Source: Polytrichum commune (Eukaryota; Streptophyta; Polytrichopsida; Polytrichales; Polytrichaceae). From it: a DNA stretch of 64,000 nt. The notes beneath the pieces are model-generated. The model saw only the letters and a program-made list of their open reading frames with translations, was not told the DNA's origin and did not search any database. A program made the position numbers and the translations under genes. Below are positions 1-64,000 of the stretch, in pieces (positions within the stretch are counted from its first letter, which is position 1; the number at the start of each line of letters is the position of its first letter). The DNA is taken from positions 47,425,169 to 47,489,168 of the forward strand of contig OX485806.1 in assembly GCA_950295325.1 (NCBI GenBank), read 5' to 3'.

Positions 1-660
1 ACGTCCATGTGAGATAGCCGACATTAGGACTGGGTAAGATCAGGGAGGTGCCGGACTTATGCCATCCGACCTTCTGAAGAGGTCTCACAGCCCTTGGACG
101 GGGCAATCCGGAAAGTGGCACGGATTGCCTTGTTATCCCGGATTAACGGATCTCTGGATGAATCTTCACCTTTTTGTTGTTGTAGTTCCGGAGAACCATC
201 CGGATTCTCTGTGTGACCTGCCAGGAAAGATTAGGCCGATCCAGACTGGTGGTGAGAGAAATCCAGATTCTGACCATACAGGGACGTCTTCACTGAATGA
301 ACCAAATCATCATTGGAGGTAGGATATAGATAGGTAGGTATTGAAGAAAGATGCACGTAGGAGTAAGACTTAATTATAGAGTTTCAATCCGGAAGGCAAG
401 TCCCGGAACAAGGGTTTCCAAAGGACCATCCGGATCCAGAAAGCGGATCCGGCCAGTGGTCAATTTTCAAGCAGGAAAAGAAGGTCCTTGACATCCTACA
501 CTTCACAGAATCCCTGGACGATACTCGGATCATCCGGACAGACCGGATTAAGCATTGAAAAACGCCTATCCGGAAACTTTTGGTGTTTGTGTGCTCCCAC
601 ACATGAACTCAAGCATTTTGAATTAGAATTGCAATCCAACATCACCATTTTCCAAACTCA
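1..660. other. Unassigned repeat-like DNA rich in ATCCGGA motifs
   Basis: No gene or known element is recognised. The stretch has many scattered copies of ATCCGG(A/T) and its complement (for example near 410-440, 525-570 and 665). This suggests a decayed repetitive element. It adjoins a minus-strand gag fragment, so part of it may be further gag sequence of the same Gypsy copy, but no frame stays open. Confidence 0.3.
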
Positions 661-855
661 TCAGTGCATCCGGTAATCTTGCCTCCAAATATGTTTTTGA
701 GGATTCCTTATCAAATTCACCTTATCCCAACGATTGTCACTAAAATCAAAGGCATGTTCAAAATCCTCTTTGACATGATTCTTGTTCCGTTTTGAGCATT
801 GCAACATTTTAGAAGCCTCGGGTTGACCATCATAACCCGCACGTTTGGTAGCCAT
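661..855 (-). pseudogene. gag: Gypsy gag N-terminal fragment
   Basis: A 64-codon minus-strand ORF begins just inside a primer-binding site and LTR, where gag should start. Its start (MATKRAGYDGQ) matches the start of the gag remnant at 27881 (MGIKRVGYDGE). The later NKNHVKEDFEHAF also matches NKHHVQVDFDHTI in that copy. Gag would be the capsid polyprotein of a Ty3/Gypsy retrotransposon. Only the first part is present and open; it stops inside the capsid region, so this is a dead fragment. The assignment rests on homology within the window and on position. Confidence 0.6.
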
Positions 856-891
856 CTCTACTTCAAAGTGCTAGCCCAAAGACAAAACCTT

Positions 892-903
892 ATTTTGATA
901 CCA
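892..903 (-). other. Primer-binding site, tRNA-Met type
   Basis: Read on the minus strand this is TGGTATCAAAAT. It lies 2 bp inside the end of the LTR (…GCGACA). TGGTATCA is the standard complement of plant initiator tRNA-Met used by many LTR retrotransposons. The same arrangement recurs at 27832. Confidence 0.7.
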
Positions 904-905
904 CA

Positions 906-1185
906 TGTCGCAACCCTTGCAAACACCCCTTAACTATCTTGACCATTTCCCAATTATAACAAGAGTCACGAGAGCTAGCCCTTGACATTCCACCATGCAA
1001 ATGATAAACTCCCCATACCGTGGACGTGTTTAGCTCATAGGTGGGGGACCAACCATCCTACACTTGCATTTGGGACTCTCCCTTTAATCGGTAACCAATG
1101 ATTAAATGTGGGCTTCCAATCTTAAGTTGGCCATCGTGTTGCTGGAGCAACAACACAAAAACCCGAATCATATTACATAATTACT
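906..1185 (-). mobile_element. Truncated Gypsy 5' LTR (family L1 of this window)
   Basis: The sequence starts TGTCGCAACCCTTG on the plus strand, which is the complement of the LTR 3' end GGGTTGCGACA seen at 8486, 27829, 31599 and 36043. It follows the minus-strand solo LTR at 23034 for about 280 bp and then loses similarity near 1185. About 70 percent of the expected LTR of roughly 970 bp is missing. With the adjacent primer site and gag start it marks the 5' end of a minus-strand element. Confidence 0.75.
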
Positions 1186-1779
1186 AATCCTATATTCTTC
1201 ATTCTCTATTACCATGGCCTAAATTATCCTCATAATATGTTCTTAAAATCATGGCATTGATATTCATAATTATTAATGCCATTATTTACCCTATCACCGT
1301 ATATTATCTACCTTATTATCGCACATTTTTTATTACAAATTTTGTGGCTGATTCTCAATGGGTTTCCAATCCCATTTCCATGACCCATGTTTGGATTTTT
1401 TGCCTTCGTTGTGGATTGTTTGGCATTCGCAAGTTAGCTCTTTTGGTTTTTGTAACAACCATTATGTTGTGAAATCTAAAATACACAAGTTAGGTGGACC
1501 AAAGGATTTTGATTGTAGGGTTTTTCTTTGGCGAGGTCATTTTGAGGGTAGAAATCAACTCCTCCATTATCCCACATATTAACGTGGACTTGAGAACAAC
1601 ACACTACATAGTGGTTATAGCAAGTGTCATGCTAGGCAAAAATGGTGGTTGTCCAATCCCATGGGCATGCCAACCTCCAATGCTTCTTCTAGGGGTCCAA
1701 TGTTTATATTTTTTCCTTAAGGTGTAGGTCATGAACTTCCAAGGACTCCACCTTTCCAACCCTGTAAATTGAGATGATG
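1186..1779. other. AT-rich DNA, nothing recognised
   Basis: Short ORFs only, none resembling a known protein. No terminal repeats or tandem structure seen. Confidence 0.4.
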
Positions 1780-1935
1780 CAAACATGGTATCGAGAGTAC
1801 CTTTTGAACCACCCACCACATGGATAATGTTTGGTTTATCCACCATTTTTTCTAGTTGATGTGGAGATGAGATTGAAGGTCCCAACACCACCGTTAATTG
1901 TTGTAGACAATGACTAGGTGGAGATGTTGAGGGCT
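1780..1935 (+). repeat. Dispersed repeat family R1, copy 1
   Basis: The stretch around 1835-1920 (TTTATCCACCATTTTTTC, then GTTGATGTGGAGATGAGATTGAAGG in part) matches 26455-26545 in the same orientation with scattered differences. This shows a diverged dispersed repeat. Its class is unknown. Confidence 0.5.
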
Positions 1936-2129
1936 AAATTGGAAAAATGCAAGTCAAGCCACGAACATGAGTTTGAATTGGTCCGCATGAAACAAAAATT
2001 GACTAACCTTTTAAGGATCAATTGTGGACACCATATTTTTTAAGCAATGGTCAAAATTGAGGGTTGGGGTGGAAAATTAAGGCTAATGAAAGAAGGCAAA
2101 AAATAATTGCCACAAAAAAATCCTTCAAC

Positions 2130-2700
2130 AAGCTATATGTTTTCATATAGCTGAAAGAGTTGAAATATGTCAATGGCCTTATGGATGTTTGAGACAATTC
2201 TAACAAACCTAGCATGCAAAACGTACCTCCATTCCAAATTGTTTGTATTGGCCGTTGGAAATTGCATGTGCACTTGTTCATAAGTGGCTAGGGAGGCCAA
2301 AACACATGATTTGTGGACCCCAACATGAATGGGCACTAGACATAGCACCAAACCTTCAAGCACCGAATGCAAACAATGCAAACTCTCATATATCCTTGGA
2401 TAGTTATTCCTTATTTGAACGGCATTTTGGACACATGGTACCGCAATAAACCTTAGACTATGATGCATTTTGTGTGATTCAATGGTTCATAATGCAAGAA
2501 TTTCACGTTTTGTGGAATTTATAAATGAAATTATATTTGCTATCATTTTTAAGATTAAAGTCCCCTTGTTGCTATTCACTACAATTGGCTCTAAAGTTGG
2601 GTCCTACAAGCAATTAATAAATTCATGGAATTTCCCTTTAGATGTAATTGAATCCATTATGTTTTATAATCAAGAGGATAGGGCAAATTAGTATAAGGAT
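2130..2700 (+). repeat. Dispersed repeat family R2, copy 1
   Basis: Collinear similarity to 55690-56160. Shared segments include the run around 2250-2300 (TTGGCCGTTGGAAATTGCATG, continuing into TAAGTGGCTAGGGAGGC) and the later TGTTGCTATTCACTACAATT. The order of conserved blocks is the same in both copies, so these are two copies of one element. No open reading frame is conserved. Confidence 0.6.
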
Positions 2701-3899
2701 CTTTGAAAACGTTTTACATATTCATATGACAAAACAATTTATGATGGAAATGTCATGTTATCATATATTTCATACTATTTACATAAAAATATATTATTGG
2801 TACATATCATTGATCTCAATCATACTGCATCCATAATGCCATCGTCAGTGAATGGACAGCTACGGTGGGCCATGTTGTCTTCCATGCTCACACCTCTCCG
2901 TGCCAACTTTTATTACCCTCTCATGGTATGACCAATGTTTGTTGATAAATTATTAAAAGGTAGCCACGTTGGTGTGGGAGAGGGGGCACACATGCCAATT
3001 GTGGCACCGATCAACATATTGGCCATGCTTTGCTCATTGCAAATTGCTCTTAATTGCGCCCAACTTGGACAACAAATTGACTCCAAACCAACTTCTCACC
3101 AACCGCATTTACATCCAATAGGAGGTCTTTCCATTTCATTCATGTGAGAAGAACCTTCTCAAGAGCATTTTCCTTTGCTAAAGTTTTCCTATGCCTTCTC
3201 ATCTCTAGTCCTATTCACTTTCATTAAATGATTTGTGTGGGATGATTTTTATAATTAGTGTATGATAAATCATAGGTCTATGGTTTTGAATTTAGGATAA
3301 ACCTTATTACGGTAGTATGATACTAGTGGGTGTATTTTCAAATATTTAATGTCTCAAACCGTTTACAAATCACCGCTCTATGATTACCATTCATATGATA
3401 ACATTCGGTTCTTTTGAAAAACACATTGTAAGAGAGGTAAAAAATGTGACCTTTGTTATGCTTGATTTTAGATGATATGTTTCTAAACATAATAACATAA
3501 ATATAAAATATTTGATTAATAATTAATAATAATTAGATTAAGATTATCATATTAGATTTTAATAATATTTTATTTACACAAAAATATATTCTAGTAATCG
3601 ATTTAATTAAGTAGTATAAACAAAGTTCCAAAATTTTGCATATGTGTAGAATTGATTTTGATATGGCTAATATTAGGTTTTCATCAAGGTGGAAATTTAG
3701 TATTGGGTTTGAAAAAAATCTCAAATTGATGACTAAAATATATATCAATAAAAATCCTAATACAAATAAATGAACCATTTTCTAGCCTACCGTTAGTACA
3801 TATACATTTTTATTTCATAATTAAATTCTTGTACAAGTGGGGGGGGGGGGGTTGTTTCAAATTCATCAACATATGTCATTTTGGTATCCAATAAAAAAA
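2701..3899. other. AT-rich intergenic DNA with a G homopolymer
   Basis: No gene is recognised. It becomes strongly AT-rich from about 3230. A run of about 13 G lies at 3839-3851. The last part (after 3900) may be decayed Gypsy 3' internal sequence interrupted by the next element. Confidence 0.4.
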
Positions 3900-3989
3900 T
3901 CCACCTTTTGGGAGCCTATGAGTCCATGACCGCATAGGCAGTCAAAACATCATATCGGTTGGGCCGAGGCGGTTGCAGACTAGTTAGAT

Positions 3990-3994
3990 CGAGG
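3990..3994. repeat. 5-bp target-site duplication (left), CGAGG
   Basis: CGAGG here and again at 7145-7149 flanks the 3995-7144 element exactly at its TG and CA ends. Confidence 0.75.
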
Positions 3995-6307
3995 TGTGAG
4001 CCCAAATCCCCCTCACCCTTCAATTGCGTCCTAGTCCGGGTGAGGGTTCTTGAGCCACATTCTAGTTAGCAAGTCACAAGTGCACACAAGGGAGAGATTG
4101 AGAGAAGTGGTGTGTATAACACCCTTGTCTTTATTTACTCGTACAAGCGTTTAAGAACACTTGCATTCACAATACAATTTCAATGCCTTGTGTGGCTTAG
4201 CTCCTATGATGATACTACCTAATTCTCTACCCTCTAACCCTCAATTATCACCAATCATCCCTTGTGAAGGTGACCCATGGGCACCCCTCACAAAGGCCGA
4301 ATTGTCATGGACTCCCCCTGCCTGATCAAAGTTGAAGTCAGTCCTGGTTGCAGCTTTAATCCATTGCAGCTTCCCGCTCAGTCCCCGAGCTTATATGTTA
4401 CCTGATTGCAGTTCGCTCTCCTTCTTGGTAAGTACCCTCCGGTTGTACCCTTCCTAGTGCCGTGGTTGAGGTCGACTCCACTCAGTCGAGCATTGTGCGG
4501 CCGAGGCCACTGCGACTCAGGTGTCTAACCCCATTCCCGGTTTCTACTGAGCCCTTGCCATTGTTCTCGCAATTCTCCTGACTTACCTCTCACCTGGGAC
4601 CCTGGGGAAGTGACATTTCTCAATTCTAACTTGTGCTGGTAGATGTGCACTGCAGCACTCTTCCGACCACGGACTTAGCTGGCACTTAGTATCAAGCAAC
4701 CACCCATCCCCTAAGAACGTCAATGCTCAAGACATCACAATTTGCGTGATGAGGGATCAGCTGGTGATCGACAAGCATTCCCCGCGCCCAACTACCCAGT
4801 ACCTATCTCCTCTCCTTCCGAAGACATGCAGGTTGATTTTTGTCGATACCATGAGTGAATGAGTGGTGCAGCGAATCCTTCGTCACCCACACCGGTACAA
4901 CTCGCCCGTTCGAACTACTCCCAGGTGCACCTTCGGCCAGTCCCCATCAATCCCTTGACCCTTCTCTGAATCCGAAAGGGAGGAGCTCACCGCCACGCTG
5001 GTTTGTGTTGGACCGAGGATAGGACCCAGCTTGTAAATGTTGCTCACGCCTTCCTCCACTCCTTACCTGGGAATTCAATGCACCTAGGAACAAGCACTGA
5101 ACTCAAGGCATTTCAGATTTTTACTACAGGTTTCATGTTCACCTCCTACAAGCACGAGCATTGCCCAGGGCCCCGATCCTTTTCCTGCAGTAATGATCCT
5201 TGGGTGGGTCGCCAAGGCAGTAAACATGGACGTGGGAGCAGCTGCATTCATTCCTCTTGGGTTCTCTACGAATTCTTGTCCGGCTTACTGCCACTGCCTC
5301 ATTCCCACAGCAGGGCGGAATTTCGGTGGGCCACTAATCAGCGTACCCTCCTCATCGCTCCTTGTCTAACCCAATATATAATTCACCGATCACTCACCTA
5401 CGCACCCCACCTGCCCTTCCTTCATTCCCTCAAACCTACGGCTCACTGCCACCGCCGATGTCCTCTGTGGATCCGCCGCCGCATTGATGCCTCCGTGAGG
5501 CGTCCTAAAGACTAAATGACACTCACATCATGGTGATGAATCTAGCGGGATGTCTCGTGAATGTCGAGTTGAGTCCCCCTTACAGATTAACGGATTCTGG
5601 TTCGAAGCCTCCTTATGTGCACCTTCGACCTTGACTCCTAACCACTGGGCATGTAGCGGTCGATGTCCCCCTGCCTTGTGATTGAACAGTCTTGCAACCC
5701 TCCATTTGGGAGCCCTTGACTTGGTTGCGCCCACCAGACTTGCGCCCATCCTTCAACTCCTCATCCATTACTCTCCCACCTTTCTCAAAACAGATCCTTA
5801 CCAAAGCCAGCGCCTCCTTCGACATCAGATCTCCGTTGTAGTCTTGGCTTAAGGGCAGGGCCCTTCCGCCCAACTTGATCTAATTCAACCTGCCCTGATT
5901 CTCCCCCTCACACATCATTTCGTTCTTTTCTCGCTCCCCTACATCTCCTTTTCCGCCCTTCCGTCAGTGGCGTGTACTTACTCGGAACTCTTCACAGCGG
6001 TAGGGCCTCAGCATGGTATCCCTCGCTCTCCTTTCCTCCACCGTGCATTATTCCCAACGGAGCAGGGCTTCGCCCTCTCTCTCCTCCTTCCTCTCTACCA
6101 CATGCCTAATGAGCTCTCTACTTCCTACCTCCCGAGACCCCTCCAACCTCTACCTTTTTTCCCGGGTTGCCCGGCATCTTTCGGGCCGCCCGAGAGAAAA
6201 AACGGGTTGAGACCTTTTCCCTTGGCCTTTCCCCCTTTCAAACCCACTTTCTCTTTTCTTCAATTGACTTCTTCTCCCCCTAGCCCCATAATTTATTAAG
6301 ACTCATA

Positions 6308-6324
6308 GATAGATAGATAGATAA
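6308..6324. repeat. (GATA)n microsatellite
   Basis: Four tandem GATA units, immediately upstream of the SINE-like segment. Confidence 0.8.
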
Positions 6325-6384
6325 GAATCAAGTTAATTACGAATAGCCCACCGTAATCGTTAGCAAAGCCTCACACTCGGTTAA

Positions 6385-6615
6385 TGGTATAAATTGCGAT
6401 TTGTTGCTTTGGAGGTCGCCAAGTCATGTCTCCTTGGTTGGTTGAGGGAGGGAATTTGTACGACACTTAAACGGTCCGGGTTCGACTCCCGTCGAGTTCG
6501 TGTGATCGTTTCATGTGTTACACATGACTTGGTGATGCTAGTGATTTCTAGGCAGGAAATTAGTTTCCAACCAACCGGCTCTTACCCATCCTCCTGAGCT
6601 ATCCGTGTAAATATC
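6385..6615 (+). mobile_element. tRNA-derived SINE, copy 1
   Basis: About 230 bp with RNA polymerase III promoter-like boxes. An A-box-like TTGGTTGGTTGAGG lies near 6433 and a consensus B box GGTTCGACTCC near 6478, at tRNA-like spacing. The whole segment aligns to the reverse complement of about 22515-22760, including CCAAGTCATG, ACGGTCCGGGTT, GACTTGGTG, TAGGCAGGAAA and CTGAGCTAT. Two dispersed copies in opposite orientation, with pol III boxes at one end, fit a SINE. No clear TSD or poly-A tail was found. Confidence 0.6.
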
Positions 6616-7144
6616 ATTCAATAAATAACGGTCATCGTCATGACCCCCCCCCTTTTATTCTATGGGTTATTCTTGGTCCTTTTAAGCATATTTTTACTAG
6701 ACTCCCCCTGAAACGCTTATGCCTTATTCCCCTTTAATCCCCCTAAGGTTAAATTCTCTTTAAGCTCATACTCACCTTTTATCCTAATTTCACCGAGGTA
6801 TTTAACACCTTACCTCTCCCATCCTCGCATACCGAACCCAAGTATTTGAGTAGGGCTTCGCCCTCTCCTCCTTACCTTTTCTTTTCTCGCTTGCCCGCAA
6901 CCGACCTTTCCAATAATGTACTTTGACCTAGCCTTCTTGTCTTCTAGTTTAGGGGTCCACCTTGCCTACTCACCAATATTCCTTCTCCTCATTAATCCAT
7001 GTGGTCACCTAGGCTAAGGTCCTAGTAGGAATGCACCAATAGTTCCTTGTTTCTTCCGTAATTGCTTAAACCTTACTTAGCCTTATTAACCACTTTTTGA
7101 TTAATTTTTCGGTATTTACATGTGAGTGAGATTTTGCGCTCACA

Positions 7145-7149
7145 CGAGG
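7145..7149. repeat. 5-bp target-site duplication (right), CGAGG
   Basis: Right partner of the duplication at 3990-3994. Confidence 0.75.
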
Positions 7150-7524
7150 CGTGGCTTAACAATGGAAAGCCATCTCGGAGTTGCAACCGAGACAACTTAG
7201 TGGAAGCGTTGAGGTCCAACCTAGTTGTGTCAAAATGGTAGAGTTAGGCTAGTGGAGCCTAACTTGGGAGGCCCAAAAGCAAGGGCAACCCAAGTGAGTT
7301 TCAAAGTAGGTGGGTCTAGTGTAGTTTAGGTCCTTGGACAAAGATGTCCGGGGTCACCTAAACGGACCACCTAGAAACGACACCTTTGGGACTTTGCCAA
7401 ATTTGAAGATGCATTGTGGGGGTAGCGCCCCGAGGGAAACACAATGCCACACCAAGAGAGGATGGCAACTTGAGAATTGGTGTGCCGACTATGAGTATAG
7501 TCGATGAGGGCATCGACTCCATTT
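7150..7524 (+). mobile_element. Gypsy 3' internal (untranslated) region
   Basis: About 380 bp aligning to 37030-37378, the region between the chromodomain-like end of pol and the 3' LTR. Shared blocks include GGCTTAACAATGGAAAGCCA/CGCTTAACAATGGAAAGCCA, TAGTGGAAGCGTTGAG and the end GAGGGCATCG...TTTGGTGGGGG. The upstream continuation was separated by insertion of the 3995-7144 element. Confidence 0.7.
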
Positions 7525-7536
7525 GGTGGGGGTGAG
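7525..7536 (+). other. Polypurine tract
   Basis: GGTGGGGGTGAG directly precedes the LTR start TGTCGC. The identical tract precedes the 3' LTR at 37391. Position and base composition fit the plus-strand priming site. Confidence 0.65.
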
Positions 7537-8486
7537 TGTCGCGCACCTCTCCATGAGGAGTGCCCGCAACACCATGGGCACAAGGGGGACCCCGGAGTGA
7601 CACCCGGGACTTGTGGCGCCATTGGTGAGAGGGCCCAAGTACTCTTAGTGTGGGTGAGGGCCCCGGGCGTTAAGAACGCCTCTCACCCACAGGGACTAAG
7701 AGTCATGAGGGTAAGGCCATAAGTTATGAGTAGCTTATGGCGGTGGAATTCTAGAATGCTAAGGAACACCTCAATCGGAGGTGCTATCTAGGAGATATGG
7801 CCATTTGAGTGGGGCGCTGTCCCGGGACAGCACCCTGGGACAGCCGTGACCTGGGAGTGGTGCCCGGGACTGCCAAGGTTTGAAGAGCCATAACTTCCTC
7901 AATACTTGCCCGAATGAGGCAAGTGAGGGGTCCATCGGCATCTACGCAAAGAGTAGGTGACGATAGAGTGGTCGCTTGAGAGCATCAGACATCATATGTA
8001 GAAGTTATTGTGGTCTGAAGCTGCTGGGGGGGTTCTAGCCCCAGCGGCTAAGGGAAAATGTCCACTTGGCCCCAACCCTTGTAGAGAGACACAAGGATAC
8101 TTGATGGTGGGGTAGGGGCCCCGCCCAAAGTCCTAGAGGCTTATATGGGTGAGGCGGCTTAGCCGACCGACCCCCCCCCCCCCCCCCCCCGAGCATACTT
8201 GGCAATGTGCTCCGGGTAGTTGTAGTGTTGTTTTGGCAACACAATGATCAACTCAAGAGTGGACTTCCATGGATGGAAGTCCACCTTAGCCATTGGCTAC
8301 CTACAAAGGGGAGAGTCCCGAATGCATGTGTAGGAGGGTTTGGTGACCTAGCCATGAGCTTGAAGGTCCGCGGTTTTGGGAGCTAACCATGCATGTGCGT
8401 GGGATGTGCAGGTTAGTGCTCGTGGCACTTGCTAGGTTGGAAAGGCGGTCAAGCTAGGTGAAGGAAAACTAGCAAGGGTTGCGACA
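7537..8486 (+). mobile_element. Gypsy 3' LTR (family L1), 950 bp
   Basis: TGTCGCGCACC at the left and GGGTTGCGACA at the right. It is preceded by the polypurine tract and so is a 3' LTR. A TATA-like GGCTTATATGGGTGAGG lies near 8142. It carries the family's palindromic GGGCGCTGTCCC region near 7813 and a C20 run. The matching 5' LTR is not in the window, or is the unrelated minus-strand copy. Confidence 0.85.
8171..8190. repeat. C20 homopolymer inside the LTR
   Basis: Twenty consecutive C, absent from the other LTR copies at this place. Sequencing or assembly length is uncertain for such runs. Confidence 0.9.
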
Positions 8487-8999
8487 CTATCACACCTCAA
8501 GCTCACCAACTAACACCAAACGATAGCCCACAATCAAAATGGGTTAGACACCAATTACACATTGGCCATGAAGTGTACTTGATTTGTGAATTAGTTTAAA
8601 ATGATTCGATAGTGGTTTTGCGTCGTGCCTAGAATTTTAATTATGATAACACCAATTCTTAATAGTTGAGTGGTTGTCTATCCAATTGGGACCAAAACCT
8701 AGTGAACAATTGGCATTGTTATTGCACTATCCTTGTGCGGAATTTTTAGTTTCCAAGCACAAACCTATCATTCCAACAATTATAAACAAAAAAAGAAATT
8801 CACCACAACGACCAATCACCTACAAAAGACCCATGAAAAAAGGAAAATGTTATGAGATCTCAAAATTGGGGAATTAGAATCGCAACTTAGCTACACAAAA
8901 ATCCCTAGAACACCAAGTAACATGAGAAAATGGCCACCTTTCCAATTGCCAAGAATTGAAGGGGGGAAGTAGCCAAACCCTCTTTGGTTCCTAGCCGCA
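8487..8999. other. AT-rich DNA, nothing recognised
   Basis: No gene or repeat structure supported. Confidence 0.4.
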
Positions 9000-9600
9000 A
9001 TCATCATCATTTTTGAATCTGGTTCATTAATTTAGTGCACCATACTCTTATTTCAATTGGTTTATATTCCTGGTTGGTAAGCCCTTGAATACAAGTTCAT
9101 TCTTGATCGGTTTATTCATGTTCCTAAGTGATTTATTCTTACCCTAATTGGTTAACCATCAAATTCAAATTCACTCCTAATTGGTTCACACCTACCTTTG
9201 ATCGGTTGACTCAGTTTAATTTTGATCCTGAACATAAGTTTATTCCTGGTTTGGTTCGGCCCATGTTTTTTAATTCAATTTTTTATGATTTGGTACACCC
9301 CCACTTTTAATTTGGTTTGTTCTTGCTCATGATCAATTCATTCTCACTCCAAATTGATTAGCCATTGAATTTGATTTCACTCCTTATCGTTTTATTCATT
9401 CTCCAAAATTTGAGTTTTTTTTTGGTTCGATTTGGCCCTTCCTCTTGATTTTGATTCGTACATAATTTGGTGCATTCTGTTTGATTTGGATTGTTCCTAC
9501 TCTTGGTTCATTTATATTTTTTTGTTAATTTGATTCATTCCTAACCATGGTTAGCTTCCAAATTTGAATGCATTTTTTATTTGGTTCAGCCCCTAAATTC
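9000..9600 (+). repeat. Degenerate TTGGTTCATTC-type repeat tract
   Basis: Many imperfect, irregularly spaced copies of (A/T)TTGGTT(C/T)A(T/C)TC(C/T), for example near 9020, 9057, 9107, 9146, 9180, 9248 and 9505. It looks like an old, decayed minisatellite. There is no coding potential. Confidence 0.45.
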
Positions 9601-10339
9601 GCATTCACTCTTGGAAAACCTTATCTAACCTACCATTTTTTCCAACCTCCTTCTCACACACACCCTACTTCTTATGTCCTACCAATATTAAACCCTGCCA
9701 ACACATCAAAACAATGGGTTTGAATCCCTTTCCCCAAAACTTCATCCACCAACAACAATTCACCTATTTTTCTATTCACACAACCTTTCCCATTAAAAAA
9801 CCACACTCACATTAAAAAATGAAAAACATTCATGTAATTCATGCAAAGAATGGGATTCACCATAAAAAATCTTATCAATTAATAAATATCTTACTAAAAT
9901 GCCTAAATGAATTACAACTTAACCAAAAAATAATTACAAATATAGAAAAATCAGCAATTATCACAATAATTGCTTTATAATGACATTGAACCAATCAAAA
10001 GGTTTGTAGAGCCCAGAATCAATTTAGCAATCCAACCTAGCCCAACTTGTTAAGTAGGCATCTCACTTCAATACAAATTGTCTACTAGCAAGTCAGTTTT
10101 GCATCTAACATCCTGGCAAGGAATTTGGGTTGGGAGGGTCAACCAATAGAGGCAAGTTAATTTCTTAATCCAAACTACCTTGACATGTTGCCATAGGGAG
10201 AATGTCAACTGGAGGGGGGTTGACACTTGGGGCTATTTATGCACCTCTCAATATTTTTTTCATGTCTTTATTTGTAAATAAAAGGCTATTATGACATATT
10301 TTTTAGCACCCTATATTTATTTGTAATTGATGAGAGAGG
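9601..10339. other. AT-rich DNA, nothing recognised
   Basis: No gene or structured repeat supported. Confidence 0.4.
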
Positions 10340-11280
10340 CTAATTTTGGCATACGTAGAGCTCAACAACCTCTATTTGTTCCTAGGGTTGACCACATTGT
10401 AATGACTTAAAGCGTCATCCAGATTAAGATGACCAATCTTCCGAATTTTTTTTGTTTGTTATTATCTATTTCTGATTGTCTTCCGTTATTATGTTGGAAA
10501 ATGTCTTTGTTCTTTTTTTAAAAGCTTTTCTACCTTGTATTCATCATGATAGATTTTTTTGTTATAATGAATTTCTTTTCTTGATGATATCTCTTCAAGT
10601 AATGTCATTTGACCAAGTGTTGCCTTTAATCTATCAACTTGTTTGTTTGTAACTTTCTTCTCGTGTTGAACATTTTCATGTGCTGCAGTTATATCTTTAA
10701 GCTCAAGTGTTATTTCTTGTGTTTGATCTAGATCTTATTCTCTTATCTTTGGGCGTTGTAGTGTTGTATTTTTTTATGTGTCATAGTTGTTTCATCTTCT
10801 TATCAAATAATTAATTAACTCTTTCTACAATAGCTAAGTATCTTAAATAACCTAGTGATACCAGTATCCAGGTAACCCTCCCTTCCAAGTTGACTAAGTA
10901 ATCATATAGCCAAATATCTCTTCTATTAGTTGCCAAATAACAAATTAACTCTTATTCTGAATTGCTAAATAGCCAGGTTACAAATTTCTCCTTCTTTTCT
11001 AAGTATCCTAAGTAACCATGTTGCCAAGTAACAAGTTTCCTCACAGTGACAACTATATAAGTAACCAAATAACAAGTTCTCTCTTCTTTCACTTCAGTAA
11101 GTGGCCAAATAACAAATCTTATTTTCTCTTCTAAGTATCTCAAGTTGCACGTCTCTTTCTTCAAGTAACCAAATAGTTTTTCTTTAAATAGCAAGCAATT
11201 TTTTTCAAAATGCCGAGTAGCCAAGTAGCTAAGTAACCTCTTTTCAAGTAACCAAATTACCTTTTGTTTAATTTTTTTTC
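10340..11280 (+). repeat. Dispersed repeat family R3, copy 1, with AAGTAACCAAATA repeats
   Basis: The left part (GTAGAGCTCAACAACCTC..., then AGATTAAGATGACCAAT) matches 56580-56680 in the same orientation. The right part (about 10830-11270) is a degenerate tract of AAGTA(A/G)CCAA(A/G)TA units, with a related tract at 57190-57560 and near 59360-59420. No protein-coding content is seen; the 90-codon minus-strand ORF here is a by-product of the repeats. Confidence 0.55.
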
Positions 11281-12854
11281 CTCTATCAACTCTTATTTCT
11301 AGTTTCTTAATTGTTAGTTTCCATTACCGGAACTTCTTTGCGTTAAAACATGTGTGGATAGCAACTTCATAGTATTGAAGTTGGTGTTAGACACTCTTCT
11401 TTCATGTAGAGAAAATCTTTTTTACATGTGTGGTAATACCTCTACTAACCTTCCATTTTCTTATCAACTTTTGGAAAAACGTATACTCAATTTTATCATA
11501 ATAGAGATTATATTATTAAAAAAATTATAATCATATTACTTGTCATATTTGATTTCTCTAAGCAATCATTCATGCTCATGAAATATAAATAACACATGGT
11601 CATAAATCATTATGATCAGAATGATAGTGGGATGAAATAAATATGCAAGGGACATAATTATAAATTTGGTTCATGTCAAGAACTTCATAACTCTTAGACT
11701 TATAACAATCATTAATTTAAGAAGATATATATTTAATTATTATACATCCTTGCATGCAACCTCACACATTTTTGGTCCTATATCCTTTCTCATACGTAAG
11801 AATGCTTAGTTTCCATGAACTTTTCTTGGTATCCTACTTCACTCGCAAACTTTGCATTGCAACTATCCTCACCTCATGTGAGTTTCTATAATCTCTCAAC
11901 ACTTATAATTGCATATCATTTTTCATACAATTGCTTTTCAAACACGTATAATTTTTCTCTTCACAAATGCGACTATATAATACTCCATACACATTTGCCT
12001 TCCAACATTTATGTTTTCTCAATCATACTTAACATTCTCACTCTTATGATTGTTCCACCTCATGTGAGTTTCCATGCATAGCACTCATCAATTTCCTCTC
12101 AAGCATAATCAACTCGATGATGTAATTACTTTGCCTCTACCTTGGATAACTAAGAAGAAGGTGTGAGCTTGAAACTATTGGTTCCAGAATGGTAAAGACA
12201 CAAACGACCTAGCTCTCATGTAGCTCATCGTCATGGATAAATGGCCTTCTTCCTACATTTATGGTAACCAAGTTGAGGACCGGCCGTTATAAGGTTGAGG
12301 TCACAAATCCTTGAGTTAATAATGGTTGATACTTTGCTCGATACCTAGAGTTGGGCCCAATACTCCCGTTCTAGGCCTGCCTTTTTTTTGCTATTAAATT
12401 AACTAGTTGCCCCCCTTGGTCTCATAGTTATTGGCTCCCTAATCCTCCCATCTTTCGGCTCTCTTTGGTCTGACCCTCCTACTTAATAATCTTCCGTTGC
12501 TCGCTTCTAGCTTCATTGTTGCGCTAGTTCATCAAAGTGTTGTTCTTATCCTAGGCACATTGTACGTTGCTTCCCCACAATAATCTCTCCCATCATTACC
12601 TCACTCTGTTTTTTTTTTGGTGTTGCTCGTCCTTTTGTGATGCTCCCCATTTTTTTTCTTTTGTGTTGCTCTCTTCATTAGACTTATGATCTTCATTTTT
12701 CCTCGGTTGTGCTCGTCGTCTTCAACAATTATAATTCTTTGGCTTCTATGCCAAGTGCTCGGTGTCTTCAGCATTTACAATTTTCTGTGTATGGTTGATG
12801 TCTTCACGTAGATGTTTCTCGTGTTTGCACTGCTCCCGTGTTCTTTATTTGTTA
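11281..12854. other. AT-rich DNA with short repeated phrases
   Basis: No gene is recognised. CCTCATGTGAGTTTC occurs twice (near 11873 and 12058). Composition changes sharply at the LINE boundary. Confidence 0.4.
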
Positions 12855-12867
12855 TAGACACTCCTTG
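12855..12867. repeat. LINE target-site duplication (left)
   Basis: TAGACACTCCTTG here and at 23023-23035. The last two bases coincide with the TG of the neighbouring solo LTR, so the safe length is 11 bp (TAGACACTCCT). Confidence 0.7.
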
Positions 12868-14928
12868 GGCGAGGTTTGTTATGTTGAAACACTTTGTTTG
12901 ATGCATGGAGAAAGGAGCCCACCTTCCAAGAGGGAGGAAGTAGCCTTACTGTGACACTTGGTTGAGTGCCGGAGGGCGATGTCGACTGCACCGGAAGGCT
13001 TCGGAGCCGCAAGCACACACCCGCCGGAGACAGCACAGATCGGCCACCAACACGAAGGCAGTAGCCGCATCAAAGCACAGAAACATCACAAGAACGACAG
13101 CCATACCCAACCACGGGAACTAGACAAGACAGACCGCAAGGCATATCTACATTCTAGCAACCCTAACTGCCTCCGCTCCCGCTCTCACCTCCGACACAAC
13201 AACAGCAAGACCGCACCACCAACACCAGACTACACCCGAACTGCAAGAGGCGCAGCAGAAGCAACAAGCAGACCCCGAAGCACACCAAGGAAATCACGCC
13301 ACAACAAATACCAACGGAGATGCATCAAAAACGACCACAGCCCGCACACATTGATAGTGTTGTGGACACTTATCAACCTCACCAGGTTGTGCATTCTTGA
13401 CAAGCGCCCACCAGCGCATCACATCACACCCCATCTCCTCCTAAACCCTCCCCCCTCCTCCTCTCTAGATCTACACCTCTACTCTACGAACCACCTACCA
13501 AAACTACATGCGACCACGCCGCAGATCCGGAGCCGCCGATGTCGACATGGAAGAGTCACCTCCGAACACCCCCGACACCATCAGCGACAAGGCAGAAGAG
13601 CGCGCATCAACTCTACCTGCATCAAACACACCAACAGCACATCAGCAAACGGCACACCATTCCCCACACAAAGGTACATAACTTCAAACCTAACCTCCCA
13701 ATCCACCCTACACCCCCCCCCCTTCACCTCATACTCACACAAATACCACACAGACACACCCATACAAATCACACAAAGCATACACAAGCAAACTGCCCCC
13801 CCCATACGAGGAAGCACTCACCTGGCACACACAGCCATCCCAGAAGAACGACCACAGCTCCTCCGATGCCGAATCCCCCGAGCCGAAAACCTCCGAATCC
13901 GTTGAAGATCCCTACCATAACCACACACAGAGAGGCAGACAAAGCCTGGTATCGCACCCCCTCACGCAACGCCACATCCCGACACCCCCTACCACCCACC
14001 TAACAACTCAAGACAAACACCCACACGCACAGCTCCGAAGCTACTCCCACCCACTACCCACACAACCCCTCCCCTCAACAAACCCAACCTCCCCAACCAG
14101 CACCCACACATACCCTCAAAACCAACACCCCCCAAGCTACCTGACACTACCCACTCAACCCCTTCCCTCAACAAACCCTGCCTCCCCAACCAACATCCAC
14201 ACATACACTAAAAATCAACACCCCCCAAGTTCCCTGACACCGAAACAGCCACCCGCTAGCAACAAACCAAGCACAGCCACACCCTCTGACACACACATCT
14301 CCAAAAAAGCCAATCCAGCCCATCACAGCAAATGCCCACACACACACACTAAGGAGACCAATAACATCCACACCCCAATAAGCACAAAGACAACCCCACA
14401 GTCACCAAGAAAAGCATGCAGCACACTCAATAGACACAAACAAATCCACACCCCCCGAAAAAATAACCCAATCTCCACCCATGATCAGCCCACGATTGAA
14501 CGCTACCCCGAATTACACCACAACACACGAACCCCAACCTGGCTACTACCCCCAACAAATCTAACCAGCAACAACAACCCCCCCCCCCACCCACTAATAA
14601 TAACCAAGCCCACCCCCTACTTAACATACCCAGCACATCCCCCCTCATCACTCACCTCTCACTGTGCACACACATCTCTCCACACCACAATCCACACCTC
14701 TCACATCTCATCCTCACCACTTCTCTGCACCTAATTAGCACTCTCTCCCATCCACCACTTCACACAGATCCTCCCAAACCTCCTCACCGAGCACACCAAG
14801 GAATTTCGAGAACAAGCATCGCCAACACCAAAGTAGCTGCTGACGTCCCAAACCATACTAGAGCCAGAGACACCGCCGACGCCTCCAACAGGAGCAGAAT
14901 CGGAACAGCCCCAGGCGCCTCCACCAAA
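12868..14928 (+). other. LINE 5' leader with a 93-bp tandem duplication
   Basis: About 2 kb of C/A-rich DNA before ORF1. Two units of about 93 bp, each containing CCCTCAACAAACCC and CACCCCCCAAG, lie in tandem near 14067-14245. LINE 5' leaders often hold promoter monomers, which could be the role here. The long frame at 12958-13905 is Pro/Thr/His-rich low-complexity text without a recognisable domain. Confidence 0.55.
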
Positions 14929-17382
14929 GTGAGTGATTACAACGACTACGCTGCCACCACTGCCGCCCCCACCGTACCCAGCGCCCCGCACAACGCAGCT
15001 GATCGCCCACAAACCTGCACACCACAACACAGAACCAATCACATCCTCAGCCTTCCAACACAGCAACACCGAAACGCGATCAACACCCAGCCACAACTAC
15101 GACGCAAAGTCACCACCCACATCGAAAATCCGAGACTGCCGAGAGCATCAACCATACACGCCAGAACCCCGCCAGCTGCAGGTAGACATCGCCAATTCTA
15201 CAGACCGCTACTACGAAGACGCCGGATCCCACGACTTGAGGACCAGGCACCACCAAGGAATCCGACAACGACTCAAACACATGAAACACAATCACGGCGG
15301 ACAGCAGAAGACCGAATCCGAGCACAAGCAGCAGACAACAAAAACGCCCAGCAACGACTCGACGACACACAACAACACCACCGCAAGGAAACACCCACTG
15401 CCCGACCCCAACAACACTCTAATACCCGAGGTAAATCACCACCTCATCCACCTGCAGGCACGTTTCAGCACACAAACATGTCACAACCTCCTACACTCAA
15501 TGAGCAGTACAATGACTTCCGGCAGCAAATACTAGCGCAGCCGCCACCGCCCCCCACAGCTCAGCTCTCAAATCACACTCTTCAACCTCATGACTTGGAT
15601 GCCGAAGAAGACCTCGACATGGATGCACAATTGGAGAATGTATCTCCGGAAAGAGGAGGGAGCTCCCTCCAATTGACATATGACCGCAATCCACAACATT
15701 CCGCCAAGGCCACGCTCTTCAAAGCAACACACAACTCCGAAAGCACGCCCCCAACCCTTCAATACCGTAATCCGAGAATTGAAGTTGCATCGGAAAGCCA
15801 AACCACCAAGCGAAGAAAAGCGGATGACTACACCGCGACATCAACACTCGGCATCCCACATGCATCCGCAACACCACCATCACACACAAAGGTACGAAAA
15901 ATGACCACTCTTGGCATTGACATGATGGGTTGCATGTGGCTAGGATTTCAAATGCACGAAATGCTAGCTACACAAAGAGGCAAGAAAGAGTTGAAGGAGA
16001 AGCGCACCGAAGAGGAATTCATCGCCGCCAACACACCCGTGAGCGAAAGACACGAATTCCGATCACTAAGGCGAGCATTCCCAAGGGTCAAGCAAATTCT
16101 CTACCCCATTGAACGACCGGATGCGGTACCCGGACAACATCTACACTTCACACAAATACCCATGTACGAGAAGACATCCCAAGTCACGGGCCTCACCGAA
16201 GGTTTCCACGTCACCATCTGGTTTGATGGAGAATACAAGCAACTTAGCCGAAGGGAGGTCAAGACCGCATGCATAGAGCGACTCCAGATCATGAACATAC
16301 CCCTTGGAACCACCTACTCCAACCCCATCGACATTGGAATCAACACGGTTACAAGGAATTGGGCCGGCTTCATCAAAATCCACCTTCAAGAACCCAAGCG
16401 TGATGGCCTAGCTCTACTCCGAGGGGACCGAGGATTTGTCATGGCAATGGGAGACGGGGAAAAAATCATCACAAAGGCGAAGAACATGATATTGCACCTC
16501 AAGGGTGAAACCATTCGAAACAACTCGGCTCTCAACATACTTCGCAACCTCATGCAACACTCATATTACTATGGTAGAGAAGTTGAGATACTTTCCCTCA
16601 CTAAGGCGGGCATAGAGAAAGACTTCGCCTTCATCACTCTCACCACCGAGGAATCCCGTGATGACATCCTCAACAATGGCCTCACATTTCAATCCGAACG
16701 CCTCAAAGTAAGTATCACCAAAGACAAAGACTTGGGCAACCCCTCGGAGTTAAGAATTAGCACTACTTTAGTGGCTAACAACCTACCACAACGGGAGTCT
16801 CAATCAACCATCACCAAATCCCTCAAGAAGTTGTTCGGAGAGGAGAACATCACCGGAGTCACCTTTGGATACAAGACCAATCAAGATGATGACCGCCAAG
16901 CCGGATGGTGTCACATACAATGTTTGAATGCGGCGGTCTACACGGATTGGCTTCACAAGTCTACATACATTCTAGGGAGGCGTGTAGACTTCGTCCCGCA
17001 CAAAGGAAGCATTGACGGCACCGAACCAAACCAAACCGCTATCCGCTTAGCACAAGCCCCCGCACGAGAAGCCATTGCTCAGAAAGTCCATGCTATGAGC
17101 AACACCGCGGCATCCTCACCACTAGTTTCCGAGAAACTCTTCACCAAAGCCATGAAAGAGCTAGCCAACACGATGGATGATAAACTTACCACACTCACCA
17201 ACAACAACCTCAACACGGACATGCGTATCGAAGCCTCTACGGACACTCTCAAGACACATGCAACAAACATCCACAACATCATGAGCGCAATGGCAATGGA
17301 ATTTCAACAATCCAATCACCGCATCCACAACATAATGCAAACGTTAGCCGCTACATCCCCGGACCCCCCCCCACCAACATAG
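14929..17382 (+). CDS. LINE ORF1 protein, RRM-like, 817 codons
   Basis: An open frame ending in TAG at 17380. Residues 1-320 are Pro/Thr/Gln-rich and probably disordered. From about residue 325 a folded part begins. Two segments look like RNA-recognition motifs: around 551-605 (EVEILSL...KDFAFITLTTEES) and 611-690 (TTLVANNLP...AGWCHIQCLNAAV...RRVDFVPH). The last ~80 residues (734-817) are a probable coiled coil. ORF1 proteins with RRMs and a coiled coil bind LINE RNA and form the ribonucleoprotein particle. The true start may be downstream; ATG at 15478 (MSQPPTLNEQ) is an alternative. RRM assignment is by pattern only. The frame is intact. Confidence 0.65.
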   Translation: MSDYNDYAATTAAPTVPSAPHNAADRPQTCTPQHRTNHILSLPTQQHRNAINTQPQLRRKVTTHIENPRLPRASTIHARTPPAAGRHRQFYRPLLRRRRIPRLEDQAPPRNPTTTQTHETQSRRTAEDRIRAQAADNKNAQQRLDDTQQHHRKETPTARPQQHSNTRGKSPPHPPAGTFQHTNMSQPPTLNEQYNDFRQQILAQPPPPPTAQLSNHTLQPHDLDAEEDLDMDAQLENVSPERGGSSLQLTYDRNPQHSAKATLFKATHNSESTPPTLQYRNPRIEVASESQTTKRRKADDYTATSTLGIPHASATPPSHTKVRKMTTLGIDMMGCMWLGFQMHEMLATQRGKKELKEKRTEEEFIAANTPVSERHEFRSLRRAFPRVKQILYPIERPDAVPGQHLHFTQIPMYEKTSQVTGLTEGFHVTIWFDGEYKQLSRREVKTACIERLQIMNIPLGTTYSNPIDIGINTVTRNWAGFIKIHLQEPKRDGLALLRGDRGFVMAMGDGEKIITKAKNMILHLKGETIRNNSALNILRNLMQHSYYYGREVEILSLTKAGIEKDFAFITLTTEESRDDILNNGLTFQSERLKVSITKDKDLGNPSELRISTTLVANNLPQRESQSTITKSLKKLFGEENITGVTFGYKTNQDDDRQAGWCHIQCLNAAVYTDWLHKSTYILGRRVDFVPHKGSIDGTEPNQTAIRLAQAPAREAIAQKVHAMSNTAASSPLVSEKLFTKAMKELANTMDDKLTTLTNNNLNTDMRIEASTDTLKTHATNIHNIMSAMAMEFQQSNHRIHNIMQTLAATSPDPPPPT

Positions 17383-18174
17383 CTAGGCTACCACATACAC
17401 CAAGCACATCCATGGCCAATGCACAAGTAGGGGACAACAACGCACCACAGCTAGCACCCCCGGGATTCCAGAATCCCCACTATAGGAACTTTCCATCAAG
17501 TCTCCACAAAGGCCCATACCACCTACATGAATAGTATACACATAGCATACTCATGGACGATACTCATACACCTACTATGTATTTCCTTCTTACATATAAA
17601 TAAATGATACCCAATTGTGCTCAATATGGTCACACTCGGTGTAAGATCTCCCTCATACACGATCAAATACAAAATTACACCCTATATTAACCTAACATAC
17701 ATTATAATAATTGCACTTCTCATCATGAAAACATACGCCCACACCAACCCCCCAACCCCACAAAACATAACCCACACAAAGGTCTACATACATACTAACC
17801 CCCTCACCCCACACACAACAATACATCCAACAACACATACCCACATGACCACTTACCATTATCAAAACTATAATACCATCCCAAACTCAAACAAAACAAC
17901 ACCTAAAAAAGAAGAGATATTTTACACACTAAAAGAAACACTACAAACTCACCTATCAGGCACATTCATCACATCCACACCAAACCCACATACACCTCCA
18001 CTACCTCACACCACCCCACCACCAAAACATCACCACATCGGATATAGCCACATAAACCGCCACAACATTACTTTAGTCAACTTCTACACAATAAGACATA
18101 CATACTTAAAACGCCCAACACTACACAAAACCTTTGCACAAATTGTTGACCTCCAAACACTCATTCTAAGAGGT

Positions 18175-18201
18175 GGAGACATACAACCCAACCCGGGCCC
18201 A
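18175..18201 (+). other. 2A-like peptide motif 1 (GDIQPNPGP)
   Basis: Encoded at ORF2 residues 187-195, preceded by LILRG. The 2A consensus is D(V/I)ExNPGP, where the ribosome skips the final Gly-Pro bond. All positions fit except Gln in place of Glu. 2A-like sequences are known near the N-terminus of several LINE ORF2 proteins. Confidence 0.65.
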
Positions 18202-18567
18202 CTTTTACACATTTATAAAAGTCCCCCTATAAAAAACACACAAGAAACAAAACAATACTCTAAAAATCCATTCGTATTCCAATACGCCCAACTAGTAAGC
18301 CTATCGCCCATACACTTGTCACAACACCCCCCTAACCCCATCAAACTAGGCCTAGGCCATTCATACCACAAACCAACCGCCCCAAAACCCTTACACCCAA
18401 ACTCACAACATAACACCATAATTATACATAGATACATAGCTAACATATGGGCATTACCATACTTATTCCAAGATCAACCACCACCCATCATACAATCACA
18501 TATCAAAAAACCACAATCAAGCATAAGCATACAGCACCACAATCAAAAACATCTCCTCCTACAATGT

Positions 18568-18594
18568 GGAGATATACACCCTAACCAAGGACCT
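18568..18594 (+). other. 2A-like peptide motif 2, degenerate (GDIHPNQGP)
   Basis: Residues 318-326, preceded by LLLQC as in many 2A-like motifs. Here Pro of NPGP is Gln and Glu is His, so it is probably inactive. Its context resembles motif 1, which suggests an internal duplication. Confidence 0.5.
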
Positions 18595-20827
18595 ATGCCT
18601 AATCTACTACAAAAACACCCTCCGGCTTACAAAAGACGACAACATACATATTTCCTACCTAGTACGATCAAATTTCAACCCGAATATCAACACCTTGCCA
18701 AAACATTCAAACTTTTTTTCCAAAATACACACCCCTTACACGAACAAATAACACTCTCACTCCCATACTTATACAACCACATACAAAAATACCATACCCA
18801 CCCCCCCTCACGAATCATATATGCAATAATAATATCAATTAGCCCATCTACTGTAGCATGTAACTTGTACCTACAACAACAACCAACACATAACTGGACA
18901 TCACAAATATTAGAGCAAATGACCAAACTATCTAACCCGCCAGAACGACACATAGACACCCCACACCCATATACGCAATATTGTAACATATATAATGATA
19001 CAATCAACCCCGCCAACACAATACACAAAAAATTATACGATTACATCCACTTACATCCCGACTCACTTAGCATACAAAATCTACAAGAAGCATTCCCATA
19101 CTTACCAAAGCAACTTATTACGAAAGCCTTAAGATACAATGAACCCATAAACGAATATACACACCCTAATCCACCCATACCCACCCCACCATCACCATCC
19201 GAACCAATCCCACTAACAAGCCTAGAAACATATGCCATAACATGGAATGTTTCTTCACTTAACACCGCTATGCCATGTTTACAAGACTTAATTACAAAAG
19301 AACCCCCGTCGATCATCACCCTACAAAAAACCAAGCTATCCGCCACAAAATCCACAAAACACATACAAAGGTTATTTCCCCAATATAAACTTTTCTTTAA
19401 TAATACACATAACATCACGATAATCACACGACAAAGAATGACCTATAGAGGTTTTAGAGGAGGTTTCCTATTCCTTATACACATCAAACATGCATTCTCC
19501 GGTAACATCTCCAAAATACCCACCCCCGCAGCCATATCCCCTTTTCTCCAAATAACACGCATAGCCAACCAACCCCTACAACCTTGGCTCTTACTTAACC
19601 TATATATGCCCTCACATGAGGACGACCTACCTCTCATCCCCACCATCCAAAATACCATTACGGACCAAATCAACACACACCCGAACCACATATATATCTT
19701 ATGCGGAAACTTTAATAAGGACATCGCCCTAATAGGACGACAAAACGACCAACAAATTACACCGCCACAAACAGAGGACTACCTATGGAGATCCTTCATA
19801 CTCGACCTCGGACTGACATATATTCCAACATATACAACATTCTCTAGACAAGGGGGATACAACTACACACAAAACAGCTTAATTGACGGTTTTTTCATAA
19901 AAACCCCTGATAACAACCAATACTCCGTTACTACAAACCAACATACTCAGCTAAATTCCGATCACATGCCCATCCAACTAAAAATTCCCCCTAACACACT
20001 CATCGCTAGAACACCAATCATAACATCCGAACCACCACCAAGAATTCTCAACCCTATCCCAAAAGAGAAAATCGAAGACTTCCACACCAAATTCTTTGAA
20101 ACTAACTCAACTCAAATTGATGAGCTCATACTATTATTAAAACATAACCAACTAACAAATGAACAATGGCAATTAGCATGTGATTCACTAAACACCCTCA
20201 CCGACAACATCACCAACATCGTCTTAGAAACATGCAGTGCCCCACCCATCCCCACATTACCAAACCGAATTGCCAACCAAGGAGGCTATCTCCCAAAGAA
20301 GACACAAAAAAACTGGAAACTACACTTATCCACCTATCACCTCATCCAGAAGGCAATCTACACCATAAAAAACAACCCAAACTGGCGCACCCACCCCATT
20401 ATTACCCAAGAAATATACAATCATACTCACGTCATCATACCCCCACCACCAAACCCCTCTCTCCCACACAACACATGGGTGGATGCCCTAGCTAAAATTG
20501 CAAAAGAAGCTAAGAACAAAGCCCGCAAAATCACCACCGACTACACCACCAAACAAATTAAAAAAGCCATATCAAAATATCAACAACTCTATGATAAAAG
20601 TCCAAAGACTATCAACAGAAAAGTTTTTAAAAATACCGACACCCCCTCACTCGACTGCCTCGTAGATAGGCACAACAACATTCTTACCAACCCAAAAGAC
20701 ATCGCACAAGAAATACATGCCCAACAATCAATCAGTAATAGACCAACTGTCCCAACCTGCTATTATCAACCAGACCACCCACAACAATACATATGCGGAG
20801 TCAGACAATACCCGTGGCATGATCTGA

Positions 20828-22483
20828 ATGGATATGCCCTGGAAAAAAAAAAGGCGAAGCATCAATTCCCTTGCATACATACCTAGATCAGTCAACCGTA
20901 GTAAGAAATGGGTCCAACTCACATACCCGCCCCCCCCACCCCTAACCCATAATACCACTATTCCACCAATCATAAATCATGACATATGCCTACCCCCCAA
21001 ATACCCACCACAATATTGTTATTATACCGATGGGTCATTTATCCCACCCAAAGCAATAACCCAAGAACATTGGAGACAAGAAAAGGCAGGATATGGAATA
21101 TACAACCCTTTTAAAAACCTAAAAATTTCAGAACGACTACCAGGACTCCAAAATATACTACGAGCGGAACTGATGGCTATCCACCACACCTTATGCCTCC
21201 TCACCACCACATACCGAAATGAACCCGCACACATTTTCACAGATTGTCTTAATGTTCTATACCTCACAAACACACAAACAAAACATCCAACCTCACACAA
21301 TAGTCACCCGGACAAGAAGATACTTGAATCAATCATTAAGATGTTACAATCCCGCACACAAACCACCACACTACATAAAGTCAAAGCCCACACGAATATT
21401 AGTGGCAACGAGCAAGCGGACAAATTAGCCAAAATGGGATGTGAATTAGAACATATAGATGCCCTAGCCATATACGAACACGCACACCCCACGCCATACT
21501 ACTTCCAAAAAGGCTGGTGGCACTCAATGCAAGAAACACCAGATAAAAGCCCCATCCGGCACCTTGGCAAATACATCACTAAATACGACAAAAAACATAA
21601 CCTAGCCCTCATAGCAACTCAAACACACCAACTACACAAATGGCTCGATAATAAAGATATTGACAAAACACTATCAAATGATTTTTGGAACAACCCGATT
21701 ATCATAGACAGACAAAAAACATGCCTAGTCAAATTTAGAACCGGACAATACATGGGACATGCTAGAAAACAACTCTTTTTCGGTAGAAATGCATACCCCT
21801 CACATACGTGCCCCATATGCAACGCACAAAAAGCAGATACATGGTTACATGTACTCCTCAAATGTAAACAACAACACATTCACGCACTAATGACCAAAAG
21901 ACATAACAAAGCTGTATGGGAAATACGCAAACTTCTAATCTCAAACAAAAAGACAAGATACTACACACTCATGAATGCATGTACATATAATGAGCTCCCC
22001 CAAGAAAACATAGTACCATCATGGTTACTTCCATGCACATGCACCACCCAAAGATGTCACTGCAACGCTAGGCTCAAACCTCACATATTATGCATAATAG
22101 GACATCCATACAAATCCCCACCACCAGAAGCACCCACACCGGAAATTACAGTTCAATTCATAGAATTTACATACTGTAATGACAGATTCTCCACCGAAAC
22201 CATAAATCAAAAAATTACAAAATATCAACCACTCATAAATAATATTATTGCAAAAGGTTGGAACGTAGCCCCACTTATTGTATTAGCATCTGGTGCTAGA
22301 GCCACAACTCACATCCCCTCAATGAACGAACTTGAAACAAAGCTTAAACTCCCTACATCACAAATTAGGAACACATTCAAACAACTTAACATAATTGCCA
22401 TACAATATGCACACTCAATATTAATCCACAAAAGACGAATAGAAAATAGACAACCCATTACAGACCTACAAAATCATAATTAA
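20828..22483 (+). pseudogene. LINE ORF2, C-terminal part: RNase H, CCHC, restriction-like nuclease
   Basis: 551 codons in a different frame from the N-terminal part. RNase H spans about residues 60-205: YYTDGSF, RAELMAI, IFTDCLN and HKVKAHTNISGNEQADKLA supply the D-E-D and His residues. A zinc motif CPICNAQKADTWLHVLLKC follows near 325-345. Near residues 440-490, VQFIEFTYCND then KITKYQPLINN and LIVLASGARATTH look like a restriction-like (PD-(D/E)XK) nuclease as found C-terminal in R2-type LINEs. The first ~25 residues are the out-of-frame junction with the deleted RT. Without RT the copy is non-autonomous. RNase H is clear; the nuclease call is by pattern. Confidence 0.75.
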
Positions 22484-22514
22484 AATTAGAGAGGGGTAGT
22501 GGTCAGACCACTAG

Positions 22515-22790
22515 TTATTAAGTTGTCACCCATAGCTCAGAAAGGCGGGGAGTAGCCGGCTGGTTGGTATAACTTTCCTGCCTATGATTAACTCACTTGC
22601 AGCACCAAGTCAAAGTGTATTGCACTAACACGCTCAGACGGATTCAACGCGAATCAAACCCGGACCGTATTAATACAACACGCACGTCCTCATCCAACCA
22701 ACCTTGGAACCATGACTTGGCAACCAAACATACAACCAACCACCACTTATACTCCAAACAAATACGCACGCTTATTGTCTCAAGCAAGGT
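22515..22790 (-). mobile_element. tRNA-derived SINE, copy 2 (reverse orientation)
   Basis: The reverse complement aligns along its length to 6385-6615. The B box is degenerate (GGTTTGATTCG, about 22652) and the A-box-like part reads GGTTGGTTGGATGAGG. It sits inside the 3' untranslated region of the LINE, either as an insertion or as a segment the SINE family took from a LINE tail. No TSD was identified. Confidence 0.55.
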
Positions 22791-22983
22791 AGCAAAACCC
22801 ACAAAACTCTAAATTAAAACCCATGCACCCTACATACCCCCCTTCCCCCCCCCCCGGTTTAACCGGTTAAAACATCAGTTACTAACATAGTGTCTACTCC
22901 CTGCAAAGGGTGAAGTAGTATTACACCCAACGCCGCTACCCTGGGGTACGGCCACGGTTGTCCTACGAACAGACACTTTATTC

Positions 22984-23010
22984 ACTCCGGTCCCTAATAG
23001 GGACCGGAGT
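22984..23010 (+). other. LINE terminal hairpin
   Basis: Perfect 12-bp arms ACTCCGGTCCCT / AGGGACCGGAGT with a 3-base loop AAT. They are followed at once by TCTTCTTCTTCTT and the TSD. A 3' stem-loop with short tail repeats is the template feature recognised by RT in several LINE groups. Confidence 0.75.
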
Positions 23011-23022
23011 TCTTCTTCTTCT

Positions 23023-23035
23023 TAGACACTCCTTG
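23023..23035. repeat. LINE target-site duplication (right)
   Basis: Partner of 12855-12867. Confidence 0.7.
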
Positions 23036-24009
23036 TCGCAACCCTTGCTAGTCCCCCTTGACAATCTTGCCAATTTCCAATTCTAGCAAAGGTTATGAGC
23101 GCTAACCATTCGCATTCCGCCATGCTAATGGTTAGCTCCTCCTACCCCGGACCATATAGTTCATAGGAGGGGAACCAACCCTCCTACTTTGCTTTCGGGA
23201 CTCACCCCTTAATCGGTAACCCATTTCCTCAATGTGGACTTCCACCCATGGAAGTCCAATCCTATGTTGATCATCGCATTGCCGGAGCAACACTACAACA
23301 ACCCGAACCATACTAGGCAACTATGGCCTCACATTGGGCCAATGCCCATGGAGGCCGTGCCGTTCGGCCTCGGATGGGTGAGGCCACACTACCTAACCCA
23401 TATAAGCCTCTAGGACTTTACGCGGGGCCCCTACCCCACCGTCAACCAACCTCTTGTCTCTCTACCAAGAGTTGGGGCCAAGTGGACATTTTCCCTTAGT
23501 TGCTGGGCCTAAAACCCCCCCAGCAGTTTCAGACCATCATAACTTCCTTGTTTGATGTTTGATCATAACAACCAACCACTTCATCTTCATCTACACTTCA
23601 CGTAGATTCCGATGCACTCCTCACTTGCCCCATTCGGGCAAGTATTGAGGAAGTTATGCCTGTTTGAACCTTGGCAGTCCCGGGAATCACTCCCAGGCAC
23701 TGCTGTACCAGGGCGCTGTCCCGGGACAGTGCCCCACTCAAATGGCCATAACTCCTAGCTCACACCTCCGCTTGAGGTGATCTTGAGCATTCTAGAATCA
23801 CCACGCCATGAGCTACGCATAGCTTATGGCCTTACCCTCATGCCTCCTAGTCTCCGTGGGTGGGAGGCGTTCCCAACGCCCGGGCCCCTCACCCACACTA
23901 GGATCACTTGGGCCCTCTCACCAACGGCGCCACAAGCCCCGGGTGTCACTCCGGGGTCCCCCTTGTGCCCATGGTGTTTCGGGCACTCCTCATGAAGAGG
24001 TGCGCAACA
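23034..24009 (-). mobile_element. Solo LTR, Gypsy family L1, 976 bp
   Basis: Plus strand begins TGTCGCAACCC and ends GTGCGCAACA, the reverse of the LTR at 7537. Flanking 5-mers are CTCCT (23029-23033) and CTCGT (24010-24014), a TSD with one change. There is no primer site or polypurine tract beside it, so it is a solo LTR from recombination between two LTRs. It inserted directly at the right end of the LINE. Confidence 0.8.
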
Positions 24010-26399
24010 CTCGTCCTATCATGATATCCATCCTTGTTATTTTGCACTCAACAAGAGAATTAAATTTAAACCCTTGAAATAATATTACTATATGTCACAT
24101 GTCATATTTTTCTTCTAAAATAAACTTTAAATTAAGTGAAGAAACATTGTATGTCATAGAAAGTTATCAAAACATTGCTAAGCATCCCACATCTTATGTA
24201 TGTATTCATTTTAAATAAAACTAGTTATATCCAAACCACCTTAGCGATAATTAATATAGTTATCAAATATATCAATTATATAAAATATATATTCTTAACA
24301 ATACGTTTCTATCATTACAACAAAATAATTTTACAATATTGAAATAAAAAGAGATACATGTAATAAAATATTCATACGATGTAATAAACAATCATTGATA
24401 GTACCATTTAATTGGCCATAATTTAACAACATATATTATTGACTTATTTTCTATTTGCCCATTATTAAGGTTAGTCGGATATTCAAAGGACGATTCTACA
24501 CATATTTTAATAACATTTGAACATTTCTAATTAATATGAAAATTAAAAAAAGAAAATATTAAATTATATGAAAAACAAATTTCACCTACTTACAAAAACA
24601 AAGTTGGATCAAAATATCGATGTTTATGAAAAAATGTTTTATATGATCTATAAACTTCATGATGGTGCAAACAAAAATATGTCTAGTTTAATACTAAAAA
24701 CAATCAATGGAAATGAGTATTTTTCTTATTACACATTCATATAGATCAATATACATACCAATCATCAAAAATCTCAATGTTAAACCATAAAAATAGAACT
24801 TAAATCAAATTAATCAATAAATTTGTTTTACCTTATGTTCATTAGGCCTATCTATATGCCAATCTCACAAACTAGGAAGATTGAAAACAAAGGCATTTGT
24901 CCTAACAGGAATAATATCCATCAAAGGTTCATACTCTCCCTCATGTGTAAGAATAAACGATTTATTTTTTGAATAAAGTGATAATATGAGTTAAATATCT
25001 AACATATTAAATGTATCTAAATTTAAATTTAAATAATAAACTAAATTTTTATAAACATAAAAAATATTATATTATATTATATTTAGAAAAAATCATCAAA
25101 ATCGAATTTACCTGCAACAAAAAAATCATGCATATACTTTGTAGTCCTAGTCAATACTACAATATCTAGATAATCTATGTTTACTTAAATGGCCACATTT
25201 ATCAAAATAGGTTTTGAAATAAAACGCTAGAGTTAATTTTTTTGGATTTGGTTGACAAAACATCTATAGTCGCCGACATGTACAAGCACACTAGGTGGTA
25301 GTACTCAAGAAGTCTGAATTGCAATTGTCCTTCGTCAATGGTAATTCCTATTTCCATTAGATATGTCCGGAAAATGATCTTAGATATGTTTGTCTAGAAA
25401 CATTATTTGCTTAGTAGCATATACTAAAACTTGTCCAAATATTTGTTGTTATATTCATTAATGTATATATTAGACAACAAACCTAGACCGTGAATGAACT
25501 CCAAACATACCTCACAAATTTGATACATGTAAAACAAATTAATCATTTATTCACAATAATAAAATCTACCAGTTATGAAAATATTGTAAATTTAATATAA
25601 TCTGAAATTTCAGTCAATAATATGCATGACCACCACAATTCTAATGACACTTGGATTCAATTCTAATTTTAAATAGACAATGTCTTCCAAAACTTCAACT
25701 AAGCATCAAACAAATAATAAAATCATAAAAATAACCCATGTTTCCATACTTATTTCATAGCCAAATGCCATATGTTTCATTGAAAATATTTGTAAATACA
25801 ATGAATAATAATTTACAACTTCATTATGGGTTGCAAAGTCAAAGATATCCAAACATGAATAATAAAATCGCATAATATCTGAAAATGTACATTGAATTGC
25901 TCGAAGAGATTTTCATTATCAAGGTGCTTGCATATCCCAATAGAATTAACAACCTTTATAACCTTCAATGTCTTATAGGTAAAGTTGATGTCCACCATCC
26001 AAAACAAAATACCTCATAATTGAAATATGATCAATTTTTTTATATAACTTTGTTTTTCCAATTAAATTTATGACAAATTAGGCATTTATTGATCCTCCAA
26101 TTCAATATTAAAACTAAGTCTTCTCCAAAACTTATCATTGGATCATTAAATTATTAAATTAAAAAAAATGTAATGGATAAAAATAAGCCATAAGATTTTG
26201 GATCTCAATGCTAGTAGGTTTGGGGGGCAAATGGAGTTTAATTATGGGCATATTCTCATGTGGTTGTGCCTCCAACAAACGCTCTAGTGATCCAAATTTA
26301 TATTGATATTCATCTAGTCCCAAGTTGTCAACCTCTAGGAATTCCACCCTCCAACCACGTAGACCTCGACAATAGGAATACGGTGTTAGGGATTCTCGT
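24010..26399. other. AT-rich intergenic DNA
   Basis: Very AT-rich, with no ORF resembling a known protein and no terminal or tandem repeats that I could define. Confidence 0.4.
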
Positions 26400-26560
26400 T
26401 GAACCACATGTCAAGCGACAAAAAATCCACATGACACCACATAGACCCTGCATGGTTTGTCCACTATTTTCACCGATTGATGTGGGAATGACATTGAAGG
26501 TTCCGACATCACCACTCGTAATGGCTAATAATAGTTGAGGACATAGTTGACAAAAATGCA
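26400..26560 (+). repeat. Dispersed repeat family R1, copy 2
   Basis: Matches 1780-1935 in the same orientation (TTTGTCCACTATTTTCACC, then GATTGATGTGGGAATGACATTG in part). Class unknown. Confidence 0.5.
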
Positions 26561-26925
26561 ATTTGGACCATGAAATGGAATTGTAGTTGGTTTTCTTGCA
26601 ACACACAAACAAGGTCCAAGCGTTGAGGGCCCAAACGAGGAATTGATCATTCTTGTAAAATTGAACAAAAAAACTTACCATGTGGAAACTAAGGGACCAA
26701 AGACAAACACTGTCAACAAATCTAGAGTCACTAAAAGTTAGTTACACTTGGGTAACTGAGGGAAACTAGATGTTGGAAGATGCCTATACGGGCATTGTCA
26801 CAACCACCCTCATGTATGCAATGTGCAAGTGGGCATTGATGGACAAGTTTAAGCAAGCTATAAATATGTGCAAACAATGGCTTAATTATTGATTTCTATT
26901 CACTGCATTGCCGCCAACGGTTATC

Positions 26926-26930
26926 ATGTA
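26926..26930. repeat. Probable 5-bp TSD of the Gypsy element (left), ATGTA
   Basis: ATGTA here against ATATA at 38348-38352, four of five matching. Confidence 0.5.
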
Positions 26931-27829
26931 TGTTGCACACCTCTCCATGGAGAGTGCTTGAAACATCATGGGCACAAGGGCGACCCCGGATTGACACCCG
27001 GGATTTGTGGCGCCGTTGGTGATAGGGCCCAAGTGATCCTAGTGTGCATGAGGGCCCTAGGCGTTGGGAACGCCTCCCACCCACAAAGACTAGGAGGCAT
27101 AAGGATAAGGCCATCAACAATGAGTAGCTTATGGCGTGTGAATTCTAGAATGCCGAAGAACACCTCAATTGGAGGTGTGACCTAGGAGTGGGGTGCTATC
27201 CGGGGATTGCCAAAGTTTGAACAAGCATAACTTCCTCAACACTTGCCTTAATGAGGCAAGTGAGGAGTCCATAGACATCTTCATGAAACGTAGATGACGA
27301 TGGAATGGTTGCTTGTTAGCATTAGATCATACAAGAAAGTTATAGTGTTCTAAACATGTTGGGGGCTTCTAGCCCCAGTGGCAAAGGGAGAATGCTTTCT
27401 TGGCCCCAAATCTTGGTAGAGAAACAAAATGTTTATTGGCGGTGGATTACGGGCCCTGCCAAAAATCCTACATGCTTATATGGGTGAGGTAATGTGGCCG
27501 AACGACACGGCCTCCATGGGCTTTGGCCCAATGTGAGGTCATGGTTGCCTAATATGGTTTGGGTTGTTTTTGTGTTGCTCCGGCAACGCGATGATCAACA
27601 TAAGATTGGATTTCCATGGATGGAAATTCCCATCTAAGAATTGGTTACCAATTAAAAGGTCAGTCCCATAACCAAAGTAGGAGGGTTGGTTTCCCTCCTA
27701 TGAACTAAGGTCTGCGGTATGGGGAGCTAACCATTAGCATGGCCAAATACAAAGGGTTAGCACTCATGGTGCTTGCTGGAATTGAAAAATGACCAAATGA
27801 ATTAATGGAAAATAATAAGGGTTGCGACA
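26931..27829 (+). mobile_element. Gypsy 5' LTR, 899 bp
   Basis: Starts TGTTGCACACC and ends GGGTTGCGACA, followed after 2 bp by the primer-binding site. It is shorter than other copies because of a deletion in the GGGCGCTGTCCC palindrome region (about 27190-27205). Confidence 0.85.
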
Positions 27830-27831
27830 CG

Positions 27832-27843
27832 TGGTATCAAAGC
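27832..27843 (+). other. Primer-binding site, tRNA-Met type
   Basis: TGGTATCAAAGC, 2 bp after the LTR. It differs from the common TGGTATCAGAGC by one base. Confidence 0.85.
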
Positions 27844-27880
27844 AGGGTTCCAATTTTTGAGCTAGCACTTTGAGGGAGAT

Positions 27881-28440
27881 ATGGGTATCAAACGTGTGGG
27901 TTATGATGGTGAGCATGGGGTTTTCATTAGATTATGACATTCAAATTGGAACAAGCATCATGTACAAGTGGATTTTGACCACACCATTTATTATAATAAC
28001 AATGGTGGTGATCATGGTGGATTCGGTAAGGAAATGAGGGAGGCCTTTGAAAGGGCTCTCGCAAAGCTCAAAGATAATTCGGGCCAGATTACCGAATGCA
28101 CACATGAGCTTGGAAAATGGTGATGTTGGATTGAAATTCCAACACAAAATGTTTGGTAGGTGGTATTCTTGGAATGGACTTTGTGCAAACGAGGCACCCG
28201 GGGTGTCTTAAGGCTTATGTGCGCAAATTTAACACCCAAATGAATGGTACAACCAAGATAGATTAGTGGCTAAAAAACTTATCATATTAGATGGGGTTTC
28301 AAAAAAAAGGTGTTGGATGCCTTGCTCAAATTTCTAAAGCTCATTGAGGTCGTGGCGGGGATCATCAAAATTGCCAAGAGCATTAAAACTGATGAACCCG
28401 AAAGAAAGTTAGTCAGTGCTTTACAACAAACGGCTTGAGG
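27881..28440 (+). pseudogene. gag: Gypsy gag remnant
   Basis: Begins ATG GGT ATC AAA CGT GTG GGT (MGIKRVGYDGE), homologous to the fragment at 661-855. Stops and shifts appear within the first 20 codons. The later text still resembles capsid sequence in pieces, for example FVQTRHPGCLKAYVRKFNTQMN around 28170-28240 when the frame is followed. It would encode the capsid protein; no product is expected. Confidence 0.6.
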
Positions 28441-29010
28441 GGGAATAAGTCCCAAGGCAAATCATGACCATACCGCGAATGGAATGTTGAAAGGTCATTT
28501 TGTGCTATGAAGGCAAATCATGCTTGTGTTACAAACATAATGTTGAAAGGTGGCTTTGTGGTACCAAATCAAATCATATTTGTGCTGCACACGGAATGTT
28601 AAAAGTTGGCTCAGCAAACCAAGCCAAATCTTGTTTGTCTTGTGAACGAAATGTTAGCAGTTGGTTTTGTGGCACCAATCCAAATCATATTTATGCCGCA
28701 GATGGAATGTTAGAACTTGGCTTTTATGGTACTAAGCCAAATCATGTTTATACCGCGGATAGAATGTTAGAAGTTGAACCAAATCATGTTTATACCGCGG
28801 ACTACATTTTAAGAATGTGGCATTGTATTACCAAGGCAATTCATGTGTGTGCCGCAGACAAAATGTTAGAAGGTGGCATTGTGGTACCAAGGCAATTCAT
28901 GTTTGTGCCACAGACGGATTGTCAGAAGGTGGCATTGTGATACCAAAACAAATCATGTTGTTGCCGAGGATCAAATGTTAGATGGTGGCTTTGTGACCAA
29001 GGCTAATAGC
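28440..29010 (+). repeat. Tandem ~57-60-bp units resembling CCHC zinc knuckles in gag
   Basis: About nine or ten imperfect tandem units (AATGTTAGAAGGTGGCATTG, then a gap, then GGCAATTCATGTTTGTGCCG). Translated pieces such as WFCGTNPNHIYAADGML and FYGTKPNHVYTADRML fit Cx2CGx(K)PNHxxxxC with one or more Cys lost. One to two knuckles are usual in plant Gypsy gag, so this is an unusual expansion. Most of the tract stays open from 28500 to 28940. Confidence 0.5.
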
Positions 29011-29029
29011 TTTAGGCCAATGCCAAGTC

Positions 29030-29362
29030 TTTTGTGCAACATGGCCCAAATCAATGGGAAAAATGTCTCATGGATAGACAAAGATGCAATACACTCCTTC
29101 ATGAGCCCGAAGCTCACAAGGGAATTGAGGCTTGCCGACAAGTAAAGTAGACAAACCCATCAACGTGCGGTTTACAAAGGCCAAAATGCATGACATAGAG
29201 GAGGTGGCTATGCATTTAACCTTCTAATTTGGGACATTGGATTTTTGTGAAGATTTCACATTATGTGAAATAGATGAAGGACATGTCATTATGAAGGTCA
29301 CCTTCTTTGACACTCACATGGTAGATGTGAGGCGCAAGCTGATGCGTTTGTGATGTGCCATG
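29030..29362 (+). pseudogene. pol: Gypsy protease remnant
   Basis: INGKNVSWIDKDAIHSFMSPK (29051-29113) matches the aspartic protease active-site region of plant Gypsy elements, normally with DTGAT/S; here it reads DKDAIHSF, so the catalytic triad is lost. Downstream sequence is frame-shifted up to the DNA transposon insertion at 29355. Confidence 0.55.
29355..29362. repeat. 8-bp TSD (left), GTGCCATG
   Basis: Repeated exactly at 30079-30086. Confidence 0.85.
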
Positions 29363-30078
29363 CTCGGGGGGTGCACCTTTCATTAAAACCTAGAATCACG
29401 TGCGTTCACTGCATACTCTAAAAACCCCCTATATACAAATTATTTTTTGTGAAATGAAGTAATACACATACAATTGCAACAACAAATATACAAGTGACAA
29501 TATGTATGCACAAAAGAACATCAATTCATATATAGTCATTAACATAAGTATACAAATATACTTTTGAACAATAATCAACCCCTATAATATGTATAACAAA
29601 ATATCCTAGCTTTCATCAACAAAGTTGTTGAAAACTTTTTCATCTCCCGGATGTAACTCATAAACATTTGATTCACCAATATATGTCATTATAGCCAATA
29701 CAATTATTGTCTCTAAGTCTACCATCAAATGATCAGTAAGATCATATGTCCACTTGTTGTTAGCCCCTTTTTGATACCAACATAAACCAATCTCCACGTT
29801 TGATGGACGGTCCATCAAGTCAATTAGATCCCTATACTCCACCCAACAATTACAAAACTTCCTCCGCATCCAATATGAAAACTTATGATATGTGATATAG
29901 TAACAGTACCATACAAGTACAATTATTGTATATTTTTTAAAGGCCTTCCATATATGTACGTAATTATAAATTATAACATGTATACCATATGTATACGTAA
30001 TACGGCAAGGTCCAAATCAATACCCCTCCTGTGCACTCACGTATACTCGTACATGTTTAGTACAGTGCACCCCCCGAG
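29363..30078. mobile_element. Non-autonomous DNA transposon, 716 bp, 8-bp TSD (hAT-like)
   Basis: Perfect 14-bp terminal inverted repeats CTCGGGGGGTGCAC, flanked by the perfect 8-bp duplication GTGCCATG. An 8-bp TSD points to hAT, although the C-T-C-G6 terminus is not the usual CA(G/A) start. Removing it rejoins Gypsy sequence. The interior is AT-rich with one 87-codon minus-strand ORF and no transposase, so it depends on another element. Confidence 0.85.
29606..29869 (-). CDS. Unknown 87-aa ORF inside the DNA transposon
   Basis: Starts MRRKFCNCWVEYRDLIDLMD and ends NNFVDES, acidic at the C-terminus. It is not recognised. It could be a transposase scrap, a captured host fragment or chance. 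Confidence 0.2.
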   Translation of the reverse strand: MRRKFCNCWVEYRDLIDLMDRPSNVEIGLCWYQKGANNKWTYDLTDHLMVDLETIIVLAIMTYIGESNVYELHPGDEKVFNNFVDES

Positions 30079-30086
30079 GTGCCATG
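30079..30086. repeat. 8-bp TSD (right), GTGCCATG
   Basis: Partner of 29355-29362. Confidence 0.85.
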
Positions 30087-30621
30087 ATGGCAAACAATTG
30101 AATTTGCAATTGACTAGGAATCCTATGGTAAGAGGAACTAAGTTGAATTTGATTTTAAGGGACGCAATGAATAATGAAAAAAATAATGGTCGTGGTTCAA
30201 TTGGAGCAACTCAAAGGAACCCATAGAGATGCTAGGAAAGATGAGCCTCCTCCAAACCACATTCATGGAATTTTGGTGAGGATTAAGGATGTATTTACTA
30301 ATGTGTTGCTTAAAATGTTACCGCCAAGCAATGAAAAAACAACTTTGCTAAGCAAGAAATTGACTTCTTGAACTATGTAGTGACAAATGAAGTTGGTGGA
30401 CGTACATAAAGAAGGTCAAGACAATCCAAGAAGAGAAGTGGCTCTTGACTCAAAAAAGGCTTAGATCATTGGTTGGCCTAGCCAACTACTACCACCACTT
30501 CATTCGAGAATTTTCTAAGGTTGCTAGGACCTTCCTCAACTTGTTAAAAAAATGGCTATCACAAAACTAAGATGAGCATTGTCACCAAGTCTTTGGGGAG
30601 CTGAAGAGCAAGTTCTTTTCG
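30087..30621 (+). pseudogene. pol: Gypsy reverse transcriptase remnant with palm deleted
   Basis: Near 30318 LPPSNE (the usual LPP motif before RT) is followed only about 100 bp later by KTIQEEKWLL and SLVGLANYYHHFIREFSKVA (30419-30520), the thumb region. In an intact Gypsy element about 200 residues, including YxDD, lie between them. So the catalytic palm has been deleted. The text continues to AKSKFFSQ-like sequence and is then split by a solo LTR. Confidence 0.7.
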
Positions 30622-30626
30622 CAAGA
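30622..30626. repeat. 5-bp TSD (left), CAAGA
   Basis: Repeated exactly at 31600-31604. Confidence 0.85.
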
Positions 30627-31599
30627 TGTCGCGCACCTCTGCATGAGGAGTGCCCGAAACACCATGGGCACAAGGGGGACCCCGGAGTGACACCCGGGAC
30701 TTGTGGCGCCGTTGGTGAGAGGGCCCAAGTGATCGTAGTGTGGATGAGGGCCCCGGGCGTTGGGAACGCCTCCCACCCACGCAGACTAGGAGGCACAAGG
30801 GTAAGGCCATGAGCTATGCGTAGCTCATGGCGTGGTGATTCTAGAATGCTCAAGAACACCTCAATCGGAGGTGTGAGCTAGGAGTTATGGCCATTTGAGT
30901 GGGGCGCTGTCCCGCGACAGCGCCCTGGTACAGCAATGCCTGGGAGTGATTCCCGGGACTGCCAAGGTTCAAACAGGCATAACTTCCTCAATACTTGCCT
31001 GAATGGGGCAAGTAAGGAATCCATCAGCATCTACGTGAAGCGTAGATGTAGATGGAGGGGTCGGTTGTTAGTATCAGACTTCAGACAAGGAAGTTATGAT
31101 GGTCTGAAGCTGCTGGGGGCTTCTAGGCCCAGCGGCTAAGAGAAAGTGTCCACCTGGCCCCAACTCTTGGTAGAGAGACAAAAGGTCTCTTGACGGTGGG
31201 GTAGGGGCCCCGCGTAGAGTCCTAGAGGCTTATATGGGTGAGGTGGTGTGGCCTCACCCACCCGAGGCCGAACGGCACGGCCTCCATGGGCATTGGCCCA
31301 ATGTGAGGCCATAGTTGCCTAGTATGGTTCGGGTTGTTATAATGGTGCTCCGGCAATGCGATGATCAACATAGGATTGGACTTCCATATATGGAAGTCCA
31401 CATCTAAGGATTGGTTACCGATTAAAAGGGTGAGTCCCGAAAGCAAAGTAGGAGGGTTGTTTCCCTCCTATGAACTATAAGGTCAGGGGTAGGAGGAGCT
31501 AACCATTAGCATGGCGGAATGCAAATGGTTAGCGCTCGTAACCTTTGCTAAAATTGAAAATTGGCAAGATGGTCAAGGGGGCTAGCAAGGGTTGCGACA
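30627..31599 (+). mobile_element. Solo LTR, Gypsy family L1, 973 bp, nested
   Basis: TGTCGCGCACC...GGGTTGCGACA with the perfect TSD CAAGA, and no primer site after it. It splits the RT/RNase H region of the host Gypsy element. Its internal variants (GCATCTACGTGAAGCGTAGATG, GTGGTGATTCTAGAATGCTCAAGA in part) group it with 35070 and 23034, not with the host LTRs. A TATA-like TTATATGG lies near 31230. Confidence 0.9.
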
Positions 31600-31604
31600 C
31601 AAGA
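31600..31604. repeat. 5-bp TSD (right), CAAGA
   Basis: Partner of 30622-30626. Confidence 0.85.
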
Positions 31605-31745
31605 TGTGGTCAAGTTTCCAGGTTTTCACAAGCATTTTGAGGTGCATATGAAGGTGAGTGACTCTGGCATTGGCGGATTGTAGATGTAAGATGGATGGCC
31701 ATTGCATATGAGAACATTAAGCTCAATGGTTGTCGGAACTTGTCC
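31605..31745 (+). pseudogene. pol: Gypsy RNase H fragment A
   Basis: VVKFPGFHKHFEVHMKVSDSG then IGGL matches the start of the Gypsy RNase H (PFEVHTDASDFAIGG type). The catalytic Asp of TDASD is lost. The same region occurs again at 34258, so one copy is an extra. Confidence 0.65.
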
Positions 31746-33994
31746 GACTTGTAGAAGAAATGGCTATTCCAAGAGCGGGAAGAGCCTTGTCACCTCTGAT
31801 TGAGTTGTTCTTGGTATGGATGCACTGGATGTACCAAACATCATGGTATGGGTGTACCAGTTGTTTGAAAATTCCCAAGTCGTAGGGTGTGTACATACAT
31901 GTGTAGGTGGGTGGGGGCGTGGTGAGGTGAGTCATTGTTGTAAAGTGGAAGATGGAAGCAATGTCATTCTTTGGGAAGTGGGAGCGGAGGCTCATGTTTG
32001 AGTGAGTATGTCTAGAATGTGGTTGGGATTTGGATGGATGTGCCAAACAAAGAAAACACGAGGGTGGAACTTATTTAGCATGCTAAGAGGTGCCAAAATG
32101 AGTTTATTCACTTTAGCAGAATATGTTCTTCCTTCATATGTATGCACTACATTTGAGCATACTCAAGAAGTGGTACGAAATAACCTGAAGTCGATGGTCA
32201 ATTTGGCTAAAAATAATTCCAAAAATATAAGCCGGTTTTTTTGGAAAATCTAGGCATGTTTCATTGAATCCAGGCATCCTATCCTTCACAATTGCCAACA
32301 TATGAAAACATTGTTAAATTCTACAAAATTAAATAGATATTTGTTTGTGATTAATTGTAGTCTGGTGGGAAGCGGAGGAGTCCATGTAGAGAAGTCAAGT
32401 TCATCCTCACTCATCCTCAAGAATATGGGTAAGCATTAAAGTACAAGACTGTAGAACTTTGTCTGAGGGTTCATACATGCTGGTATCTTTTTGTGGTATC
32501 TCTTACCTTCGTGGTAAAGGTACATTGATTTGCACTCGGCCCATTTTTACACACCATTAAGTTAAGTTACCACATATTTTAAGATTATGTTATCTTACCA
32601 TTGGGTTATATGTTTTCTTTCTTAAAAATGTCTCAACATTTACGGTAAGTTAGGACATGGGCGTGAGGAGGGTTAACTTATGTTACACCCTGTATGTAGT
32701 GAGATACAAGTTAGAGAAATGGTGTGATTCCAACTTTGCATACAAACATTTAGACTTGCAGAGAAACAAATTGACTTTGTAGAGAGATGGATAAATTTTG
32801 TGGGCATACAATTTTGGCAAAACAAACATGTGAACTTTATGGCAGGACCTTGGGGTCCCGCACATAATTTTTTTCAAAACGTCATTAATTATTTAATTGT
32901 TGGAGTGCTTATGTTGCAACATAAACCTAAACTTGGGCTAAACCCTAGACCTGGGCCCTAAACATGTAGCCGTTGGCTATTGCATCTCGTTGCATACTGT
33001 TCGATCTCTCTTGCTCTCAGCTAAGTTATCTTTGCCCTCTTGTTCTCTTCACTCATTTGTGTTTTGTAATCGCTACTCTTTCATAGGCGTTAGTTAGCAT
33101 AATCATCAGGAACTCGATTGATAGTGTAGATGAATGTTTTGAATTTCTTGATTCACTCCTGCACGAGCTGGTCGGATATGATGCGGCTGAAGATTGAAAG
33201 AGCAAGCCCATTACTAATCTCGTGATGGCAATGGATGAGGTGGAGGCATTCTTGAACATGTTCCTTGATTATGTATTGGCACAACGGTGGCAACTTTACA
33301 TCAAGCGCTACCTCATCGAGTTAATATTAGCACCTGATTCATCGATGCAATCCTTGGCGTTGAGGGAGTCGAAGATAGGCTAGAGATTGTCATCATTAGG
33401 TGTTACGACGACAATGTCCATGCTGCAAATTGTAGACGTGCAAAGCTGATCAGGTGGAATTGGTGGCTCTCATAAGACGGTGATTTGGCGGCAACACCAT
33501 TTTCCATTAGCAAATCAAAAGGAGACTGTTTTGAATCAAAAGGTATCCTCATGAATCGGATCTAGAGCGGACTGTCCGAGCGTGAAATTCGAGCCATTTT
33601 GCCTATCGGTGGCTCGACGATTAGTCGATTACATAAGGTACTCACTGATAGAATGGACAATCTTTGCACACGTCGTCCCTCGTGCTTCTGTGCTCATGCA
33701 CTTTATGTAGCCGACCTCACAGCGATCAAGGCAAACGTGCTGACGTGGGAGGTCGAGGACAGTTTCCCCGTGCCTATCGGCGTCCTAAGTAATATCTTGA
33801 AGGCCACATTCTCTTTGCTTTATGAACGCTACAAGGCCAATGTTAAAACCACCAATGATAGTGGTCGCGTTTTATCTTAAGCATGTTGGATCCAGTACAT
33901 TCACATGTTATTCCTTGGCCTTCACTTGTCTCAAAGCGCTGAAGACGTATGTGATTGTTGCGTTCTAATCATGATTCAGCTTGCATGCGACGAC
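31746..33994. other. 2.2-kb block of unknown origin inside the Gypsy element
   Basis: No homology to Gypsy parts is seen. It contains a GT/GA-rich stretch near 31900-32000, AT-rich DNA, and a more balanced part at 33000-33900. Phrases such as GGGCTAAACCCTAGACCTGG near 32937 look like plant repeat DNA. It could be another insertion or filler from a recombination event. Confidence 0.35.
33599..33880 (+). CDS. Unknown 93-aa ORF
   Basis: Starts MPIGGSTISRLHKVLTDRMD. It is a balanced-composition ORF in the non-Gypsy block, with no recognised motif. It may be a decayed gene piece or chance. Confidence 0.2.
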   Translation: MPIGGSTISRLHKVLTDRMDNLCTRRPSCFCAHALYVADLTAIKANVLTWEVEDSFPVPIGVLSNILKATFSLLYERYKANVKTTNDSGRVLS

Positions 33995-34233
33995 TGTCGC
34001 ATACTTCTTGATGAGGAGTGCCCGAAACACCATGAGTACAAAGGGGACCCCGGAGTGACACCCAAGATTTGTGGCGTCGTTGGTGAGAGGGCCCCAGGAG
34101 TTGGGAACGCCTCCCACCCATGGAGAGTAGGAGGCACAAGGATAAAGCCATGAGCTATGCGTAGCTTATGGCGTGTAGATTTTAAAATAACTCAAGAATA
34201 ACTCAATCAGAGGTGTGAGCTAGGAGTTATGGC
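33995..34233 (+). mobile_element. Partial LTR, family L1 (5' 239 bp only)
   Basis: Starts TGTCGCATACTTCTTGATGAGG in part, follows the family for about 239 bp (with a deletion after GTGAGAGGGCCC), and stops abruptly at GAGTTATGGC, where RNase H sequence resumes. A junction inside an LTR points to recombination or a deletion. Confidence 0.75.
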
Positions 34234-34760
34234 TTAAGAAAAAGTTATCTTCGTCGCCCGTGCTCAAATTCACGGGATTGACAAACCTTTTGAGGTGCAT
34301 ACAGGGGCAAGTGACTTTGCCATTGGCGGATTGTTGATGAAAGATGGATGGCCATTGCATATGGGAACATGAAGCTCAATGGTTGTAAAAGGAGACGGCC
34401 AACTAATGAGAAAATATTTCTTTGCCATAGTGCATTGCTTGAAGACATGGCGACATTATTTGGGGTTGCACAAAGCAAAGGTCTACACTAGCAATGTGTC
34501 CTCAAAGCATTTTGAGATACAAGCGCAAGTGAGCGCTAAGTCATTGTGGTGGCATGATAGTTGGCACTTATAAAGGTGGATTTGATCCACAAACCGGACC
34601 GTGGCATTGTGTGTCGGATGCGCTACGTAGACGGGAAGAGTTCCAAGCAATGAGAAACATCCAAACTTTGTCGGTGAAGAAAACTTGTGATGCGATATAC
34701 GGGAGGAATATTTTAATTACCCCGATGTTCAAAAGCTTCTAGGTGAGCTTTGCAAGAGGA
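34234..34760 (+). pseudogene. pol: Gypsy RNase H fragment B and connection
   Basis: LKKKLSSSPVLKF, then after a one-base shift KPFEVHTGASDFAIGGLLMKDG, then KYFFAIVHCLKTWRHYLGL match the Gypsy RNase H in order. VSDALRRREEF resembles the VADALSR motif that ends the domain. Shifts and stops make it inactive. Confidence 0.7.
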
Positions 34761-34762
34761 AG

Positions 34763-35002
34763 GTGCTCAAAGAGGTTAAGTTGGTGGACGGATTATTCAA
34801 GTATAAGCAAAGTCGGGTGGATGTGCCACAAGGCAAGTTGAGGCTATCAATTTTAAAAGAAGAATATGATAGTCACATTTCCGGCCATAGAGGAGAGATA
34901 AACAATTGCCATAGAATGGTATCAAGGAGGTACCATTGGTGGTGCATAAAGGAAGATATACCCCACTTTGTGAAGGCTTGGATGAAGTGCCAAGTAAAAT
35001 GA
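34763..35002 (+). pseudogene. pol: Gypsy integrase zinc-binding (H2C2) domain
   Basis: YKQSRVDVPQGKLRLSILKEEYDSHISGHRGEINN (in part) followed by YHWWCIKEDIPHFVKAWMKCQVK carries the HxxxGH-like and Cx2C pattern of the integrase N-terminal zinc domain. The first Cys is lost (KAWMKCQ). It runs directly into the region split by the next solo LTR. Confidence 0.75.
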
Positions 35003-35064
35003 GCCTTTTATCAAACGCAAGGCGGCTTCTTACAACCGTTCCCTATCCCGCCAAGGCCATGGCA

Positions 35065-35069
35065 TAGTA
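35065..35069. repeat. 5-bp TSD (left), TAGTA
   Basis: Repeated exactly at 36044-36048. Confidence 0.85.
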
Positions 35070-36043
35070 TGTCGCGCACCTCTCCATGAGGAGTGCCCGA
35101 AACACCATGGGCACAAAGGGGACCCTGGAGTGACACCCGGGATTTGTGGCGCCCTTGGTGAGAGGGCCCAAATGATCCTAGTGTGGGTGGAGGGCCCGGG
35201 CGTTGGAAATGCCTCCCACCCACGGAGATTAGGAAGGCACGAGGGTAAGGCCATAAGCTATGTGTAGCTTATGGCGTGGTGATTCTAGAATGCTCAAGAT
35301 CACCTGTATGGGAGGTGTGAGCTAGGAGTTATGACAATTGGAGTGGGGCGCTGTCCCGGGACAGTGCCCTGGTACGGCAGTGGCCTGGGAGTGGTTCCCG
35401 GGAGTGCCAAGGTTTGAACAGATATAACTTTCTTAATACTTGGCCAAATGAGGCAAAAGAGGAGTCCATCGGCATCTACGTGAAGCGTAGATGAAGATGG
35501 AGTGGTTGGTTGTTAGCATCAGACATCATACAAGGAAGTTATGATGGTCTGAAGCTGTTGGGGGCTTCTAGGCCCAGCAGCTAAGGGAAAATGTCTACTT
35601 GGCCCCAACTCTTGGTAGAGAGACAAAAGGTTTCTTGACAATGGGGTAGGGGCCCCGCCTAAAATGCTAGAGGCTTATATGGGTGAGGTGGTGTGGCCTC
35701 ACCCACCCGAGGCTGAACGGCACGGCCTTCATGGGCTTTGGCCCATCGTAAGGCCATAGTTGCATAGTATGGTTCGGGTTGTTGTAGTGTTGCTTCGGCA
35801 TCGCGATGATCAACATAAGATTGGACTTTCATGGATGGAAGTCCACATTGAAGAATTGGTTACCGATTAAGGAGTGAGTCCCGAAAGCAAAGTAGGAATG
35901 TTGGTTCCCTCTTATGAACTATAAGGTCCGGGGTAGGAGAAGCTAATCATTAGCATGGCGGAATGCGAAGGGTTAGCGCTCGTAACCTTTGCTAGAAACA
36001 AAAATTGGCAAGCTTGTTAAGGGGGCTAGCAAGGGTTGCGACA
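35070..36043 (+). mobile_element. Solo LTR, Gypsy family L1, 974 bp, nested
   Basis: TGTCGCGCACC...GGGTTGCGACA with perfect TSD TAGTA. Removing it joins PWHSM to YMDLITSL, the normal linker between the integrase zinc domain and catalytic core. Belongs to the younger subgroup with 30627 and 23034. Confidence 0.9.
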
Positions 36044-36048
36044 TAGTA
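36044..36048. repeat. 5-bp TSD (right), TAGTA
   Basis: Partner of 35065-35069. Confidence 0.85.
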
Positions 36049-36560
36049 TGTACATGGACTTGATCACAAGTTTGCTAGAGTCACATGAGTATGATGTCAT
36101 CTTGTTGATGTTAGAGCGGTTTGCTAAGTTGACACACATGTCGATTGTGGGAACCGCAACCGCGTTGGAGACCGCATAGTTTTTTCTCAAATGATGGTTG
36201 AGGCACCATGGGTTGCCAAGAGTGATGGTGTCAAATCGAGATCCAAAGTTCACAAATGCAATTTTGGAAGGACTTTCTTAGGGAGGTCGGAATGAAATAA
36301 AGGTTTAGCACGACCTTCCATTCCCAAATGAATTAGAAAACAGAGCGTGTGAATGGAGTCTTGAAGCAATACTTGAAGAACTTGGTGGGGGCAAACCAAG
36401 AGGATTGAGCGGACTATGTGGGTCGAGCAGAGTTTAGTTATAATGTAGCCACGCACTGGGCGACCAAAAGGGTGGTCTTTCGTGGTGGCTTTTGGAGAGC
36501 GCTTTAACCGACTAACCTAGTTTTCGAGGGGGCACATTCAACGCTAAATATCAACCAAGA
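36049..36560 (+). pseudogene. pol: Gypsy integrase catalytic core remnant
   Basis: In pieces across several frames: YMDLITSLLESHEYDVILLM with FAKLTHM (first Asp), RVMVSNRDPKFTNAIL (second Asp) and KTERVNGVLKQYLKNLV (the Glu) supply the D-D-E order. Then EDWADYVGRAEFSYN matches the end of the core. Stops interrupt it (for example between SQMN and KTERV), so no product is expected. Confidence 0.75.
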
Positions 36561-37029
36561 TGATGAGGAATTGGCCAAGAAGCGTGAACAAATCTTAGAG
36601 ATGACCAAGTTGTTGGACAAAACCCAAAAGTGGGGAATATGAGGTGGGCAAAAAATGTGGTGTTGAATGTGAAAATTTTGCCTTGCCCGAAGGCCTCACT
36701 CCAGAGTCCATGTCCAAAATTGGAGTTTCGTTCCCCATTGTGGAACAAATGTTCAAAGACATGTGTAAGTTGGAATTACCGCCCGAAATCAAAGTGCATG
36801 CGACATTCCATGTTTCATTACTAAAATCATTTAAGAAATACACCTTGTGGCCCGATTGCAAGCAAATGATTAGGCCACCTCCCGAGCTTGTACGAGGTCA
36901 TTTGGAACATAAGGTAAAAATGCAAAGAACTAATGAGAGTAGACGCATAAGAGTTATGAACCCATGTCTCGAAAGAGCAAAGTGGACACCGAGTCGGGTG
37001 GGACTTGGCATCACATCTGTGCCATCAAG
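36561..37029 (+). pseudogene. pol: Gypsy integrase C-terminus with chromodomain-like segment
   Basis: YEVGKK, then LPPEIKVHATFHVSLLKSF (about 36777-36835) is the conserved segment (LP.....HPVFHVSLLK) just before the chromodomain in plant chromoviruses. The following RPPPELVRGHLEHKVKMQRT resembles the first strands of the domain (VEAILDHR type). The chromodomain guides integration into heterochromatin in this group. A frame of 145 codons is open here. Confidence 0.65.
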
Positions 37030-37378
37030 GCGTCGCTTAACAATGGAAAGCCACCTTGGAGTTACAACCAAGACAACTTAGTGGAAGCGTTGAGCTCTTG
37101 CTTAGATGTGTCATGTTAGGCTAGTGGACGCCCCAAAGGACAGGCAACCCAAGTGAGTCCCAAAGTAAGAGAATTTAGTGTAGGTTAGGTCCTTGAAAGA
37201 GAGATGCAAGGTCGCAAATGGACCACCTAGGAACGACACCTATGGGACTACGCCAAATTAAAAGATGCACTGTGGGGGTCGCGCCCTAAGGTAAAACAAT
37301 GCCGCACCATAGAGGATGGCAATTTGAGAATTGGTGTGCCGACTACAAGTATAGTCGATGAGGGCATCGGTTTCATTT
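37030..37378 (+). mobile_element. Gypsy 3' untranslated internal region
   Basis: Aligns to 7150-7524. It contains no ORF of note and leads into the polypurine tract. Confidence 0.7.
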
Positions 37379-37390
37379 GGTGGGGGTGAG
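37379..37390 (+). other. Polypurine tract
   Basis: GGTGGGGGTGAG immediately before the 3' LTR, identical to 7525-7536. Confidence 0.65.
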
Positions 37391-38347
37391 TGTCGCGCAC
37401 ATCTCTATGAAGAGTTTCTAAAACACCATGAGCACAAGGGCGACCCCGAAGTGACACCCGGGACTTGTGGCGCCATTGGTGAGTAGGTCCAAAGGATCCT
37501 AATGTGCATGAGGGCCCCGGGCGTTGGGAACACCTCCCACCCACAGAGACTAGGAGGCAAGAGGGTAAGGCCATCAACTATGAGTAACTTATGGCGTGTG
37601 AATTCTAGAATGCCAAAAAACACTTCAATCAGAGGTGTGAACTAAGAGAAATGGAAATTTGAGTGGGGCGCTATCCCGGGACAATGCAATGGTACAGCAG
37701 TGGCCTGGGAGTGGCTCCTAGGACTGCCAAGGTTTGAACAGGCATAACTTCCTCAACAATTACCTTAACGAGAGAAATGAGGAGTCCATAGACATCTTCG
37801 TGAAACGTAAATGACAATGGAGTGGTCATTTGTTAGCATTGGCCATCATACAAGGAAGTTATAGTGTTCTAAAGTTGTTGGGGGTTTTTAGTCCAAATGG
37901 CTAAGGAAAAATGTTTTTTTGGCCCCAAATCTTGGTAGAGAGACAAAAGGTTTCTTGATGGTAGAGTAGGGTCCTTGCCAAAAGTCCTATATGCTTATAT
38001 AAGTGAGGTAGTGTGGCCAAACCCACCCAAGGCCCATTGTGAGGGCATAGTTGCCTAGTATGGTTTGGGTTGTTATATTGTTCCTCCGGCAACGCGATGA
38101 TCAACATAAGATTGGACTTTCATGGATGAAAGTCATGGATGAAAGTCCACATCTAAGAAATTGGTTACAAATTAAGAGGTTGGTTCCGAAAGTAAAGTAG
38201 GAGGGTTGGTTTCCCTCCTATGAACTAAGGTCCACGTATGGGGAGCTAACCATTAGCAGGGCCAAATGCGAAGGGTTAGCCCTCGTGACCCATGCTAGAA
38301 ATAAAAATGACCAAGTTAGTTTAGGGGAACAAGCGCGGCTTGCAACA
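37391..38347 (+). mobile_element. Gypsy 3' LTR, 957 bp
   Basis: Starts TGTCGCGCACATC and ends GGCTTGCAACA. Shares subgroup variants with the LTR at 26931. Both are much diverged, so the insertion is old relative to the solo LTRs nested in it. Confidence 0.85.
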
Positions 38348-38862
38348 ATATACACCGATGGGCTTTGAGTCAATGAGCAACATACCTACTATTGATTGGA
38401 ATGTAGAATCCAAAGATGAATACCAATAGGAGTCCGATGTTTCATCTCACAATGTGACACCTCTAGCACATTGAACTTAGCATGGTCATGCATACTCACA
38501 CAGATCAATGATGGAAGTTTTTGTAGTATATGTATTAAGCCTTGGGATTCAAAGGCACATGGATCATTGGCTTTTGTAGTCATATGGTTCATTTAAATTG
38601 TTTGTTGTATTACATGATGCAAACACATTGTTGTCCTTCATGCAAAGTTTTTTTTTGTTGCAAGTTGTATGAACAATTTTGGCATGCACTAGGGAATGCC
38701 TTTAGATTATGAGTACCATAGGGTCCTTTTGTACTGCCCATAGATATAGAAATCCTCTTAATTACAACAGTTAGGCATGAAAATATGTCAAGGACCTTTT
38801 GAGGTTATCCAAGGTACCTCATAGGCAAACACATCACAAGGAAAGCACATGAGTTCTACCCT
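38348..38862. other. Short spacer, nothing recognised
   Basis: Starts with ATATA, the probable right TSD of the Gypsy element. No gene or repeat seen up to the TSD of the giant transposon. Confidence 0.4.
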
Positions 38863-38872
38863 AGCTCTACAC
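38863..38872. repeat. 10-bp TSD of the giant transposon (left), AGCTCTACAC
   Basis: Repeated exactly at 55458-55467, in each case directly outside a terminal inverted repeat. Confidence 0.85.
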
Positions 38873-38910
38873 GGGAAACTCAAGTATGTGAGCGTAGAGC
38901 GGAGAGCGGA
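38873..38910 (+). repeat. Terminal inverted repeat, left, 38 bp
   Basis: GGGAAACTCAAGTATGTG followed by AGCGTAGAGCGGAGAGCGGA. The last 20 bases are identical to the complement of the right end. Confidence 0.85.
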
Positions 38911-39853
38911 AAATTTAGATTTTGTTGGGTAATTTTAGGAGAAGCAGTGCCTATTTCCGTGGAATTAGAGATAGTTTGAATTCTATATTTGGAAAGGTAC
39001 CCCCATTCCCGTGGACATAATAACCCAGAATTGTTTGAGAAACCAATGGATCCTATAGGCGTGGAAGATTGCATTTGTTATCAAACATCTTATAGTATAT
39101 GTTTTCAAATGTATCATATTAAATTAAGGCTGACGTCACCAAATTGAAATCAAAATACCATACACAAAATATTTTATTGGTTAACACAATGTAGCCAACC
39201 TCAAGACTTACAAAAATGGGTAGTTAGTTAAAATAGCTATATACTCTAGTTTAGGGCCATCTACACCCTATCTGCCGGGCATGTCCAATATGGGTAAAAT
39301 GATCCAAAGAACATGCAATAAAATTCCGTCGCACCATAACAGCCTTCCAATTCAGTCCTTAGCTTAGCCAAAGACCTCAAAGACAAATCCCCCAAGTCCA
39401 ACTTTAGAATCCTCTTGGAAATTTTTGAGGTGACGTGCCGGCTCTTTGAGAACAACATGAAGTTCAATTTAAAAAGTTTGACGAGGTTATGTTCGCGTGC
39501 CAAACAAAACTTCCAATTGCTATATAGCAATTGGAATTGGAAGACGGCCAATGTGATTAGTGTGCACAACCATAAAATAAACCATCCACACTAATAGAAA
39601 GTATGGTCCCCCTATAACTAAGATCTCACACTAAGAGCCGAGAGCTAGATTGTTTTGTGACTAGAAGTTAAGAGATCCGAACGATGAAGAAAAAATAAAG
39701 AATGCAATGCGGATTGACATTATGAATATGAAATAATGGAGAGAAAGAATGAAACTTGAGCCGGATATCAAAAATAAAACCAACACACAACTTTTATTAA
39801 AGCCGGATAACAACAACAAACGGAGTTATAATCTCCAAAACCAAAATGATAAA
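38911..39853. other. Left subterminal region and 3' flank of the methyltransferase-like gene
   Basis: Contains the subterminal CCTATTTCCGTGG at 38950 and a 26-bp perfect palindrome at 39511-39536. A minus-strand AATAAA-type signal (TTTATT on plus, about 39791) lies about 60 bp past the stop codon of the gene at 39854. The 102-codon minus-strand ORF at 39261-39569 (…SKRILKLDLGDLSLRSL…) has balanced composition but no recognised motif; it may be a further small gene. Confidence 0.45.
39511..39536. repeat. 26-bp perfect palindrome
   Basis: Arm TTCCAATTGCTAT followed without a loop by its complement ATAGCAATTGGAA. Confidence 0.85.
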
Positions 39854-42800
39854 CTAAGGGCTTGGAGAACATTCCCTATCACTCTCCTCACCCTCATTTG
39901 CTTCTAACAAGAAAAGATTTCGTGTCCCACGCGAGAAATGACGAACGCGAGGAGGAGATGGGGACTCCGCCTTCGCAAAATAATCCGCCATTGCACTAAC
40001 ATACGGGGGAAGCTCAAACGGCTTCGGAGGACTTGAAAACATGTCTCGACGAATGACTGCGACCTCCGCTGGCTCTCTAAACACCCAAGCAAAAGGATTA
40101 GAAACATGATGACACTAGAAAATGAGAATTTGAAATCAAGGCAAACATGGCAAAATATAGAAAGCAAACTTACGCACAAAGGAATCCGAATGCCCTCTTG
40201 GTCATCTTTTGAGGAGGATCAAAGATAGATGTAGACGGTGCGGTAACTGAGCGAGATATACGCGCAGGCTGGGGATCGCGCATGGGGAGTAGGAGTGAAT
40301 TGAAAATGACGGGGTCACTCTCAAGGGCCACAATATGCCGCTCAAGGGAGCGACATGCTGTAATCGAACCACCTAAAGCAACGAGAGGTAAAATGTTAGT
40401 ATGGAAATTAGTCAAGGAAAAATAATGGAAAATTCAAAGTAAAGATGAAGTTGAAAAACAAGGCGTACCTACACCACACTGCCAGTCCATAATAACATCA
40501 TTCTTGTCGGTGAGAGTAGCGAGAAGGATGGAAAAAAAAATAGGATGTTTCTCATGGGCACCTCGCCAAGGTACCCCATTACTGCGCATCGCCTGGCTGT
40601 TCTCATCGATGAAGGTATTCAACCATCCATCTCGTTGGAGGTTGTAACCATACTCTTGTATGGCCTCCTCCCGCACTCTAAGAACGGAGTTAACACGAAC
40701 AAGAACTTTGATGCTGAACTTCCGAGTCTGCAACAATGAAAATGAAATTGAATTGAAATGAAATGGAATTGAAATGATAAGCAATACGGAAGGGGAAGAG
40801 AGGGAGACTTGCTTACCACTCCAGAGGGAACAACGGGAGATTGGAGGTCCAAATCATTCATTCCAAACCAATCTTCCGCGACGTAGAAGTCATAAGTGTG
40901 TGCCCAATCGAAAATACTCCTAGAAACACTGGCACTCGCACAATGGGCAAGAACAAGGACACCATGATCATAGAGGTTAGATTTTGCAAATGCAAAAATA
41001 CACTCATAGTATGATTCATGGAGCTTGTTCTAAGCAGGAACATCGGTGGAGATGTTCGGCACCGGCAAATTCTCGGGAATGTCGGCGAAGAGCAAATCGA
41101 GGCCCTTGTGAGTTGTAGTTGAGGTGTTCACACGGGAACGACTTGCCCCAACCTGCAATTGAAACTTCATGAGAAAACAAGAAGGAAAGAAATAAGCAAA
41201 GCAAAGGAAAAAAAATTGAGAATTGACGAAGGCAAGTATACAAACCTTGGCAATGAATTCTTGAATGCGGGTATATGCGGGGAGGGGACCTCCGGCAACC
41301 TCGGAATCCAACATTAGTTGAACCATGTCCACATTTTCGATGAGAGAAAGCGTGTTAGGGGCATCCGAAGAGGTGGCACTGGTATCCAAAAGAGCGGCCT
41401 TCCCTTTCTCCTTGGTGCCTTAGAAGGAGGAGGGGGAAGCTCAACGATGTCAGGCTCCTCCAAGGTAACAATGTTATCATCCGGAGCACTACCCACAAGG
41501 CTAGCAAACAAAGCCTTCTCTTCCCCGGGGACAAATCCTGCAGCACAATTCAAGTACCATCCACCACCTTGCAAGTGCAATTCGGAGAACTTGTTTGTTT
41601 GCGCGGTCGTGTACACGCAGAGGCTAGAAAAAATATTCACCCAGTCCGAGAGGTAGTCCAGCAAGGAAGATGAGGCCAATGCATTCTTCACAACCAATTC
41701 TCTCATGATATACCTACATGACAAAACAAGAATGTAAGAAAACCAAGAAAACGAGCAAGAAATGAAATTAAGGAGAGGTGCAAAGTGGAGGATAGATGTA
41801 TTACCGATAGGCCACACGCTTGATAGCGAGAGCCCCCTCCTCGAACTCCAAGAGATTATCACCTTTGGCAAAGGCGATGTCAGGCTTATCGCCGAGGTAA
41901 GGCTTGAAGGCCTTGTCCCAAAGGACAATCCGCCAATGATCAACGTACTCACGAGGGCGCAAGATAGTTTCTGATGCATCCCAATCAATGTCGACGGAGA
42001 GGCTCTCCTCTAAGGTCTCAATTTCAACCGCGACTTCCTTCTCCAACTGCAGAGAGGGCGATGATTAGATATGAGATAAATGGAATAGAGGAAAATGAAA
42101 ATGAAGAAAGCCGAGGAATGGATTTACCTGAGCCCATAAGGACGCCTTGTGTAGCCAGTCGTCCAAAGTCCTCTCCCTCATAGGCTTGTCGACGGGGAAC
42201 TTGTTATCTAACCTTTCACGAAGGGGGGCGTTCCACCAGTAAAGCCACTTAGCTTTGAACGAAGCTTCGACCGGGCATGTGACAATTTTTTGCAATTTTT
42301 CAATTGTCATGTCCGTCGAAAAGAACTCATTAAAATGGCGGTCAATCTGTGCACAAAATAAAAATGATTTGAGTTCAAAAGAGTAATAGAGTTGAAGAGT
42401 GATTTGGATGAATTGCGTTCAAGAGTGATTTGAGTTCAAAAGAGTACCTCATGAAAGAAATCCTCTCCATTGTCAAGGTGTGCAACGGATATGTACTTCT
42501 CAAAAGAACGGGCCCGAATATTTTTGATTGTCCTCTCCTGGGCCTTGGTCATAACAATCCAAATCTCAGTGGCCGACCTCTCCGCAACGGGTGTGGTCTC
42601 ACGGTAATGCCTCACTGCAAGGTCTGCTTGAGCCGAAATGTCTCTCTGCAAGAAATGATCTTGTGAGTTCATATAATCGGCATAGAAATTATCTATGTTA
42701 GAAGCTCTAAATGATTGAACGCACAAACCATACCTTGTAAAGAAACTTAACGAACACATCCGCGGTCAAGGTGTACCAAGTTGGACGACTCTCCTTTATC

Positions 42801-43816
42801 TTCTCGCATGCTTTGTAGTCAGATGGCGATATGAGATCCTTAAAGGTGGACAACTCTAACCTTCCAAAAGTGCGGATTCAAAGGAGCTTGGCCGGAATGT
42901 TTGCCTTGACATAATCATGCTCGGTTGACCTGAGAGAAAATATGTGAGGAACGTGAGGTGAAAAGAATGGAAAAGAATTAAAACAAAAATGAAAAATGAA
43001 TGAAAAAAATGAGTGAGCTTACCAATTAATGTCGCTCATGGCATTGAGAAATACACCGGTGTATCCTCTAGGATCAACAACAATGCAATCCACCGAGATA
43101 TGCCAACTCTTGTCATCGGCGTGGTGGTTATTGATGTGTCTCCACCAAGCGGTGAGACGATGATTGCCTTCCCAGACGAAGAACATCTTCCCGGCGAAAT
43201 GTGCACGATCCGGATCCTCCTTGAGCTTGGCGTCAAATTCTGCGGAGGCCTCTTGCCAGAGAGGGCTCCAAGAGGCCATAATGCCAGGGGGAATGGGGAG
43301 GTCCACGGGAACGTCGTTGAAAGCAGACACGTAAAGAGCTCGATCACCCTCTCGGTATCCCATTACAAATTCACATTCCAAGCGCTGCACCTCAACCTCA
43401 CTTATAGGACGGACGAGAGGGAGGGCTCTCAAGCGGCACAAAGGAATGGATAAGCGGGACTTATAGGTTGGCTTAATCCGAAGGCGTTGGATAACACCAA
43501 TGGAGTCCTCCTTTTGTGATTTCCGAAGCTCAAACTCACACACCACGGGATCCGTGTCGGCAACTGCTTGAACGGCATCTTCGTTCATTGCGAGAGCCTA
43601 ACAAAAACACAAATAGTAAAACCATGCTTAGAAAGCTAGAACTCAAAAAACTTGCTCAACAAATTACTCAACAACTATCCAACTCACCTCTACTTGTAAT
43701 GGGCCCTGCGAATTGAGACTCTCAACCTGCACAGCTTCAACTTCAACCGCGGGGGCCGCAAGAACAACATCCTCTCCATATTGGGATTGCGATTGCGCAA
43801 CCTGTGAAGAGTCCAT
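39854..43816 (-). pseudogene. ParB/Srx-like plus beta-class DNA methyltransferase-like gene, 11 exons, three lesions
   Basis: Exons (plus coordinates, transcribed right to left): 43688-43816, 43023-43597, 42734-42929, 42448-42645, 42128-42346, 41805-42046, 41246-41713, 40817-41152, 40469-40727, 40174-40372, 39854-40076. All ten introns have GT-AG ends and the phases fit, giving about 1,014 residues. Exon 2 has FVWEGNHRLTAWW, the GNHR signature of ParB/sulfiredoxin-like domains. Exon 8 has GLDLLFADIPENL, at the place of the DPPY motif, then an NLYDHGVLVLAH strand. Exons 9-10 have DWQCGVGGSITACRSLERH then VALESD, the SAM-binding D..xGxGxx pattern placed after the catalytic motif, as in beta-class enzymes. 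Lesions: TGA at 42878-42880, a one-base deletion near 41390-41420, TAG at 41030-41032. Domain calls are by motif only. Confidence 0.7.
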
Positions 43817-43988
43817 ATCCTAAGAACATGGAGAAAATGAGAATTTCACAAAGAAAAGTCAATAACTTCGTAACTATAAAGAAACAAATCCTCACAAAAA
43901 CAATACAAGGCCGAGAGCAAACTACAAATGGAAATGGCCGAATGCTAAGTCAAGTGGTCAACTCTAGCACTAACCTACCTACGAATGA
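43817..43988. promoter_or_regulatory. Upstream region of the methyltransferase-like gene
   Basis: 172 bp between the ATG of that gene and the first palindrome of the array. It should hold its promoter and leader. No TATA box is obvious. Confidence 0.35.
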
Positions 43989-44646
43989 GAGGCCTCGGAT
44001 CCGAGGCCTCTTTTCCTACCTCTTCCTTATGCACTACCCAAAAGAAAAAGGCCGAGAGAAATCTTATGTGAACATAGCAGTTTGACTATTAAAGCCCATA
44101 CATTGTCTCCAAAATGAGGCCTCGGATCCGAGGCCTCTTCACAAACCTCTTACTCATGTAGTACCCAAAACAAGAAGGCCGAGAGCAATCTTACACGAAC
44201 ATAACATTTTGATTTTTATAGCATAAAATTCACACAAACATGAGGCCTCGGATCCGAGGCCTCTTCCCAAAACACATACTTATTCACTACCCAAAACAAG
44301 AAGGCCGAGAGCATTCGAAAATGAACATAAGATTTTCATTTTTCAAGCACATACCTTGACACAAAAATGAGGCCTCGGATCCAAGGCCTCTTCACAAAAT
44401 ACCTACTTATGCACTACCCAAAACAATAGGGCCAAGCGCATTCAAAAATGAGCATAACATTTTAACTTTTCATGCACATACCTTGACACAAAAATAAGGC
44501 CTCGGATCTGAGACCTCTTCCGAATGCCCCTCCTTATGAAATACATACTACATAAAATGGCCGAAAGAATTCAAAAATGAACCTAACATTTTCTTTTTTC
44601 AAGCACACAACCTGACTAAAAAATGAGGCCTCAGATCCGAGGCCTC
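43989..44646. repeat. Palindrome array block 1: six sites, 126-129-bp period
   Basis: The 22-bp palindrome with core AGGCCTCGGATCCGAGGCCT begins at 43989, 44116, 44242, 44369 (one change), 44496 (degenerate) and 44625 (one change). Spacers are related to each other (AAGGCCGAGAG...AACATAACATTTT) but unlike those of block 3. Confidence 0.9.
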
Positions 44647-45176
44647 TTCCAAATGCCCCTCCTTGATGATTTTAAAACCTAACCAATTTACTTGTTACAT
44701 GGCTCACGGGTGTTCACCCGTGAGGTTCACATTTGATGATGTTCCAGGGGAGGTCACTCCATTGCCAAGTTGCATCACCAAAATGGGTCAAATTTTTCTC
44801 AAATTTTTCTGGAAGGTAGATATATATGATATCTATTACGGAGTAAAATATCATGACCAAATTTGATGATCATATTTTTCTAGAAAACATACCATTTCTA
44901 CCTAGAATGACGTAGAATTCAACTAAAACAATTACTAGGAAAAATGAAGATGACAAAAAATTCCAAAAAAATAACCAAAAGATATAATCAATGGTTGTGA
45001 ATATAGAGAAAAAAAATCATAATTTTTAAAAATATTTGACATGGAGACATCTCCCCGTGATGATGCTAAATCCTACCCAAGTTACCTGTTACATGGCCCA
45101 CGGGTGTTCACCCGTGGGGCACACATTTGATCATGTTAAAACCTAACTTTTCATGCACATACCTTGACACAAAAAT
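44647..45176. repeat. Array gap with hairpin elements
   Basis: AT-rich stretch without the main palindrome. It has two copies of a different hairpin: CTCACGGGTG-TT-CACCCGTGAG at 44703-44724 and CCCACGGGTG-TT-CACCCGTGGG at 45097-45118, each in a ~45-bp context (ACTTGTTACATGG...). A third copy is at 47421-47442. Confidence 0.7.
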
Positions 45177-45798
45177 GAGGCCTCGGATCCGAGGCCTCTT
45201 CCGAATGCCCCTCCTTATGAAATACATACTACAGAAAATGGCCGAGAGAATTCAAAAATGAACCTAACATTTTCATTTTTCAAGCACAAACCTTGACACA
45301 AAAAAAAAGGCCTCGGATCCGAGGCCTCTTCCCAAAGCTCCTACATATGCACTTAACAAAATACAATCCCCCCCCTGCAGCTTCAGACCTCCATATCTTC
45401 CACGTGTGGTCTCCGAATCTAACAATCAACCACTCTATCGTCATCTACGTAAAATGTAGATGCCGATGGACACCTCACTTGCTCCATTTGGGCAAAAATC
45501 AAGGAAGTTATGCCTGTTTAAACATTCGCAGTCCCGGGAGCCACTCCCAGGGGACTGCTGATCGAGGGCACTAAAAGGAGGCCTCATTTTGAAACTAGTG
45601 TACATACTCAAAAACAAGCAAAGTGCCTCATTCATACAAGCTATACGTTGAATCAAAAAATCTCAAGTGGCCTCGACTGAGAGGCCTCGGATCCGAGGGC
45701 TCACACACAAAGTAATTTACGTACTCCAAACCAACCATAGTGCCTCATCCGTACACTAGTTTTGGAACACATAAAAGAGGCCTCGGATCCGAGGCCTC
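45177..45798. repeat. Palindrome array block 2: four irregular sites with an LTR fragment
   Basis: Sites at 45177, 45307, 45681 (degenerate right arm) and 45777. Between the second and third lies a piece of LTR family L1 (45368-45571). The context of 45681 (GTGGCCTCGACTGAGAGGCC) recurs at 47319. Confidence 0.8.
45368..45571 (-). mobile_element. LTR family L1 fragment inside the array, copy 1
   Basis: About 200 bp matching the minus-strand LTR at 23525-23715 (CAGCTTCAGACC..., GAAGTTATGCCTGTTTAAAC, GCAGTCCCGGGAGCCACTCC). No LTR ends are present, so it was carried into the array as a fragment. Confidence 0.75.
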
Positions 45799-45837
45799 TT
45801 CTCCTAGCTCCTACATATGCACTTAACAAAACACATT

Positions 45838-46042
45838 TCCCCCACCCGGCAGCTTCAGACCTCCATATCTTCCACGTGTTGTCTCCGAATCTAACAATCA
45901 ACCACTCTATCGTCATCTACGTGAAATGCAGATGCCGATGGACACCTCACTTGCTCCATTTGGGCAAAATTCAAGGAAGTTATGCCTGTTTAAACATTCG
46001 CAGTCCCCGGAGCCATTCCCTGGGGACTGCTGATCGAGGGCA
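45838..46042 (-). mobile_element. LTR family L1 fragment inside the array, copy 2
   Basis: Near-identical to 45368-45571, with the same endpoints relative to the LTR. It is again followed by a palindrome. This shows that the fragment was duplicated together with array units. Confidence 0.75.
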
Positions 46043-46049
46043 CTAAAAG

Positions 46050-47223
46050 GAGGCCTCGGATCCGAGGCCTCATTCACAAACTAGTTTACATACTCAAAAC
46101 AAACCAAAGTGCCTCATCCGTACACTTGTTTTGGAACACATAAAAGAGGCCTCGGATCCGAGGCCTCATTCACAAACTAGTTTTCATACTCAAAACAAAC
46201 CAAAGTGCCTCATTTGTACACTTGTTTTGGAACACATAAAAGAGGCCTCGGATCCGAGGCCTCATTCACAAACTAGTTTACATCCTCAAAACAAACCAAA
46301 GTGCCTCATCCGTACACATGTTTTGGAACACATAAAAGAGGCCTCGGATCCGAGGCCTCATTCACAAACTAGTTTACATACTCAAAACAAACCAAAGTGT
46401 CTCATCCGTACACTTGTTTTGGAACACATAAAAGAGGCCTCGGATCCGAGGCCTCATTCACAAACTAGTTTACATCCTCAAAACAAACCAAAGTGCCTCA
46501 TCCGTACACATGTTTTGGAACACATAAAAGAGGCCTCGGATCCGAGGCCTCATTCACAAACTAGTTTACATACTCAAAACAAACCAAAGTGTCTCATCCG
46601 TACACTTGTTTTGGAACACATAAAAGAGGCCTCGGATCCGAGGCCTCATTCACAAACTAGTTTACATACTCAAAACAAACCAAAGTGCCTATTCCGTACA
46701 CTTGTTTTGGAACACATAAAAGAGGCCTCGGATCCAAGGCCTCATTCACAAACTAGTTTACATACTCAAAACAAACCAAAGTGCCTCTTCCGTACACTTG
46801 TTTTGGAACACATAAAAGAGGCCTCGGATCCGAGGCCTCATTCACAAACTAGTTTTCATACTCAAAACAAACCAAAGTGCCTCATTTGTACACTTGTTTT
46901 GGAACACATAAAAGAGGCCTCGGATCCGAGGCCTCATTCACAAACTAGTTTACATACTCAAAACAAACCAAAGTGTCTCATCCGTACACTTGTTTGGGAA
47001 CACATAAAAGAGGCCTCGGATCCGAGGCCTCATTCACAAACTAGTTTACATACTCAAAACAAACCAAAGTGCCTATTCCGTACACTTGTTTTGGAACACA
47101 TAAAAGAGGCCTCGGATCCAAGGCCTCATTCACAAACTAGTTTACATACTCAAAACAAACCAAAGTGCCTATTCCGTACACTTGTTTTGGAACACATAAA
47201 AGAGGCCTCGGATCCGAGGCCTC
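46050..47223. repeat. Palindrome array block 3: 13 sites at an exact 96-bp period
   Basis: Palindromes begin at 46050, 46146, 46242 and every 96 bp to 47202. Units are highly similar (ATTCACAAACTAGTTTACAT..., CTTGTTTTGGAACACATAAA). Two palindromes (46722, 47106) have one change (CCAAGG for CCGAGG). Variant units alternate (ACATCCTC/ACATACTC; ATTTGTAC/ATCCGTAC), which points to amplification of two- to six-unit blocks. Because 96 is divisible by three, an ORF of 456 codons with a 32-residue repeat runs through it. Confidence 0.95.
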
Positions 47224-47318
47224 ATTCACAAACTAGTTCACATCCTCAAAAACAAGCAAAGTGCCTCATTCATACAAGTTATACTTTGAATCAAAAAACC
47301 TCAAGTGGCCTCGACCGA

Positions 47319-47340
47319 GAGGCCTCGGATCCGAGGCCTC
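47319..47340. repeat. Single palindrome between blocks 3 and 4
   Basis: Exact 22-bp site, within a segment related to 45590-45760, followed by the third CCCACGGGCG hairpin at 47421-47442. Confidence 0.9.
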
Positions 47341-47564
47341 ACACACAAACTAGTTTACATACTCAGAACCAACCAAAGTGTCTCATAAAGACATGCCTAA
47401 CCAAGTTACTTGTTACATGGCCCACGGGCGTTCACCCGTGGGGCACAAGGCAGAGAGCAAGGAATCAAAAATGGAAGAAAGTTGACATTCCATTAGTTTG
47501 AGAAATCAAGAACCTCACCTCTCTCAAAACCCTACCTCTCACATACTCAAACTTACACAAATAT

Positions 47565-49121
47565 GAGGCCTCGGATCCGAGGCCTCTTTCCCTAGCTCTT
47601 TCTTATGCACTACACAAAACAAGACAAGGCCGAGAGCAATTGATGTGCACATAACATTTTGATTTTTCAAGCACAAACCTACCCACAAATAAGAGGCCTC
47701 GGATCCGAGGCCTCTTCCTATGGCTCCCACTTATGCACTACACAATAGAAGAAATGGCCGAGAGCAAGAAATCAAGAAAGCAAGAAAGTTGACATTCCAT
47801 TAGTTTGAGAAATCAAGAACCTCGCCTCTCTCAAAACCCTACCTCTCACATACTCAAACTTACACAAATAAGAGGCCTCGGATCCGAGGCCTCTTCCCCG
47901 AGCTCCTTCTTATGCACTATACAAAACGAGACAAGGCCGAGAGCAATCGATGTGGACATAACATTTTGATTTTTCAAGCACAAACCTACCCACAAATAAG
48001 AGGCCTCGGATCCGAGGCCTCTTCCTATGGCTCCCACTTATGCACTACACAATAGAAGAAATGGCCGAGAGCAAGGAATCAAGAAAGCAAGAAAGTCGAC
48101 ATTCCATTTGTTTGAGAAATCAAGAACCTCGCCTCTCTCAAAACCCTACCTTTCACATACTCAAACTTACACAAATATGAGGCCTCGGATCCGAGGCCTC
48201 TTCCCCTAGCTCGTTCTTGTGCACTACACAAAATGAGACAAGGCCGAGAGCAATTGATGTGCACATAACATTTTGATTTTTCAAGCACAAACCTACCCAC
48301 AAATAAGAGGCCTCGGATCCGAGGCCTCTTCCTATGGCTCCCACTTATGCACTACACAATAGAAGAAATGGCCGAGAGCAATGAATCAAGAAAGCAAGAA
48401 AGTTGACATTCCATTAGTTTGAGAAATCAAGAACCTCACCTCTTTCAAAACCCTACCTCTCACATATTCAAACTTACACAAATATGAGGCCTCGGATCCG
48501 AGGCCTCTTCCCCTAGCTCTTTCTTATGCACTACACAAAACAAGACAAGGCCGAGAGCAATAGATGTGCACATAACATTTTGATTTTTCAAGGACAAACC
48601 TACCCACAAATAAAAGGCCTCGGATCCGAGGCCTCTTCCTATGGCTCCCACTTATGCACTACACAATAGAAGAAACGGCCGAGAGCAAGGCATCAAGAAA
48701 GCAAGAAAGTTGACATTCCATTAGGTTGAGAAATCAAGAACCTCACCTCTTTCAAAACCCTACCTTTCACATACTCAAACTTACACAAATATGAGGCCTC
48801 GGATCCGAGGCCTCTTGCCCTAGCTCGTTCTTGTGCACTACACAAAACGAGCCAAGGCCAAGAGCAATTGATGTGCACATAACATTTTGATTTTTCAAGC
48901 ACAAACCTACCCACAAATAAGAGGCCTCGGATCCGAGGCCTCTTCCTATGGCTCCCACTTATGCACTACACAATAGAAGAAATGGCCGAGAGCAAGGAAT
49001 CAAGAAAGCAAGAAAGTCGACATTCCATTTGTTTGAGAAATCAAGAACCTCGCCTCTCTCAAAACCCTACCTTTCACATACTCAAACTTACACAAATATG
49101 AGGCCTCGGATCCGAGGCCTC
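47565..49121. repeat. Palindrome array block 4: 307-bp higher-order repeat, 11 sites
   Basis: Two palindromes per 307-bp unit (spacing 128 and 179 bp): 47565/47693, 47872/48000, 48179/48307, 48486/48614, 48793/48921, then 49100. All eleven palindromes keep the core, while spacers differ at scattered sites. The half-unit around 47640 (TGCACATAACATTTTGATTTT) is related to block 1 spacers, so block 4 probably derives from block 1-type units. Confidence 0.95.
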
Positions 49122-49311
49122 TTCCCCTAGCTCGTTCTTGTGCACTACACAAAATGAGCCAAGGCCGAGAGCAATTGATGTGCACATAACATTTTGATTC
49201 TTCAAGCACAAACATACCTTTCCTGACATGTTCCTAAACCCAAATCAGGACAAGGCCGAAAGCAAGTCAAGCTGATATTCCAAATACTATGAGAAATCAA
49301 GGTGATAGAAA

Positions 49312-50310
49312 TTAAGCAAAAACGTTGGCGAACATAGCTTGGCCGAGATCCCGACACCTTACCAGAATTTGGAGTATGCCCTCCACTGAAGCCCCTATAT
49401 TGGCGCCACTATCTTCCGAGGTCCCGTCCTCTGTCGGCGTTATTGGAGTGCTTCTCGAATCTCCGAGGTTTATTTGCGCCATTCCTCTCCCGCGGCCACG
49501 CCCTCGCCTTGATGTTTGTTGTGTTCCGCCCGCCTTGCTTCGCTGAAATCTTGAAGCAGGGGTCACAACATCCACACTTAGGGTTTCTGCGCATGGGTCT
49601 CCTCCTTCAGCTCTTTCGCGGCCTCCCAACAAATTTGATTTCAGATCTTCCTTTGCCGCTTTCCTCTTGGACGCCTTCATTTTTTCTCTAGCTTGAATCG
49701 TTGGTTGTCCCGACATCGGTTCTCGCTCTTCTAACGCCTTCTCAATTTGTTGTGCTACCTCCTTGTTGTCCTTTTCGTAGATATTTCCACTATCTCCACT
49801 CCCCCCTTCTTCCTATATTTAAGATAAAACAATGTTTATAACAATGATGACAAACCATAATATCTAAAAGAAAAGTTGTTTCACAGTTGAATATGTTCTA
49901 CCATTTTTATTATGTGCTCAAACAACTGAATATATGGAGAACCCGAAGAATACGTACGACACTTGTAGAGTTTGTCTCTTCGCGTGAGTCCTCTTGGATG
50001 ATGTCGTTTCCCAACTCCTCCACTTCTGCCATTGGTTGCGCTTTACTTCCGTCCGCCTCTTCTACAATCGGTGATAAATGAAAAGGCCGAATCCCACAGT
50101 CTAGCCTCCACGAAGGTTCCGCAGGTCCTTTATGCTTTGGCTCAAATCCTCGGGCATCCCACGGCCCTCGATTGGCGCTTTCCTTGCCTGTGACTTTTGT
50201 GTCCTCACTGTCTTTCTCTTCTTATCAGTGTAATGTGTAGACGATCGCCTCCTCTTCTTTTTCTTAGATGGTTCCGTTGTCGGAGGTTGTGAATTGCCTA
50301 TTTCCTTCAT
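49312..50310 (-). pseudogene. Small two-exon gene, basic nuclear-type protein
   Basis: Exon 1 runs from 50310 to about 49958 (donor GTACGT) and exon 2 from 49812 (after TAG) to a TAA at about 49312. The N-terminus is strongly basic (EPSKKKKRRRSSTHYTDKKRK), like a nuclear localisation signal. A one-base shift near 50150 is needed to join it to the following SWRLDCGIRPFHLSPIVEEA. Exon 2 contains KMKASKRKAAKEDLK and SRRGRGRGRGM, an RG-rich, probably nucleic-acid-binding stretch, and ends AMFANVFA. No family is recognised. It lies upstream of the array on the same strand as the methyltransferase-like gene. The shift may be a mutation or a missed intron. Confidence 0.5.
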
Positions 50311-50629
50311 GTGTTCAACCCTCCCGCAATTCAGACCTATTCGCTCTATTTCCTTTCCACAACCTCACCACATCAAACTCACACATTGGAAATAAAGTGA
50401 GCAATCGCATTCTTTTCAATATATAATTGCAATACCTCCCGATGGGAGGCGCGCTTTACTATCTGACAACCATCTTTGTAATTAGGGGTATCTTTTTTTA
50501 GGATGCCTGATAGTTTTGTCTCCTTCCTAATATTCATGCGTATTTGTTTATAACTTCATCATCATCACCATTCTCCTTCTCTATGCATCTTTGCATCTTT
50601 GTTCCTTCACGTTTGCTTTCTCTGCCTTC
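50311..50629. promoter_or_regulatory. Divergent promoter region
   Basis: About 320 bp between the starts of the minus-strand basic gene and the plus-strand transposase gene. It probably holds both promoters. An AT-rich AATATATAATTG occurs near 50438. Confidence 0.4.
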
Positions 50630-53600
50630 ATGGCTTCCACCTCAATTCTTCCTCCCGTCTCTGAGATGGCCGAACTTCGTTCACATGGCATCGGGGTCCC
50701 TATTATATTCCCCATTGGTGCACAAGGTATTGTTGTTGTCTCGGAGCTTCATCTTAGCATTAGGTTCTCTTTGAAAGCTAGTACAATATGGGTAGAGCGT
50801 GAGATCTACCATCCTGATACTGGATTGCTCGTTCATACCTTCCATGAGACCTCCAAGGTAACTGACAATGGCAATGTAGTGTGGGAGCTTGGCGCGGGAA
50901 AGTATAGGGTTTGTGGCTGGCCAGATTCTCAGATGGGAGTGTCAACAGAAATCCTTCCTCCTCTTCGATCATCCACTGTTGCCTTTAGCACACCCCCGAT
51001 AATAAGCGTCAAGACCGAGCCTGGCGTAGACAACGTTATAGACTTGTCTGATTCTTCGAGTGAAGATGTACCAGTGCATAAGGTTGCTGTCCATGATTCC
51101 CCTCATTTGTTTCCCTTTGCATCCTACGTAACGCCTTCTCCATCTAGCTCTGTCCCTTCAACTACTTCGGTCCCTACATCTAAACCTCCTCAAACTATTG
51201 TTCAATGTCTTCGTCGTCTTGGCTCTATGCCCGGTAGTAAGAACGTCCTCAAGAAAATAGATTACGATAAAATCAAAATCCAAGAAGTTAATCACCTTCC
51301 CCCTCGTTTCGATGGCACCCAGTTATTTGTCCTCCCTGCAGCAGAAGTCTCTTCATCTCAAAACCAGGGCCAAGTCGTTGGACGGCATGGACAAGCAATA
51401 TGATGGCCATGTTTGGACTAAGACTCAAACCACCAACATTACAAACGACGTTGGCCTTGCATTTCGTTCCTCTACATGTGTTGACCATCTCCAATGCCAA
51501 AACCCGACTTGTGATTACCTTCAACACGCCCATCGTACCTCTAAGGTCAATGACACAGAATTTGAAGGTTTCACTAAAGATCCTTTCCCTCTCTCTGGCA
51601 TTGTGCCATCCGGATCTACTCTTGTCTGCAGGATTTGTAAAGAGCCTCCCAAATGCATTGCACTATGCGAGGCCAAAATCTTCTACGTCCATGGGAAGGA
51701 GTCATCCCAAAGAGCCTGCATTCATCTCGGTTCTCATCAACATCCAGTGAAGGTTGGAGACTGCAGAGACAGTCGGAAGCGTATCAATGCACTTCTTGAG
51801 GAGCACATTGAACGTACGCCTCAAGCCACCCACAGCAAGATCGTCCTTGAAGCTAGCAAGGACATTGTTGGTGAGTTTCTCCTTTCTGGCGATAATGACA
51901 CACACCGTCTCTTCTCTTTAAAAGAGCTTGAACCTGTTTTTGAGAGCTGTAGAGAGTTGAATTCCCCAAACCTTCGCTCTAAGGTTACCTCTTTCAAATA
52001 TTTGCGGAGGTTTGGTGTTATGGATGGCATCGCGAAGCTCCGAGGCGTTAGCAATTGGGCCTACGTCCAACGGAACCAATTCCCATGACAAGGTGACGAT
52101 ACAGACAAGGTGTTCGTCTTTAAGATGTCGGAGGTTGGTCCTGGAAGTGGAGTGGATTTGGTTCGTCGGATGCAACCGGGTGGGGACCTGGAGAACGCGT
52201 GGATGATGTCCGATCACGTGAAGCGGGTCAAAGGGTGGACCACCATGGCCGCTCATGTGTACGATGGGACTTATCAACGGGTCATGACCATTTCATGTTG
52301 TGATTTCCAATCGGAGGATAAGGATGCCCAAGTTCTCTTCTGGCAGAACCTCAACCACGTCATGGCCCGACACGGTATTCCACATCCAAACTTTATAGGC
52401 TTCATGGCGGACAGTGCCCAAGCCAATTGGAACGCTGTTCGCATTGTGTATGGTTCAGGGGATCCCAAAGTTCCAATGGAGGGTCGTGAGCGCACTTGTT
52501 TTTTCCATTGGAAACAATCGCTCGAAAAACATACGAAATCGTATATAAAGCATGAATTACAAGACCAACATAGACATCTTTGCCTTCAATATCGAAATGC
52601 GTCATCTATGGAAGAGGCTGAGACTAGGTACCTAGCTATCAAGGCTTGGTGGGCGTCATCGAATTGTACAAGTGAGGACGGTCTCAAGCATCTTCAGCTC
52701 TGGCTTGCTTTTTGGCACTTCCGCTACCTTCAATGGGGTGGTTTCATGGAACTGGTACATCTCCTTTATAATTCATTATTGGTTTTTCTTGGATTCGATT
52801 TCCTCTCTCTGTACATTTATATTAATACTTGATTTCTCCAATCAGGAAAAGGTTTTAACCCAAGACCAATTGGCCGAGATGCCGTCGTGCAATCTTGCGG
52901 AGTCCGTCCACAACAAGTGGCTTCAAGCCTCCGGCAACAAGGGTGGAGATCTATACGTGGCTACGGTTGACGACTACATTCGCGCCTTCTTACAAGTTGT
53001 TGCATACTACCAGTTCCTTAAAGGTGGAATTGGCGGAGATGGTCCAAGCAAAGAAGAACTAAAGCTCAGGGGTGCTCAACGTCGAGCTCAGCGTACTGGC
53101 GACCCCACAGTGTTGCAGAAGGTCTTGCTTGACATGTCCGGTGGGGAAGAATTTTGCACTCGCGATCCACACCTTGAGGGCGCCGAGGTGTTTGGATCGC
53201 AGAAGCGAAGACCAGACACTCCAATTGGTGATGATGGCGAGACCCACCGCCCCGATACCGTGAACTTCTCTCGCCCTCCCCCCGGTAAGCGTGTCACTCG
53301 ATCTCAACCAGAAACACTACCCACTATCATTGAGGAGTCTTCCCCCTCTGTACAAGAGGTTCAAGTGCCTTCACCTGCAGGACTTGGTTTCCAGCGTGTC
53401 GCTGCCGTGCAAGAAACCAAAGTAGATGTCTCTCTTTGGCATATTGCCCGCATACCCTATACGTCTGGGAAGTCTTGTTGGGCTAATCATGCGGGCACGA
53501 AGAAAAAGTGCACCGCAAGAATCGTCACTAATAATAAGAGCGTCCCTGCGCCGACCTACACCGGTATGTGGCATCATTACAAACTCCAATCTATGAAGCG

Positions 53601-54303
53601 CACGGACTTTGTCTTTTGCCCAGACGACATTGAGCGTTGCATGAAGGGCCCTCGTCGGAAATGGGTCATGCAGTTCTCTGCTGATGACCAAAAGCCTCCT
53701 ATTCCCCCAATCTGGCCCGTGAAGATTGGTACCAACCTCACCCGCTCGGAGATCTTCGCCCTTGAGAACACAGGTTTTCAACTCCCACCAAAGGAGTGCA
53801 TCACACCGACTCAACTCTTCACCAACTCTGCTCCCCCGCTGGATATGTCTGGAATCCGTGTTCGAGAAAACCCCGACATGATCCCTCCGACAAGATTGTC
53901 CAAGCTTGTTCGGCGATCCAGCAACGCACCTTCGGCAAAGCAGAGGCAGATGGTGGCCTCTGCTGAAGCTATGCATGGTACCGTTCTGAAGTTAACTATG
54001 ATCCCTCAACCGGGATTTGGTTGCATTATCACACTGCAATCCAAATCAGAACCCCAACCACCGATCTACCAAGTGACAGTCAGTTCTCTTCCAGAGTGCA
54101 ACTGCACATACTTCTTGAATATGATTTCCAAGTTCAGCCGCAAACGAAATTCTTATCTGAATTGTAAGCATTTGTATTACATTTTCATCAAGGTTTCTAA
54201 TTTGGATGCGGAAGTGGATTTGTTCATTCACGCCCCGACATTTAGCTTCAACGAAGTCAAACTCATCCTCGAAGGGGGTCTTTTGATAAAGTCTACTTCT
54301 TAG
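50630..54303 (+). pseudogene. MULE-type transposase with SWIM zinc finger
   Basis: ATG at 50630 (TTCATGGC context). Exon 1 runs to 52754, the intron is 52755-52845 (GT-AG, 91 bp), and exon 2 runs to TAG at 54301. Exon 1 begins with a ~250-residue variable domain, then Cys-rich segments (CQNPTCDYL; CRICKEPPKC...C). The DDE core follows: Asp in HVYDG (about 52262), Asp in GFMADSAQANWNAVR (52410-52412), and Glu in CNLAESVHNKW (52900-52902). Near the end CNC...CKH (54095-54175) is a SWIM finger, usual in MULE transposases. Lesions: a frame shift near 51375 and an in-frame TGA at 52086-52088. It would cut and paste the element via its terminal repeats. Confidence 0.8.
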
Positions 54304-54505
54304 GATTTATCTCAGCCTAGCAGTACTTTGGGCTATGATATACGTATCCATTTCTGGACCTCTTGCAAAGCAATAATTGATTGATATAATAAAGGTATAA
54401 TCTCAATGATTATTTTTATTTGCTTCAAAATTTTGTATTACAATACTTCCTATGTCTATCAACTCTATTTCCGTTTTGCATACTTCTTAGATAATTGCGA
54501 GGGAG
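54304..54505. other. Transposase 3' flank
   Basis: AT-rich, convergent with the next minus-strand ORF. It contains AATAAA-like sequence (ATAATAAAGG near 54386), a possible polyadenylation signal. Confidence 0.4.
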
Positions 54506-54515
54506 GTGGATCCGG

Positions 54516-54973
54516 TCAAAGCAAATCCATATAAGAAACTGTCTTATCTCTCTTTCGATCCTTCAGCGGAAGATGATGCGGCGTCATTCCTCTCATCCGT
54601 TCGCGAAATGAAAAAGACTTCAAAGATTCCCCTTCCACCTTCACCTCCTCCTCCGTTTCGTTCGATTTGTCTTCATCCAAATCAGCATCCTTCTCCGGCA
54701 CATCTTCCTGCCTTTTTTTTTTTTTCTCATATTTTTTTGCTCCTCCCGCACCCTCCACCTCCATGCTTGTGTAGACTGCGAAAATGGAGTCAGCTCGTAG
54801 TCATCACTACTTCGATTTCCAGCAGCAAACTCAAATTCCGGCGATGGATTAACCGGAATATGAGGATCTGCTAGACTTCTAATTTCCTTATCCCATCCTA
54901 ATCCAGCAAACATGTCTCTCTCATCTCCCATTGTGTGCAACTGTATATATAATGATGTTGGGTATGAGTCCAA
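54516..54973 (-). pseudogene. Charged-protein gene, fragmentary
   Basis: Two overlapping frames read right to left. The first begins MDSYPTSLYIQLHTMGDERD and continues to DDYELTPFSQST. The second has a Lys-rich then Glu-rich run (GAKKYEKKKKRQEDVPEKD, SNETEEEVKVEGES) and ends KTVSYMDLL. TTCGCAG near 54783 could be a splice acceptor joining them, or a frame shift lies between. No family is recognised. Confidence 0.35.
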
Positions 54974-55419
54974 TTTATAATCTATTCGGCCACAAACGAT
55001 AATTGCTAAAGTCTAAGCTATAGAATAGACTCACATATAAGACAAAGAGAAAAGTGATGAATAAAAACCAAGCAAGTTTATTATTTTGATTCCTTTGTAT
55101 TTTGATTGACTCATTTTTCAATTATACCAATCTCAAAAAATCCATTTTCATTGATTTTTTCTTGTAGTCATCCTTGGTTTTAATAATTCAACCACCTCAC
55201 GGTTTCCAAACTTAATGAGACCATTTCAAATTCAAGGTTTTATTTTATTTTATGACCTATACATCCCACGGAAATAGGTCCAATTTTTTACTATTATTGT
55301 CAGATTCTGGTATATTCTTGGTATATTCTTGGTATATTCTTGGGTATTTTGAAATATCCGAATTTTAGTCTGACAAGTTTACTATTTTTATTTCCTCTAC
55401 GCTCTCCGCTCTCCAAATC
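54974..55419. other. Right subterminal region of the giant transposon
   Basis: AT-rich. Holds the inverted CCTATTTCCGTGG copy (55266-55278), three tandem TTGGTATATTC units near 55318-55345, and a second inner copy of the TIR core motif (CTCTACGCTCTCCGCTCTCC, 55395-55414). The repeated TIR motif could act as extra transposase binding sites. Confidence 0.5.
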
Positions 55420-55457
55420 TCCGCTCTCCGCTCTACGCTGACATACAAGTGTCGTCC
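55420..55457 (-). repeat. Terminal inverted repeat, right, 38 bp
   Basis: Read inward on the minus strand: GGACGACACTTGTATGTC then AGCGTAGAGCGGAGAGCGGA. Same length and same inner 20 bases as the left end. Confidence 0.85.
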
Positions 55458-55467
55458 AGCTCTACAC
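55458..55467. repeat. 10-bp TSD of the giant transposon (right), AGCTCTACAC
   Basis: Partner of 38863-38872. Confidence 0.85.
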
Positions 55468-55689
55468 CTAAAGTCTATGGTGAAATTTTATTTTCATATT
55501 GAATCATGAGAGACCATGCTAGCAATACAAAGTATCAAAAACCCACACATTTAATATCATATTTATGCCTCAAATGGTAAGGTGAACATGGGAATATTGC
55601 CACCTGACCTAGTTACTTGCGAGACAATGATTTGGGATATCAAACACATGTTGGACGCAAACACACGTCACCCAAAAGTTGTCGTTCTA

Positions 55690-56160
55690 CGAGTTATAAA
55701 TTCAAGTACGGTTGAAAATATGGAATTATGTCAATGACTTGATGCACATTTAAGATGGAGCCAATAGCCCACACATGCAAGACATGCTCCTCCATGTCCA
55801 ACTATTAACGTTGGCCATTGGAAACCACATGCGCATTTTTTCTTAAGCGGCTAAGGAAGCAAAAACAATGGAATTTTGGGCCTTCAATGAAAGTAAGCGC
55901 GAGGCGGGATGCCAAATCCTTCGAGCATAGAGTTTGAACTCACAATGAAGGTTGTGTTTTTACTAAAATCAACTTTGATGCATTATGTTTGATCCGATTT
56001 TACATAATGTGTAAATAACATTTTGTATAATTTCTAGATAATTTTGTGTTCAATATCACTTTTGATATTAATGTCACATTGTTGCTACTCATTATGATTT
56101 GCTCAAAATTCAAGTTTTGTCAACATGTAATGAAATCATGGATAGGCAATTGGACACATG
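55690..56160 (+). repeat. Dispersed repeat family R2, copy 2
   Basis: Collinear with 2130-2700 (see that entry). The stretch TTGGCCATTGGAAACCACATG and the later TTGTTGCTACTCATTATGATT are the clearest shared blocks. Confidence 0.6.
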
Positions 56161-56559
56161 TTTGCTCAACTTTGAGGGACCTTTACTTCGAGGCATTGTT
56201 TTTGGATGTTCATGCATAGGATGCTAGGCTTTTGGGTGAATGGGAGGTTTGTGAGTTCAACGAGGACAACCATTACGTGGGTTTTTTAATATTGTCTCCA
56301 TTATCTATCCATGTTGTAGTGGATTATCCAAAAGGTTATATACTCATATTACATCCGCGACATGAGACATATGCTAAACCGGTTTGGGTGGCAATTTTTT
56401 TGTTTCAACCAGATTTTGTAACTCATAGTTTTCATTTTTGAAACTCAAGCGGAGTAGAACTAACCAACATCACGGAATAGATATGTGATTTGTCATTACA
56501 CATATTCGGATACAAATCTTAAATTTTGTTGGAAGGTGGATTATGAGCATGGTTTAACT

Positions 56560-57600
56560 TTGATACATATAGATTCATGTAGAGCTAACTACCTCCACTT
56601 GGTTCTAAAGTTGGTTGTATTGTATAAACCTAGAAAGTCTTCCAAATTAAGATGAACCAAATTATCTAGTCTTTTTGTTGATCACTTATTATCTTGCTTT
56701 TGTTTTTTGTTCATGGTTTTTTCCATCGATTGATGGTGATTTGTTCTTTTTATCACAACCTCTTAGTCATCTTTTAAAATTTTGTCTACCTTAGGTTTTT
56801 TTTAGTTGATGCGAAGGCAATCAATTATTAGCAATGAAATTTCTTAATGATAACCGCCGATCACTTGTGAGGATCTCTGTCAAAGTGATTTTGTTCTTCC
56901 TTGATAAATCTTCAAGTAGTCCTTCTTTAGCCTTAAGTATTAGTCTATTGGCCTTTCTTCCAAGTAATGATATTTTTCATGTCCCGTTGTTGTCCCTTAT
57001 TTTCTTCTTTGGAGTTGTTTTGTAGTGATAAAAAAATTCCTTTATTCAATTGCTAGATTATTCTCAATTTGTGTTGCAATTGTTATTTTAGCTCAAATTC
57101 TATTTCCTACCTCATTTTAACATCAAATAACCTTGTTTGTCGTTATAGATCCAACAATTCTCTAACCAACGTCATTATCGTATGGCTTTAGCTCGGCTTT
57201 AGTAGACTAAGTGTATCAAATTGTTGTAAAACCAAATAGCTCTAGTAGACTGAGTATCTTCATTGTTGTAGACCAAATAACTTTAGAAGGCTAAGTATCT
57301 ATTGTTGTGGTGAACAAGTAGCTCTAATAGATTAATTTTCTCTTTGTTGTTGTAAATCCAAGTTGTTAAGTTTCTTTTGGTTGTTGTAGAACCAAATAAC
57401 TCTGGTAGACTAATTGTTCTTGTTGTTGTGGAACCAAATAGGTCTAGTAAACTAAGTCTTTTGTTGTTGAATTACCAAATATGTCTAGTAGGCTAAGTAT
57501 CCAAGTAAGCCTTTTGAGTGGTGCATTTTGTAAGTAACCAAATAATCATTTTGAGTAGTTTTTTTATATGTAACCTAATAGCCAAGTAGTGATGAAATCA
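56560..57600 (+). repeat. Dispersed repeat family R3, copy 2
   Basis: Left part matches 10340-10460 (GTAGAGCTAACTACCTCCAC; AATTAAGATGAACCAAAT). From about 57190 a degenerate tract repeats GTAGACTAAGTAT and AACCAAATA phrases. No gene. Confidence 0.55.
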
Positions 57601-60049
57601 CCTTCAACCCTCGACCTTAGACTATGTAATCCATTGTTGACAAGTTTACACAAACATCACTTCCACCAAAATTGAACTGCTATAAATTTCCATTTTCTTC
57701 GAAGGTGGTCATATGCATGTTATTATCGGTATTTTTATTTTTATAACATTCTTTTTGGTAAGCTCTTACGAAGTCTTAAGGGGTAGATGCCCTAGGTTTC
57801 TAAGTTCATGTTCCTTTAAATCCTAATGTCAAGGTTAAGAGTCTATGGACGGGAATTCATTCATAGTCCAATATCATGTGAAATTACTCTTATATCTTTC
57901 ATGGTTTGAATAACTTATAACCACATTCAGTCAATTTAATTTCAAAGGTGCTTAGTCAAGAGCGTCAAAATCCTTTTGTATTTCAAGCATATTCCGTTGT
58001 TAATGAAAATCTACTTAGTTTGATGAATAACATTTAGTTTCTTGAATTTTTTTATTTATTCCATCATCCACAAAGTCCATGTTAACATCAACTGCAAAGT
58101 ACTTGATCAATGTTCTAGTTTCAAGAGTACATTCCAAAATTATACATGATCAATGCTCCCACATATTCCCACTCATCAAGGGGTCAATGGGTAAATAGTT
58201 CCCTTCACACACATAAATTACTTCAAAGTTCATTTACATTCCATTGAAAACCCTTGAGGTTCAATTTTTGTTGATTTCTCTTTATAGATTCATTTGTTCT
58301 CGGTTCCATTTTGATGTCCTTCCATATCCTCCCAGATTCATTATCTATTGATGGCCTTGCATGACTCATCTCTTCCAACATAAATGTCAACTTCAGTCGA
58401 TGGCCCTTTGCGTCATTCTTCAAATACTTGTCATGAATGTGATCCGATGTTGGCGGCTTCGTTAGTCATTTTGTCTTCTACATCAACATTTTATTTTATT
58501 TTGTAATTTTATTATGCCTTAATTAATTAAAATCTTCATGTGTAAATCTTAAGTTGGCCAACTCAAGGCTTGGATGGATATGTATGTGGACTCCTCTCTC
58601 TTGATTCACTTATTGGTTGTAAAACAAACATCAAAATTTCATATGTCGTATGTTTCCACAACGTTGATATGTCTCATGTATCCTCTTTGATTTGTTTGCT
58701 TCATAAATGCTTGGGTGCCTCACATCTCAACCTAAATTCCTATCGCTCATTTTAGTTTGCACCTCAGGTGCCTCATGTCTCAAGCTAAATTTCTATCATT
58801 CATGTTAGTTTTTCAGGCTCGAACACTTAGGTAAAATGTTTGTGGTAAAATGAAATGTATTATGGCCCTCAACTTGGCCTTTTTAAATATTTTTTCACCT
58901 CTAAATAATTTCAAATTTTCCTAAACATTGGTTGCATCTATATTTAGCAATGTATTCAATTATAGCATAAACTTAGAGTTTTAATTATATTTTCTCAAAT
59001 CTACATTGCTTTGAATGTTCTTCCTTATTACACATCTCTTCATATCTAGTAGTTGGATTCTCATCCATCCTAGTTTCATTAATCACGTATTCCTATGAAC
59101 GGGGATGTGTCTGGGCCTCTTCATTTCCCAAAGCGATCTCGTTTCCATTGGCCTTTGGTCGTTCCCGAGTCAATTGTTCCCATTGGCTGTCAAGTTCTTT
59201 TATCGGGCTCGTTCCCACTGGTCGTCGTCCAAGTTCCCAAACCGGCCCCATTCCCACTAGTTGTCCTCAACATTTTCCATCTTCCTCCTACCACTTCCAA
59301 GGCTTTCTCGTCCTCTCTTTGCCTTTTTGTTGGTTCAGTGTAGGCTGCTTGGTGACTCTTTCAGTAGCCATGTATTCCAAGTAATTTCTCTATAAGTAAC
59401 CAAGTAACCCAGTAGCCAAGTGTAATAATGCAACATGATTTCCAAAAAATGCTAGTTTTTTCTCCTACTAGTATTTCACAGTTGGCAATATCCATTGGTT
59501 GCTTCAAAGATCCCTAGGAGGTGCCACTAGCACGCCTTTGCATCTTTTCTATGTGGCCAACCCACCATGTTCCCTCAATCCACCCCTCACATGGCTGAAA
59601 CTACCTTATTAGATTTTTTTGCCAGAGAATTTCCCTTTTTCTTTGGTAGAATCATTGTAGATGGCCTCGTAATTGTAGTACATTGTACAAAGTATACCCC
59701 GACATTGGACCCAACTCCAACAAAACATGTATTAGAGCATTGAGCAGCTCTTAAACAATCATCATTATTGTTAAAGTACAAAGAATTTCTTAGACGGGTT
59801 AACATCTCCTTTGACAACAAGGGTTGCCATTGAGGTGCCCAACCATAGTTGATTTGAATATCCTATGGCCATCAAAATCCATAGAAATCTCTACTATTGC
59901 TTGGATAGGGATTGCTTGAACATGTTTTTTGTGGTTGCTCTACATCTCAGAAATAATGTTCCGCAATTCACTCTCCTAGATTGCAATGGCTACGACTCCA
60001 TCATCAAATAAGGTTTTTTCCACATGCTCTATTACGTGAGGTTCAATAT
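57601..60049. other. AT-rich intergenic DNA with local duplications
   Basis: No gene recognised. There is a tandem duplication of ~45 bp near 58708-58806 (GTGCCTCA.GTCTCAA.CTAAATT). A short run of repeated TTCCCA(C/T)TGG phrases lies at 59120-59290; the ORFs there (59095-59384) are low-complexity by-products. AAGTAACCAAGTAACCCAGT-type repeats lie near 59376-59420. Confidence 0.4.
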
Positions 60050-60054
60050 CAAGC
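60050..60054. repeat. 5-bp TSD (left), CAAGC
   Basis: Repeated exactly at 63535-63539. Confidence 0.75.
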
Positions 60055-60184
60055 TGTGAGCCCAATATTGTGCCCACATGTGTTCTTAACATTAAAATTT
60101 ATAAAAGACCTTGGTGTTTTGTGGTTACTTGAAGTGTTAAAGCAATAACAAACGGGAGGCATTAGAACTTAGACATGGTTTTAA

Positions 60185-60189
60185 CTGGG
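60185..60189. repeat. 5-bp TSD (left), CTGGG
   Basis: Against CTAGG at 61798-61802, four of five matching. Confidence 0.6.
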
Positions 60190-61797
60190 TGTCAGCCCTA
60201 AACCCCCACCTTTGTGCATCATAGTCCGGCTGACAGCTCAGGGCTCACACAAGCTAAATTGCTTCCCGTAGAACTCCAAGTCATTACCCAATGCCCCATA
60301 ACATAAATCTCAAACAAACTCCTTTATTCAATGCCACCCAAGGTACAATATTTAAGAATACTTCCTCTTAGTGGTTGTGATCAACCATCACCACCTATTC
60401 TCAACTCCATCACTAAATCACTTCACTGATCTAGGGCATTTCCCAATAGCCTTAAACATTAATCCTTATCAATTCTAAATCCTAATCCTAAAACTACCTC
60501 ATAATGCATTACCCTAAAGCCAGATTAATTATTAGATTAATTTCCCGCAAGCCCGGAATTATCCTTCCTTCACTTTGTTGCCAACAGCTACCTTGCTGGG
60601 TTGGTGAGGTCCAGCTGCCACGTGGCGCTTGTGATTAGTCCCGTAACCTCTCACCCTGACGTGCCTTGGGCTGCTTCCCAGCTAGCTTGCTGGTTGCAGG
60701 TGAGCTCGATTGGCTCTCGCCAGGCCATTGAAGCCAGACTCACCGATCTGACTCCACCCAGCTCGACCCGCATCCCATCAGCCCCCTGGTCATCAAACCA
60801 GGACGTCGGTCCTCCCGCTTTTCGCACCTCTAGTCAGTGACTATGGTTCAAGGCAGACTCATCTAAGAGCCATTCTTGCTGTCAGAACTTGATGTTCAGC
60901 TTGTGCAAGCCGAGATCTACCTCAACCCAAACAATCTCTCCATGTGGGCACAAGGTTCAGTTGGTTCCTTCCCTTCCAACCCACTGGTTGGAATTCAGAA
61001 TCATCAAGGACGATCTCAATGCCCCTTCTCTCCCCTGTTCCGCAGCATCACTCCTTCACCTCCATCAATTTTTGATCAGCTTCCCAATGCTCTAATCCAC
61101 CTGCATTGTCCCTCTTAATTACTTCCCCCCTTGACCCTCAATCCACAGTTTGACTGAGGTATCAGTCCCTCCTTGAGACATTCGGCCTTCCCTTACCGAA
61201 TTGCAGCGATCCACCAACTCAATTGCCAACTCCCACCCTCTCTCGACTTGTGTGCGCAAATTGGCCTTGCTTTCCAGGTGCAAACAGCTGCATCCTTCGG
61301 CCATCCCTTGGACAACTCTCCCCTTCCAGCCTGATTGCCCCAGTCTTTCGAATGTAAGCCCCTTCCCACTTCAGTCTGCGCTGCCCTCCTTGCGGCGCCT
61401 TGTGCTTCCCCTTCTTCGAGAGCAGAGAGAATGAGCGAAAGCTTGCCTAGGCCTCCTGGACCCCTCCCCGACTCAACGGAAATCCAACAGCTTATCCCCG
61501 AGGTTGGGAACGCCCCACCCCTTAAACAGACATTAATTAACCCCATTCATGTTAATAAGAACCCAGCTTGCAAGCCTAAGCCTTAATGCCTAAGAACCCC
61601 ACTAACCAACTTCTAAGCACCACGACTAATCCTACTATCACCAAGCACTAACACCCTAGCTTTAAACTTAAACTCAAATCCAAACTCAAGGCTTCCACTC
61701 TGTTTATGTTTTTTGAATAATTAATGCAAAATTAAAGCCTAAGTTTTAATTAACCTTAAGGGTTAAGAACATATGTGGGCTCAATATTGGGCTCACA
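60190..61797 (+). mobile_element. TG...CA element of family T, inner copy, 1.61 kb
   Basis: Begins TGTCAGCCCTAAACCCCC and ends ATTGGGCTCACA, with TSD CTGGG/CTAGG. It lies inside the minus-strand copy 60055-63534, near its 3' end. Its start and the start of the outer copy form a 60-bp inverted pair (60190-60250 against 63470-63534) that could be mistaken for TIRs of a DNA transposon. No protein-coding gene recognised. Confidence 0.7.
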
Positions 61798-63534
61798 CTA
61801 GGTTAGATTTAGTATTGTTAGACATGAGATTGGGGTTATTTAAAGAGTAAGATTAAAAATAGTGAATTAATCAATTATAGTGTGAGAGTACATTAGGCCA
61901 AATAGGTTTGGGGTTAGGTCGTGTCCATTTAAGTGCGAGTCGCTAAAACGGAACAGTGGAAGAATGCATCGATGTTCGTTTAAGGTGAGTGGGTGTTCAT
62001 TAAGAGGGGGAGCAGGGCAGGCTTGGGAGGAAGACCGTTATCGTTGCTGGATTTCCAGCCAAAGGGAAGGGGGTTTGGAAGGAAGTTGGAATCGACCTCA
62101 TTCTCTCTTTCTCTCGCCAACCGAACTCCAGGAGGGAGTTGCAGTCGCAGTGGGTCGGGGCCCTGAGAAATGTCGTAATTTTGAAGTTGCCTTAGCTGCC
62201 CTGGCCAGCAAGATGCTAGGGGGCTTGGCGACAAGAGACGACAATGTTAATCCTTGGCTGAGTGGACAAGGGATTTAGACATAGGAAGTGAGCACAAAAG
62301 GAGATTTGGATCTGAAGGGCATTGCCACAGGTTGTGGAAGCTTGGCTTGAGGAGCTTACTCGGTGTGTAAATCACTCATGAAGCAGGGGAACGAGCCGGC
62401 GTATCTATGGGGGCGCTGGGTCCTAGAATGATAATGAGAGCTCTCAATGGGGAGATGAGTCGAGCAACTGCACAAGGCAGGTGAATCTCGGAGAAGAGTA
62501 TTCGAGCTTGCGGAAAACGAGGAAGAATTTGCACTTGAACTACGACCCAGGGACCTGCAAAGGGAGATTTAGTGCCAACAATCGAGCAAGGTAAGCTGTT
62601 TGCATTACTGGGAAGGGAATGTGTGTATGAGCTCCAGCACATTCTGCAACAGAAAGAAGGTGGAGGTTTACTGTTCCAAGGGACACGAGATAGAAAAGTG
62701 GAGCTGCAACATTGATAATGTTATTCCGATTGGGAGTAGTCAGAGGAAGAAGAATCCAGAGGGCATTTATGCACTAGCCATTCAATTCTATTTGAATTTT
62801 GCTGACCCAGTTGACTTAGTAGCGATGAAATTGGAGTTGCCATTGTCATGAGGTGGCCAACTGTAGCCGCAGCTAGTTATGGAAGGCCGGAGTTTACCGA
62901 GTGGCGCAGCAGAGTAGCTGCATTAGCATGAAGGGGAAATTGTAGTTGCTTGTTGAAGGAGCGTTCTGCCATAGGCAAGAGGCTTAATGCGGGGATGATG
63001 TTGGTTTACGGTGGTCGAAGGGCCTGAGAGGCAGCCGGAACAGGGTGCAGCTACTGCCAAAGTTATGGGAGCAGCTCATCCAAGCTGGAACAGGGGACGG
63101 TGGTGAACTGATGGCGCCAAGGGATAGGCATTAGTGGACTTGGGAATTAGGATCAGTGAGGTTGGAGAATTAGTGAAGAGGGTTGGGTGTAACCCAATTA
63201 GTAATTAGTAAGAAGGGTAGCTTGGGCGACCGTGTAATTAGGCGTTGGCCTTAACTCAAACTCAACATTATTCAATGTAGTAGGGTTTAGGGTTTTAAGT
63301 GTGGTGTGTAGAAGACATGATAGATGATTGTGTGTATGGCAATGATCACAAGGGCATAGAGTATTTCTCAATACTTGAACATGTGTTATTTGAATAAAAG
63401 TTGTGTGTTTGATATTTACATTATTGGAGTATTGGAAGCGGAGTGGCAAAGCTAAGTAAGGTCAAGCGATCACATGTGAGCCTTAGGCTCTCACCCAGAC
63501 TATGACGCACAAGGGTGGGAGTTTAGGGCTAACA

Positions 63535-63539
63535 CAAGC
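63535..63539. repeat. 5-bp TSD (right), CAAGC
   Basis: Partner of 60050-60054. Confidence 0.75.
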
Positions 63540-63706
63540 ACCTCACTCGAGAGGTGGATTTTCTCCTATTTCTCATGTAAATCTTCTTGAAGCACTTTTA
63601 TGACGCCATCTTCACCATGGACAGGTTTTGAAGAGGCCGCCCGAGCAAAAAATTGTTTGTCTGCCCGCTAAACTACCCATGGTTTATCAAACCACACCTT
63701 AAGTTT

Positions 63707-63997
63707 TCATGCAGCTTGTGGATTTGATGCCATGTTCAAAGTAGTAAGCATCTTTAGTCTTTTCTTTAAGGCTTCCACAATGTCCCCATTAGTTGACACA
63801 AAAATATAGTCTACAAGGTTAGGTTTCCTATCCTCTTCCCCCAATTTATGCAACTTTGCCCAAATGTTGTTCAATTTGTTGTGTGCCCTCGCAAACTTAA
63901 TCCCATTCTCTCCATATTCAATGTTCAGTAAGTTATTAATAATATTTGTACAACCCACCAATTTATGACAATCATATGCCTTCTCCATGCCTACCAT
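63707..63997 (-). CDS. Unassigned ORF at the right edge, possibly partial
   Basis: 96 codons, starting MVGMEKAYDCHKLVGCTNII and ending MASNPQAA. Balanced composition with an amphipathic helical look, and continuous to 3 bp from the window end, so the true start may lie outside. It may be part of a retroelement gag or of a host gene. No motif recognised. Confidence 0.35.
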   Translation of the reverse strand: MVGMEKAYDCHKLVGCTNIINNLLNIEYGENGIKFARAHNKLNNIWAKLHKLGEEDRKPNLVDYIFVSTNGDIVEALKKRLKMLTTLNMASNPQAA

Positions 63998-64000
63998 ACC

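Follow-up and report, generated by a model that had tools for sequence, protein, structure and literature searches.

A giant MULE-like transposon family in Polytrichum commune with a ParB-like/methyltransferase-like gene and putative cognate palindrome arrays

Self-recognition by transposons, and the way in which they evade silencing, are largely open questions. Sola1-1_Ec32 of Ectocarpus, as presented in passages of PMC12477816, is a 21.5-kb element with a gene on the opposite strand that encodes a 1,104-amino acid protein with ParB-like and N4/N6 DNA methyltransferase parts. The authors propose there that proteins of this kind bind to the transposon encoding them and modify it, cite similar proteins in green and red algal transposons, and refer to Iyer 2011 and Petroll (Bostrychia) for related proteins. 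In the VANDAL transposons of Arabidopsis, the VANC anti-silencing proteins have target motifs that are tandemly repeated and co-evolve with the protein (Hosaka et al., 2017, PMC5735166, in the passages cited here).

By its description, Sola1-1_Ec32 is similar to the moss element analysed here in being a giant DNA transposon with a gene opposite the transposase strand and of similar length (1,104 amino acids compared to 1,087 codons here), but the transposase is of the Sola type instead of MULE-like, and a cognate repeat array goes unmentioned in those passages of PMC12477816. VANDAL/VANC, again by description, offers the parallel of a transposon-encoded sequence-specific protein with short motifs that stand in tandem in non-coding parts and evolve with the protein. 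However, the motifs of VANC21 and VANC6 are 8–9 bases long and not palindromic, the cited passages of PMC5735166 mention neither a ParB nor a methyltransferase domain, and anti-silencing is shown there, whereas we only infer it here. Bacterial ParB-parS, Noc-NBS and KorB have in common with the moss locus a CTPase-domain fold (predicted in our case) and palindromic sites clustered close to the gene. The moss locus differs from them in its eukaryotic host, in the fusion to a methyltransferase-like domain, and in that no Pfam ParB_N match, HTH or ParA was identified. Transposon proteins that combine ParB-like and methyltransferase parts have therefore already been reported; what we did not find in the cited passages or in the open PMC literature (bioRxiv lies outside that scope) is a eukaryotic transposon in which a ParB-like gene has matched, family-specific palindrome arrays, or a MULE-like carrier. 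On balance, our reading is that the locus is one damaged member of a family of giant transposons that bring along a recognition module of their own, made up of a ParB-like/methyltransferase-like protein and cognate parS-like palindromes.

A giant transposon family and its transposase

The window, meaning the whole stretch of 64,000 nucleotides that was analysed, is part of the 59.1-Mb contig C4 in a 407.8-Mb genome of 64 contigs. It contains an element of 16,585 bp, located at 38863–55467 including its target-site duplications (TSDs) and bounded by terminal inverted repeats (TIRs):

38863..38872, no strand: left copy of the 10-bp TSD, AGCTCTACAC
38873..38910, plus strand: left TIR; this end recurs at about 40 scored places
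55420..55457, minus strand: right TIR, with CTCTCCG-type subterminal repeats on its inner side
55458..55467, no strand: right copy of the 10-bp TSD, AGCTCTACAC

An earlier note on this DNA had proposed exact ends, in which the 10-bp duplication abuts 38-bp TIRs with 20 identical inner bases, and this is what we find: the two 38-bp repeats match at 31 of 38 positions, including 20 consecutive inner ones. Genome searches gave at least 43 matches at about 40 places for the left end (201-bp query, 40 of 259 candidates scored) and at least 42 matches at 40 places for the right end (228-bp query, 40 of 407 candidates scored). These counts are lower bounds, which puts the element's ends at 40 or more occurrences in the host genome. 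About 27 copies were paired by eye, and the 20 for which both ends were retrieved are 15.0–34.5 kb long. An exact 10-bp TSD flanks 18 of these 20, one pair of flanks matches at 9 of 10 positions and one has no duplication; in the control, none of 380 cross-paired flanks reaches a match of 9/10 or better.

Joining the window flanks at one copy of the TSD yields a sequence that matches 12 other places at 66–74% identity, and all 12 matches run through the junction, making them paralogous empty sites. The window copy had thus inserted into an older repeat. Given the end copies, the 20 paired copies with TSDs and the empty sites, neither outcome that the earlier note had set against its proposal came about (no other locus with these TIRs at 10–20 kb spacing, or the cargo genes at an orthologous site without them). 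Inverted repeats with a target duplication of constant length at many loci, together with related sites that lack the insertion, characterise TIR DNA transposons, and the element is almost certainly a real, multi-copy, giant cut-and-paste transposon, which we describe as MULE-like.

Between the TIRs lie two main genes, both with stops in the window copy, an array and two further open stretches:

39854..43816, minus strand: accessory gene, ParB-like/methyltransferase-like, about 11 exons; in the window copy, in-frame stops and the loss of about 215 bp disrupt it
40174..41152, minus strand: exons of its N6/N4 DNA-methyltransferase-like domain (PDB phmmer, Pfam, alignment A2)
43023..43597, minus strand: its second exon, predicted ParB-like (CTPase-fold) domain (AlphaFold model, structural matches, dN/dS)
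43989..49121, no strand: array of 35 palindromes GAGGCCTCGGATCCGAGGCCTC with up to 3 mismatches, of which 27 are exact; the spacers fall into several registers
49312..50364, minus strand: open stretches, possible third gene
50630..54303, plus strand: transposase gene, with an RNase-H-like exon at 52089–52832 and, in a later exon, a CxC..CxH stretch together with the presumed E (read by eye)
54516..55012, minus strand: open stretches, possible small right-end gene

Of the three or more extra genes counted in the earlier note, one large spliced gene has good support, but 49312–50364 and 54516–55012 are without a convincing domain.

In the window copy, the reading frame of the transposase gene is broken, for example by a TGA at 52086–52088. 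The RNase-H-like exon of this gene may have a DDE-like fold and matches the genome at least 150 times among 1,744 candidates, and a possible SWIM-type CxC..CxH was read by eye in 52879–54303, an exon for which Pfam gave no match. Sequence searches of Pfam and the PDB with the catalytic exon gave no match apart from five weak COP9 rows taken as chance, and none of 21 catalytic-exon sequences matches the Pfam MULE/Mutator profiles at E ≤ 1. TSDs of MULEs are 8–11 bp long, a range that includes the 10 bp seen here. The earlier description as MULE-like with a D-D-E transposase and a SWIM finger is thus partly supported: the TSD and a putative RNase-H DDE-like fold agree with it, but comparison of the exons scanned with MULE and SWIM profiles came back negative. 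Compared to the Mutator-like/IS256 group, the element is alike in the putative fold, the 10-bp TSD and the possible SWIM-type stretch, and unlike in the missing Pfam MULE/SWIM match, in its length of 15–34.5 kb and in its large accessory gene and array.

The accessory gene and its palindrome array

Modelled in a sister copy, the accessory gene has 10 GT-AG introns and 1,087 codons, interrupted by a single internal stop. Sequence profiles were negative for its second exon (Pfam, the PDB searched by sequence, and PF02195 on the genome), and fold comparison alone showed ParB. The AlphaFold model of 43019–43588 (pLDDT 82) has a ParB/Srx fold with ParB, Noc and KorB as its best structural matches, and judging from this model the exon very probably adopts a ParB CTPase-like fold. 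Pfam ParB_N matches none of 38 sequences at E ≤ 1, and in the genome the profile was found only on other contigs. Pfam DUF6551 touched 2 of the 38 (best E 0.19) and was rejected. The CTP-binding motif of the ParB CTPase family is GERRxRA-like; in our model, the invariant GNH of EGNHRLTAW sits at a strand-helix turn within residues 136–155. Matches to the exon range from 59 to 100% identity among the 150 scored of 1,280 candidates, most of them free of internal stops, and dN/dS is 0.08–0.11 in the 4 of 15 pairs with finite dS, values that indicate purifying selection between families.

For the methyltransferase-like domain, PDB phmmer with the sister-copy sequence found DpnA at E=0.0039, over SAM-binding motif I as in N6/N4 DNA methyltransferases of beta-class order, and CcrM at 0.11; Pfam N6_N4_Mtase gave E=0.27, below the cut-off. 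Catalytic motif IV of these enzymes is [DNS]PP[YFW]. Of the 30 rows of alignment A2, the 15 that cover the position all read D[IV]PEN and not DPPY, and there is moderate support for a methyltransferase-like domain with a non-canonical motif IV. GATC was considered as its target, as a GGATCC core is found in the palindromes of classes A (that of the window copy), B, C and E, but was dropped because the D, D2 and L084 types are without this core. A scan of viral contigs with alignment A1 gave no relative, and a viral origin was therefore set aside.

The 5-kb satellite array described in the earlier note is real, with TRF satellite rows between 43989 and 49218. Its GAGGCCTCGGATCCGAGGCCTC sites are spaced mainly at 96, about 127 and 128/179. 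Palindrome columns in the window array carry 1.89 bits compared to 0.80 and 1.06 in the 30 bp on either side, although this contrast is small in C (1.96 versus 1.84 and 1.55) and D2 (1.52 versus 1.47 and 1.14). Ten sister copies have 26–128 sites each in 20-kb stretches (up to 4 mismatches). Exact GAGGCCTCGGATCCGAGGCCTC copies number 1,903 genome-wide, compared to 0 for the reversed control, and among 50 sites listed, 49 are within 8 kb of three ParB-like exons (80–95% identity) and one is isolated.

Palindrome type across subfamilies

Twelve loci were picked by ParB identity, the second six also by transposase identity, before their repeats were inspected. For six we retrieved the ParB-like exon with its 5' flank, and for six more 1.6 kb of 5' flank:

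ParB 87%: window (A) palindrome unchanged, 2 loci, 9 and 2 sites
ParB 80%: GAGGCCTCGGATCCGAGGGCTC, 2 loci, 18 and 12 sites
ParB 72%, degenerate: A-type palindrome, 3 sites
ParB 69%: CCCTCTCGGTTCCGAGAGGG, 11 times
ParB 68%: CCCTCTCGGAGCCGAGAGGG, 19 sites, many degenerate
ParB 66%: CCTCTCGGAATCGAGAGG, 2 loci, 15 and 7 sites
ParB 66%, third locus: only half of CCTCTCGGAATCGAGAGG, CCTCTCGGAATC, as 16 exact copies in a 75-bp tandem
ParB 59%: AATCCCACGGATCCGTGGGATT, 2 loci, with one site near the exon and a cluster about 3.2 kb further

A class-specific motif is present in all 12 new loci and in the window, and it is a perfect or near palindrome in 12 of these 13. Palindromes with perfect arms of at least 8 exceed all 20 Markov shuffles in 7 of 7 regions, but this count is weak by itself because a control stretch outside the element also exceeded its shuffles (5 versus 0.35). 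It is the identity of the motif repeated at the same place, not the number of palindromes, that makes the argument.

A divergent transposase exon lies on the 5' side of 99 of 149 ParB-like exons within 40 kb, where random placement gives 1.3. The identities of the two proteins are decoupled: ParB at 63–68% occurs with transposase at 79–95%, and ParB at 87% with transposase at 81–83%. Exact D-type sites follow the ParB side of this pairing. On contigs C1–C3, 62 of the 65 places listed have a ParB exon of at most 70% identity within 8 kb (52 are on the 5' side of the exon, 10 on its 3' side), 3 are near none, and 0 are near an exon of at least 76%. The exact motif occurs at only 7 of the 27 ParB exons of at most 70% identity on these contigs, and the others presumably carry variant motifs like those seen. 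Comparing A and B, the palindrome is identical but some spacer similarity remains (138 bp at 72%). Comparing A and C, dS is 1.2, close to saturation of synonymous sites, and the arrays align over 37 bp at most, but the palindrome is still identical at 21 of 22 positions.

Across the 13 loci, the arrays 5' of the gene are class-specific, as tandem motifs that co-vary with an accessory protein are in VANDAL/VANC, and by these comparisons they go with the ParB-like protein rather than with the transposase. If the palindromes were instead binding sites of the transposase, as an enhancer or a titration array, their position between both genes and the frequent company of a transposase exon would be accounted for, but the type stays constant in B (2 loci) where the transposase differs by 17–19% and changes in D (3 loci) where it is 93–95% identical, which makes this explanation unlikely. 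Even less probable is an ordinary satellite, grown by unequal exchange, that inherited its palindromes passively and without a cognate protein. Arrays do expand by tandem duplication, copy lengths vary greatly (n=20), and the C and D2 palindromes are little better conserved than their flanks; the near-identity of the A and C palindromes in arrays with no alignment above 37 bp and at near-saturated synonymous divergence, and a motif of its own at the same place in every sampled subfamily, are difficult to reconcile with passive inheritance. We consider it likely that the palindromes are cognate sites of the ParB-like protein; the A–C comparison and the ParB/transposase decoupling carry this argument.

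Possible role of the module and relatives of the window copy

In a self-recognition module of this kind, the ParB-like domain would be the specificity factor and the palindromes its parS-like sites. A ParB-like dimer would load on the palindromes, and the protein would accumulate on or spread over its own element, which would bring the C-terminal domain to the element's own DNA. There, the methyltransferase-like part may mark the DNA by modification, or the protein coat may shield it from host silencing. As the purpose, anti-silencing or self-marking is a reasonable if tentative proposal; anti-silencing appears the best candidate because VANC acts in this way in Arabidopsis VANDAL through tandem-repeated, co-evolving motifs, and partition or control of transposition are alternatives. 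A fuller version, which we put forward more cautiously still, is a eukaryotic ParB-parS system in a transposon: a CTP-gated clamp would load at the arrays, spread, and mark the element through the fused methyltransferase-like domain, and elements whose transposases differ would be able to swap the ParB gene and array as a unit, with a cognate pair for each family.

A plasmid-like ParB-parS tether, serving partition or copy control in an extrachromosomal stage, would also explain a ParB fold next to clustered parS-like palindromes. We regard this as doubtful, since general domain scans, which were not aimed at ParA, turned up no ParA-like gene in the stretches they covered, and the methyltransferase-like domain belongs to the protein. 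Capture of gene fragments is known for MULEs (PMC6431247, in the part cited here), so that an ordinary giant MULE might have taken up a bacterial gene as inert cargo, but the low dN/dS of the ParB-like exon and the scarcity of internal stops among its matches make this very improbable.

With a self-recognition module of this kind, site recognition of the ParB type would reach into eukaryotic mobile DNA, and the reported, unexplained ParB-plus-methyltransferase transposon proteins would gain a target. One genome offers many natural pairs of ParB-like protein and putative site at graded divergence, so that specificity is directly testable, and such pairs would supply orthogonal tools for DNA labelling.

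The stretch of about 215 bp missing near 41403 in the window copy is present in 9 of the 10 sister copies compared. The tenth is an inverted twin on C4, at a distance of about 81 kb, whose right end was not placed in the TSD check; it lacks the same stretch and is 99.7% identical to the window copy over 10.3 kb. Sister copies retain longer open frames, and many catalytic-exon matches lie within open frames of 766 codons.

Close relatives of the window transposon

An inverted twin of the window transposon lies about 81 kb away on the same contig (C4 ~47.562-47.579 Mb of the host assembly, G000). In the sister-copy comparison, the twin is 99.7% identical to the window copy across 10.3 kb, and the stretch missing from the window copy, ~215 bp near window position 41403, is also absent from it. 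We read the twin as the product of either a local duplication or a local hop.

Two other copies, at C1:13969115-14002940 and C7:5142548-5177069, are ~34 kb long, twice the size of the window element. The same comparison showed that the C1 copy contains an inverted segment comprising array and flank.

Low-identity exon copies and ParB_N matches

The C4 interval at ~42-58 Mb seems to be enriched in ParB-like and transposase exon copies that have low identity and contain stops; it may be a region of low recombination or a sex chromosome. Among the matches listed, 30 of the 81 ParB places below 70% identity are on C4. A genome profile search with Pfam ParB_N gave only four matches in G000, on C10, C12 and C23; these contigs, which are not among the seven large ones, are perhaps bacterial contamination.

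Window DNA outside the transposon

Several features lie outside the giant transposon:

12979-22483 (+), several long ORFs, 634, 1086 and 551 aa among them
28482-29003, short tandem array
57196-57501, short tandem array

The arrays have units of 56-57 bp and 41-42 bp over the two. By eye, the ORF region looks like a non-LTR retrotransposon; a Pfam scan of the 634- and 1086-aa ORFs gave no match.

A half-palindrome array

Locus L082 (C7:39387300-39388900) has a 75-bp tandem array with just half of the D-type palindrome, the array motif of one transposon subfamily. The array has 16 exact copies of the half-site, which all lie on the same strand; this arrangement suggests half-site recognition.
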